Shown: piece by piece, positions 1 to 36,583 of the stretch
Numbering within the stretch: position 1 is the stretch's first letter
Layout of the letters: every line of letters starts with the position of its first letter
Virus record (IMG/VR): IMGVR_UViG_3300032770_000064
Span: 1 to 36,583 of that record
Reading direction: 5' to 3' (one strand)
Origin: a virus
DNA: 36,583 nucleotides
Position numbers and translations under genes: made by a program
Notes under the pieces: model-generated
What the model saw: only the letters and a program-made list of their open reading frames with translations
What the model was told of the DNA's origin: nothing
Database searches by the model: none

Positions 1-54
1 CCTGGGTTCCCAGCGGGAGGGAATTACAAACCATCCGGCGCAGCGTCGGCGCAT
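1..54 (-). CDS. possible start of the next late gene (partial, runs off left edge)
   Basis: An ATG at 54 on the minus strand opens a frame that stays open for 18 codons to the window edge. It lies just after the stop of the HTH gene at 73 and in the same frame. There is no convincing ribosome binding site; AAGG directly abuts the ATG. In terminase-first late operons the large terminase subunit commonly follows the small one, so this could be its beginning, but 18 residues are too few to recognise anything. Confidence 0.25.
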   Translation of the reverse strand, partial: MRRRCAGWFVIPSRWEPR

Positions 55-72
55 CCTTATTATAGTGTGCTC

Positions 73-576
73 TCATTCGCTCGATCCTTCCATAGTCTGA
101 GGATAGTCTGGAGATAGTTGCCGGGGTAGCTCGCCGCGATCTCGCCGCTCACGCAGCATCTCTGCTACATCTAGTAGTGCGGTTACATGTATAGATGTAG
201 GCTGCCCGCGTATCAACCTAGACTTATCCATGAGGATGGCACTGCCAGTAACTAACTGTAGATAGCTGGCATTTGCTAGCTTGTCAGGCGTAATTGATGC
301 AAGAGACTGCTCCCTGATAGCATCAATGATATCCGCTTCATTGGCCTGGAATGAGCGCAGCTCTTCAAGTGAACAGTGTCGGGCGTACCGTGCCAACACA
401 TCACGTACAGTGGATTCATCACAGCCGACTTTGTTAGCGATTGTGGTGTTGCCCATCTGGGGGAATCGGTCGTGTAACAGGCGGATGTGCTCTGCTGCTC
501 CTGTATGCTTGCCGAACGTGCTTTCAGGCATAAATACAGGGGATGCACTTGGATCGGATGTAGCTGCGCCACTCAT
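73..576 (-). CDS. HTH protein resembling phage small terminase subunit
   Basis: A 167-residue protein with a helix-turn-helix at about residues 42-65 (GNTTIANKVGCDESTVRDVL). It is followed by a helical region (NEADIIDAIREQSLASITP, then SRLIRGQPTS) of the kind I associate with phage small terminase subunits or TerS-like DNA-binding proteins. Small terminases bind the packaging site and present DNA to the large subunit. The start at 576 (MSGAA) is preferred over an upstream TTG because the HTH fold begins after it and the upstream residues look non-coding. No Shine-Dalgarno sequence precedes 576. A TATTCT hexamer at 584-589 sits 7 bases before the ATG, so the message may be leaderless. The gene reads off the left edge, opposite to the neighbouring small genes, as expected for the head of a late operon. 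It could instead be a transcriptional regulator. Confidence 0.55.
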   Translation of the reverse strand: MSGAATSDPSASPVFMPESTFGKHTGAAEHIRLLHDRFPQMGNTTIANKVGCDESTVRDVLARYARHCSLEELRSFQANEADIIDAIREQSLASITPDKLANASYLQLVTGSAILMDKSRLIRGQPTSIHVTALLDVAEMLRERRDRGELPRQLSPDYPQTMEGSSE

Positions 577-583
577 CGCGCAG

Positions 584-613
584 AGAATAGCACACCAAGT
601 CAAGCACACGCAA
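584..613 (-). promoter_or_regulatory. weak candidate promoter for the leftward HTH/TerS-like gene
   Basis: On the minus strand TTGCGT (608-613), an 18-base spacer and TATTCT (584-589) lie just before the ATG at 576. The -35 box is poor. Transcription from here would start at or within a base or two of the ATG. Confidence 0.3.
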
Positions 614-717
614 TGGGGAGTAATGTAAGTAGGGTTACTAAGGTAATGCAGGGTAATCACCCTCCACTTTGGTGACAATTACGCGGATTTCCTGCATAGT
701 GTTGATAATAGGGCGAA

Positions 718-723
718 TATAGT
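718..723 (+). promoter_or_regulatory. -10-like hexamer ahead of the rightward small-gene operon
   Basis: TATAGT lies 8 bases before the ATG at 732 and is identical to the -10 box of the much better promoter at 3786-3814. No clear -35 box lies 16-18 bases upstream. The interval 577-731 is the divergent intergenic region between the leftward HTH gene and the rightward operon, and I see no other feature in it. Confidence 0.3.
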
Positions 724-731
724 TTCAGATT

Positions 732-881
732 ATGATTGTATTCATTCCTCATCATCATCATAATAAGTGGCATGAGAAACGCACGCACGCACTAAAGAAT
801 TACAGAGTCAATGTATCACTCGGCCCGGTAGGTGATGTGCTCATCCGAGACTTCGTGACTGGAAAGAGCGCAATATTATGA
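732..881 (+). CDS. hypothetical 49-aa protein
   Basis: A short frame from ATG 732 to TGA 879-881, with a run of four histidines at residues 7-10 and a basic centre. From residue 23 on (KNYRVNVSLGP) it resembles the start of the 63-aa protein at 1155 (SKYRVNVIRNS), so the two may be paralogues. It ends in an ATGA overlap with the next gene, which supports translation. There is no obvious ribosome binding site, but a TATAGT hexamer 8 bases upstream would permit a leaderless message. Function unknown. Confidence 0.45.
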   Translation: MIVFIPHHHHNKWHEKRTHALKNYRVNVSLGPVGDVLIRDFVTGKSAIL

Positions 882-1000
882 ACCACCAATGCAAACGTTG
901 CGGGCATAAGTGGACTAACAGGGATAAGCAGAACCCTAAGGTGCCACTGTCATGCCCCAAATGCAAGTCTTACCAGTGGCAGACGGAGGCATCGAAGTGA
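878..1000 (+). CDS. 40-aa zinc-ribbon protein
   Basis: The frame encodes a compact zinc ribbon: C5-x2-C8, then C26-x2-C29 (QCKRCGHKW and SCPKCKSYQW). This CxxCGHxW ... CPxCxS-W type is frequent as a stand-alone phage microprotein. It starts inside the stop of the previous gene (ATGA) and its own stop overlaps the GTG of the next, so the three frames form a translationally coupled chain. A weak GGAAAG precedes the start. Its role is unknown; nucleic-acid or protein binding is a family-level expectation only. Confidence 0.7.
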   Translation: MNHQCKRCGHKWTNRDKQNPKVPLSCPKCKSYQWQTEASK

Positions 1001-1116
1001 TCCACATTAAATCAGCCCTATGTCTAACCTGTGGTATAGTGGCATTGATCCTGGTTATGTCACTGTATCAAGTTGTTAATGGAGCTATACAGCAGATTAT
1101 GGGTGTGGCTCACTAG
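997..1116 (+). CDS. 39-aa single-helix membrane peptide
   Basis: A GTG start at 997 overlaps the preceding stop (GTGA) and has GGAGG seven bases upstream, a strong ribosome binding site that decides the start. Residues 7-28 form one hydrophobic helix (ALCLTCGIVALILVMSLYQV). The peptide resembles other one-pass phage microproteins, some of which alter host membrane processes, but nothing here shows a specific function. Confidence 0.6.
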   Translation: MIHIKSALCLTCGIVALILVMSLYQVVNGAIQQIMGVAH

Positions 1117-1132
1117 TCGCCCGCTAGGGCAT

Positions 1133-1148
1133 TAACCCGCCAGTGGAG
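1133..1148 (+). repeat. 16-bp direct repeat, copy 1, carrying a Shine-Dalgarno sequence
   Basis: TAACCCGCCAGTGGAG occurs here and again at 1344-1359. In this copy the GTGGAGG is the ribosome binding site of the gene starting at 1155. Confidence 0.8.
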
Positions 1149-1154
1149 GCACGT

Positions 1155-1346
1155 ATGGCAAGCACAAACAGCAAGTATCGGGTGAATGTAATCCGTAACA
1201 GTGACCCTGCATATCACCCATACACGGTGGTGGTGACAGGCCCAAAGGATGCTCTGGTCGATTACTCAGGCCGTGACCTGCCAACGCTATTGCGCCGTTC
1301 CGCGAATTGGATTGCAGTCAACGAAAAAGGCACTTGGAACCAATAA
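1155..1346 (+). CDS. hypothetical 63-aa protein
   Basis: The start at ATG 1155 is chosen because GGAGG lies seven bases upstream, rather than the GTG at 1143, which is part of the ribosome binding site. The product is a small mixed alpha/beta protein (SKYRVNVIRNS, then HPYTVVVTGPKDALVDYSG). Its opening resembles part of the 49-aa protein at 732. No known domain recognised. It belongs to the rightward run of small accessory genes. Confidence 0.6.
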   Translation: MASTNSKYRVNVIRNSDPAYHPYTVVVTGPKDALVDYSGRDLPTLLRRSANWIAVNEKGTWNQ

Positions 1347-1359
1347 CCCGCCAGTGGAG
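1344..1359 (+). repeat. 16-bp direct repeat, copy 2
   Basis: Exact second copy of the segment at 1133-1148. It begins at the stop codon of the 63-aa gene and lies 22 bases before the ATG at 1381. It looks like a duplicated intergenic cassette left by gene insertion or duplication. Confidence 0.8.
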
Positions 1360-1380
1360 ACTGGCACCTGTGAGGATGAG

Positions 1381-1692
1381 ATGAGCAAGTTAAAGTACAT
1401 TCTGCACACGCATCGCGGATACTTCGCATTGGCCGCTGACGGCGGCATACTGTACGACTCTGACCGCAACTACTACAGCGACGGCATCGGCTGGAAGATT
1501 CTAGGCATTGCCACTCGCCACAATTCCAGCTACATCATTCCACTTGAAGAGGCAGCTAATGGCGCGAACATCGGGCAGGGCTGGATACATGATCTTGACC
1601 ACGGCACACATCGGATGTGGGGTTCGCCAAGCTATCGCAGAGCAGTGAAGGTTGTTATCGCGTCGCCTGACTACCGGATACCTGAGGCATAG
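1381..1692 (+). CDS. hypothetical 103-aa protein
   Basis: The start MSKLK at 1381 is preceded by GTGAGGATGAG. The product is rich in aromatic residues (LHTHRGYFALAADGGILYDS; SDGIGWKILGIATRHNSSY) and has no recognisable catalytic motif, membrane segment or zinc site. It looks like a small globular protein of unknown function. It lies in the same rightward accessory operon as its neighbours, 34 bases after the previous stop. Confidence 0.6.
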   Translation: MSKLKYILHTHRGYFALAADGGILYDSDRNYYSDGIGWKILGIATRHNSSYIIPLEEAANGANIGQGWIHDLDHGTHRMWGSPSYRRAVKVVIASPDYRIPEA

Positions 1693-1700
1693 ACGCGCAG

Positions 1701-1719
1701 GGGCGGCGCGTATCCGCCC
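1701..1719 (+). other. small GC-rich hairpin between genes
   Basis: GGGCGG (1701-1706) pairs with CCGCCC (1714-1719) around a 7-base loop, just after the previous stop and before the ribosome binding site of the 1744 gene. There is no T-run, so it is more likely an RNA-processing or stability element than a terminator. Confidence 0.4.
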
Positions 1720-1743
1720 TGTACCGCTGGGGAGGCGGGAGAT

Positions 1744-2157
1744 ATGGACTTTGGATTCACGAACGACCGCGCCGACTTAGAGCGCGTGATTCAATTCCGC
1801 GATGCCGCCGTTGCTGACGGATGGGTTATGACTCCGACATACGATTTCGAGTCAGTTGACCGTGCCTCGCATTTGCACAAAGACGGGTTTGTTATCTCCA
1901 TCCTTTCACGCGATAACTCCGAAGCGGAGCGCAATTACAAGTACGAAGCGCAAGTGTCCATTTGGGGGCCGGATGGGATGGCGATCAAACCGCCGCAGAC
2001 TTACGATTGGCCGACCATTCAAGCGGGGTTGCGAACCTGCAACAAATGCGGAGCGACTGACGTTAACACGGAGCGTTACTCTTTCGCTGGTCGCTGCTGC
2101 GCGGCTTGCCTGCCGGAAATGAGACGCCAACACGAACGCCCAGGATGGACTAGTTAA
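1744..2157 (+). CDS. hypothetical 137-aa protein with C-terminal zinc ribbon
   Basis: ATG 1744 follows the strong ribosome binding site GGGGAGGCGGGAG. The N-terminal ~90 residues look like an alpha/beta domain (LERVIQFRDAAVADGW; GFVISILSRDN; YEAQVSIWGPDG). The C-terminal part has paired cysteines (TCNKCGATDV, then RCCAACLPEM), consistent with a treble-clef or zinc-ribbon fold. I do not recognise the family. Context is the rightward accessory operon. Confidence 0.65.
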   Translation: MDFGFTNDRADLERVIQFRDAAVADGWVMTPTYDFESVDRASHLHKDGFVISILSRDNSEAERNYKYEAQVSIWGPDGMAIKPPQTYDWPTIQAGLRTCNKCGATDVNTERYSFAGRCCAACLPEMRRQHERPGWTS

Positions 2158-2179
2158 GATGTGAGCCTCTATCCCGCAC

Positions 2180-2205
2180 CCCTCAGCCCCGCAAGCGGCT
2201 GGGGG
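2180..2205 (+). other. hairpin just upstream of a ribosome binding site
   Basis: A 9-bp stem (2180-2188 with 2197-2205, one T-G wobble, 8-base loop) ends a few bases before the GGGAGG that serves the ATG at 2222. It could modulate initiation of that gene or protect the message. The interval 2158-2221 holds nothing else that I can support. Confidence 0.45.
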
Positions 2206-2221
2206 ATGGGAGGTAGTGACC

Positions 2222-2392
2222 ATGAGCATCAGCATTGGCAGCACATACCGCGTCGAATCACAGCGGGCAGTGGTGGATCGGGCGGTGAGGCGCACGCTGC
2301 AACTCGGGGTACGTGTGGCCGGGATCGTAGCCGCTGCGTTCGCGTGGGAGATTTTGACGCTGGAGGCCGTTCTGAGGCTCGCTAGGCGATGA
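2222..2392 (+). CDS. 56-aa small protein with a hydrophobic helix
   Basis: ATG 2222 has GGGAGG eight bases upstream. The product is basic in its first half (RVESQRAVVDRAVRRT) and has a hydrophobic stretch at about residues 29-45 (GVRVAGIVAAAFAWEIL) that may be a membrane helix. The stop overlaps the ATG of the following frame (ATGA), so the two small genes are coupled. Function unknown. Confidence 0.5.
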   Translation: MSISIGSTYRVESQRAVVDRAVRRTLQLGVRVAGIVAAAFAWEILTLEAVLRLARR

Positions 2393-2547
2393 GGAGGCCA
2401 GATGGGTGCCCCAGCCCCGAACCGCGCTGTAATCGAATCCTGGACGCCGCAATCGGCATTCTGTGGGCTGTCGCTATTGCCGGTTACGCCTGGGCGTTCG
2501 GCTGGGGCCTGTGGCTATGGTTGGATAGTTGGAGGAGGGGATGCTGA
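2389..2547 (+). CDS. 52-aa single-pass membrane peptide
   Basis: The start overlaps the previous stop. After a polar N-terminus rich in Pro and Cys, residues 17-45 form a long hydrophobic, tryptophan-rich helix (LDAAIGILWAVAIAGYAWAF and beyond). The C-terminal tail is basic. An alternative start at 2401 in another frame gives a low-complexity product without a helix and is rejected. No function is assigned; it is one of four membrane microproteins in the plus-strand operons. Confidence 0.5.
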   Translation: MRRPDGCPSPEPRCNRILDAAIGILWAVAIAGYAWAFGWGLWLWLDSWRRGC

Positions 2548-2732
2548 AGCCGAAACTGCGTTGGCTTAGAGGATGGCCGCAACTGACCTGTCCTGAGTGT
2601 GGCAAATGGATGGGTTGGCTGGGTGGGTGCTACTGGATATGTGGCAAGGATGCAGGGAAACACGGCATCTTCGCAGGAGTTTGGGGAGTAATCGGAGGGC
2701 CTTGGAGATGCCGATGGAGGCAACAAGGATGA
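2541..2732 (+). CDS. 63-aa zinc-ribbon-like protein
   Basis: The start at ATG 2541 (MLKPK) follows GGAGGAGGGG and overlaps the end of the preceding membrane peptide gene. Residues 17-36 (TCPECGKWM, then CYWICGK) give four cysteines in C-x2-C and C-x3-C pairs, a likely zinc site. The rest is rich in Gly and Trp. Family not recognised. Confidence 0.55.
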   Translation: MLKPKLRWLRGWPQLTCPECGKWMGWLGGCYWICGKDAGKHGIFAGVWGVIGGPWRCRWRQQG

Positions 2733-2759
2733 TCCTGCTGAGGTCGTTTAGAGGGGATA

Positions 2760-2936
2760 ATGAACAAAGTGGAGGAAGTGGAAGAGGTCAATGAGACTCT
2801 GTATGAGATGGTAAACCGAGTAGCACTTGAGGTACAGAACGAATCCCCTAACTGTGCCTGTGCGAAAGGACAGAGATGTGAAGTTCATCGGTCGAGGGAG
2901 GATTACAGACCTGAAGAGGGAGGGAACACGCTATGA
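2760..2936 (+). CDS. hypothetical 58-aa protein
   Basis: ATG 2760 follows AGAGGGGATA. The N-terminal half is an acidic helix (NKVEEVEEVNETLYEMVNR); the C-terminal half has a cysteine/histidine group (NCACAKGQRCEVH) that could bind a metal. The stop overlaps the next start (ATGA, 2933-2936). It is too small to place in a family. Confidence 0.55.
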   Translation: MNKVEEVEEVNETLYEMVNRVALEVQNESPNCACAKGQRCEVHRSREDYRPEEGGNTL

Positions 2937-3172
2937 CAAAAACAAACTATGTGTACCTAGGTGAAATGCGCCTAATGGATTACCCACTCGTAATCATATC
3001 TGAGTCGCGTGAGACAGTAGAGCAAAAGTTGGTGAAGGAGTGGGCAAATCATGCCAAACAAAATGGCTCAGATGCCCCGTTCACTCCTGAAACCGTAACC
3101 TTTAACAAACTGGAGGACTGGCTTGAAGTCAGCATCCGCCAGATTGAGATGGACCAGGTGGAGTGGCCATGA
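2933..3172 (+). CDS. hypothetical 79-aa protein
   Basis: ATG 2933 overlaps the previous stop and is preceded by GAGGGAGGG. The protein appears globular, with a beta-rich start (NYVYLGEMRLMDYPLVIISE) and a charged helix (SRETVEQKLVKEWANHAKQN). It ends in an ATGA overlap with the methyltransferase gene and is therefore co-translated with it. Function unknown. Confidence 0.65.
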   Translation: MTKTNYVYLGEMRLMDYPLVIISESRETVEQKLVKEWANHAKQNGSDAPFTPETVTFNKLEDWLEVSIRQIEMDQVEWP

Positions 3173-3729
3173 GGGTACTTGTAGCCTGTGAGTTCAGCGG
3201 TATTGTACGGGAGGCATTCAGAACCAGAGGGCATGATGCTTGGTCGTGTGACCTGCTGCCGAGCGAATGCCCATCCCGGTTCCACATCCAAGCCGACCAC
3301 GATTTAGACCTGCTGGATATTGTCGAAGATGGCTGGGACATGATGCTCGCATTCCCGCCATGCACTCACTTGGCAGTCAGTGGTGCGCGGTGGTTTGCCG
3401 ATAAGCAGAATGAACAGGAAGCCGCTCTCAGATTCGTCAGGGCACTACTGTATGCCCCGGTGAAGCGGGTTGCTCTAGAAAATCCCATTGGGGTAATCAG
3501 CACCAAGATACGAAAGCCAGACCAGATCATTCAGCCTTGGATGTTCGGACATGGTGAAGTGAAAGCAACGTGTCTGTGGCTCAGGGGACTGCCGCTGCTA
3601 AGGCCCACGAATGTTGTGGAGGGACGCAAGCCGCGAGTGCATCACGAGTCACCCGGCCCGGGCAGGTGGAAGAATCGAAGCAGGACATTGCCAGGTATCG
3701 CGGCAGCTATGGCAGAGCAGTGGGGGTGA
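3169..3729 (+). CDS. DNA cytosine-C5 methyltransferase-like protein
   Basis: A 186-residue protein of a family common in phages and related to DNA (cytosine-5) methyltransferases. The N-terminus has a nucleotide-fold start (RVLVACEFSGIVREAF). Residues 62-65 are FPPC, in the position of catalytic motif IV with C65 as the nucleophile, followed by THLAVSGARWF. Residues 104-106 are ENP, equivalent to motif VI ENV. The conserved block STKIRKPDQIIQPWMFGHGE follows. It is much shorter than classical enzymes and lacks a large target-recognition domain, so activity on DNA is inferred. The start at ATG 3169 overlaps the previous stop. It may modify phage DNA against restriction. Confidence 0.75.
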   Translation: MRVLVACEFSGIVREAFRTRGHDAWSCDLLPSECPSRFHIQADHDLDLLDIVEDGWDMMLAFPPCTHLAVSGARWFADKQNEQEAALRFVRALLYAPVKRVALENPIGVISTKIRKPDQIIQPWMFGHGEVKATCLWLRGLPLLRPTNVVEGRKPRVHHESPGPGRWKNRSRTLPGIAAAMAEQWG

Positions 3730-3785
3730 GCTGAAGTTCACACGTCAAGGGAGGATTGGAACCCTGAAGAGGGGGGAAATTCCTA

Positions 3786-3814
3786 TTGACATAGGCACAA
3801 GGCATCTGTATAGT
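3786..3814 (+). promoter_or_regulatory. strong sigma70-type promoter
   Basis: TTGACA (3786-3791), a 17-base spacer and TATAGT (3809-3814) form a near-consensus housekeeping promoter, with an expected start near 3821. A short near-palindrome, GCCCTATAGGGG (3827-3838), lies just downstream and could be an operator. The interval 3730-3785 holds no gene that I can support. Confidence 0.8.
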
Positions 3815-3853
3815 GACCTGTGTTAGCCCTATAGGGGCAGAAAGGAACACAAT

Positions 3854-4171
3854 ATGACCGAGAGTGCTGTAACTGAGCGTCAGCGTACCCCGCTTACACC
3901 CGAACAGCTTCAGGCAGGCACCAAGCGCCGGGAGGCCACTCTGCTGCGCAAGTATGGAGCCATTGCTGTGGCTGAGAAGCTCGAAGCTGAAGCCAATGCC
4001 CTAGCACCCGTAACGAAGCAGAGCAAGCGGGTTGATCCTCTGACTGTGTTGGACAAGGCACAGCAGACTGCTCTCAAGGACTACTTCCGCACCACTCAGG
4101 GCTTTGCCCGGCTGTGCCAGGTAGTCAGTGCCAAGAAGTTGCAGGAGATTGCGGAGGAACTGAGCGCCTAA
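3854..4171 (+). CDS. hypothetical 105-aa helical protein
   Basis: ATG 3854 has AAAGGAA upstream and its own strong promoter at 3786-3814. A terminator lies at 4349-4377, so this is a single-gene transcript. The product is highly helical and basic (TKRREATLLRKYGAIAVAEK; ALKDYFRTTQGFARLCQVVS) with no recognisable motif. A strongly and independently expressed small helical protein beside a repeat-rich intergenic region might be a DNA-binding or takeover factor; that is inference only. Confidence 0.7.
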   Translation: MTESAVTERQRTPLTPEQLQAGTKRREATLLRKYGAIAVAEKLEAEANALAPVTKQSKRVDPLTVLDKAQQTALKDYFRTTQGFARLCQVVSAKKLQEIAEELSA

Positions 4172-4348
4172 CCACCGTAGAGTTGCCAGTTCGCTACTGG
4201 CTGATGTGCAGAACAGGAACGGTGTCCTAGTCGATGGTTCCTTCTTAGGGTCATGCCTAAGTGACACGGGATAACTGTACAGAGAATGTAAATATGGTGC
4301 CCGCCAGTAATGGCGATTATTACCGCCCGACCAATTTGGAAAGTGACT

Positions 4349-4377
4349 AGCCCCAGCTCCCCCGGTTGGGGCTTTTC
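4349..4377 (+). terminator. rho-independent terminator of the 105-aa gene
   Basis: AGCCCCA (4349-4355) pairs with TGGGGCT (4367-4373) around an 11-base loop, followed by TTTT. A smaller hairpin, CTTAGG/CCTAAG, lies upstream at 4244-4261. Confidence 0.75.
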
Positions 4378-4439
4378 CACGTTTGCACAACTTTCACACA
4401 GCCCCCGATTTCGACGCCCCCAAAATTTCAGAAACTCTC

Positions 4440-4565
4440 TCACCACTGAATTCCCCCTCCCTATATAGGGGGAAATGGAAATCACTGGTGAGTGGGGTAA
4501 TCTAACTGATGAATATAGTAGTTATGTTCATCACCAGTGATTTTCACCCCCTAAATCACGGGTGA
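4440..4565. repeat. cluster of TCAC-NN-GTGA palindromes (candidate origin or operator)
   Basis: Four 10-bp sites share TCACNNGTGA: TCACCACTGA at 4440 (one mismatch), TCACTGGTGA at 4482, TCACCAGTGA at 4531 and TCACGGGTGA at 4556. The second and third lie in a perfect 13-bp inverted repeat (4479-4491 with 4531-4543), whose arms extend imperfectly into a G-run (4468-4472) and a C-run. A separate 12-bp palindrome, CCCTATATAGGG, lies at 4459-4470. The cluster sits between the ends of two convergent genes and immediately downstream of the replicative-helicase-like gene. No gene is seen in 4172-4583. Confidence 0.7.
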
Positions 4566-4583
4566 ACGAAGGAAAAGCGAAGA

Positions 4584-5441
4584 TTACTGAACGCTTTTGG
4601 AGGGCCGTCCGGCACCCTTACGATCCCCGCCCTCTACCCACTCCTGGTGCTCCAGCATCCCACTATTCTCATTGATAGCGGCAATCATTGAGGATATAGG
4701 TCTGTGGCGACGTAAGGTAAAGTCCAAGCGTACCCTATCCCCCGACAGCTTGCTTACCATAATGTAGCTGTCACCGCTGGCAAAGAGAACTGAGCTACCC
4801 CTTAGCAGGTCTGGGCCATCGGCGGTGAAGCCATTATCATCATGTCTTGGCTTGCTTGTGTGATGACTAATGATTGTGGCCTTGAGCTTAAAGCGGTTGC
4901 GTATCACCGCAAGGTTACGCATCAGAATAGACATATCTTGAGCGTGGTTCTCATTTTGCCTGTGGAACATGCTAAGGGGATCAAGGATGAGAATGTCGGG
5001 AGCTACCTTCTCAATTATGTTCGATAGCACATGCCTATCAGCTTCCTCATTGTCAAGACGGACAAGTGTGTTCATCCCAAATGTAGCAGCCTCTATGTCC
5101 AAGTTTTTGTCTATAAGATCTCTGTGCTTTTCATCTAGGGAATTGAACATAGGCATAAGCCGGTCACGGTCGTCTACCAAACCAAGCTCTTGCTCGACTA
5201 TCAGAACTTTCATGGGGCGCACAACAGGAAAGCGGAAGGATGTTGTACCAGCGTGTTTGGTACATGCACCAAAGATTGGGACTCCGCAGGACATCTGTAG
5301 AGCCATTGTGAGGAGTAGGAAACTCTTATACGATTTAGGTGGGCCACCCACAAACACCAAACCACCGAAGGGGACTAAGCCTGACCCGACAACAAAGCGC
5401 TCGTCGGGCGTGGGCATAGAGCGAAGCTCTTTGAATTTCAT
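4584..5441 (-). CDS. RepA/AAA_25-type hexameric replicative helicase
   Basis: A 285-residue P-loop ATPase of the RecA/DnaB-like RepA (AAA_25) group, which unwinds DNA at origins. Visible motifs: Walker A GGPPKSYKS (32-40); the strand with a catalytic acidic residue, MKVLIVEQEL (77-86); Walker B DILILDPLS (149-157); the sensor strand ATIISHHTSKP (188-198); and an LRGSSVLFASGDS segment (213-225) typical of this group. A frame continues upstream to 5822, but that part is low-quality sequence antisense to the HTH gene. ATG 5441 has AAAGGAT seven bases upstream and directly precedes the conserved fold. The C-terminus is short and basic (GAGRPSKS). The gene is transcribed leftward, against its neighbours, towards the palindrome cluster. 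Confidence 0.85.
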   Translation of the reverse strand: MKFKELRSMPTPDERFVVGSGLVPFGGLVFVGGPPKSYKSFLLLTMALQMSCGVPIFGACTKHAGTTSFRFPVVRPMKVLIVEQELGLVDDRDRLMPMFNSLDEKHRDLIDKNLDIEAATFGMNTLVRLDNEEADRHVLSNIIEKVAPDILILDPLSMFHRQNENHAQDMSILMRNLAVIRNRFKLKATIISHHTSKPRHDDNGFTADGPDLLRGSSVLFASGDSYIMVSKLSGDRVRLDFTLRRHRPISSMIAAINENSGMLEHQEWVEGGDRKGAGRPSKSVQ

Positions 5442-5638
5442 CACGATCCTTTCACCAGAATTGAGGGGAGCCGAGCTGGTGATCCCCGGCCCCCCACAGT
5501 GTGCAACCCGATATGGTGGGAGGTTGCCACACAGTTGTAACATGCCCCAGGGCACCCGGCAAGCCCAAAAAATGCTACGCAACAGGTTGTGGTTACTGCT
5601 GATTACCCGCACAAAATAATGGTTTTTGACGATTCCTC

Positions 5639-5667
5639 TTGACAACGTAGACTCTACATCGTACAGT
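5639..5667 (+). promoter_or_regulatory. consensus promoter with an operator-like palindrome
   Basis: TTGACA (5639-5644), a 17-base spacer and TACAGT (5662-5667). The spacer contains a perfect 11-bp inverted repeat, GTAGACTCTAC (5647-5657), where a bound repressor would block RNA polymerase. The expected transcription start is close to the ATG at 5674, so the message would be leaderless. The divergent interval 5442-5638, upstream of the leftward helicase gene, shows no other feature that I can support. Confidence 0.75.
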
Positions 5668-5673
5668 CCCCTC

Positions 5674-5850
5674 ATGGCCAGGAAAAGCAAACTTGTAGGC
5701 GCGGCCCGCAAGCGGCGCATGATTGAACTCCGGGAGGACGGCTGGAGCCTCGCACATATCGCCATCATGTTCGGTGTCAGCAAGAGCCGGGTAGCACAAA
5801 TACTCAGTACTGAGGAGTTCAAGCGGGTATATGTGCCTATTGGGAAATAG
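5674..5850 (+). CDS. 58-aa helix-turn-helix regulator
   Basis: The start MARKSK at 5674 is chosen because a strong promoter ends seven bases before it; the longer frame from 5626 would begin upstream of that promoter. The product is almost entirely a helix-turn-helix of the sigma-region-4 or resolvase type: RKRRMIELREDGWSLAHIA, then MFGVSKSRVAQIL. There is no ribosome binding site, which fits a leaderless message. The gene is divergent to the helicase gene and its own promoter holds a palindrome, so autoregulation and control of replication genes are plausible. Function is inferred from fold and position only. Confidence 0.75.
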   Translation: MARKSKLVGAARKRRMIELREDGWSLAHIAIMFGVSKSRVAQILSTEEFKRVYVPIGK

Positions 5851-5858
5851 TGCTCCGT

Positions 5859-5950
5859 GTGCCCTACTCAAGAGCCAACGAAAGCCGACTCACCTATTGC
5901 TCCTTCTGAACGATAGACGGTGAGTAGAACGCGACGACTGAGTAGGGCAC
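5859..5950. ncRNA. nested inverted-repeat element, possible structured RNA or operator
   Basis: A perfect 12-bp inverted repeat, GTGCCCTACTCA (5859-5870) with TGAGTAGGGCAC (5939-5950), encloses a second one, ACTCACC (5888-5894) with GGTGAGT (5919-5925). The RNA would fold into a long closing stem with an internal stem-loop about 92 nt long overall. No T-run follows, so it is not a standard terminator. It lies between the HTH gene and the next small gene and has no convincing open frame. Confidence 0.5.
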
Positions 5951-5981
5951 AGGCAGCATTGAAGCAACAGGAGGCTTTGGT

Positions 5982-6125
5982 ATGATCCACAAGATAATCC
6001 TTAACACCAGAGACTATTGTGCATCCCGTACTCTAGTTAAGCCTAACAAGAGAGCTACCATTATCCAACGTATCCGATATTGGGTATGCCAAGCTGTATG
6101 GATACAGCTAAAGAGGGCAGCATGA
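5982..6125 (+). CDS. hypothetical 47-aa basic protein
   Basis: ATG 5982 has a strong AGGAGG about seven bases upstream, and the stop overlaps the ATG of the next gene (ATGA, 6122-6125). Both facts favour real translation. The peptide is basic, with two conserved-looking helices (KRATIIQRIRYWVCQAVWIQ). No family recognised. Confidence 0.6.
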   Translation: MIHKIILNTRDYCASRTLVKPNKRATIIQRIRYWVCQAVWIQLKRAA

Positions 6126-6451
6126 CCACAGTAATCACCTACCTCGACTCCCGCCGTGTCCAAGTAGCAACAGATGCCTTCCCTATTACTGTTGGTACTA
6201 GTGACAGAGGACTGTTTGTTTGCTCTCGTACTGAGTTCTGCCATAAGTACCATAACGGTGTCTGGGATAGCCGGGTGATGTTCTTTGTACCCAAGGCTGA
6301 CCAGTTCGATGAGCACTACGACGACCACTCAGGTCGCTACTTCGACCAGTGTGTAGTGTGCCATGTGCCTACTAATGGCAATCGCTACTGTGGCCCCAGT
6401 TGTGAGTCTTACGATCAGGGTGGAGTGTTTGACCAGGGGTGGCCAGTATGA
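6122..6451 (+). CDS. hypothetical 109-aa protein with C-terminal zinc knuckle
   Basis: ATG 6122 (MTTVITYLD) is chosen over an upstream in-frame start because it follows AGAGGG and overlaps the preceding stop. The N-terminal part is beta-rich (TTVITYLDSRRVQVATDAF). The C-terminal part has CVVCHVPTNGNRYCGPSC, a C-x2-C ... C-x3-C metal site. The stop overlaps the next start (ATGA). Function unknown. Confidence 0.65.
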   Translation: MTTVITYLDSRRVQVATDAFPITVGTSDRGLFVCSRTEFCHKYHNGVWDSRVMFFVPKADQFDEHYDDHSGRYFDQCVVCHVPTNGNRYCGPSCESYDQGGVFDQGWPV

Positions 6452-6621
6452 AACGCATTATACAGCGAAAGAAACCATCAGTTACGCTCCAAGTTGTATT
6501 AGGCTATGTTCGTGAGTATTGCCGAAATCAGGATATGTCAGAGGATTCGATGAACATAGCAATAATGGCCGTTGAGATGATTCTTGGTGGGGCAAAGCAG
6601 AGAGACTTGGAGCAACAATAA
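6448..6621 (+). CDS. hypothetical 57-aa protein
   Basis: ATG 6448 overlaps the preceding stop. The small, mostly helical, basic protein (MKRIIQRKKPSVTLQVVLGY; SEDSMNIAIMAVEMILGGAK) shows no recognisable motif. Translational coupling to the zinc-knuckle gene suggests that they act together or share regulation. Confidence 0.6.
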   Translation: MKRIIQRKKPSVTLQVVLGYVREYCRNQDMSEDSMNIAIMAVEMILGGAKQRDLEQQ

Positions 6622-6640
6622 CTCAAGGCTACCCAGTATA

Positions 6641-6724
6641 ATGCCGTACATAATCGCATACCTACTTGGAGTACTAACTTGGCTTATACTGAGAATCATC
6701 TTCAAACGTTGGAGAAGTCTATGA
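6641..6724 (+). CDS. 27-aa membrane microprotein
   Basis: The frame encodes one hydrophobic helix with a basic end (MPYIIAYLLGVLTWLILRII, then FKRWRSL). The stop TGA overlaps the ATG of the nuclease gene (ATGA, 6721-6724). That geometry recurs throughout this operon and supports both the microprotein and the choice of 6721 as the nuclease start. There is only a weak AAGG upstream. Function unknown. Confidence 0.45.
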   Translation: MPYIIAYLLGVLTWLILRIIFKRWRSL

Positions 6725-8037
6725 TTCACTACTTTGACCGCTCCCGCATTGAGACTGATTACCGTTGCCCTAGGCGTCTCTACTGGGAATACTACTACGA
6801 TGGCAAGGGACTACAGCCTGTAAAGCTCAATCAGCACCTTGCGTTTGGGGGGGTGGTGCATGAGGCACTCCAGTGCATAATGGAGTATTGTCAAGAACTT
6901 GATACACTTCCAACCGTTCCTGAAGTAAAGGAGTGGATAGATCAAGCTGCTGGTATGCTACGTGATGAGTTTACTGTCGCTCGTGGATTTCAGGCCGAAC
7001 CAATCCTAGAAGAAGGATTCGACGGTACCCTAGTCCAAGTAACTGATGACCAATCCTGGCTGCTAGACCATTACTGTGACTTGCTGGAAGGGCTAGTAGT
7101 GGGGTGGTGTCTTGTCAGGCTCCCTGCACTGCTTGAGCAATATAGAGTGGTGGAGGTTGAGACTGAAGAGCAACTGCTAATACATACGTGGAACACTGGT
7201 TTACGGTCTAACGAGCATGATGGGTTAGTCGTAGATACCAGCCAACTCATATTTCTCTCCCGCCCCGATGCCATCCTTGAACGCCGCACAGATGGAGCAC
7301 TGGTTATCCTCTCATTTAAAACAGTATCACAGGTGGTCAGCATGTGGCTAGAGAACTTCAAGACTGACCAACAGACTATTAGTGAAGTACTCCCTGTGGA
7401 GGCTAGGCTAGGCCGGGAGGTTGCTGGAGTACAGATTGAGGGGCTTGTCAAGGGTGCGCAGCGTACCGAGTGGCCTAAAGGGAGCGGTCACCGTTACCAT
7501 TCCAGTCCGTTAGTGTGGGGTTATCTGAAGGAGGAAGGAGGATTGGCAGCGGACTGGAAAGCTCAATTTGAGTGGCAGGATGAGGCTGGGAACAACAGGC
7601 GTCTTGGTAAGGGCTGGAACCGGCAGAGGATTGCTGAGAGCTACCCAGGTAGAATTGCTGAGTGGTTAGGGTACCTATATCAGAATGAGCCTGAGTTGCT
7701 ACGTGCCCAGTTCATCAGCCCCCCACTTATTACCCGTAGTGCCCAAGAGCTTGAGGAGTGGCAGGAACAGGTTAAATATAGGGAGGTGGATGTTCATAAT
7801 GCTCTTGTGCAGATGAATGCTGAACCCAAGCTAGGTATTGATGGCAGTGTTCTAGCTAAGGAGCGTCTGTTAGCTCAAGTATTCCCTAAGCACACCCTCG
7901 GTTGTGCCTATGATCCTCAGTTTCACTCTAAGTGCCCCCAATATGAAAATTGCTGGGGGTCTACTGGAGCTGATCCCATCGGTAGTGGTCTTTATAAGTA
8001 CCGGGTTCCTAACCATCCAAGCGAGAATAAGCAATGA
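6721..8037 (+). CDS. PD-(D/E)XK exonuclease, RecB/Cas4-like with Fe-S-type cysteines
   Basis: A 438-residue protein of the PDDEXK_1 group (RecB-nuclease/Cas4/AddB C-domain). Features in order: a YRCPRRLYWEYYY box (14-26) with the first cysteine; AFGGVVHEAL (41-50) with the motif-I histidine H47; RPDAI (181-185) with the metal-binding D183; LVILSFKTV (194-202) with K200; and a C-terminal group GCAYDPQFHSKCPQYENC supplying three more cysteines, as in Fe-S nucleases. The acidic residue expected two positions before K200 is serine, which makes the active site atypical. A TTG at 6679 is a possible longer start, but ATG 6721 has GGAGA upstream and begins the conserved domain. A role in DNA end processing for recombination is likely. 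Confidence 0.8.
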   Translation: MIHYFDRSRIETDYRCPRRLYWEYYYDGKGLQPVKLNQHLAFGGVVHEALQCIMEYCQELDTLPTVPEVKEWIDQAAGMLRDEFTVARGFQAEPILEEGFDGTLVQVTDDQSWLLDHYCDLLEGLVVGWCLVRLPALLEQYRVVEVETEEQLLIHTWNTGLRSNEHDGLVVDTSQLIFLSRPDAILERRTDGALVILSFKTVSQVVSMWLENFKTDQQTISEVLPVEARLGREVAGVQIEGLVKGAQRTEWPKGSGHRYHSSPLVWGYLKEEGGLAADWKAQFEWQDEAGNNRRLGKGWNRQRIAESYPGRIAEWLGYLYQNEPELLRAQFISPPLITRSAQELEEWQEQVKYREVDVHNALVQMNAEPKLGIDGSVLAKERLLAQVFPKHTLGCAYDPQFHSKCPQYENCWGSTGADPIGSGLYKYRVPNHPSENKQ

Positions 8038-8333
8038 GCGACGAGCAGGAAGCGCGAGAGTGGCTGTGGAAACATTGCGACGAGTGTGCTCAAGATGTAA
8101 GCAAGTACAGCTTTGTGGAGCAGGCACTTGCCGCCTACGGTCGCCTGCGCAAGCGCAAGGCGCTGGAAGCAGCCCGATTAGCGCAGTGCAGTTGCTGCCG
8201 GTCAGGAGTGCCATTCGGGACTGGCAATAGGGCCGGAATGCACGCCCTGAATGACTACGTGAGAGATTGTCATGCAAGCCAAATCCGCGCTCTGCTTGCC
8301 CAGCTTGACCGCGAGGAGGCCAAAAATGTCTGA
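8034..8333 (+). CDS. hypothetical 99-aa protein
   Basis: ATG 8034 overlaps the nuclease stop (ATGA). The product is helical (DEQEAREWLWKHCDECAQDV; RLRKRKALEAARLAQCSCC) with scattered cysteines and a GIPF-like GVPFGTGNR turn that may form a metal site. This gene begins a block (8034-10569) whose codon use is visibly more GC-rich than that of the nuclease before it, consistent with separately acquired accessory genes. No family recognised. Confidence 0.65.
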   Translation: MSDEQEAREWLWKHCDECAQDVSKYSFVEQALAAYGRLRKRKALEAARLAQCSCCRSGVPFGTGNRAGMHALNDYVRDCHASQIRALLAQLDREEAKNV

Positions 8334-8517
8334 CGCAGAATTTCTGCCTTACTACGTTGTTCCGTGCAACCGACCACCGTGGAAGTTCAAGGTACTATTT
8401 CAATCGTCACGAGCGGCATCGTCTAGGGTGGTGGGCTTCTTCATATCGCAGATATCGGCCAACCGAGCTTGCGCCAGCCTGAATGAGAAGGGCTATGTGG
8501 AGGTATGGGATGCCTGA
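8326..8517 (+). CDS. hypothetical 63-aa protein
   Basis: The start MSDAEF at 8326 follows GAGGAGG and overlaps the previous gene's end; an upstream frame start at 8272 lies deep in that gene and is rejected. The small protein contains PYYVVPCNRPPWKFKVLFQ and a helix, SQISANRACASLNEKGYVEV. Function unknown. It overlaps the following gene by eight bases. Confidence 0.6.
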   Translation: MSDAEFLPYYVVPCNRPPWKFKVLFQSSRAASSRVVGFFISQISANRACASLNEKGYVEVWDA

Positions 8518-8911
8518 GAACCTGACAGCGAGAGAGCGCGTAATCCAGGACAACTCACAATATTATGCAAGCCCTTTCGATAAGGCGCGCTGTGATGACA
8601 TCCACTATTTGCTGGACACGGTAAGCCGCCTGCGAGCCGAACGGCGGTGGCAGGAATTGCCGGATGATCCAATGAAGCCTCCATTCGACGGGAAACCAGT
8701 GCTAATTCTGACCGACCACAAATGGACTAATTCAGTTCACCGCGTCATCTGGACAGACGAGATTCACGGCGAAGGAATCTACGGATGGGCAGTAGACGAT
8801 TGTAAGCACGGCCCGTACCCCCTACACGGATACCTGAAAGTTCTGGGGTGGCAACCGCTTCCCGCTCCACCCGCCGACGCCCAGTCCCAGGAAGGAGAAC
8901 GGCAGCCATGA
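8510..8911 (+). CDS. DUF551-like 133-aa phage protein
   Basis: The start MPENL at 8510 has GGAGG upstream. A helical N-terminus (TARERVIQDN; DDIHYLLDTVSRLRAERR) leads into a DUF551-like domain: RRWQELPDDP, then GKPVLILTDHKW, a variable middle, and the ending LGWQPLPAPPAD. DUF551 proteins are frequent in phage accessory regions and have no established biochemical function. The stop overlaps the next start. Confidence 0.7.
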   Translation: MPENLTARERVIQDNSQYYASPFDKARCDDIHYLLDTVSRLRAERRWQELPDDPMKPPFDGKPVLILTDHKWTNSVHRVIWTDEIHGEGIYGWAVDDCKHGPYPLHGYLKVLGWQPLPAPPADAQSQEGERQP

Positions 8912-9045
8912 CTACGCTTTATAAGCTATGCCGCTTTTGCGGTCAGCCAATGAAACCTAAGGGCGTCCGAAAGGTACCGAACGAGTATGACCACGCACAA
9001 GGTTGCCCATATTCGCGGAAGGCCAAAGGAGATCGCCATGGATAA
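8908..9045 (+). CDS. 45-aa zinc-finger-like peptide
   Basis: ATG 8908 overlaps the previous stop and follows AGGAGAACGG. The peptide contains CRFCGQPM and, further on, DHAQGCPYS, giving a possible C2-HC metal site. It is very short and basic. It overlaps the next gene by eight bases. Confidence 0.55.
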   Translation: MTTLYKLCRFCGQPMKPKGVRKVPNEYDHAQGCPYSRKAKGDRHG

Positions 9046-9526
9046 CCGTCTCTTGCAGTACATACCCGAGTTCCGGGAAGCGTGGGAGCGCAGCCAGAAG
9101 GCTACGCCAGGGCCGTGGCAATCACGCGACTGGACGCATCCACTTGCCGATACGGGTGACTATACACACGGTGACGAAGTGTTCGTGAAAGCCATCGGAG
9201 GCACCGAAGTCGTCGCGGAACTCATCGACGGTTATTTCGCAGACGCGGACGATCCAGAGAATCAAGCTACCTACAACTTCAAATTCATCGCCCACTCCCG
9301 CACCGATCTTCCCACTGCGCTCACAGCCTTGGCAGAAACGCGAGCGGCGACAGCAGCAATGCTGGTAGCAATCAAGGTGCGCTTGGGGACTCACTGCGAC
9401 CGCGACGATCCATGCAACTACGACAACAGTTGCCGCATACATCGCACCTTGGGAATTATCAGTGAGTACGAGCGGGGCCTGCTGCATCTGGCAGGAGATG
9501 GAGAGGAGAAGCATAATGCCAGTTGA
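9038..9526 (+). CDS. 162-aa phage accessory protein, Ead/Ea22-like pattern
   Basis: ATG 9038 follows AAAGGAGATCGCC. The protein has the pattern I associate with Ead/Ea22-like phage proteins: an early KATPGPWQSRDW, a variable middle, then NFKFIAHSRTDLPTALTAL and a helix. The C-terminus has CDRDDPCNYDNSCRIH, a cysteine-rich segment of unknown use. Such proteins sit in early accessory regions, and their molecular role is not established. Confidence 0.65.
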   Translation: MDNRLLQYIPEFREAWERSQKATPGPWQSRDWTHPLADTGDYTHGDEVFVKAIGGTEVVAELIDGYFADADDPENQATYNFKFIAHSRTDLPTALTALAETRAATAAMLVAIKVRLGTHCDRDDPCNYDNSCRIHRTLGIISEYERGLLHLAGDGEEKHNAS

Positions 9527-9668
9527 AGACCGCGCGGAAGAGTTGGATGACTTGGCTCAGGGAATCGAAACCCCCGGCCAACGCCGTTACCGTGAGCGCA
9601 TGGAGCGTACCTACGGTGAGGACGGTTGGCGGAATCGCGAAGCCGACGACAATATGAGTGAGGAATAG
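9516..9668 (+). CDS. hypothetical 50-aa acidic protein
   Basis: The start MPVEDR at 9516 has GGAGAGGAGAAG upstream and overlaps the previous gene. The product is very charged (DRAEELDDLAQGIETPGQRR; YRERMERTYGEDGW) and probably helical. No motif recognised. Confidence 0.55.
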   Translation: MPVEDRAEELDDLAQGIETPGQRRYRERMERTYGEDGWRNREADDNMSEE

Positions 9669-9699
9669 CTGGCCGTCCAGCGCAAGGAAGGGGAATGAC

Positions 9700-10569
9700 A
9701 TGACAAAGGAACCACACGAATGGCAACGGAACGCTTCGGACAAGCCGTTGATACCCGATAAAGTTGCATTGCCCAAACACTGGCCCGACGAAGAGGCCGC
9801 TCCACCCGCCCAGCCAGAACACTGCCCAGCCTGCTTTCGCACAGATCACACCGACCACTTGGATTGGCTGAATCATCCGGAGAGACACCCCAAGGGATGT
9901 TCGTGTATGGGATGCAAGCCAGCCGCCCAGCCGGATGGCGCGGAGGCGATTACATCTTGGCTAGATTCGCATTGGCAAGAGTTTGCTTTCACACGTAAAT
10001 GGAGTACGCGCTTCAAGATGAACGAAAGTGACCAAACGGACTTGCCTGTTCTTGTCACTGCTGCTATCCGCGCAGCCACGGCTGCGCTGCAAGCCGAATT
10101 GACGACCATCAAGCAGCTAGGCCCACTCTACGAATGCGAACATCAGCATCCTGCCTATGCCTGCGCTGTGTGCTCAAAGAAGTTTGCTGCGCTGCAAGAG
10201 CGCGTGCGAGAGCTGGAACTAGAGAACAAGGTGCTGCGCTCTACCAAGCCAATAACCTTTAAGGGAGTAACTGAAGCTATCCAAGCCAAGGAGGTAGCGG
10301 AGGGGCAACTGGCATCTGTACGGGAGGCGCTATTTGTACTACAGACTATGCTCCGCACAGATTGGACTCAATGGAGTGCCGTTGCAGACAGGATTGATAC
10401 TGTTCTCTCTTCCTCCTCCGACCTCGCAGCCGAGCACGACCGGAGGGTGGCAGCACAGGCGCTGAGGGATGCAGCGGACCTAGTCCACAGCGCCGTATCG
10501 CAAGTAAGTTGCGCTTCCCCCGCTACCGAGTCCGGGGCCAGCCAGCCCGCAAAGGATCAAGGGAAGTAG
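9700..10569 (+). CDS. hypothetical 289-aa protein with zinc site and coiled coil
   Basis: The start MTKEPH at 9700 follows GGAAGGGGAATG. The N-terminal part has histidine/cysteine-rich elements (EHCPACFRTDHTDHLDWL; HPKGCSCMGCK), followed by CEHQHPAYACAVCSKKF and then a coiled coil (LQERVRELELENKVL). A second helical region ends the protein (EHDRRVAAQALRDAADLVHS). The arrangement resembles modular phage accessory proteins built from short repeat-like units. No enzymatic domain is visible. It is the last member of the GC-richer accessory block. Confidence 0.65.
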   Translation: MTKEPHEWQRNASDKPLIPDKVALPKHWPDEEAAPPAQPEHCPACFRTDHTDHLDWLNHPERHPKGCSCMGCKPAAQPDGAEAITSWLDSHWQEFAFTRKWSTRFKMNESDQTDLPVLVTAAIRAATAALQAELTTIKQLGPLYECEHQHPAYACAVCSKKFAALQERVRELELENKVLRSTKPITFKGVTEAIQAKEVAEGQLASVREALFVLQTMLRTDWTQWSAVADRIDTVLSSSSDLAAEHDRRVAAQALRDAADLVHSAVSQVSCASPATESGASQPAKDQGK

Positions 10570-10598
10570 GGAAGGTGAGGCATATACCGTGGTGAGGT

Positions 10599-10826
10599 GT
10601 GACGTTAGTCATCACCGGAGCCACACACCGAAAGAGATGCAACAACGTGGACACCAAGCGTAAGAAATATCATAGCGCCCCCTGTGATGACTCTGACCAC
10701 TGCTACATAGAATTGAGTAAGCCAGTGACATGGAAGGGCAAAAGATTTGTTGTCATCTACTGTAATAAATGTGCTGATACACAGCTAGTCGGTTCACTAG
10801 ATACCGACGCACAGGAAGAGGTATAA
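10599..10826 (+). CDS. hypothetical 75-aa zinc-binding protein
   Basis: This frame uses a GTG start at 10599; no better initiation codon is visible, and the exact start is uncertain. It encodes a cysteine/histidine-rich protein (YHSAPCDDSDHCYIEL, then YCNKCADTQLVG). It lies two bases before the Sak4-like gene and probably shares its transcript. Function unknown. Confidence 0.55.
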   Translation: MTLVITGATHRKRCNNVDTKRKKYHSAPCDDSDHCYIELSKPVTWKGKRFVVIYCNKCADTQLVGSLDTDAQEEV

Positions 10827-10828
10827 CT

Positions 10829-11920
10829 TTGAGTTACGCTGACCTTTATTTCGGTGCATCACGCACTGGCAAGACTACCCAGATAGGTGTGGCGGCAGAG
10901 CGTGCCAAGCGTGTGTATGGTGGCACTACACGCCTAGTTACCGCTGACCTTGGCACCCTGGATTGCATTCAGTCCCAGATTGACGCTGGCACCATTCAGG
11001 TCTGGAACCTGCGCAGTAATGCCCACGTTATGCAGGCTATTGACAAAGCCTGTCAGGGCTACTGGCCAGAGGACATGGATGATCCTAACACTAAGCTAAT
11101 ATCACCCTTTGCCATTAGCTACATTGGTAGGTGCTCGAAGTGTGGTGAGGAGCTAACCACGAATAACTCCAAGCTGATGCCCCAGCAGCCGTGCCCTAAG
11201 TGCAAAACGATCACCAGCCTGTCTATGAAGCGTGTCCCCAATCCCAATAATGACCTATCCAAGGTATCCCTCTATGCCTTTGAGGGTATCACTAGCTTTT
11301 GTGACGCCATCATGGATGAAATGTCCTCTGAGGGATCAGTAGCTCTTGGTGACAAGGAAGCCCCCCTTAGCTACATGAGCGGTGACACCAAGTTCAGCGG
11401 TAACAGTGGGGGTGACTTTGGCCTGACTCAAAAGACCATCCCGAACTGGATAGCCAAGTCCACCGGCATCCCCTACATCAAGGAACTTGTGTGGACAGGG
11501 CTTGAGGGCCGTGGGTTTGTGGAGGGCACCGACAAGCGGGTTGATGACGCCAAGGGCCGCACCAAGATAATCGGCGTACCTATGTATGGTGTCCTCATCC
11601 CTGGTGGCGGTGCGTCTGCAAAGGTAGTGGGCAAGATTCCCGCATGGTTCAGACACATGCTGCACTTTGAAACGGTAGAGAAGCCCACACAAACTACAGA
11701 TGGTGGCCCAGCAGCCATGAGTATCGAACACCGTATGTACATTAAGCCCCACGCCGATCCTATGGGGATTGTGTTTGTGTGTGGGCTTCGCATCAGGCAG
11801 GAGTACCGTGAGGAGTTTGCTAAGTGGCCTGCATGGATGCCCCCTGATGTAGGTAAGCTCTATGACAAGATTGATGAGTTACAGAAGCGAGCTACACAAT
11901 CTCTAACAGCAACGAAGTAA
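10829..11920 (+). CDS. Sak4-like RecA-fold ATPase (recombination mediator)
   Basis: A 363-residue P-loop protein of the AAA_24/Sak4 type, which in phages supports single-strand annealing together with an SSB. Walker A is GASRTGKTT at 9-17. A zinc ribbon (C102-x2-C105 ... C122-x2-C125) is inserted in the core. KVSLYAFEGITSF (145-157) is the probable Walker B strand. The later part (DDAKGRTKIIGVPMYGVLIP; SIEHRMYIKPH) resembles phage Sak4-like proteins. The start codon is TTG, with AGGAAGAGG upstream. The next gene is a likely SSB, which is the usual partner arrangement. Confidence 0.7.
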   Translation: MSYADLYFGASRTGKTTQIGVAAERAKRVYGGTTRLVTADLGTLDCIQSQIDAGTIQVWNLRSNAHVMQAIDKACQGYWPEDMDDPNTKLISPFAISYIGRCSKCGEELTTNNSKLMPQQPCPKCKTITSLSMKRVPNPNNDLSKVSLYAFEGITSFCDAIMDEMSSEGSVALGDKEAPLSYMSGDTKFSGNSGGDFGLTQKTIPNWIAKSTGIPYIKELVWTGLEGRGFVEGTDKRVDDAKGRTKIIGVPMYGVLIPGGGASAKVVGKIPAWFRHMLHFETVEKPTQTTDGGPAAMSIEHRMYIKPHADPMGIVFVCGLRIRQEYREEFAKWPAWMPPDVGKLYDKIDELQKRATQSLTATK

Positions 11921-11948
11921 CTAATTAACACTTGAAAGGAATCACACG

Positions 11949-12659
11949 ATGGCTACACTCGATGAAAGCACACTTGACACTATGAACAACCTAACCGACA
12001 AACCAGCACTTGATGACCCAACTCCGAACATGCTCAATGGTGACGATACCATTGACGTAGACTATGATGCACCCGAGAGAGCTTCAGGGCCTTACGTCCC
12101 CCAAGTGTACCCAGGGGTTTACCCGTTCCTTTTCGCCTTGGAAGATGACACGCCTTTTGAGGTACGCGAGTACGATACCAAGAAAGGTGAGCACATCAGG
12201 GAGTTCACGGTGAACCACAAGGCTACCATCTCCATCACTGATGCAGCAGGCCCGAAAGAAGTGACCATCAGGTTCAACCGCGCAGGCTTCCACCAGTGGA
12301 CAGACAAGAATGGGAACAAGCTCAACAGCCAGGGTGGAGAGCTACTGCGTTCACTGAACATTAAGCTGCCTCCCAGAACTCCCCAAGCACAGGTTAAGCA
12401 AGCCCTCCAAGAATCTGATAGCCGGGTGATGGGCCGGGGTGTTGTCAACTGGGAAGCATATTGCAAAGCCTGCAAGGAGGACAACCGGCTTGATGCTACT
12501 TGGAGTGGCATTGTCAGCACGAAGCCGCGCACGAAGAAGGGTGACGCACGGTGGCCCAAGGAGCACGGACGGTATGTGACTGAGGTAAAGTGCCCCAAGT
12601 GTGGTGCTGAACTCAATGGGCGGGAACGGATCACCGACTATCGGTTGCCACAGGAATAA
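11949..12659 (+). CDS. probable single-stranded DNA-binding protein with zinc fingers
   Basis: A 236-residue protein with an acidic, disordered N-terminus (1-45), a beta-rich middle consistent with an OB-type fold (VYPGVYPFLFALEDDTPFEV; REFTVNHKATISITD; EVTIRFNRAGFHQW) and two C-terminal cysteine pairs (C172-x2-C175, C215-x2-C218). SSB function is inferred mainly from its place directly after the Sak4-like ATPase and before the polymerase. The acidic tail usual in bacterial SSB is absent from the C-terminus; an acidic stretch lies at the N-terminus instead. The ribosome binding site is TGAAAGGAA. Confidence 0.5.
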   Translation: MATLDESTLDTMNNLTDKPALDDPTPNMLNGDDTIDVDYDAPERASGPYVPQVYPGVYPFLFALEDDTPFEVREYDTKKGEHIREFTVNHKATISITDAAGPKEVTIRFNRAGFHQWTDKNGNKLNSQGGELLRSLNIKLPPRTPQAQVKQALQESDSRVMGRGVVNWEAYCKACKEDNRLDATWSGIVSTKPRTKKGDARWPKEHGRYVTEVKCPKCGAELNGRERITDYRLPQE

Positions 12660-12663
12660 CACA

Positions 12664-12843
12664 ATGAGCCACAGGTTAGCATATTGTCTAGATTGTAGCA
12701 GCACGCAGGAGATTAGTAAGCATGGACAGTGCCTAGCTTGTGGCTCACATGCTGTAATGTACCGATTGCCACGAAAGGAGCTACCTGATGACTCAACTAC
12801 TAGAGTTATATGTCTACCTCCTCCAGCACCGCAAGGTAGCTGA
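12664..12843 (+). CDS. 59-aa zinc-ribbon protein
   Basis: The start MSHRLAY at 12664 comes four bases after the previous stop. CLDC and CLACGS, twelve residues apart, give a C-x2-C ... C-x2-C zinc ribbon. The C-terminus (DDSTTRVICLPPPAPQGS) overlaps the next small frame and looks unconstrained. Function unknown. Confidence 0.6.
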   Translation: MSHRLAYCLDCSSTQEISKHGQCLACGSHAVMYRLPRKELPDDSTTRVICLPPPAPQGS

Positions 12844-12898
12844 TTGGCTAGCCTGTAGGGATGCTATTGGTAAGGAATTGATGGGGATGGTGCGATGA
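12788..12898 (+). CDS. 36-aa small helical protein
   Basis: ATG 12788 has AGGAG about eight bases upstream. The peptide (MTQLLELYVYLLQHRKVADW, then LACRDAIGKELMGMVR) is an amphipathic helix pair. The stop TGA overlaps the next ATG (12895-12898). Its first half lies within the zinc-ribbon gene in another frame. The ribosome binding site and the ATGA coupling are the evidence for it; the function is unknown. Confidence 0.45.
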   Translation: MTQLLELYVYLLQHRKVADWLACRDAIGKELMGMVR

Positions 12899-13080
12899 CA
12901 CTATACGAAACATTGCAGGAGATTGAGCGACAGGCACGTAGTGAGTATGGTAGGCTTGGAGGATTTGCAGAGCCTTACTCTATGTCACCAGAGGAGCGCT
13001 TAGAGAAGATTGGTGAACTGGCCTTTGCTGCCATACTTGAGCACGACCGTAAGGAGCTTACGTGCGCTGTAACAAAGTAG
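12895..13080 (+). CDS. hypothetical 61-aa protein
   Basis: ATG 12895 is coupled by ATGA to the 36-aa frame. The product is a charged helical protein (LYETLQEIERQARSEYGRLG; SPEERLEKIGELAFAAILEH). No recognisable domain. Its end overlaps the following GTG-started gene by 19 bases. Confidence 0.6.
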   Translation: MTLYETLQEIERQARSEYGRLGGFAEPYSMSPEERLEKIGELAFAAILEHDRKELTCAVTK

Positions 13081-13262
13081 TCTACCACGTCCCCGGTAAC
13101 AAATTCATATCTGCCTACTGCTGCCTAGAAGAGGGGCATGAGGAGCGGGACGGGACTAGCTGTAGGTACATTCCTGAAGAGTCCCTAGTGCAACTATGTA
13201 AGCAGATATTGCTAGATAGGGGAGAAGTTGTGATACCACTACGCCCTAGGAGTCGAATGTAA
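13062..13262 (+). CDS. hypothetical 66-aa cysteine-rich protein
   Basis: A GTG start at 13062 with AAGGAG upstream. The protein has YCCLEEGHEE and TSCRYIP elements and resembles small phage proteins with a C-x-H-type metal site (compare 'C...EGHxG' host-range accessory genes). Only a plausible zinc site can be stated. It sits two bases before the Dam-like gene. Confidence 0.55.
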   Translation: MRCNKVVYHVPGNKFISAYCCLEEGHEERDGTSCRYIPEESLVQLCKQILLDRGEVVIPLRPRSRM

Positions 13263-13263
13263 A

Positions 13264-13605
13264 ATGGCAATTGGTGACTCCATAGCTACACCTCAGTGGT
13301 TACAGCCATTCATTGAGGATTGGTTTGACCCCTACCCTCTCAATGGTACTGGCCCCATCGAGCCTCCAGCCGGTGCAAAGGTATGGGTTAACCCTGGTTT
13401 CTCCAAGAAGGATCAAGCTATTGAGAATGCTATACGCTGGCACAACGCTGGACACATTGTTGCGTGTTACCTCCCCATCGAGTCATCAACCCAATATGGT
13501 AAGCGCCTGATTCAGTATGGTGTACGCAGACTATACTTCGATAGACGCCCTTATCCAGACTGCCGTAACATCGAGATATTCATACTGACTGCGGGGCGCA
13601 TGTGA
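13264..13605 (+). CDS. Dam-like (phage DNA N6-adenine methyltransferase family) short or degenerate protein
   Basis: A 113-residue protein resembling the phage Dam family (PF05869-like): TPQWLQPFIEDWFDPYPLNG, then VWVNPGFSKKDQAIENAIRW, then HNAGHIVACYLPIESSTQYG. The position of the catalytic N/DPPY/F box is occupied by NPGF, so the second proline is lost, and the protein is shorter than usual family members. It may be an inactive or specialised derivative. It overlaps the polymerase start (GTGA). Confidence 0.55.
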   Translation: MAIGDSIATPQWLQPFIEDWFDPYPLNGTGPIEPPAGAKVWVNPGFSKKDQAIENAIRWHNAGHIVACYLPIESSTQYGKRLIQYGVRRLYFDRRPYPDCRNIEIFILTAGRM

Positions 13606-16250
13606 GCATAGACCTAGATATCCTACCAGCTCTACCAACGGTCAACGGCCCGTATTGTGGTGTCTGCCCCAACCAGATGAACGGCATCCGTATGATCCCC
13701 CCTGATGGTCAGGGATACAGTGGGGTGATGATAGTGGGAGATAGTGGGTGGGAGTGGGAAGCCAAAGAGGGACGGGTGTTTGCAGGGCCAGCCGGTCAAT
13801 TTCTTGAGAAGCATATATTCAGGCGGTTAGGAGTCCAACGCAATGCCTTCACGCTCACAAACACGACATGGTGTAAAGCCCCATACCTCAACTTCTACGA
13901 TAAGGCTGGGCCAGAGGCTACAGTTATCATAGAGCACTGCCGCCCTTATCTTGATGAGCTTATTGACAAGGTTAAGCCCAAGGTTATTGTACCTATGGGG
14001 AATGTAGCACTGAGACGGGTGTGTGGGGTTAATGGCATCCAAGCGCATCAGTGTTATGTTCATGACACTCCCTATGGAATTCCTGCTGTTCCTACCTATC
14101 ACCCATCCTACCTGATGCAAGACAATCTCGCCTTTACCCCTGTAGCTCTCTTTGCGATGCGTAGAGCATTAGAGATAGCAAAGGCTGGAAGATTTGAAAG
14201 GATACTAACGGACTACTGCCTTGATCCATCCCTACCAGACCTGAAGCAGTGGATGGCTCGATATGGACACAGCTTTGACCTTACTCATGCGGTTGACATT
14301 GAGAACCCTTGGGGTAAGCTAGAGGATCGGGATAAAGACGACCCACATAAGGGTTCTGGATGGGAGATTACTAGGTGTGGATTTAGCTTTAATAGGGAGC
14401 TAGAAACGACGGGTAAGATTAGCTGTGGTCTTGCTGCTAGCTATCCTTGGGCGGAACCATTCATTAGCTTTACTAGGGAGTTACTAGCTAGGGCAAAACG
14501 TGTCGTATACCAGAATGCTAACCATGACCGTCCTAGGCTGGATGCTGCTGAGTGTCCTACCCTTGGGGCTGTAGATGATACGATGTGGTGCTTTCACTAT
14601 TTGCAGAGTGATTTACCCAAAGGCCTGAAGTTCTTTGCACCCTTCTATACAGACATGCCTGAGTGGGCCTCCCAGAAGGATGCACAACCTGCTTGGTACA
14701 ACGCTTGCGACAACGACGCCACGCTTCGCAGCTTTTTTGGGATGCGCGACTGGCTGATCCGGCAAGGCCGCTGGGAGCGTTTTAAACGCCATTGTAGCGA
14801 CACGGCTGCGCTTCTGGGGGAAATGTCCAGCGCAGGCGTTCTCGTTGACGTAGCGGCCCGCCAGACGCTTCAGGATGGCCTTCGTAGCGAGATTGCCCAG
14901 CTCGATTCCCAAATCCAGGCCGCTGTGCCCCGCGAGCTGCTCCCGGTGAAGGAACTGAAAACTGACCGAACGCTGAAGGAGCTACCTGATGAAGAGCGGG
15001 CCGACTGGGAACCTGTACAAGTTGTCTGCGAGTGTAAGCGAGTGCGTAAAGCCACAGGGCGGTGCCTCCTATGTGACGATACAAGGAGTGTTACCCACTA
15101 CAGAAAGCGACTGGCCTTTAATTGGAACTCCACCGACCAAGTACAAGACCTTGCTCGTCACTTCAAGTTCACCATCCCCAAGAAACGTGGAGAGGATCGT
15201 GAAGCCCTCGAAGCCAAGACACTAAAGAGCTTTGGCAAGAAGAAACGGGTGTTTGCTGACATCCTTGCGGCTAGGCAGAGGCACAAGTTAGTCAGTACCT
15301 ATAACTGGGAGTGCGATAGTGAAGGTAGGGTACACACAAAGTTTGGGTTTCATCCTTCTAATTGGAGGAAAAGCAGCCGTGATCCTAATCTCCAAAACAT
15401 CCCTAAGCGTAACGAGCTAGCTGCTGCCTTTAGGCGTACCATCATTGCTGCTCCTGGTCATGTTCTCATAGAGGCTGATTCGAGTGCTATAGAGGCGGTT
15501 CTTGTAGGCTATTGTGCCCAAAGCCCTCGATATATCAAGATTGCTCAAGCTGGCATACATGGCTTTGTTACTAGTCACAGACTTGCACTGAGAGATGGTG
15601 GTAGGGGTATTGACCCTAACCTACCCTTCGATGAGTTAACTAAGCAGTGCAAGAAGGTTAAGAAGGACTTTCCTAATGACTATGAGAATGCCAAGCGTGG
15701 GGATCATGCTGTGAACTATATGCTCTCTGCCTTCGGCCTTAATGATGAGGCTCCTGATGAGTTCCCTACCAAGAAGCTAGCACAGGACTTTATAGACTTC
15801 TACTTCAGCTTGTTCCCAGAGCTTCCTCCTTGGCAGAGGAATACTATCAAGCAAGCTGACATGCAGACCTTCCTAGATAACCATTTCCAGTACAGACACT
15901 ATTTCTTTGCCTGCACTAAATGGAATAGTAAGTATCAAAAGTGGGACTTGGGAAGTGACGCTAAGAGGGCTGTTAGCTTTGTACCATCATCAGATGCGAG
16001 TGCTATCCAATCAGAGGATTTGCTGACACTTGCAGAGATACCTGATATACGAAGGATGCTAAGGCTCATTGTGCATGATTCACACATTCTTGAGTGTCCT
16101 ATTAATGATGTGGAGTATGTATGCCCCATCCTACACTCAACCATGTCTCGCCCCCGTCCAGAGCTAGGAGGGCTAGAGATTGGGGTGGAAATCAAATATG
16201 GGCCTAATCTACAAGATACACAGTTATGGGTGCCGCCTAGCATTAACTAG
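13602..16250 (+). CDS. family-4 uracil-DNA glycosylase fused to family A DNA polymerase
   Basis: An 882-residue replicative polymerase. Residues ~15-200 are a UDG family-4 domain: Fe-S-type cysteines C19, C22, C91 and C113; a motif-1 region GDSGWEWEAKEGRVFAGPAG (46-65); KPKVIVPMGNVALRRV; and YHPSYLM (166-172). A 3'-5' exonuclease domain follows, with DIE (232-234), N307-x-D309 and Y366-x3-D370. A cysteine knuckle (C476, C478, C488, C491) is inserted before the palm. Polymerase motifs: A is EADSSAIEAVLVG with D626 and E631; B is NAKRGDHAVNY (696-706); C is VHDSHIL, with HDS at 825-827 instead of HDE. The same fusion type is known from SPO1-like polymerase. The start is GTG at 13602, overlapping the previous stop. 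A central stretch is markedly GC-richer than its flanks. Confidence 0.9.
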   Translation: MSIDLDILPALPTVNGPYCGVCPNQMNGIRMIPPDGQGYSGVMIVGDSGWEWEAKEGRVFAGPAGQFLEKHIFRRLGVQRNAFTLTNTTWCKAPYLNFYDKAGPEATVIIEHCRPYLDELIDKVKPKVIVPMGNVALRRVCGVNGIQAHQCYVHDTPYGIPAVPTYHPSYLMQDNLAFTPVALFAMRRALEIAKAGRFERILTDYCLDPSLPDLKQWMARYGHSFDLTHAVDIENPWGKLEDRDKDDPHKGSGWEITRCGFSFNRELETTGKISCGLAASYPWAEPFISFTRELLARAKRVVYQNANHDRPRLDAAECPTLGAVDDTMWCFHYLQSDLPKGLKFFAPFYTDMPEWASQKDAQPAWYNACDNDATLRSFFGMRDWLIRQGRWERFKRHCSDTAALLGEMSSAGVLVDVAARQTLQDGLRSEIAQLDSQIQAAVPRELLPVKELKTDRTLKELPDEERADWEPVQVVCECKRVRKATGRCLLCDDTRSVTHYRKRLAFNWNSTDQVQDLARHFKFTIPKKRGEDREALEAKTLKSFGKKKRVFADILAARQRHKLVSTYNWECDSEGRVHTKFGFHPSNWRKSSRDPNLQNIPKRNELAAAFRRTIIAAPGHVLIEADSSAIEAVLVGYCAQSPRYIKIAQAGIHGFVTSHRLALRDGGRGIDPNLPFDELTKQCKKVKKDFPNDYENAKRGDHAVNYMLSAFGLNDEAPDEFPTKKLAQDFIDFYFSLFPELPPWQRNTIKQADMQTFLDNHFQYRHYFFACTKWNSKYQKWDLGSDAKRAVSFVPSSDASAIQSEDLLTLAEIPDIRRMLRLIVHDSHILECPINDVEYVCPILHSTMSRPRPELGGLEIGVEIKYGPNLQDTQLWVPPSIN

Positions 16251-16276
16251 GCTACTAACAAAGGAGAGAGGAAAGC

Positions 16277-16540
16277 ATGGCAAAATTCAGCTTCGCAGCA
16301 TTTGCAAAAGATGTCCTTGTAGGAGCACAATACGCTCTGCCCGTTATTGCGGCCATCAAGGAAAACCCAGACGCTAGCGACATCAGCAAGGCAGCAACGG
16401 CGATCACGGGAGCTTCGCAGGCCGCAACGGCGATTGATCCGAACGATACTGCAACCATCAACGAAGCAACCAACGTAGCGGCGATCATCTTGCAGGCATT
16501 GGCGCTGCCTTCACCGGTCAAGCAGCCAACGGGAAGCTAG
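16277..16540 (+). CDS. hypothetical 87-aa alanine-rich protein
   Basis: ATG 16277 follows AAAGGAGAGAGGAAAGC, a very strong ribosome binding site. The protein is alanine-rich and helical, with two moderately hydrophobic segments (VLVGAQYALPVIAAIK; NVAAIILQALALPSPVK). It is the last rightward gene, between the polymerase and a terminator. The strong ribosome binding site suggests abundant synthesis. It might be a small structural or holin-like protein, but I do not recognise it. Confidence 0.65.
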   Translation: MAKFSFAAFAKDVLVGAQYALPVIAAIKENPDASDISKAATAITGASQAATAIDPNDTATINEATNVAAIILQALALPSPVKQPTGS

Positions 16541-16550
16541 AATTCGTGCA

Positions 16551-16587
16551 GCCTCACCCCTGCACGGAGAGGCGGTGGGGGCGTTTT
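16551..16587 (+). terminator. rightward terminator at the convergent junction
   Basis: GCCTCACC (16551-16558) pairs with GGTGGGGGC (16574-16582), with one bulge and one wobble, followed by GTTTT. A competing hairpin, GTGCAG (16546-16551) with CTGCAC (16560-16565), uses part of the same left arm. The end of the rightward transcript meets the end of the leftward late operon here. Confidence 0.6.
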
Positions 16588-16604
16588 CTGGCAGAGTTCG
16601 CCCC

Positions 16605-16811
16605 CTACTGCTTCACCCCTTCAGTTGGTGGAGTCTCAAACTGCGCCTTCCCACGCAGGGCAGTAACATTGGCACTGAGTGTGTTGCAGAACTTGTACAG
16701 GAACTTGTACCACTCAGGCGCATCATCCTTCGGTACAGGCAGAGATGAGGCGAAGGCCGAGAACACCTGCGACCCGGCTACGCTGATAAAGGCTACAGTT
16801 GTGGTTGTCAT
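16605..16811 (-). CDS. hypothetical 68-aa late protein
   Basis: ATG 16811 has GAGGAG five bases upstream, within the end of the preceding gene. The protein has a mildly hydrophobic N-terminus (TTVAFISVAGSQVFSAFASS) and an aromatic helix (PEWYKFLYKFCNTLSANV). I have seen similar short 'WYKFLYKF' proteins in phage late regions, but I know of no function. It is the last gene of the leftward unit. Confidence 0.6.
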   Translation of the reverse strand: MTTTTVAFISVAGSQVFSAFASSLPVPKDDAPEWYKFLYKFCNTLSANVTALRGKAQFETPPTEGVKQ

Positions 16812-16812
16812 A

Positions 16813-17199
16813 TCACTCCTCGTCCGGCAGTGCTCTTCGCGTCCAGCCTAGCTTATCTCTCATCCCCAAAAGCACTTGCAACGTATGTACAAAGACGAAC
16901 AGCGCCATAGGTACTGAAATGATGAGCAATCCCTGAATCCTATCCTGCAAACTTACAATCTGCTCACTCAACTTAGCAGATTCCATTACGTCCATGCGAT
17001 GTTCCAGTGCGGTAATCCTCTGCTCAGAAGTCGCCATGCGCTCTGGCATCGTAGTTCCCTGCGCCTCATCAATTATAGGGATAACCTGTACAGGCTTCAG
17101 TACCTTTGGGGCATAGACCAGCATAGTTACTGCTACAGCAAAGCAGCAACATATCTTAATCGCACCCGCGATTATTGGCTCGATCATCATTTTATCCAT
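16813..17199 (-). CDS. membrane protein with two helices and a coiled coil (holin/spanin-like position)
   Basis: A 128-residue protein from MDKMMIEPII. An N-terminal membrane helix (AGAIKICCCFAVAVTMLVYA) is followed by a coiled coil (SEQRITALEHRMDVMES; LSEQIVSLQDRIQG) and a second helix (LLIISVPMALFVFVHTLQVL). A longer frame runs to 17334, but the extra N-terminus is basic and low in quality. No start has a good ribosome binding site, so 17199 is a judgement. The topology and the position at the end of the late operon suggest a lysis or membrane-remodelling role. No endolysin is recognised nearby. Confidence 0.5.
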   Translation of the reverse strand: MDKMMIEPIIAGAIKICCCFAVAVTMLVYAPKVLKPVQVIPIIDEAQGTTMPERMATSEQRITALEHRMDVMESAKLSEQIVSLQDRIQGLLIISVPMALFVFVHTLQVLLGMRDKLGWTRRALPDEE

Positions 17200-17222
17200 T
17201 AGGCTAACTACGTTCGGCGGTA

Positions 17223-17384
17223 CTAATGGCCAGTTTCGCCTACTCCTCCTTGTTCTCGTATTTGAGCTGCTGTCTGCCCTATCAAACTCAGCATGTAACA
17301 TAGTGGAACATTTACGATGTACACAGTTCTCCAACCATGAGCCGCCCGCTTACCGGGACGTGGTTTGCTATGCCTGATTCGCAT
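17223..17384 (-). CDS. possible 53-aa basic protein
   Basis: A short frame starting at ATG 17384, with GAAG just upstream. It has a basic N-terminus (MRIRHSKPRPGKRAAHGW) and a short hydrophobic middle (IVNVPLCYMLSLIGQ). It overlaps the longer upstream extension of the 16813 gene in another frame, so only one of the two can be right. Support is weak. Confidence 0.35.
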   Translation of the reverse strand: MRIRHSKPRPGKRAAHGWRTVYIVNVPLCYMLSLIGQTAAQIREQGGVGETGH

Positions 17385-17430
17385 CTTCAACTGTTCGTCT
17401 TGTAGTATGCCTGCCATACTTGGGTGTGTA

Positions 17431-17456
17431 GATACGGGGCACCGTTGCCCCGTATC
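17431..17456. other. perfect 11-bp hairpin with tetraloop
   Basis: GATACGGGGCA (17431-17441) and TGCCCCGTATC (17446-17456) pair perfectly around the loop CCGT. There is no T-run on either side. It could be an RNA-processing or stability hairpin or a protein-binding site. The 17385-17530 interval holds this and the terminator-like hairpin, and nothing else that I can support. Confidence 0.65.
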
Positions 17457-17519
17457 AGAGTCAAGAAGGCGCGGCTAATCTCCCTGCAAACCGCACCCAC
17501 TTGCATGTCAAAGAGCCAA

Positions 17520-17549
17520 CCCAGCCCCAGTCACTTGTTTGGGGTTGGG
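17520..17549 (-). terminator. terminator-like hairpin at the end of the fibre genes
   Basis: CCCAGCCCCA (17520-17529) pairs with TGGGGTTGGG (17540-17549), with one wobble and a 10-base loop. On the minus strand it spans the stop of the 163-aa gene and is followed by TTGGCTCTTT, a poor T-tract. It may act as a partial terminator or a 3' stabiliser. Confidence 0.45.
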
Positions 17550-18022
17550 CTTGTCCACTGTTGCGGACTCCGTTGTAGTGGTTTACCCGTGAACGGTGGT
17601 GGGACAACTGTACCTTGTACTGTTGCGTTTACTGTTGTTCCCTTAGCAAACAGGTTCACTGTCGCATTGCTGTAAACCACAGATGTCTGTCCCGGCACCT
17701 TGACTACCAATGTATTTGCATGGATGGTTGAGCTACATGATGGGTCACAGAAGTCCGCCTGTGATACTCCAGCCACAGACGGCTCTATGTCGATCCTTGT
17801 ACCACCCGAGTAATCCCGTGCAATAGTCATAAGTACGCTACTAAATCCTGCTGCCTGCTGTCCGGGTAGCGTAACAGTTAAGTTGGATGGCAACATGAGA
17901 TTGTAGCAAGTTACTGCCGGATCACAGGGAGTCAGCAGGGTAAGTGTAGCTTGACTGTGCGCTACGGTACATACCAGCACCATCATCAGCACAAAGAGAA
18001 TGTCAACGATCAGTCGCTTCAT
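17531..18022 (-). CDS. secreted 163-aa protein with Sec signal peptide
   Basis: ATG 18022 follows CTGGAGCATCCG. Residues 1-24 form a classic signal peptide (MKRLIVDILFVLMMVLVCTV, then AHS-Q with an A-x-S cleavage site). The rest is a beta-rich domain of immunoglobulin-like appearance (NLTVTLPGQQAAGFSSVLMT; IEPSVAGVSQADFCDPSC; PGQTSVVYSNATVNLFAKG) with two cysteine pairs that could form disulfides. It is one of four signal-bearing proteins in this block. Function unknown; an exported or envelope-associated protein is suggested. Confidence 0.65.
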   Translation of the reverse strand: MKRLIVDILFVLMMVLVCTVAHSQATLTLLTPCDPAVTCYNLMLPSNLTVTLPGQQAAGFSSVLMTIARDYSGGTRIDIEPSVAGVSQADFCDPSCSSTIHANTLVVKVPGQTSVVYSNATVNLFAKGTTVNATVQGTVVPPPFTGKPLQRSPQQWTSPTPNK

Positions 18023-18069
18023 CGGATGCTCCAGTGCGGCGAGAGCCGAAGCCCCCGCCGCGTTGGGGG

Positions 18070-18360
18070 TTAGAACTGCGTTGGCGCTCCCACTACCGGC
18101 GCAGCTGGAGGCGGAGGTGGTGACGGGAAGTTCTGGTCAACAGCGTTGCTCGGCCCTGACTCTTCGCCATTCAGCACTGCGGTAATCCAGAAATAGTACA
18201 GGGTTCCAGCAATACCGGTGCTGAACTGGTAAGGTGAAGCCGCCACGCCCGTAGCAATCTGCGTTGATGTAGCAAAGTCATTGGTGGTACTGTTGTAGAC
18301 GTTGAAGGTGCATCCCGGAGTCATTTCTGTCCAAGGGATTGATATTCCATGTAGTGCCAT
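18070..18360 (-). CDS. 96-aa fibronectin-III-like small protein
   Basis: ATG 18360 has AGGAG eight bases upstream. The protein looks like one beta-sandwich domain (CTFNVYNSTTNDFATSTQIA; PYQFSTGIAGTLYYFWITAV; LNGEESGPSNAV) with FnIII character, ending in a proline tract (PSPPPPPAAPVVG). There is no signal peptide. Such modules often decorate phage tails or capsids. It lies between two signal-bearing genes. Confidence 0.6.
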   Translation of the reverse strand: MALHGISIPWTEMTPGCTFNVYNSTTNDFATSTQIATGVAASPYQFSTGIAGTLYYFWITAVLNGEESGPSNAVDQNFPSPPPPPAAPVVGAPTQF

Positions 18361-18393
18361 GCGGTTACTCTCCTATCATGGGTTAGAGATGCG

Positions 18394-20028
18394 TTAGAAC
18401 ATACTTACAAAGTTGGCCGCTTTCGGCGGAGAGATTGCCCCTGCCGATGGCCGGAAGCCGCTTAGTAAAATCTGCCAGAAGCCGGTCGTGGTTGCGCTCT
18501 TGGCGTAGGTTGCCGTGTAAGTGGTCACTGTAGTAAGCAATTTATACGCCGGAGACTGAGGGCCATCTGAGCTAAGGTCAACCAGTGGGGATTGTGGTGT
18601 CATCGTTCCCGCTCCCTCGTAGACTACTCCTGTGGCATAGAACAACTCTCCCGGAACCAGCGGCGTGAACGAACCTGAGGTCACGTTGCCCGCGCCGGTT
18701 GCAGTCCCGGAACTGACCAGTACGTTGTCGTCGGCAATATAGTCGATGCCGGAAAACTCTGCTATGCCCGCCATCGAGAATACACAGGTTACGGTGTCTG
18801 CACCTGTCGAGGGGGCAAATCCAGCCTGAAATTGCGTAACCGGGAAAACCTGATTTGATCCAGAGCCAAGCATGTACGTCAGGTTGACATTGTGAAATGC
18901 CGTGTTCAAAGTATCGGTGCAGTACTGCACACCGCCACTGCCACTCGCCCCGCTCTGAACAAAACCCATCGAGACAATAACCAAATCCCCGCTAGTAACG
19001 TTGCTGGTGAACGCAAGATTGGTTTTATTAGTGGCTCCGACCTTGAACTGCACTTCGCTGATGGTGTTGACTGTAGCTCCTACTTTAAGGCTTATCGTCT
19101 CAGTCGCGGTGTTTGGCGTGGGTGTAGCGGAATCGGTGACCTTGAAGGTTATGGAGTTCAGCGTTGCGGCTGTCGGAGTGCCCGTGATGCAGCCCGTGGA
19201 GGTGTTGAGTGACAGGCCCGATTGCAGCGACCCTGAAGTGATTGACCATGTGTATGCACCGATTCCGCCCGCAGCCTGCAAGCACCAGTCATAGGAATTC
19301 GTAAGTGAGCCATCGGGGGCAGTGGCCAGACTGGTGACTGCCAGCGTTGGTGTGGTCTTGAGCGCGACAATCAGGGCGGTGACTTGCGTATTACCGTTGT
19401 TGATGAACGACGCTCCATAAGTGCCATTCGTGCCTGCGATGCTGAACGCGGTGCAGTTGGAGTCGCTACCTTGCGCAAGAGCGAATTGCTGCCAACCGCT
19501 CGTAGTAACAGTGCAGGAGCCAGAGCTTTGAAAACCGCCTGCGTAGCCAAAGAGCAAATCGTTGTTATAGGCTGTAGTGATATTGCCGGTAGCGAACGTA
19601 GAAGGAGTGCCCGTGGTCGTGGTCGAGGTTGAGGCGTCTACGGTTAGCGACCAGTAAGGTGGAAACTCCGCGCACGCTCCACCCTGAAACGCAGAGCTAG
19701 TCCATGTGATAGTAACAGCCTCGGAACCCGATGAACCCAGTATGGTTCCATAGACAGCTACCCGAATACTGTTGCTGGTGTTTATGTAAAGCTGCGTCCA
19801 CGAACTGCTGCGCGTATCGCTGAAGGTGGGAGAACCGCTGGAACTCTCTACACTCCACCCACAAATAAGCAAATTACCGCTGGTCACGTTCCTGTCCATC
19901 GTGATGGTCGTGGTACGCGACCGCTGGGTCTGTACGATAGGAATATAGGGATAGGACGCAGTAATGGATTGCCCCCAGCAGGGCAGCGACAGCGCGAGAA
20001 TGAGCCACCCGCACCTTATTGTGCGCAT
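18394..20028 (-). CDS. secreted modular adhesin-like protein, duplicated domain around a putative Ig domain
   Basis: A 544-residue protein. ATG 20028 (MRTIRC) is chosen because it has GGAG six bases upstream and starts a signal peptide (CGWLILALSLPCWG-Q); the longer frame to 20274 is antisense-like sequence within the fibre gene. Domain A (~22-225) contains NVTSGNLLICGWSVESS. A He_PIG-like domain follows (~228-318; AAGGIGAYTWSITSGSLQSG, STGCITGTP). A second copy, A' (~323-540), contains NVTSGDLVIVSMGF. The A-Ig-A' layout suggests a surface-binding protein. It overlaps the preceding fibre gene by 13 bases. No catalytic motif is visible. Confidence 0.65.
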   Translation of the reverse strand: MRTIRCGWLILALSLPCWGQSITASYPYIPIVQTQRSRTTTITMDRNVTSGNLLICGWSVESSSGSPTFSDTRSSSWTQLYINTSNSIRVAVYGTILGSSGSEAVTITWTSSAFQGGACAEFPPYWSLTVDASTSTTTTGTPSTFATGNITTAYNNDLLFGYAGGFQSSGSCTVTTSGWQQFALAQGSDSNCTAFSIAGTNGTYGASFINNGNTQVTALIVALKTTPTLAVTSLATAPDGSLTNSYDWCLQAAGGIGAYTWSITSGSLQSGLSLNTSTGCITGTPTAATLNSITFKVTDSATPTPNTATETISLKVGATVNTISEVQFKVGATNKTNLAFTSNVTSGDLVIVSMGFVQSGASGSGGVQYCTDTLNTAFHNVNLTYMLGSGSNQVFPVTQFQAGFAPSTGADTVTCVFSMAGIAEFSGIDYIADDNVLVSSGTATGAGNVTSGSFTPLVPGELFYATGVVYEGAGTMTPQSPLVDLSSDGPQSPAYKLLTTVTTYTATYAKSATTTGFWQILLSGFRPSAGAISPPKAANFVSMF

Positions 20029-21572
20029 GTCAACTCCAGCTCGAAATTGATATAGCCCGTACCGCTCGTCGTACCTAAGTTGGCTGCCACAATGTCGCCA
20101 GGTGTGAAGGTCGTCGTGGTAAAGTCTGTCAGTGTCGTGCTTTCTTTGACCGTTCCTGTGGAAAGCTGAACGCCGCTCGTGCTGATCGTATTCGATACCG
20201 TTGGAATGGCGGTGCCAGCGGCTACCTTCCACGTCTGGATTGTGCCCGTACCGGCATCTGCCGCAATGTCCCAACCTACTAACGTGCAGGCTGAACCGAA
20301 AGCAGCGGGCACAACGAAGTAGCCCAGCACTCCGGTTGAGAGTGCGGTGCCACCGGGTTGACCGGCTTGGAAAGAAATGGCGTGAACGAGCGTAGCCGCT
20401 ACAGGAAGATTGCTGGAATTCAGGCCAATGGCCGGGGTTGCACCGTTGGTGATAGCCGCATACGGAGTCCCCCCTTTCAACAAGCCGGTTGGTGCGCTAG
20501 ACGGAATCTGGCCTTCTTGAGCAGTGGTTGTGATCGTAGAAGCTGCGTCCTGCACCACAACACTGCGGTTAGCTGTCAATGCCGCCGTATTAAAGTCCGC
20601 CGCCTTGCTTGCCGAGCCTCCAATGAACACGTCGCCCCAAGGCAGCAGCACGGTGCCTAGATTCTTTGCAGCCGCAACAGAAGGTGTAATAGTTTCTGTA
20701 ACGGTAAGTGTTGTTGCATTGTCGTTTATATGTGCTGCGCCCAATCCACCAGAACCGTTGTTGGTTTGCAAATCACCAGACGAGCCAGCTACACTAAGGT
20801 GAGCAGGGCATGTTGAGCCAGCGGAGCATGTAAGCGTACCACCAGAATCAATCGTCAACGTCTGGCCACTGGCAACATGCCCCGGTACAAGCACATTAGA
20901 AGCGGTGGTAGTGCCAAACCCGCTAAACTCTCCTGCCGAACCAACACCAGAATCTACCCTTACTACACCAGTACCCGATGGAAGAACTCCAGTAACTGAA
21001 CCACATCCCGGCCTGCCTGAAGTATCTATAGCATTAACGTACTGCAAGCTAGGACAAGTACCACCCGGAATGTTCCCATTTACCTTAACTACACCAGGAT
21101 TAGGATAGGTTCCATCCAAGTCCCCTCCCGCTGGGCCGGTTGGTGAACCTCCACCCCCACCACCTCCTCCATTACCTGCTAGCTCCTGTGCAATCTCTGT
21201 TAGCTTATCCAACCCCCTACCAGTCGTCCCCGCCAACGCTGGCATGTTGTCATAGAACGCTATAGCTTGGGTTATAGGGGTGACCCTAGTCAGAACAACT
21301 GTACCAACTGTACATGGATATAGAGTCCCAAGTGTAACACTCCCACCATTGTTATAGTTATTGTTCAGGGGGACTACTGTATAACTGGTAGGAGTAAGTA
21401 CTGTACCCGCTAATGTCACAGTCAGTGCAGTAGGATCGCTGATAGGAAAGTTAAACACGTATGGGCCAAAGCCACCGCTGCATGTATAGGTGACACTATA
21501 GGGCACATCCGGCACTGTGGCCCATGCCGTAGGACAGCCCAACAGTATCAGCCATAGAAGTGCCCGCTTCAT
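20016..21572 (-). CDS. tail fibre with T7-type N-domain behind a signal peptide
   Basis: A 518-residue protein. Residues 1-18 look like a Sec signal peptide (MKRALLWLILLGCPTAWA). Residues ~22-132 match the phage T7 tail-fibre N-terminal pattern: YVFNFPISDPTALTVTLAG, PTSYTVVPL, TVVLTRVTPITQ and DKLTEIAQELA. A glycine tract follows, then GPAGGDLDGTYPNPGVVKV, a motif frequent in fibre shafts. The rest is low-complexity beta-rich shaft, and the tip (~400-518) is a beta domain ending ELTCAQ. GAGGGATGG precedes ATG 21572. A signal peptide on a virion fibre is unexpected. Confidence 0.75.
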   Translation of the reverse strand: MKRALLWLILLGCPTAWATVPDVPYSVTYTCSGGFGPYVFNFPISDPTALTVTLAGTVLTPTSYTVVPLNNNYNNGGSVTLGTLYPCTVGTVVLTRVTPITQAIAFYDNMPALAGTTGRGLDKLTEIAQELAGNGGGGGGGGSPTGPAGGDLDGTYPNPGVVKVNGNIPGGTCPSLQYVNAIDTSGRPGCGSVTGVLPSGTGVVRVDSGVGSAGEFSGFGTTTASNVLVPGHVASGQTLTIDSGGTLTCSAGSTCPAHLSVAGSSGDLQTNNGSGGLGAAHINDNATTLTVTETITPSVAAAKNLGTVLLPWGDVFIGGSASKAADFNTAALTANRSVVVQDAASTITTTAQEGQIPSSAPTGLLKGGTPYAAITNGATPAIGLNSSNLPVAATLVHAISFQAGQPGGTALSTGVLGYFVVPAAFGSACTLVGWDIAADAGTGTIQTWKVAAGTAIPTVSNTISTSGVQLSTGTVKESTTLTDFTTTTFTPGDIVAANLGTTSGTGYINFELELTCAQ

Positions 21573-21573
21573 G

Positions 21574-22116
21574 TTACCATCCCTCAGCGCGGAAGATTAA
21601 ATCCAAGGTAATGTTTGCACTATGTACAGTATTGACAGTTATCGCCACTGTAAGAGCGCTGCGTACCACTGGATAGCCCGTAACCACTGTCGAGGTCGTA
21701 AGGACTATAGGTGTCAACTGGGCAGCGGTGGAGCTACCATTCGTGGTAAGCAGTCCAGCATCCAGCGCAAATCCCTGCACGTCCTTAATAGTTACGGTGT
21801 AATTATTGGTAGGCTGTGTAGTCCCAGGAGTCCTGCCTACCTCATATAACCTATAACCAGTAAGATTATAAGTATTGAGTGCATTAGTGGGGTAGAAACC
21901 TGTGAGTGGGATGGTAATAGCTGGGAAGCTACCATCACTTGAGCTGCCCACACAGACTAGAGTTACAATTACTGTCCCTGAGTCTGCTATACGATTACTG
22001 GTAGCTGCAATCTGCGTGCTGGTTACATCTGACACTGCACAGCTACCAGCAGTAGCCACAGCATATGGGGCCAGTCCTAGAACGGCTAAGAGCAGCCCTA
22101 TAAGTAGACGTTTCAT
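21574..22116 (-). CDS. secreted 180-aa beta-rich protein with signal peptide
   Basis: ATG 22116 has AGGAGG six bases upstream. Residues 1-21 are a signal peptide (MKRLLIGLLLAVLGLAPYAV, A-x-A cleavage region). The mature part is Thr/Ser-rich and beta-rich (SGTVIVTLVCVGSSSDGSFP; NTYNLTGYRLYEVGRTPGT) and resembles pilus- or fibre-type sandwich domains. It ends one base before the fibre start. It could be a fibre accessory or an exported decoy; I do not recognise the family. Confidence 0.65.
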   Translation of the reverse strand: MKRLLIGLLLAVLGLAPYAVATAGSCAVSDVTSTQIAATSNRIADSGTVIVTLVCVGSSSDGSFPAITIPLTGFYPTNALNTYNLTGYRLYEVGRTPGTTQPTNNYTVTIKDVQGFALDAGLLTTNGSSTAAQLTPIVLTTSTVVTGYPVVRSALTVAITVNTVHSANITLDLIFRAEGW

Positions 22117-22125
22117 TTAACCCTC

Positions 22126-23382
22126 CTAGAAATCTATTCCCCAAGATGACAAGTCACTGAGGTTATCCTTCAGGTCATCCATACTGCCACTGGTCACAGT
22201 TAGCTCAGTACCCCGTACTTGCTCACCAATTTCCTTGACTTCCTCCGTGCAACTCTCAAGTGAATTACCGTAAGCAACGATGGCTCCAACTTCCTCACCG
22301 GAGTTTTGCGGGAGTATCCAGGTTTCTTTGCCGAACTGCGCTGCGTATCTGAGCTTAATCTGGTCACGGTACTCCTCTGGGAACTCTATGAGCATTGGCT
22401 TCTCTGGTGACCATTTGCTCTTAATGAGTACCTCGCAGCCGTAGCGTCCCCGATACTGCGGCTCTACCAGCTTGCCCCCAGAGCCTTCCCACATAATCTC
22501 CGGCAGGTTGGCAATCATGTTCAACTCCAGCTCGCTCACCGGAGAACCGAACCGGCAGCAGGGGTCAGCCAGCCACAGCCCCTTTGCGCCCACGCACGAT
22601 TCAAACGCAATCAAATTTCGATATTTGTACTGTTCCAGCGTTGGTGAAATTTTATCGTAGATGTCAACCAGCGCGGGCGGCATCTTGTTCCAGTCCTTCA
22701 CGCTGCACACGTAGCCCATGTCCTTCTGCTCCACGCCTAGCATGGCGCGGGAGGGGTACTCACCATCAATGCAGTAGGTGTCGATGGCTATGTCCAGCGT
22801 ATCGGGCAGATTGTCCTCCACCACAAAGTCACGGCTCTCGGCTACCGGCCCAAATTCAGCTTCCATCGTGTCCAAGCGGCCCTTAGCCAAGTCATAACCC
22901 TCGACGCTAAAGGTTTCAGTGTCTCCACGAGTGCGGTTAATCTTGACCCAGAGTTTGTCATGGCCCCGGCTCCTGATGTACTTCCTAAGTTCATCCATAC
23001 CTGTAACTATCTTGTATGGAGCTTGGGGGATGCCCAGTTCCTTGAAGTGCTCCTTAGCAGCAGTACGGTTGCACTCTAGCTCATCAGCATTACGGCTACC
23101 CCATACACGCTTGCCTATTGAAGCTAGGTATTCTTGCAATGGCCCTTGGTGAAGATCAGTGAATACGAATAGGTCTACATCGTCAATGATGTCCCAGATA
23201 CTATCCACACGTTCATAGTCTGGGAAGCCTTCACCTAGCTCTGTTTTGTACGAGCTTGGGAAGTCTGCTACCCAAGGGGAGGTATAGTATACATGCCCAA
23301 AGGACTGACTGAGCTTGCGGGCTACCTCCGCAAAGATGCCATTGTCGCAAATACAGACCGAGTGTGTAGAATGGTCAGCCAC
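22126..23382 (-). CDS. ATP-grasp ligase, GARS/PurD-like
   Basis: A 418-residue protein with the layout of phosphoribosylamine-glycine ligase-type ATP-grasp enzymes. It has a nucleotide-fold start (SVCICDNGIFAEVARKLSQS), FTDLHQGPLQEYLASIGKRV (74-93), GSRNADELECNRTAAKEHF (95-113) and GIPQAPYKIV (117-126). The lysine strand LWVKINRTRGDTETF (144-158) and FVVEDNLP bind ATP, and LADPCCRFGSP is the metal-site strand equivalent to E-N-R-GDP. The substrate is unknown. No other purine gene is present and the gene lies in the virion module, so nucleotide synthesis is doubtful and peptide or amine ligation is possible. The GTG start at 23382 overlaps the stop of the HELAE gene. A central part is GC-richer than its ends. 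Confidence 0.75.
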   Translation of the reverse strand: MADHSTHSVCICDNGIFAEVARKLSQSFGHVYYTSPWVADFPSSYKTELGEGFPDYERVDSIWDIIDDVDLFVFTDLHQGPLQEYLASIGKRVWGSRNADELECNRTAAKEHFKELGIPQAPYKIVTGMDELRKYIRSRGHDKLWVKINRTRGDTETFSVEGYDLAKGRLDTMEAEFGPVAESRDFVVEDNLPDTLDIAIDTYCIDGEYPSRAMLGVEQKDMGYVCSVKDWNKMPPALVDIYDKISPTLEQYKYRNLIAFESCVGAKGLWLADPCCRFGSPVSELELNMIANLPEIMWEGSGGKLVEPQYRGRYGCEVLIKSKWSPEKPMLIEFPEEYRDQIKLRYAAQFGKETWILPQNSGEEVGAIVAYGNSLESCTEEVKEIGEQVRGTELTVTSGSMDDLKDNLSDLSSWGIDF

Positions 23383-23756
23383 TATAAGCTCTCTACAGCC
23401 CTATTATAAGTACTCCACTTAACTCCCAACTCCTTAGCCAGCATCTTCTCTACCTTGGTAGCAAACTGATGCTCACGGTAGTAAGGGGCATTAGGATCAT
23501 CCCCAGGCTCACTCTCATCCCCACCCTTACGCTTGGCCTCATACGCGATGTCGAATAGGTCTACCTCAGACTGGCTGATGTTACGCTGCTTACATAGCAG
23601 GCACTCAGCGAGTTCATGGAAGGCTACTAGCATCTCATAGCGCCAGTTACGCATGTCTGAGATGAATATGGTAAGGTTATCGCCTTCCCATACCCAGTCC
23701 CCGACTGTTGGATACCGCTGTTGGTGGTTCGGGATAACTTTGATAGTTACCTGCAT
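23382..23756 (-). CDS. 124-aa HELAE-motif protein, zincin-like
   Basis: The protein contains VAFHELAECLLC (44-55), an HExxE variant of the HExxH zinc-protease helix with H47, E48 and E51, and a later PYYREHQFATKVEKML whose H96 or E95 could complete a metal site. SEPGDDPNAPY lies between them. Similar small proteins occur in phages, but I know of no proven activity. The start at 23756 overlaps the stop of the internal virion protein (TAATG), and its end overlaps the ATP-grasp start (TAGTG), so the pair is tightly coupled. Confidence 0.6.
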   Translation of the reverse strand: MQVTIKVIPNHQQRYPTVGDWVWEGDNLTIFISDMRNWRYEMLVAFHELAECLLCKQRNISQSEVDLFDIAYEAKRKGGDESEPGDDPNAPYYREHQFATKVEKMLAKELGVKWSTYNRAVESL

Positions 23757-26700
23757 TAGCGTGCCCCTGATAGATGATATCCCTTACGCTTGCTGCTATC
23801 CTTCTTTGGCCCCTCATGGTACACAGACGCACCAGCGAGAGCTGCTAGGAAGTCCTTATAGCTAAGACTCTCATCCGGGTTCATGTAACGCTCTACGATG
23901 TCCTTCACTACGAACGGGGAGGGGAATAACTGCTCTGCACCGAATGCCAGCTCCTTACCCGATTTGGTAAGCACATCCTCCTTGGGCTTATAGATTGGCT
24001 TACCCTGCCAGTCCTTATTAAGCAGCATTCTAGCTCCAGTGCCGAATAGCGGGGATGCTTTGTTAATGGAGAACTCTACAGCACCGGCAGGAAATCCATC
24101 CTTAGCTACCTTATTCATCAGTCCTACAGCATCCTTGGGAGCACCAGCAAGGAAGATACTACTATACATCTCCTTACCCTTGTCATCCTTACCCATATAG
24201 ACACTGAACGCTTGCTTGGACATCTGGCCTGTCAGGAATAGACTCATGCCTTGGGTCATTGCATATCCAGTAGCAAATGACTTTAGCCAGAACGCACGAG
24301 CAGCTTTACCTCCAGCCCCACCTTCGCCAGCATACTTCAGATTGGCTACGTTACTGAATGTCCAGTCAGGAGCAAGCAGGAACATACGAGCGATAGCTTG
24401 GAAGTTGGCGCTGACTCCCATAACCTCCCAGTTCAAGCCACCGTAAACTGCATTGACCTCTTTAGCTATCGAGCGCATGGCTGTGCCATATTCAGCGTCA
24501 GTAGCGTTAGGATGCTTGGCTAGCCATTGTGCTTCCTTAGCAGAGAAGTCTATTACCTTGAACTTACGCTGAACTACTTCAAAGGTAGCTTTGGTTACAC
24601 CCTTGAATATCTTATCTATAGGCTCGTAGCCCTTACGAACTGTATCGAGTAGAGTGCTACGATCCTCTACACTGGAAGGCTTAAGTCCCTGATAGGCTTC
24701 ATAGGGAGTACCAGTCTTGGTAGTCTCCAGACCATATAGTGCCCCCTTACGCTCCTGTGCCTCAAACTCAGGGGAGTTGTTATCAGTAGCTAGAGCCTTG
24801 CGGTAAGCGTCTATGCCAGCATTATTCATAAACGAGATGGTAAGTGCTCTCATGTGGAATGGTGACAGTCCTAACTCGATAGACTTAATGTAAGCCTGTG
24901 CCAGCTTTGCCACCTTCCAGTACTTAGCACCTGAGATTACATCATTCTCAAGCACAGGCTTCATAGCTTCGGCTATCTTTGGAGGAACGTGCAACCCCTT
25001 ACGTTCACCTGTCAGGGATACCCAGTTACGTGGGTAATTTTCAGTTTTCTCACCCGTTTCAGGGTCTTTCTCAACACGAACACCTTCCTTGCCAAGCTCA
25101 CTATTTTTCAGCTCCATTTCAAATACGCTACGAGCTACAGTAGTGCCTAACCTGTTACCGTACACTCGTAGTTCATCAACTGCATTGAAGGTACGCGCCT
25201 CTACCTCACCACTCTTTAGTGGTTCAAGGATTCGCAGGTATTCACGCCTAATATCATTTGGGGATCGTTTGGAGAACTTCCCCACACCCTTACCCGAAGT
25301 ATCCGCAGCCTGCCCAACCCCAAGCTCTGCCCTCTCCTCCTCATCCTCAATTAACCTTGTAAACAATCTGGGACTATAGCGGTTGGCGAATATACTACTA
25401 TCCAGCTTCATAAAGTTGGTTCGCAAGTCGCCAGTTTGTGAGAAGTAGTTAGTTAACAGGTCATCGGCTTTCTTGAAGTTATCAAAGTTCTCAGTTGGTT
25501 CCCGCTCACCTTCAATCCTATATTTAGAGTACTCTACAGGGTCTAGTATCTTTAATGCACGCTCCATTGATGGTATTGCCTGTTTGAGCTTTTCGTTACT
25601 GCCTGCACGTATCTCCTCTATATCCTTCTGAAGTGCATAAGGATCATCACGGTAGTCCCTGTAGAATGTCAGAGCTTCTTGGTCTATTGAGTCTGGTACA
25701 AGTTTCGCTACGCTGCTGGCAACCTGCTCCCCGTAGGCTCTGACCATGTTCCGTGTGCCTGTAAAGAGGGTACGAATAACTGACTTGCCATACCCCTCTG
25801 ACTTGTTCCCAGCTTTGATATTGTTTAGTTCCTCTCTATTCTTCGCAAGGAACCCTTGTAGCTCCGCAGACACACCTGTAAGTGTTTCATCACCCTCAAG
25901 TACAGTACGCTGGGCTACTCTATTCTGAGCCTCTTCGTAATCTGCTGCATGGAACTCTCCACCACTGATACCTTCCCACATAGCAAAGACTTCAGGCTCA
26001 TTATCACGTACCCATTTCTTAGCCTGTGTACGGCTTAGGAAGTCACCGCTCTGGGTAGTGAAGCCTCTACCTGACTTCACTAATGCTTTAGGTGGTATAT
26101 CCTCTGGAGGCGTACCTGACTCAAGCAATAACTGACTACTGGCAGTTTTCATCTCATAGGCTTTGTCAATTACCTGCTGGACTTGTATCTCAGGCTGGTT
26201 TAGTACCTTATCAATGGCTGATTGTGTTAGAGGACTACGTGGGCCAGTTACACTAGAGTCTAGCTCAAGGGAGCTAGCGCCAGTAACGCCAGCCTCAATA
26301 TCCCTTCCACTAAGCTCCTCCCACTGTTTAGTAGGTATATCTACATACTGTAACTCTCCACCTTTACGGTAGTTCTGTGCATACTCCTTACTAGTAGAGA
26401 AAAACGCTGGGCCTTCATATCTACCAGGCTCTGCACTGCCGTGATATAGCCTAGTCATTCCTTCTGCTGGTGGTGGAGCCTCGAATGTCTTATTAGACTC
26501 AAGCTCCTCAAGTGTAACAGGCGTTTCCCCTAATGCTGACCTAGCAACATCCTCATGCACCTCTCCTGGCTCCCCAACCATTACAGCTTCACTGCCATCC
26601 TTAGCAGTTACACGTATAGCAGGGCGTAGACCGTTCTCAGGGATGTTCTTGACAGGGGGCTGGGCAGCTACTTTGGTGGCTGTCTGCTCTGGTGTAGTAC

Positions 26701-27574
26701 CGTCCTTGGCATAGACATCAATCATGCCTTGCTTTACGCTAGGGAGAGAGCTAACAGCATGGGTGATAACTCCTAGCCCACCTACTAGAACAGCGTTACG
26801 CTCGAAGCTCTCAAGTGTGGGCATCTGCCCGTTAAGTATGGCACCAGCAATGGTCATTGCACTGGCTTGGTAAAAACCACTGAGAGCACTACCACCGAGG
26901 GGGCCAAGCACACTGGGTACTGGCAAGCCACCAGCATAGTGCATCGCCTCACCTGTAAGTAGACCCTTAGCAGACTCCCACAGAGCACTGCCAGTACGGC
27001 TAGCAAGGTCGCTAAAGTTGACTACAGTACCTTTCTGAAGCCTATCCATGTATGCCTTACGTAGTCCAGCATCTACAGTAAAGCCAACATCAGTACCTAT
27101 ACGCGCTCCTTGAGGTAGACCAAAGGACTGTGCTAGAGCACCAAGTACAGCAGGGCCATATAGCACAGGGTCTTTAGCGAACTCTGCCATGTCGTGGATG
27201 AAGTTATCCAGCATGTCATGAGACTCGAATGGTTCTGGGAGCTTCTTGTGGATGGCTAGGGAAAGGGGGTCATCCTCCACAGTAAGGTCTTTGCGGATAT
27301 TGGAAGCAAAGTCACTACCCGTAGCACTTAGACGTTGCTTAATGTAATCGTGCTGGTCATAGGCCAGTTTGGGGTCAGCGCCGGTCATGTGGGAGAAAAT
27401 CAGCGCGGGGAGCAGCTTTCCCATGTCGAGCAAATCGCTGATGGCCCCGCTGGAAGGTGCTACGGCCCCGTCCTGCGACGATGGCTGCTCAATCGGCGTC
27501 CAGCCCTCCGCCTGCGTTGTGGGACGCTCTGGGGCCGTTTGTGGCGATTCTGGCACTAGCGTCCAGCCAGCCAT
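23756..27574 (-). CDS. large internal virion protein (gp16-like) with ADP-ribosyltransferase-like segment
   Basis: A 1272-residue protein in the position of T7 gp16, the ejected protein that helps DNA enter the cell. The N-terminus is proline-rich with WTLVPE and WTPIEQ repeats. Hydrophobic stretches follow (~205-275). Residues 374-414 read TRLYHGSAEPGRYEG ... FFSTSKEYAQNYRKGG ... LQYVDIP, the R/H-Y ... STS ... pattern of ADP-ribosyltransferases. Upstream is a typical linker, KDGSEAVMVGEPGEVH; downstream is GDFLSRTQAKKW. The C-terminal ~700 residues are helical and contain MTQGMSLFLTGQMSKQAFS-type membrane segments. Such fused, injected effectors are known as polyvalent proteins. No lytic transglycosylase motif is visible. 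Confidence 0.7.
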   Translation of the reverse strand: MAGWTLVPESPQTAPERPTTQAEGWTPIEQPSSQDGAVAPSSGAISDLLDMGKLLPALIFSHMTGADPKLAYDQHDYIKQRLSATGSDFASNIRKDLTVEDDPLSLAIHKKLPEPFESHDMLDNFIHDMAEFAKDPVLYGPAVLGALAQSFGLPQGARIGTDVGFTVDAGLRKAYMDRLQKGTVVNFSDLASRTGSALWESAKGLLTGEAMHYAGGLPVPSVLGPLGGSALSGFYQASAMTIAGAILNGQMPTLESFERNAVLVGGLGVITHAVSSLPSVKQGMIDVYAKDGTTPEQTATKVAAQPPVKNIPENGLRPAIRVTAKDGSEAVMVGEPGEVHEDVARSALGETPVTLEELESNKTFEAPPPAEGMTRLYHGSAEPGRYEGPAFFSTSKEYAQNYRKGGELQYVDIPTKQWEELSGRDIEAGVTGASSLELDSSVTGPRSPLTQSAIDKVLNQPEIQVQQVIDKAYEMKTASSQLLLESGTPPEDIPPKALVKSGRGFTTQSGDFLSRTQAKKWVRDNEPEVFAMWEGISGGEFHAADYEEAQNRVAQRTVLEGDETLTGVSAELQGFLAKNREELNNIKAGNKSEGYGKSVIRTLFTGTRNMVRAYGEQVASSVAKLVPDSIDQEALTFYRDYRDDPYALQKDIEEIRAGSNEKLKQAIPSMERALKILDPVEYSKYRIEGEREPTENFDNFKKADDLLTNYFSQTGDLRTNFMKLDSSIFANRYSPRLFTRLIEDEEERAELGVGQAADTSGKGVGKFSKRSPNDIRREYLRILEPLKSGEVEARTFNAVDELRVYGNRLGTTVARSVFEMELKNSELGKEGVRVEKDPETGEKTENYPRNWVSLTGERKGLHVPPKIAEAMKPVLENDVISGAKYWKVAKLAQAYIKSIELGLSPFHMRALTISFMNNAGIDAYRKALATDNNSPEFEAQERKGALYGLETTKTGTPYEAYQGLKPSSVEDRSTLLDTVRKGYEPIDKIFKGVTKATFEVVQRKFKVIDFSAKEAQWLAKHPNATDAEYGTAMRSIAKEVNAVYGGLNWEVMGVSANFQAIARMFLLAPDWTFSNVANLKYAGEGGAGGKAARAFWLKSFATGYAMTQGMSLFLTGQMSKQAFSVYMGKDDKGKEMYSSIFLAGAPKDAVGLMNKVAKDGFPAGAVEFSINKASPLFGTGARMLLNKDWQGKPIYKPKEDVLTKSGKELAFGAEQLFPSPFVVKDIVERYMNPDESLSYKDFLAALAGASVYHEGPKKDSSKRKGYHLSGAR

Positions 27575-29370
27575 TATTGACCCTCCAGTTTCCAGCCGGA
27601 CGGCAAAGGTGTCCCAGGCGCGGCTTCATGTAGATTACCTTGTGGATCGCGGGCATAAATCTTGCTCGGTGTAGCAGTTGGTGCTTTACCAGCCGATGTA
27701 GATGTTGAGCCGAGTCCAGCTGGCTGTACAACAAAGAAGTTCCACAGTTTATCTATGAGGCCATTGGTGGATTTCTTCTTACCTCCATCTACTAGCTCCT
27801 TAGCCTTATCAGCTACCTGATTACCTGTAAGCCCACCCTGCCTGTATTCCCTCCTGAACTCGGCAGCAGTCTTGGCCTTCTCTACAGGGTCGAGTCCAGA
27901 GCTACCAATGATACCTAGGCCATTCTGATAATCAGGGTTATCCACACTGCGCTTATAGTCGTACCACAGTTCGTGTGCCTGCTTATTAGTTAGATTACCT
28001 TTATGTACCTCTGACTCTATATCCCTGTTGAAGTCAAGTTCCTCACCATTGGTGATACGCTCAAAGAGTCGGTCAGAGGTAGTATAGCCCTTTTCCTCAG
28101 CAGCACGCTGCTTATCAATATCTGCATCACGCTTCTCAGCACGGGCAAATCTAGCTTCTGCTCTCTGCTCTGCCTCCCAACTCTTAGCTCCATTCACTAT
28201 CTGTGGGTAATAATCCACTCTAGCTTTCTGGAAGTCAGGGACATACCTACGAGCTAGAGCCAGTCCCGCTCCAATCTTACCCTGTGCAAACAAGTCATAT
28301 ATCTCATCCCGCTCCTCATCAGCCTTCTTACGAGCTTCACCATAGAAATCAGTCTGTGAAGCGTTGATGTAACTCCTCAGCTTCTCCCCCTGTACAAAGT
28401 CGGCAATCGGCTTACCTGTGGATGGATCTGTTGTAACTATGCCATGAGCCATTAGGAAATCAGGGTCTTTGAGGGAAGCTAGTTGGTTATCGAAGTTAGG
28501 ATTACCAGCACTGTCAGAGTAGGGAGCAGACTTGAATACCTCATGCAGGTTATTGAGATTAACATTAATATTCTCAGTCTCAGCGAGTAGCGTTAGGCGT
28601 TTGTCAGTCTCCGCCGCGTGAGTGAGGAACTTGTTAATCTCGCCTTGGTCAAGAGTTGACAGGTCTAGCGGCCCTTTGCCCGTCTTGAGCTGGTCAATTA
28701 CTTGCCTACGTGTTAGGGGGTTAGGACTGTTGATATTAGCATCAAGCACACCAGCAGTAACGTCCTGTTTGAACTTGTGGAGGATAGCTTCCTGCTGTTG
28801 CGGCAGCATCGTACCCATAACATGCACGGAAGCATCTGTTGACATCTTCAGTTGGTCGTAAGCTTGGTCTGCATTACCGCCAGCCATCGTAGCATTGATA
28901 CCCTCTTGAACCTTCTTGTCATACGTGACCTTAGTAGCAGCCTCATCTCCCTTCTGAATGAGAGTAGCCTTCCTGCCATTAACCGTATTCTGTAACTCTA
29001 CGTCCTGTTGAGCACCAAAGATGGCTAGCTGCCTACCAAGTACCTTATCGTGCTCATAGGGAGCAAGGGTGTGTGCCAGTTCTCCCTTAGCATGGTCATA
29101 TACAGCCTGTGCATCTTCAGGCGTTGTAGTCTTGGCTAGGTCAGCATGAACCTGATTAAGTACCCTATCATAAGCTATCTCAGCTTCCTTGGCCTTGAGA
29201 TAACGCTGGGCCTTAATCAGATGCCCTTCAAACGCTAGATTAGCTGCTGCTAGCTGCTGAGTCTCTTCTCCAGCCTCATAGATAGCCTCTCCCACAGAGC
29301 CAAACTGACGCGGAGAGGCATGAGGTAGTGCTACAGGTTCATCAATCGGGAGTCCTGGTATTTGAGGCAT
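27574..29370 (-). CDS. internal virion protein (gp15-like)
   Basis: A 598-residue protein, highly helical and charged, with coiled-coil segments (LIKAQRYLKAKEAEIAYDRV; EQRAEARFARAEKRDADIDK). It has the length and position of T7 gp15, which forms the ejection tunnel with gp14 and gp16. It starts three bases after the gp14-like gene, and its stop overlaps the gp16-like start (TAATG). The C-terminus has a Ser/Thr/Ala-rich linker and DPQGNLHEAAPGTPLPSGW, a motif typical of phage virion protein ends. Assignment is by order and character, not by a diagnostic domain. Confidence 0.7.
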   Translation of the reverse strand: MPQIPGLPIDEPVALPHASPRQFGSVGEAIYEAGEETQQLAAANLAFEGHLIKAQRYLKAKEAEIAYDRVLNQVHADLAKTTTPEDAQAVYDHAKGELAHTLAPYEHDKVLGRQLAIFGAQQDVELQNTVNGRKATLIQKGDEAATKVTYDKKVQEGINATMAGGNADQAYDQLKMSTDASVHVMGTMLPQQQEAILHKFKQDVTAGVLDANINSPNPLTRRQVIDQLKTGKGPLDLSTLDQGEINKFLTHAAETDKRLTLLAETENINVNLNNLHEVFKSAPYSDSAGNPNFDNQLASLKDPDFLMAHGIVTTDPSTGKPIADFVQGEKLRSYINASQTDFYGEARKKADEERDEIYDLFAQGKIGAGLALARRYVPDFQKARVDYYPQIVNGAKSWEAEQRAEARFARAEKRDADIDKQRAAEEKGYTTSDRLFERITNGEELDFNRDIESEVHKGNLTNKQAHELWYDYKRSVDNPDYQNGLGIIGSSGLDPVEKAKTAAEFRREYRQGGLTGNQVADKAKELVDGGKKKSTNGLIDKLWNFFVVQPAGLGSTSTSAGKAPTATPSKIYARDPQGNLHEAAPGTPLPSGWKLEGQ

Positions 29371-29373
29371 AAG

Positions 29374-29904
29374 TTATCCAGTGTACTCTCCAGAGGCAGG
29401 GATACTATAGGGATTATCACTTATATCGAAGCTGCCAGTACTGTCACTACCTCCTCCACCCCCCTCATAACCTGTAGCCCCAGCTAGTTGTAGCAACCCC
29501 TTACTCAATCCACCAAGGAACGCCTGAATTCCTCCAAACGTACCGCGCCATGCTGCTAGCTTTCCATAGTACCGCTCAAGGGTGGCCTTCTCTTGACCAG
29601 CCTCGTAAATCGCCGCACCCTGCCTGCCACCTCTGCCAGCCGTAGCAGCCATCATTAGCAGCGGTGATCCACTCGTAATGTCCACTCCAGCCGCAGCATA
29701 AGCGGTAGCTTGCTTACCTACTATACTAGCGTAACGCTGCTCATTGGCAACCATCGCGGTAGCTGCGTTCTGTTCATCGACGGCTGCATTGTAGTCATAA
29801 CCAGCTTCCTCCTGCTTACCTTGAGCAATCAGTCCAAGACCACTGAACAGGGAGCCTACAGCACCGATACCGAATGAAGCGCCAGCACCAGTCTGGGGTG
29901 ACAT
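29374..29904 (-). CDS. internal virion protein (gp14-like)
   Basis: A 176-residue protein from MSPQTG at 29904, which overlaps the preceding stop (TAATG); an upstream start at 29931 lies in that gene. The N-terminus is glycine-rich and hydrophobic (ASFGIGAVGSLFSGLGLIAQ). It is followed by a long helix with the typical phage pattern YDYNAAVDEQNAATAMVANE, then AAAGVDITSGSPLLMMA and GQEKATLERYYGK. The C-terminus is glycine/serine-rich. This is the usual form of T7 gp14-type ejection proteins. Confidence 0.75.
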   Translation of the reverse strand: MSPQTGAGASFGIGAVGSLFSGLGLIAQGKQEEAGYDYNAAVDEQNAATAMVANEQRYASIVGKQATAYAAAGVDITSGSPLLMMAATAGRGGRQGAAIYEAGQEKATLERYYGKLAAWRGTFGGIQAFLGGLSKGLLQLAGATGYEGGGGGSDSTGSFDISDNPYSIPASGEYTG

Positions 29905-30326
29905 TAGAATAACCTCGCGTATAAGTGGCAATCTTCCCCATTGGGGCCAAAGTGAGCTAGCGTGCCCTCATAACTGAATCCTAGGTGCTTGAACAGGACT
30001 GTAGATACCATTATAGGGCACGTAGTCTGCACTCTCCTGAACTTGCCATCACAGGCAGCCTGTACAAGTACCTCTCGTATGTAGCGGTAACAAGTCCTGA
30101 CATGGCTGTGAAAGAACTTGGTTGGCAGCATCCACGCTTCGCCCCGGCCCCAGTCCATGTTCACGATGCCTCCAGCCAACACAGGCTCTCCATCGACAAG
30201 CATACAGTAAGCTACGCTTCCCAGTGAGAAGTAAGCCTGCTCCACCTTACGGGACATTATCCCAAGTATGGGAATAGCTAGCTTGTCGAAATCACTATGG
30301 CTCATCGGTACTATCTTACAGTCCAT
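29904..30326 (-). CDS. GNAT-fold protein (gp13-like internal virion protein A)
   Basis: A 140-residue protein with the GNAT acetyltransferase topology: AYCMLVDGEPVLAGGIVNMD (beta 2-3), WMLPTKFFHSHVRTCYRYIR (beta 4 to helix) and RRVQTTCPIMVSTVLFKHLG (beta 5 to helix), ending FSYEGTLAHFGPNGEDCHLY. T7 gp13 is a GNAT-like internal virion protein in the same gene order, ahead of gp14. A canonical acetyl-CoA loop (RxxGxG/A) is not evident, so it is probably structural rather than enzymatic. Confidence 0.75.
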   Translation of the reverse strand: MDCKIVPMSHSDFDKLAIPILGIMSRKVEQAYFSLGSVAYCMLVDGEPVLAGGIVNMDWGRGEAWMLPTKFFHSHVRTCYRYIREVLVQAACDGKFRRVQTTCPIMVSTVLFKHLGFSYEGTLAHFGPNGEDCHLYARLF

Positions 30327-30327
30327 A

Positions 30328-31719
30328 TTAGTCCTGGTTGTAGCTCATCCTCAACACTAACCCACGTAGTGTAAAGGGGAATGGTACATCCTGAGTTATA
30401 AAGAATGTCGAGTTGTCATCCCAGTCAGCATCTAGGTCACGAGTTAATTCATAGTTCTTCAGTGAGCGGCACGGTGGGCAAAGGTTGACTGCTGAGATGA
30501 TAATAGCACAGCTAGCCGTGGCAGTTGCATCAAGTGAATCAGTTACCTCAGAGGTATATGGGTATGTACCGGGAGTTGTCGGGATACCTGTAATTATTCC
30601 ACTTGAGGCATCGAGTAACAATCCCGGTGGTAAGCTACCCTCAGTAATAGAGAATGTATAAGGTGGTGTACCTCCTGTAGCAACCAGAGCTGAACTATAT
30701 GGTACTCCTACCTGACCTGTTCCTGATGCACACGATAGGGTTATAGGGAATCCACCGAGGATAGCACCATATACGTTTGTATCATTAGCTTGGAGCCAGA
30801 CTACCTCAAATGTGGAGTCGTAGAAGTGCTTGAATGCTACACCAAGGTTAAAGGCTGGTAGGCCAGGGTTGAACCCTACGCCAGTAATTGGGCTTACATC
30901 AAGGCTGGATGCTACAAAGAAGCTGATCCCTGAAGTTAGCAATCCACCCTGTAACGGGCCGCTACCAGCATATCCTGATGGGTCAACTGAGTTTACTACC
31001 GTATGGCTGCTACATGACCACTTGTTAAGTAAGTTGTTCCACCAGAACAATAAGGTATCATCAGTGGCATCGTACTCTATTGTGTAGAGTACAAATGCAC
31101 CTCCCGCACCCAGTGAAAAGGATGTAATAGTGGGTGCTGTAGGAGGAGTATTAAGGGTTATAAGATCAATCGCCCCGTCAGTGCCATCTGTACTGATAAC
31201 CCAAATAGAGTTTGATGCACCTATTGCAACCCTAGAGCTTCCACTGTACGTAAGAGACGCTGAACCCTGTACCTCGAATGGAGAAAGAGTTATAATGGTT
31301 ACAACCGCGTGCCCTAGAACATCAGTGAGGTATATTAGGTTTCCATTACCATCTAGTATGGCATCCTGCCGCGCTCTAAGCGGGCCATCAGCAAAACCGA
31401 GAGCACCAAGATTGGCTAATGGTGTCCCATCATGAGCAAATTGGAACCATGTACCATACGCATAGCTACTCTCTACGTATATGTATAGATTACCGTTAGA
31501 GTGGTCACGTAGCAGAGGGCCATGAGGCCCACCAGTTCCGCAACCGTTGCAGCTACAGGTAACGTAGTGAAGGACTAAATCCCTGCCAATGGAACTCACA
31601 ACAACGTCGTAGTTACCAGGACTTGTAAGGGTTGAACTGAGTATCCAGTAAAGCGTACCTGTAGCAGGGTCAAGCTGACCTGTGTCGGTAAGGCCAAACG
31701 CTGGGTATGGGCCATACAT
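30328..31719 (-). CDS. 463-aa virion-associated beta protein with putative Ig domain
   Basis: The first ~320 residues look like a beta-propeller or repeated beta-sheet protein (GNLYIYVESSYAYGTWFQFA; ILDGNGNLIYLTDVLGHAVV; AIDLITLNTP). Residues ~326-410 are a putative Ig domain of He_PIG type (GVPYSSALVATGGTPPYTFS; GSLPPGLLLDASSGIITGIP). A short C-terminal domain (NLCPPCRSLKNYELTRDLDA) follows. It lies between the tail nozzle and the GNAT protein, where podoviruses often place an appendage or receptor-binding protein. No enzymatic motif is visible. Confidence 0.6.
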   Translation of the reverse strand: MYGPYPAFGLTDTGQLDPATGTLYWILSSTLTSPGNYDVVVSSIGRDLVLHYVTCSCNGCGTGGPHGPLLRDHSNGNLYIYVESSYAYGTWFQFAHDGTPLANLGALGFADGPLRARQDAILDGNGNLIYLTDVLGHAVVTIITLSPFEVQGSASLTYSGSSRVAIGASNSIWVISTDGTDGAIDLITLNTPPTAPTITSFSLGAGGAFVLYTIEYDATDDTLLFWWNNLLNKWSCSSHTVVNSVDPSGYAGSGPLQGGLLTSGISFFVASSLDVSPITGVGFNPGLPAFNLGVAFKHFYDSTFEVVWLQANDTNVYGAILGGFPITLSCASGTGQVGVPYSSALVATGGTPPYTFSITEGSLPPGLLLDASSGIITGIPTTPGTYPYTSEVTDSLDATATASCAIIISAVNLCPPCRSLKNYELTRDLDADWDDNSTFFITQDVPFPFTLRGLVLRMSYNQD

Positions 31720-31720
31720 G

Positions 31721-34399
31721 CTAGCTGTTCACCTTCCCATACTCGATATCGTACATATGCTTGGGGTCTACACCAAACTTACCACCGATGGACTGGTAGA
31801 GAGAGATAGTAACTCTATCCAGCTTCTGTTTCATGCCCCGTGTGGTTGCTGCTGGAGTAGTCAGGACTGGGTTAGTGGGCTGTACGGTCATCCTGTAGGG
31901 TAGCCCTATAGTTATCTTTGCACAGTAGTATTGGAAGGTAACAGTGTCGGAGGTAACTACGGTAGGCTGTAGTATCTGAGCCTCATCACCTACAGCTACC
32001 ACAGACTGTCCCAGCAGGTAACTCATGCCAGTTACTTCGTTGGTTACCTGAAGAGATGTACCACCACCTGTGTATGTTCCCCATCCAGTGGAGTCCACCC
32101 CAAGCAGTTGAAATGTCCCAGCAGCTATGTTAGCTCCAGCTACAGTATAGGCTTGGGTCTTGTCCTGATTAACCTGAGTCATACCCAGCACGCCAGCAAT
32201 CTGTACAAACTGACCATCCACGTAACCGTGACCGGGAGCTGTAACTACGCATGGATTAGCATTGGTGATGTTAGTAATATTTACAGCAGGGCCAAGGTCA
32301 AGTTGCAGGCCACAATGTACGAAGAATGCGTTAGATAGTTGGTTAAATAGCTCTTGCGGGTAGAAGTACTCAACATAGCGTACCACGGTTCCATTAATGA
32401 CCCGCTGCACCTCCACTACTACCATGTCCTCTTCATTCTGCCCACTGATTACAGCGACAGACTCAACGAATCCTCCACCTCGTAGGAGGTTCACCCTGAA
32501 CCATGCGTAGACCTGATCCTGCTTGTTGAACACCAGACCCACCAGCTGCCCATCCCCACGCACGAACCAGAATATCGGGTAAGGTTCAGCCTGGAATGCT
32601 GTCTGGACGACACCAGAGCATTGTGGGCCACAGCCTATGGTAATTTGCCGGTTAAGCCGGGTGAGGTCAAAGTTGTCCCATTCATTCGTGACAAAGTTGT
32701 AAGCAAGGAACATTACTTGTTTGGCAGAGCGGCTGACAAAGATTGCTGAGTCTCCTACCAGCTGGGCCTGTAGCGGAGCAACGCCTATAGTCGTCTGCTT
32801 TGAGGCTACAACACTTGACTGATTAAGGGAGGTGCCTGAGCCTCCACCTCCAGCCATAGCCCATACTCCACCTGCTGTGCCGAGTAACAGGGCAGTAGGT
32901 GTACCAATCAGGTTTACCACCTGATCTAGTAACGTACTAACAAGGGTAAACTGTATTGAGTGGTCATCCTCGTTAGGGTCACAGATAAACTCAGGGAAGT
33001 CATCCTGCGTGCTGCCGTAGAGCTTGGTAGGGTTGTTGTCTGTACCAGCTACACAGAGGCGTTCCTGATAGAATGTGCCACAAGCAGGGTATTCGCCAGC
33101 TTCACCAAACAGTTGCACTACCTTTACAGCAAAGCCGCCACCTGTGTAGGCTGGGTAGGAACTTGATACTACAGGTACGCTGGACATGTTCTGGCTGCTA
33201 GCACTGGTAGACCCACTAAGAGTATATGTGCCTACTCCACCAGTCCCAGTACCAAAGGATAGAATAGCAAGCCCATTAGGTACACCAGGGTAGTATAAAT
33301 CCATACCAACGAATAGTGCTCCTGCTGCTACAGCAGTCACCGTGAGTGTCGTACCGGAGATTGAGGCTGTGAATAGGGCACCAGAGCTGGGATCACCTTG
33401 ACCAGCGGAGATGATGTTATAGGCATTACCTCCACTAGCAGTCATGTCGATAGTGCCGTTGGTAAGCTGAATGACGCTTACCGTATAGGTTCCTGTTCCA
33501 CCACTTCCTGATACATAACCTGTGATGACTGTGCCGGGGAGTACTGCACCACTCAGTACCATACCTATGTATATAGTACCTGATGATACAGAGGTAACAT
33601 CTAGTACATTACCTGATTGTCCACCGCTACCGGGGCCATTGTTGATGTAGCCTGAGAATGATGCAACGGAGCCTGCACCAGAGATGGGTGTGACAAAGAA
33701 TTCCCCCTCGTTAAGTTCAGCCATCCCAGAGCAGAGATTAATGTATACCCGATCACCGTAGTCAAAGGGTGCGTCGGTAATCATCACCAAGGGAAAGGCT
33801 TGGGTGAGTTGAAGGATAGAGATGCCCAGAGCTTCAAAGCCAGTCTTGATTATATCGGTGGTTCCACGATAGGGTGGATCACCGGGAGTACCTTCAGGTA
33901 CACCAGCACCAGGAGGGTAGACGGTATAAGCCCAAGTTGATGCTCCTAATCTCTCTACACAGGCGGGTGGGTAGTCAGGGTGGAATACCCACAAGGTATC
34001 GGCACTCTGCGTAGAGCAGTCCAGCAGGAATAGGTCAGCCTGAGTGTATGGAGTAGCTAGCTCAATAGGCGTGCCCATGCTCTCTACCAGTCCAAGTGTC
34101 CATGTACCAGGAGTGGTAGGTGACCAGATACGAATGTAGCCAGCGGAGAATTCGAGTATGGCTCCTTGGTCGGTTGAAAACTGGAACGGAACTAGGCGGC
34201 AGGGAGCAACCTGATTCAGTGTGCTACCAGCAAAGTAAGTACCGGGCATCTTCTTGGCCCCACCCTCTACCAAAGGGAAACAGTTCTCCATGATCCGGCA
34301 GGCAGACTTGTACTTGCTGATGTCCTCTCGATTGAACAACAGTTCGCTTATTTCACCTGCGTTGAACGTGTTGACACTATGGTAGATTTTGGGTGGCAT
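31721..34399 (-). CDS. tail nozzle (tail tubular protein B/gp12-like) with two inserted beta domains
   Basis: An 892-residue protein starting [18 protein letters not shown], the canonical opening of gp12/nozzle-type proteins (F-N-x-G-E-x-S-P-L-L-x-x-R), followed by [20 protein letters not shown]. The start at 34399 comes two bases after the connector stop; the 15 extra residues of the longer frame lie in that gene. Two copies of a GTGTGGxGTYT domain (~residues 248-321 and 343-406) interrupt the core, which resumes with [20 protein letters not shown] and [10 protein letters not shown]. The C-terminal ~150 residues are beta-rich. The nozzle forms the distal tail tube of podoviruses. Confidence 0.8.
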
Positions 34400-34401
34400 G
34401 G

Positions 34402-35325
34402 TTAGTACCGATACCAGCTTACATAACGCCCTGCACGCTCCCACGACTCACTGCCTGCTTCGTCTTTTTGGAAATCGAACGTCTCATTCTGGGCCTCAGC
34501 ACTGTTAAGCGAGTCACGGTACATCTGCATCATGGCCTCAAACTTCTTGGAGTCCTCAGTGATAGCTATGGAGACTTCGGCTGCTAGGCGATTGGCTAGA
34601 CAGTTCACAAACCCTGGCATCAGTTGAGTGTAGTCTGTAATGAGCTGGATATAGTTAATCTTGGCCGGGCCGTGCCAGCCCCCATAGTCACACAACAGGT
34701 AGCGTCCTGATGAGCCAGATGGGTTAGGACAGCTCATAGTCTCGCTAGCTACAGTTTGTGCGTTATTGAGTGTGTAAGTACCTATCCCACCCATCCCTGT
34801 ACCAAGAGCTGAGATAAAGGTTCCCGCAGTGACACCATCACCGTAGAGTGGTTGGCTAACCTGTACAGTACCATTAGTCACTGCGGTGACAGTTAGGACA
34901 GTACCAGTAATGCTCCCCACAAAGCTGGCCATTGCTGGTAGCGTTTCTACTACGTAAGGGTACTGGTGGGGGTGGAAGGGCATATCATCACGGTGATACC
35001 ATCCCCATCCTATTCCCCATCCCCATGCCCATAGGTAGTTATCATGCTGGGGTTTACGGTGAGGACGTACAAAGCGTAGAAAGTCAGCAGGCATAGCCCA
35101 TGCGTGACGATAGGCATAGAGCGGGCGTTGAGGACTAAGTTGTAGCTCAGTGCGTATCTTGGCAAACTTCCAATCCCGCTCGCTGAGTACCTCCTGAAAG
35201 ATAGCATCCCATACCGCCAGTACCTTTATGGCATTAGGGGTATTCTCGTTCAGGTCGGTAATGGTGCCACGCGCACCTATGCGACCGAGAGCCAAGTTAG
35301 CAATGCTTGCCTGACTATAGTTCAA
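34402..35325 (-). CDS. tail tubular protein A/head-tail connector (gp11-like) with inserted domain
   Basis: A 307-residue protein. The N-terminus is typical of gp11/connector proteins: [40 protein letters not shown] and [16 protein letters not shown], then [18 protein letters not shown]. Residues ~134-198 are an inserted beta domain ([18 protein letters not shown] ... [13 protein letters not shown]) shared with the nozzle and the cement protein. The family core resumes at [40 protein letters not shown] and the ending YVSWYRY. It joins the portal to the nozzle. Confidence 0.8.
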
Positions 35326-35333
35326 GTTAGCCT

Positions 35334-35717
35334 CTACGCTTCCACTTGTGCTGCCTCATCCTTCAACCGCTGGGCAATGAGCTTCTCTTCAGTCTCAGCA
35401 TCCTCTTCGGCCTGCGCCTGCTCCGCAAGAGCCTTGTTCTTGTTATGAAACTCGCGGGTGTGCGTACCAATGGCGTTTAGCGTCTCAAAGGGCTGTCCAC
35501 ACTGTTTGCAGAAGAATATACGCAGGGCTGTGTCAGAGGAGTTAGCCCGGTCAAACTCGAATATCCACTTACCCCGTGGGGTACGCAGCCATACCAGCTT
35601 ACGTTGATCCGGGTTGGCTAGGTCAAGCTCTACCTTATCGTTAGGGAAGTACTGGATAGCATTCTTGCTATCGAAGGCATGAGCGATGACTTTTGCGGTT
35701 ACGATATGAGAATCCAT
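35334..35717 (-). CDS. 127-aa late protein with a C2H2-like zinc finger
   Basis: ATG 35717 has GGGAG eight bases upstream. The N-terminal half is beta-rich ([36 protein letters not shown]). Residues ~89-112 contain [19 protein letters not shown] and REFH, a C-x2-C-x12-H-x4-H finger of C2H2 type. An acidic helical tail follows ([20 protein letters not shown]). It sits between the cement and connector genes. It may be a minor head or completion protein; the finger is unusual there. Confidence 0.65.
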
Positions 35718-35733
35718 TTGTAGTCTCCCAGAA

Positions 35734-35756
35734 AGGGGGCCATCTCTGACCCCCCT
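35734..35756 (-). terminator. possible attenuator after the cement gene
   Basis: AGGGGG (35734-35739) pairs with CCCCCT (35751-35756) around an 11-base loop. Read on the minus strand it is followed by TTCT, a weak T-tract. It lies between the cement gene and the next late gene and could reduce read-through after the abundant capsid genes. Confidence 0.45.
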
Positions 35757-35769
35757 CGGTTAGTTGTGG

Positions 35770-36519
35770 TTACTGCTCGCCGCCAGTCCTAGGCCCAAAG
35801 TAACTAACGATGGTTCCAAAGGTTGGGTTAGAACCAGCGGAGTCGTCAGCATAGAAACGCAGGAACTCCAGAATGGAGCTTTGCGGCACCGGGATAAAGT
35901 AGTGTGCTCCCACTACCTCAAGCTGTGCCAGCGTGAGAGTACGAGAAGCAATCGGGTTGGGTGATGCGTTGTACAGTGCCGATGTATGTGCAGCAGTACA
36001 GACATCAAAGACAATGTTGGTTAGAGTGTTGAACGGAGAAGTCACAAGGATGTGAATTCCGAACTCTGCACCACCATTGCCGGGGATTTCAGCCGGGAAG
36101 GTGTAACCCTTCTCGGTGAGGGAGGGGAATTGAGGTAGCCAAGGATAGGCAGTGCCAGCACTGGGAGCGCCAAAGTCAAGCTCCAAGTTGCTGTACTGAG
36201 CGCCGGAAGCGCAGATTGCATCGCCTATGATGGTTGGGCCACTCGCTGTGGTTGTGGTTACGGTTTGAGAGGCGTTGACCGTAGCCGTGCCTGTGCCACC
36301 AGCTCCCGTGAGGATAGCGGTGATGGTCACGTTCTGCTGAGTGTAGCCACCACCCGCGAGCACAAAGGTCTGGCCCACGATTACCTGACCCGTTGCTACG
36401 GTATAGGTCAGTGTTGTACCCGACTGTGAAACACCAGTCAGGGTCACTGCGGTTGAGGTTAACGGCCCACTGGAGGAACCGCTACCGTGGAGATATGCAA
36501 GTGCATCACTGTAGGGCAT
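35770..36519 (-). CDS. capsid cement-like protein (Bbp16-like) with inserted domain
   Basis: A 249-residue protein. The N-terminus is PYSDALAYL. Residues ~22-95 are a Gly/Thr-rich inserted domain (GTTLTYTVATGQVIVGQTF ... ILTGAGGTGTATVNASQTV). The rest follows the pattern I associate with Bbp16-like cement proteins: GDAICASGAQYSNLELDFGA, GGAEFGIHILVTSPFNTLTN, GAHYFIPVPQSSILEFLRFY and DDSAGSNPTFGTIVSYFGP. It is directly downstream of the presumed major capsid gene. GAGGAGG six bases before ATG 36519 implies strong translation, as expected for a stoichiometric capsid decoration protein. Confidence 0.65.
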   Translation of the reverse strand: MPYSDALAYLHGSGSSSGPLTSTAVTLTGVSQSGTTLTYTVATGQVIVGQTFVLAGGGYTQQNVTITAILTGAGGTGTATVNASQTVTTTTASGPTIIGDAICASGAQYSNLELDFGAPSAGTAYPWLPQFPSLTEKGYTFPAEIPGNGGAEFGIHILVTSPFNTLTNIVFDVCTAAHTSALYNASPNPIASRTLTLAQLEVVGAHYFIPVPQSSILEFLRFYADDSAGSNPTFGTIVSYFGPRTGGEQ

Positions 36520-36531
36520 TGATCCTCCTCG

Positions 36532-36583
36532 TTAGCTGATAACCGTCTCGGTGCTGAGAATCTTCTCAGTCATCAGGATTGGA
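36532..36583 (-). CDS. C-terminus of a late gene, probably the major capsid protein (partial)
   Basis: A minus-strand frame is open from the window edge and stops at TAA 36532-36534. It supplies PILMTEKILSTETVIS as the last 16 residues. Its place immediately before a cement-like gene, with the next start 13 bases downstream and a strong ribosome binding site in the gap, suggests the major capsid protein. Sixteen residues cannot prove it. Confidence 0.5.
   Translation of the reverse strand, partial: PILMTEKILSTETVIS

Follow-up and report, generated by a model that had tools for sequence, protein, structure and literature searches.

The window, the whole 36.6-kb virus record that was analysed, carries on its minus strand a late block of the T7 type in which tail tube A, tail tube B, the internal virion proteins, a small protein and an ATP-grasp-like gene are followed by a fibre block (Table 1). 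The minus-strand open reading frames starting at 22116, 21572, 20028 and 18022 are real, with the starts as placed by an earlier note on this DNA, and a purine-rich Shine-Dalgarno-like stretch is located just 5' of each. They encode a companion protein, a tail fibre precursor and two further signal-bearing proteins, and the start of the 544-aa protein gene overlaps the 3' end of the fibre gene. Two mature cysteines were invariant among the seven aligned members of the 180-aa companion family. The late block of signal-peptide proteins described in that note stands with regard to the four signals, but the interval also holds a 96-aa ORF that carries none. A protein of one relative (G012:26074-26946) resembles this ORF in look and has a signal-like start with a score of 11.2.

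Table 1. Features of the fibre block in the window. A hyphen within residues marks the predicted cleavage site, and scores are those of the signal-peptide scorer.
Feature	Positions	Strand	Basis
Companion protein, 180 aa, signal AVA-TAG (scorer prefers ATA-GS)	21574..22116	-	Score 24.8; family of 7 aligned
Fibre precursor, 518 aa: signal peptide, podoviral attachment domain, shaft and C-terminal putative tip	20016..21572	-	Score 21.8; homology, fold, profile comparison, PHROG_1640 in relatives
Fibre signal peptide, residues 1-18, MKRALLWLILLGCPTAWA-TV	21519..21572	-	Scorer; found in 18 distinct clade fibres
Fibre attachment domain, residues 19-131, including Cys31 and Cys87	21180..21518	-	Homology, fold, profile comparison
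Fibre C-terminal putative tip domain, residues 376-516	20025..20447	-	59% identity with C-terminus of G005 separate signal-bearing protein
Signal-bearing 544-aa protein, CWG-Q	18394..20028	-	Score 14.5; Ig-like He_PIG domain (PF05345, E = 1.7e-6) at residues 245-316
96-aa ORF within block, no signal peptide	18070..18360	-	ORF call and scorer
Signal-bearing 163-aa protein, AHS-Q, four mature Cys	17531..18022	-	Score 15.7

Searches of Pfam and PHROG matched no known family for the 163-aa protein, a family search gave none for the 180-aa companion, no firm family match was obtained for the 96-aa ORF and the large exported proteins had essentially no matches in Pfam. The window had no match in Rfam, and its block had no direct match, as DNA or as protein, and no nucleotide relative in the phage collection. 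Bacterial genomes searched with the fibre domain and tail tube B gave no prophage or host match. Directly upstream of the fibre block, the ATP-grasp-like gene (22126-23382) matched PF01071 only at E = 0.043; it shares 60-81% identity with genes in five viral contigs and had no match in the phage collection. The small protein whose gene stays beside it (23382-23756) contains an HExxE motif (HELAE; HEAVE in the L002 homologue) and is possibly metal-binding. The two tail tube proteins, A (31721-34444) and B (34402-35325), and a third late protein (35770-36519) all matched phrog_38233 and phrog_21413, which suggests that several tail proteins share one domain. A 463-aa late protein (30328-31719), flanked by tail tube B and the internal virion proteins, includes a He_PIG Ig-like domain (E = 1.5e-15).

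Signal peptides were predicted with a scorer written for this analysis from general rules (n, h and c segments and -3/-1 preferences) and calibrated on E. coli K-12, where 15 of 17 Sec proteins and one of 103 cytoplasmic proteins (Mqo) passed the threshold of 12. Prediction, which the earlier note had proposed as a check, placed all four proteins above this threshold (14.5-24.8) and confirmed that four late genes of the window encode predicted Sec-type signal peptides. The weakest signal was that of the 544-aa protein (WG-Q), whose start was fixed by hand for scoring, the automatic caller having picked another. None of the remaining called genes in the window scored 12 or above. Across 16 lineage records, 43 of 692 called ORFs reached this score, the gene calls being mechanical and including some spurious ORFs. 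Non-fibre genes with scoring signal peptides were grouped around the fibre in 12 lineage records (21/166 within 6 kb of it vs 6/377 elsewhere, P = 2.8e-7). Under the same procedure no such genes were found in T7, Skadi-1, ZP6 and the examined part of PfDIW6, one was found in BcepC6B and two in the examined part of ct8d5349. A lipobox was also sought, and a cysteine at +1 of the predicted site was present in 0/4 window proteins, which speaks against a lipoprotein of the Llp-like superinfection-exclusion type. Chance hydrophobic N-termini were rejected on the calibration of the scorer and the conservation of the signals. Judged from these features, the signals are almost certainly functional and are very likely to be cleaved.

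The predicted mature part of the fibre matched the N-domains of podophage fibres by tblastn, including those of ZP6, BcepC6B, the Vibrio VP2 group and Pelagibacter phages, and in all 40 matches listed the alignment started at query residue 25 or later, past the signal. In all seven of the matched phages inspected, the annotation places the protein start immediately ahead of the domain and no signal is present. A profile-profile comparison with ten podophage fibres gave 99.4% over 116 columns, running from column 1 to column 1, although T7 gp17 alone as the profile partner gave no match. PHROG_1640 was matched in relatives with E down to 4e-17, from residue 20-22 in signal-bearing and from residue 1 in signal-less members, and the window's fibre protein searched alone against PHROG had no match. 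The fold was compared using an AlphaFold2 model of a signal-less clade member, G005, in which the first 80 residues mostly had pLDDT above 90, and residues 4-81 of this model were closest to attachment domains in virion structures (LME-1, Z 10.2; HRP29, 9.3; Carin 1, 9.1; T7, 9.0 and 8.2). By both sequence/profile and fold the domain is a podoviral fibre attachment domain of the PHROG_1640 / T7 gp17 type. The earlier note had placed a T7 fibre N-domain directly after the signal; its position and its nature as a podoviral attachment domain were borne out by tblastn homology, PHROG_1640, fold and profile comparison, but the gathering cut-off of Pfam PF03906 (Phage_T7_tail) was reached by no member, the best of 20 members having E = 0.0018, the L002 homologue scoring 14.2 bits against a cut-off of 25.2 and the window having no match.

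Lineage members were collected by IMG/VR searches with the companion, the ATP-grasp gene, tail tube B and fibre-domain alignments as queries. The survey of related phages suggested in the earlier note recovered the same arrangement of signal and attachment domain in 18 distinct fibres, one from the window and 17 from relatives, and the arrangement is therefore not a product of chance. The signals have diverged further than the domain (mean pairwise identity of 0.30 vs 0.61 in the 18 fibres), yet a basic n-region and a short hydrophobic core were kept throughout and position -1 is Ala in 18/18 fibre homologues. With a small neutral residue at -3, these features are in keeping with Sec export and signal peptidase I. 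The uncharged stretch of the fibre signal measures at most about 15-17 residues. The predicted cut after Ala leaves an N-terminus of 'TV...' (AV in one fibre). Cytoplasmic homologues without a signal mostly start with 'M TV' or 'M TI', and since an initiator Met followed by Thr is ordinarily removed, cleavage would yield the same N-terminus that these homologues have when mature. An internal restart downstream of the signal was rejected, as just 8 of the 18 fibres have GTG for the +2 Val and no ribosome-binding site precedes this codon in the window. Profile searching found exactly one such attachment domain in each of 17 records, some of which may be fragments, and so gave no sign of an additional copy lacking the signal; these genomes could still encode a fibre whose N-domain is unrelated.

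Two cysteines occupied fixed positions of the domain in all 18 signal-bearing fibres (residues 31 and 87 of the window precursor), while neither was present in the signal-less clade members G005 and L079 (0/2), giving an association of the Cys pair with the signal within the clade of P = 0.005 in a naive test that ignores kinship. These two members are sisters inside a well-supported clade (99/99), with their own placement weak in a domain tree that has many weak forks, and being sisters they may have come to lack signal and cysteines in one evolutionary event. Six of seven signal-less podophage homologues had no Cys in their first 150 residues and the seventh (J2) had one, beyond the domain. 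An even number of cysteines was found in 36/43 non-redundant signal-peptide proteins that contain Cys compared with 181/351 other ORFs (P = 3e-5), and Cys per 100 aa came to 1.90 in long signal-peptide proteins compared with 0.87 for the remaining long late ORFs. No Cys occurs in the window's two largest internal virion proteins, of 1272 aa (23756-27574) and 598 aa (27574-29370). Cysteines that are even in number, conserved and associated with the signal are the pattern that disulfide formation outside the cytoplasm would be expected to leave, and disulfides probably form in the exported proteins.

Fibres of the T7 gp17 type (T7, HRP29, LME-1, BcepC6B gp18, ZP6 and Pelagibacter phages; PHROG_1640) have the same attachment domain by sequence, profile and fold and the same gene position after the internal virion proteins, but differ from the window fibre in having Met directly before the domain, no signal and no Cys pair in the domain. 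In G005 and L079, a separate signal-bearing protein (L007:12622-15981 and L079:5077) comes after a short signal-less fibre of about 360 aa; for the G005 one, a direct search of the phage collection gave no match. The G005 protein shares its C-terminal domain with the window fibre (59% over 149 aa), and thus the same putative tip bears a signal both as a separate protein and fused to the attachment domain. Together with ct8d5349 (MW202898), these two genomes resemble the window in possessing a large signal-bearing protein directly after the attachment-domain fibre, but differ in that the attachment-domain protein is short and lacks the signal and the Cys pair. In a further relative, G001, a plain phage lysozyme comes after the fibre.

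Among cultured phages, BcepC6B gp19 (L105:20959-22032) and Xanthomonas phage PBR31 orf035 (L107:2932-3741) are signal-bearing fibre-like proteins of the fibre region with scores of 19.5 and 17.9. The signal is carried there, unlike in the window, by a separate small protein, and the adjoining gp18 fibre of BcepC6B and tail spike of PBR31 are signal-less. Fibres of Autographiviridae also contain the C-terminal part of gp19. The apparent signal peptides of gp19 and orf035 are unannotated in their records. For PBR31, the esterase gp40 is the one protein to which a signal is ascribed in the published passages found (PMC10975493). Host Sec export is likewise used by genes for phage envelope proteins including Lom, a phage-encoded beta-barrel envelope protein with a Sec signal (PMC12309495), spanin lipoproteins and signal-bearing endolysins (for a further example see PMC8951688), but these act in the envelope or in lysis and have no virion-attachment domain.

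The arrangement suggests that the host-recognising part of the virion is produced beyond the cytoplasm and added to the particle at a late stage. In textbook tailed-phage morphogenesis, tail fibres are folded and attached in the cytoplasm. The explanation we prefer, at a probability of roughly 0.6, is that Sec exports the fibre module, that cleavage and disulfide bonding follow in the periplasm, and that the module docks at or after lysis on virions assembled in the cytoplasm. The fibre with its T7-type attachment domain and the companion proteins would be made as Sec precursors and carried to the periplasm by the host Sec machinery, signal peptidase I would cut after Ala to leave the 'TV...' N-terminus found in Met-processed cytoplasmic homologues, and host thiol oxidases would make the disulfides, one of them within the attachment domain. 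Assembly of heads, tail tubes and internal proteins would take place in the cytoplasm as usual, and once lysis proteins had opened the envelope the finished fibres would dock on the tails via the attachment domain. Of the options raised in the earlier note, fibres that mature in the periplasm gained the best support, from the Ala at -1 in every signal-bearing fibre, the homologue N-terminus that the cut would restore and the Cys pair that tracks the signal.

The separate parts of this explanation differ in strength. The sequences show the signals, the cleavage motif, the identity of the domain, the link between Cys pair and signal and the single attachment domain in each genome examined, and they support export well. 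That the proteins are in fact exported, form disulfides, enter virions and dock when the cell lyses or later is inferred. Presence of the fibre in virions is highly probable, and joining at or after lysis is slightly favoured. The P22 tailspike can be added in vitro to finished particles, which makes late docking of fibres plausible; docking at lysis would have to be efficient, since released fibres dilute. Assembly in two compartments, with head and tail cytoplasmic, receptor-binding fibres periplasmic in an oxidising environment and infectivity gained only once they are joined at lysis, has about even odds. Cultured phages such as BcepC6B and PBR31 would show a looser form, with export confined to a separate distal fibre.

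The timing of joining is unconstrained by sequence, and the same sequence evidence would be left by a fibre module that is exported and present in virions but meets the particle before lysis, the tails docking at the inner membrane or the precursor remaining membrane-bound until assembly. This is unlikely, as the examined tail-tube and internal virion proteins match ordinary podoviral families, no membrane-docking part was recognised and the inner membrane separates a cleaved periplasmic protein from cytoplasmic particles. The proteins may alternatively be exported and cleaved without entering the virion, acting in the envelope or outside it as decoys, as receptor blockers or by binding glycans, and so limiting superinfection or the adsorption of new virions to debris. 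Sec signals on several adjoining proteins, companions that match no recognised virion family and the known envelope proteins with Sec signals, Lom for example, would fit such a role, but the fibre keeps a virion-attachment domain that a decoy would not need, as the sole copy in each of the 17 records, and periplasmic proteins would require a further secretion step to reach the cell surface. We consider it rather improbable; the exported decoys proposed in the earlier note are thus disfavoured for the fibre, although the companion proteins could still be decoys. The hydrophobic N-terminus directly before a tail-contacting domain was also proposed to be a virion anchor, which is very improbable given a sequence that diverges fast while its basic start and cleavage motif are kept, an uncharged run of at most 15-17 residues, homologues that attach without such an N-terminus, the same type of N-terminus on unrelated neighbouring proteins and its link to cysteines.

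In the full-text literature, the coverage of which leaves out most subscription journals, no earlier account of a Sec signal on a tail fibre was found. Two candidate precedents were rejected, gp38 of SD286 having no signal peptide (PMC12946066) and the signal sequence in Circe belonging to the o-spanin (PMC13001222). The component parts are known and, as far as found, the combination of signal and fibre domain is new. The late joining of fibres that it suggests for a group of uncultured short-tailed phages would run contrary to textbook tailed-phage assembly. If periplasmic maturation and late docking are true, export would permit disulfide-stabilised fibres, would keep receptor-binding domains from cytoplasmic defence sensors and would delay infectivity until release. 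The annotation and expression of such fibres would also change, with the signal removed and an oxidising compartment used. Part of the proposal is testable now in the cultured phages whose arrangement is related.

Follow-up and report, generated by a model that had tools for sequence, protein, structure and literature searches.

A recurrent viral gene pair predicted to encode a PurD-fold ATP-grasp protein and a zincin-like partner

The window, that is, the whole 36,583-nt stretch of viral DNA analysed here, contains two adjoining genes, designated HEL and GRASP, and we put at somewhat better than even (roughly 0.55) the probability that their products are two enzymes of one pathway, a PurD-fold ligase and a zincin-like hydrolase, carried as a portable two-gene module. 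A more specific proposal, to which we give rather less than an even chance, is that they constitute an undescribed system in which a ligase acts as writer and a hydrolase as its dedicated eraser or trimmer; it would be portable among diverse uncultivated viruses, with both genes also in Nitrososphaerota and Acidobacteria, and would link an amino acid to an acceptor that no known PurD-fold enzyme uses.

Both genes are on the minus strand. HEL (nt 23382–23756, ATG start) encoded a putative minimal zincin of 124 aa, and GRASP (nt 22126–23382, GTG start) encoded a predicted PurD-fold ATP-grasp protein of 418 aa. The stop/start overlaps described in the initial annotation were confirmed at one base each, in the sequence TAATG (nt 23754–23758, minus strand) between the upstream gene and HEL and in TAGTG (nt 23380–23384, minus strand) between HEL and GRASP. 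The upstream gene (nt 23756–27574, minus strand) encoded a large protein of 1272 aa that matched no Pfam or PHROGs family, "gp16-like" being the label given by that annotation; relatives of this protein are encoded ahead of HEL and GRASP in loci L001, L002, L054 and L057. The same module comprises a 598-aa protein (nt 27574–29370, minus strand), named gp15-like by position, which matched no PHROGs family and whose gene order is conserved in related viral contigs, and an internal virion protein (nt 29374–29931, minus strand; phrog_418, E 9.8e-8). Directly downstream of GRASP was a gene for a 180-aa protein (nt 21574–22116, minus strand), followed by one for a 518-aa fibre-like protein (nt 20016–21572, minus strand), both with a signal-peptide-like N-terminus. 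In this phage, HEL and GRASP are probably co-translated with the internal-virion-protein genes. Apart from the weak purD match of GRASP itself, no purine-synthesis gene was found among the window ORFs scanned.

The GRASP protein is predicted to adopt a full-length ATP-grasp fold of the PurD type (glycinamide ribonucleotide, or GAR, synthetase; TIGR00877, PF01071/PF02843). Its model (pLDDT 92.9, pTM 0.91) superimposed on the GAR synthetase 2yw2 along 375 residues (Z 32.4, 2.9 Å), and the GRASP profile aligned with most of the chain of GAR synthetases (2yw2, E 1.1e-25). The next-best folds were PurT, PurK and biotin carboxylase (Z 23–26); however, at the profile level PurK was matched at E about 1.7e-4 only and PurT was not listed, PurD being far closer. 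Residues E103, K147, E218, K220 and R277 were invariant in 166 of 166 GRASPs, and position 273 was D or E in all of them; in the window these correspond to nt 22944–22942 (K147), 22731–22723 (E218 and K220), 22566–22564 (D/E273) and 22554–22552 (R277), all on the minus strand. The catalytic Lys, acidic Mg ligand and phosphoryl-transfer-site Arg of ATP-grasp enzymes are therefore all present (K147, K220, D/E273 and R277), and these four positions align with the conserved Lys, Lys, Glu and Arg of PurD. In 163 of 166 GRASPs, Thr or Cys stood in place of the Asn ligand of PurD, so that GRASP departs from PurD at one Mg ligand. Predicted fold and invariant residues thus bear out the earlier assignment to the ATP-grasp fold, whereas the label "GARS-like" held only weakly for the window sequence taken by itself, which matched Pfam GARS_A (E 0.043, 14.1 bits; curated cut-off 27 bits) and NCBIfam purD (E 3.4e-9, 36 bits; cut-off 288) weakly and below the cut-offs. 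Six relatives scored 18 to 102 bits against the same purD model and L099 had no match, while eight relatives from the other GRASP clade passed the GARS_A cut-off (L009, L085, L277, L324, L337, L338, L339 and L340). The two clades were linked through iterated profiles only; when the window group was compared with L009 directly, the match was not significant. PHROGs had no match to either HEL or GRASP of the window.

Judged by motifs and by tree placement, GRASP is not PurD. Fourteen PurD rows and the copy of phage Y11 formed one group with 100/100 support and with no GRASP inside it, on a branch 1.46 long in a tree for which the program warned of long branches; the tight clustering with bona fide PurD that would have spoken against the initial annotation was thus not observed. 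The N-terminal GGREH motif was present in 15 of 15 PurD sequences versus 0 of 162 GRASPs, the GPNTGGMG-type loop in 14 of 15 versus 0 of 162, and E-x-N-x-R in 11 of 15 versus 3 of 162, the GRASP counterpart of the last presumably resembling PurK and PurT motifs. The alternative that GRASP is an auxiliary metabolic gene, namely a divergent PurD enhancing purine synthesis, and that HEL is unrelated to it has the same predicted fold, the weak purD match of the window protein and the GARS_A matches of the eight relatives in its favour. Since the PurD motifs are missing and GRASP is placed outside the fully supported PurD clade, this explanation is very improbable; moreover, six archaeal genomes (G339, G341, G344, G349, G312 and G387) possess a separate PurD besides GRASP, and the linkage to HEL would be left unexplained.

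For HEL, the HExxE motif noticed in the initial annotation (H47, E48 and E51; HELAE, nt 23618–23604, minus strand) proved invariant in 149 of 149 sequences, as were G19 and two further residues absent from that annotation, H96 within APYxxxH (nt 23471–23469, minus strand) and E103. HEL is a family unlisted in Pfam, PHROGs and NCBIfam: single-protein scans with the window HEL and relatives gave no PHROGs or NCBIfam family and sub-threshold Pfam matches throughout. The predicted model (pLDDT 97.2) starts with a sheet, followed by one helix that carries the HExx motif and another that carries H96, the order looked for in a candidate ImmA/IrrE or SprT-like zincin. Its best structural matches were IrrE/PprI (3dti, Z 5.3), CapP (7t5t, Z 5.0) and 6mdx (Z 4.7), the rows below these being taken as background; a Z of about 5 is "middling" on the comparison tool's own scale, and Foldseek gave no PDB match at E ≤ 0.001. 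The structure 6mdx is a protease of DNA-protein-crosslink repair, which we take to be SprT-like. Unlike these zincins, with HExxH and Glu, HEL has HExxE in all 149 sequences together with the invariant downstream His. Invariant residues and the weakly matched zincin-like fold support the previous suggestion of a metal-type enzyme, and HEL is regarded here as a putative one. A match of the HEL profile to Erv1 structures was discarded, as it stemmed from a fused extra domain of L049.

Relatives of both proteins occupied the same place in other viral contigs (GRASPs 60% to 81% and HELs 36% to 65% identical to those of the window), and the pair in the window is therefore not due to chance. Among at least 132 loci retrieved with HEL queries (best 80 per query, contigs repeated), 98 held GRASP and 80 had it within 300 bases, confirming that the pairing is recurrent and that the homologues are not always separate. 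When viral HELs were clustered at 90% identity, GRASP was within 300 bases in 71 of the 123 clusters, part of which came from GRASP queries, further off in 18, and not found in the flanking DNA examined in 34. Gene order was HEL-first in 45 and GRASP-first in 32 of the 77 GRASP loci with HEL within 300 bases, and the 71 non-redundant viral pairs were flanked by 30 upstream and 43 downstream gene clusters. The notion that HEL-only phages lack GRASP was abandoned after searches of whole records, in which GRASP was found elsewhere for 23 of 38 HEL-only loci and in 20 of 22 such viral records of at least 30 kb; the 38 were drawn from a first (21 of 27 loci) and a second set (17 of 34), in which the remaining loci were other copies of tested contigs or lay on contigs under 17 kb. 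That GRASP needs HEL was likewise abandoned, many GRASP records being without HEL: profile searches of whole GRASP-only records did not find HEL in 12 of 12 records of the first set (of 13 loci) or in 27 of 29 of the second (of 59 loci, 25 others being in records under 35 kb and five on contigs with a known, distant HEL: L277, L281, L283, L290 and L293), and one of the two matches was a weak fragment. The control for HEL detection recovered 20 of 20, these records' HELs having been in the profile. Seven viral records drawn by random words gave no GRASP, a sample too small for a base rate, and two positive controls matched. Thus, HEL nearly always implies GRASP and GRASP often occurs without HEL, a one-way dependence that fits HEL as a processor or eraser.

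The dependence extends to cellular genomes. Among 151 genomes from the order to which a Nitrososphaerota MAG belongs, GRASP was present in 17 of 18 genomes with HEL versus 16 of 133 without (Fisher p 1.5e-12, ignoring genome relatedness). The two genes form separate loci in these archaea and in many phages, so that no stable HEL-GRASP complex is implied. An M1-aminopeptidase-like gene was located within two ORFs of the archaeal GRASP in five of the eight loci listed, one of the five being Pfam-confirmed. The pair was also observed on acidobacterial contigs with no visible phage genes and is thus not solely a component of virions. Of 150 genomes from the order that includes a Bryobacterales MAG, 2 had HEL, both already known, and the chromosomal pair is therefore rare in that order.

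In most of the ten neighbourhoods listed, whose genes were read by eye, GRASP lay in the structural module even with HEL elsewhere, and across 153 loci its commonest neighbours after HEL were fibre-like proteins downstream and large virion-module proteins upstream. HEL adjoins terminase or replication-type genes in other phages; its reading as a mere terminase neighbour was dropped, as it holds for some phages only. A HAD-like domain was fused to the C-terminus of GRASP in L324, L337, L338, L339 and L340 and to the N-terminus in L141, L099 had a weak HAD match, and in L092 a HAD-like gene overlapped the GRASP start. The Pfam HAD matches were below cut-off for L141, L092 and L099 and lacking for the five C-terminal domains, one of which had a polynucleotide kinase as its best PDB match (E 0.052); the remainder of the HAD label is a motif reading. 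Such fusions were rare, 6 fused ORFs plus L099 among 239 GRASP ORFs of at least 300 aa, the six being found with a profile built from these same ORFs, and when separate genes next to GRASP were scanned for the HAD motif, 1 of 153 had it.

We infer the ligase chemistry of GRASP, the metal and hydrolysis of HEL, and the order of the two steps as follows. GRASP would bind ATP through K147 and E/D273 with Mg, activate a carboxylate donor as its acyl phosphate (E218, K220 and R277), and join the activated donor to an amine acceptor other than phosphoribosylamine in an amide bond. HEL would hold a metal by H47, E51 and H96, with E48 as the base, and would hydrolyse an amide or peptide bond of the shared pathway, so as to take off or shorten the group added by GRASP or else to release the substrate of GRASP. 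That both are instead dead or structural proteins, neighbours merely through shared phage ancestry, would suit the relatedness of many of the loci and the changed Mg ligand; it is nevertheless quite unlikely, since the residues at catalytic positions are invariant across about 150 diverse sequences of each protein, the genes stay adjacent in either order and amid dozens of different neighbourhoods, and the archaeal genomes exhibit the same one-way dependence.

Within the ligase-hydrolase reading, the acceptor of GRASP is about equally likely to be a small phosphorylated molecule or a protein. In the former case, to which we give rather less than even odds, GRASP would conjugate an amino acid to a phosphorylated nucleotide-like molecule, the HAD-like domains would strip the phosphate, and HEL would hydrolyse the amide or a competing metabolite, yielding a modified nucleotide, a signal or an antimetabolite. 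GAR synthetase, PurT and PurK, the nearest solved folds, act on phosphoribosyl substrates, and the rare HAD fusions suggest a phosphorylated substrate no less than a protein; against this, the HAD label is weak, the fusions are few, and the GGREH motif of PurD is missing from every GRASP compared. The other version, plausible to a slightly smaller degree, is that GRASP adds an amino acid or peptide to a protein, for instance one ejected from the virion, a fibre or a protein of the host, and that HEL acts as the protease for its trimming or removal. The fibre-like and large module neighbours of GRASP, the resemblance of the HEL model to peptidase-type folds, the archaeal M1-aminopeptidase-like gene, and the R2K ATP-grasp ligases of phages, a predicted precedent in the accessible text of the sources (PMC4431377, PMC7824862), all point this way, but the pair is also on contigs with no visible virion genes, HEL adjoins terminase or replication-type genes, and neither a substrate tag nor a conserved acceptor protein came to light. 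The initial proposal of a virion component as the target of the pair is accordingly not supported as it was worded, given those positions of HEL, the many records with GRASP and no HEL, and the occurrence of both on archaeal and acidobacterial contigs away from virion modules; virion modification is possible.

Among known systems, the R2K ATP-grasp peptide ligases (CDC123 clade) occur in phages and eukaryotes and are predicted protein modifiers, according to the accessible parts of two papers (PMC4431377, PMC7824862). They are like GRASP in being phage-carried ATP-grasp proteins; however, GRASP has the predicted PurD fold, and those parts name no zincin partner for R2K. No R2K or CDC123 model was listed in the Pfam scans of GRASPs. 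The LUZ24-like phage UFV-P2 also carries a podoviral ATP-grasp gene within a set of C-N bond enzymes (an amidoligase and a glutamine amidotransferase), but its protein is of 291 aa and belongs to the early module, and the annotated genes in the accessible part of the gene table include no HEL-like partner (PMC3890496). In tblastn searches of 50,697 GenBank phage records, four HEL query proteins had no match, and GRASP queries gave either nothing or one clear case, MW202796, in which no HEL was found, plus weak matches of 20% to 27% identity, mostly unannotated; those annotated or tested (Salmonella, Acinetobacter and phage Y11) were PurD. In these searches, the pair was thus nearly absent from GenBank phages, and a full-text literature search, with most subscription papers outside its reach, found no description of it.

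If the proposed reading is true, viral genes that can be listed as purine genes, eight of which pass the GARS_A cut-off, belong to an unnamed enzyme pair. Its chemistry would be directly testable, with two small-to-medium proteins and invariant active-site residues, and the sharing of HEL and GRASP by uncultivated viruses, Nitrososphaerota archaea and Acidobacteria points to a common, still unnamed chemistry.

In the window, HEL, a 124-aa putative minimal zincin carrying the motif H47-E-L-A-E51, was encoded on the minus strand (nt 23756–23382) and directly followed by GRASP, a 418-aa PurD-fold ATP-grasp protein (nt 23382–22126, minus strand). A 1272-aa gp16-like ORF, this and similar labels being assigned by position only, preceded both on the same strand, and the stop/start overlaps reported in the initial annotation were present at both joints, one base being shared in TAATG (gp16-like/HEL) and in TAGTG (HEL/GRASP). 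The surrounding region was a podovirus-like virion module with internal virion proteins (phrog_418, phrog_308), tail proteins (phrog_376, phrog_394) and fibre-like genes; a family-A DNA polymerase on the opposite strand (nt 13602–16250, plus) was fused at its N-terminus to a uracil-DNA-glycosylase domain (Pfam E 2e-19 for UDG and 8.7e-28 for DNA_pol_A). The tail protein at nt 31721–34444 (minus) gave a match at E 2.9e-10 to E1_FCCH, which belongs to ubiquitin-activating enzyme, probably through a shared small beta domain. Three successive genes 3′ of GRASP (nt 18394–22116, minus) had signal-peptide-like N-termini; the first two start at nt 22116 and 21572, the third, as judged by eye, probably at 20028. 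By a simple, home-made rule, such N-termini occurred on same-strand genes of non-redundant viral GRASP loci in 33/90 cases at +1 and 41/99 at +2, versus 15/565 at -5 to -1; export signals on fibre-like phage proteins are odd.

Close relatives of GRASP (60% to 81%) were found on five viral contigs, and HELs likewise on five; profile scans extended these to loci L001–L066, and scans with sub-alignments added L129–L340, the best 80 of 189, of 150 and of 176 matches being kept. The counts that follow rest on two profiles, A3 (29 GRASPs) and A4 (37 HELs). One-to-one similarity between the window's GRASP group and the other clade (L009 type) was not significant, the two being joined by iterated profiles. 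A large protein before the GRASP-HEL pair of L009 (nt 980–5317) matched a DarB-like antirestriction PHROG (E 4.8e-8). In the complete phage genome MW202796.1 (GenBank; locus L409), an unannotated GRASP ORF (nt 20001–21332), preceded by three hypothetical-protein genes, closed the late gene block; HEL was not found in this genome.

With profile A3, GAR synthetases ranked top (2yw2, E 1.1e-25) and PurK far lower (E about 1.7e-4). The predicted GRASP model (pLDDT 92.9, pTM 0.91) matched 2yw2 with Z 32.4 (rmsd 2.9 Å, 375 residues), followed by PurT, PurK and biotin carboxylase (Z 23–26); as modelled, GRASP is a PurD-fold ATP-grasp protein. Among 166 relatives, of which 148 were drawn from the set of 153 non-redundant GRASPs (all of them in viral records), 14 were archaeal, 3 acidobacterial and 1 from a GenBank phage, E103, K147, E218, K220 and R277 were invariant and position 273 was always acidic. 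Profile alignment to PurD equated K147 with the ATP lysine, K220 with the DHK lysine, D/E273 with the Mg glutamate and R277 with the arginine, roles which we take from ATP-grasp enzymes generally. Inteins favour conserved active sites, and in agreement with this, intein-like inserts of Nitrososphaerota GRASPs lay at two catalytic loops, within LEWT/RFGY (L378, nt 8546–10870) and after GPSTGEMG (L379, nt 8481–10802), with further cases in other Nitrososphaerota genomes.

The possibility that GRASP, earlier described as "GARS-like", is simply PurD was rejected. A tree of 87 rows placed all 14 PurD sequences in one 100/100 group (branch length 1.46, the program warning that long branches meet), with GRASP outside it and the copy of phage Y11 as the sole other row inside. 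GGREH was present in 15/15 PurD and 0/162 GRASP sequences, the GPNTGGMG-type loop in 14/15 and 0/162, and E-x-N-x-R in 11/15 and 3/162, the shorter GP[NS]TG being retained in 49/148 phage and 14/14 archaeal GRASPs. NCBIfam purD scores, where matched, were 18–102 bits against a cut-off of 288. However, eight relatives belonging to the other clade scored above the Pfam GARS_A cut-off.

Apart from fused domains, HEL matched no Pfam, PHROGs or NCBIfam model above cut-off and is an unlisted family. G19, H47, E48, E51, H96 and E103 were invariant in 149 non-redundant HELs (122 viral, 27 from prokaryote contigs). In the model (pLDDT 97.2), a three-strand sheet was followed by the HExxE helix and by a later helix with H96 and E103. 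The top structural matches were IrrE/PprI (Z 5.3), CapP (5.0) and 6mdx (4.7), Foldseek by itself giving no significant match; we infer a minimal zincin with ligand order HExxE...H, the weakest structural claim of this analysis. Fusions of HEL included an Erv1/Alr sulfhydryl-oxidase domain in L049 (nt 6298–7005, Pfam E 1.5e-7), with equal length and score in L052 (nt 8001–8708), and an HNH domain in L009 (nt 6426–7232, E 1e-4).

GRASP was present in 98 of 132 HEL-query loci, within 300 bases in 80 (contigs repeated between scans), and HEL in 21 of 80 other-clade GRASP-query loci (best 80 of 176), within 300 bases in 14. HEL was the most frequent GRASP neighbour, lying within three genes in 84 of 153 GRASPs non-redundant at 90%, a figure inflated because part of the set was drawn from HEL queries. 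Among 77 GRASPs with HEL within 300 bases, 45 pairs were HEL-first and 32 GRASP-first, 75 lay on one strand, and 59 overlapped or abutted, some overlaps being overstated as ORFs were taken from the first possible start. Adjacency recurred in 71 viral pairs flanked by 30 kinds of upstream and 43 kinds of downstream genes (largest kinds 17 and 19; mechanically called ORFs), so that it does not stem from a single inherited phage layout. The initial observation was borne out and is stronger than first stated. Searches of whole records detected GRASP elsewhere in 23 of 38 HEL-only loci (20/22 at ≥30 kb versus 3/16 shorter). Conversely, HEL was found in 0/12 and 2/29 GRASP-only records, one of the two being a weak fragment, and five more GRASP-only loci (L277, L281, L283, L290, L293) were on contigs with HEL known from other loci; HEL thus accompanied about half of 55 judgeable GRASP-scan loci (21 + 5 + 29). 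The positive control for HEL detection gave 20/20, with those HELs themselves in the profile. The dependence is one-way, the reverse direction being weaker. Where the pair was apart, among the neighbourhoods listed and read by eye, GRASP was mostly in the structural module and HEL beside terminase, helicase or ParB-like genes.

Scanning prokaryote genomes yielded 30 HEL loci, by title 17 Thaumarchaeota or Nitrososphaerota/-ales, 5 unspecified archaea, 1 Micrarchaeota, 4 Acidobacteria and 3 other bacteria. GRASP immediately preceded HEL on all four acidobacterial contigs (L102, L105, L126, L128; MAG contigs, with misbinning possible), the neighbours being non-phage genes by eye on the three inspected. 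In the order of the Nitrososphaerota MAG G103, 33 of 151 genomes had GRASP at ≥109 bits (best match ≤87 bits in the remainder, G326 and G365 at 80–87 being left out) and 18 had HEL. The two genes lay apart there, and GRASP occurred in 17/18 HEL-bearing versus 16/133 HEL-less genomes (Fisher p 1.5e-12, kinship ignored). The single exception, G378, had no A3 match whatever, so this MAG may be incomplete. In 5 of 8 archaeal loci inspected, an M1-aminopeptidase-like gene lay no more than two ORFs away from GRASP (Pfam-confirmed for L375).

Passages in related papers deal with R2K ligases (PMC7824862, PMC4431377), phage sets of ATP-grasp, amidoligase and amidotransferase with a suggested cell-wall change (PMC3890496, PMC6209634, PMC10580990), and viral protein clusters including PurD (PMC12043954); the HEL-GRASP pair is not described in these passages or in those of PMC6256558.

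GRASP would act as a C-N ligase, and HEL may act as a metal hydrolase in its pathway, as processor or eraser, since HEL is hardly found without GRASP and GRASP often without HEL. A phosphorylated small molecule as acceptor is favoured by the kinship of GRASP to PurD/PurT/PurK and by HAD-like fusions, C-terminal in L324, L337, L338, L339 and L340 and N-terminal in L141, along with a HAD-like gene overlapping the GRASP start in L092. These HAD assignments are weak, as L141 and L092 fell short of the Pfam cut-off and the C-terminal domains had no Pfam match; one C-terminal domain matched polynucleotide kinase at E 0.052, and L099 had a different, weak HAD match. A protein acceptor is favoured by the placement of GRASP in the virion module, the predicted peptidase-like fold of HEL and the archaeal aminopeptidase neighbour. 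The virion-specific role suspected initially has partial support: it agrees with the prevalence of GRASP in structural modules, but not with the pair on acidobacterial contigs without phage genes by eye. The HEL-GRASP pair is new at the family level, its predicted folds being known ones.
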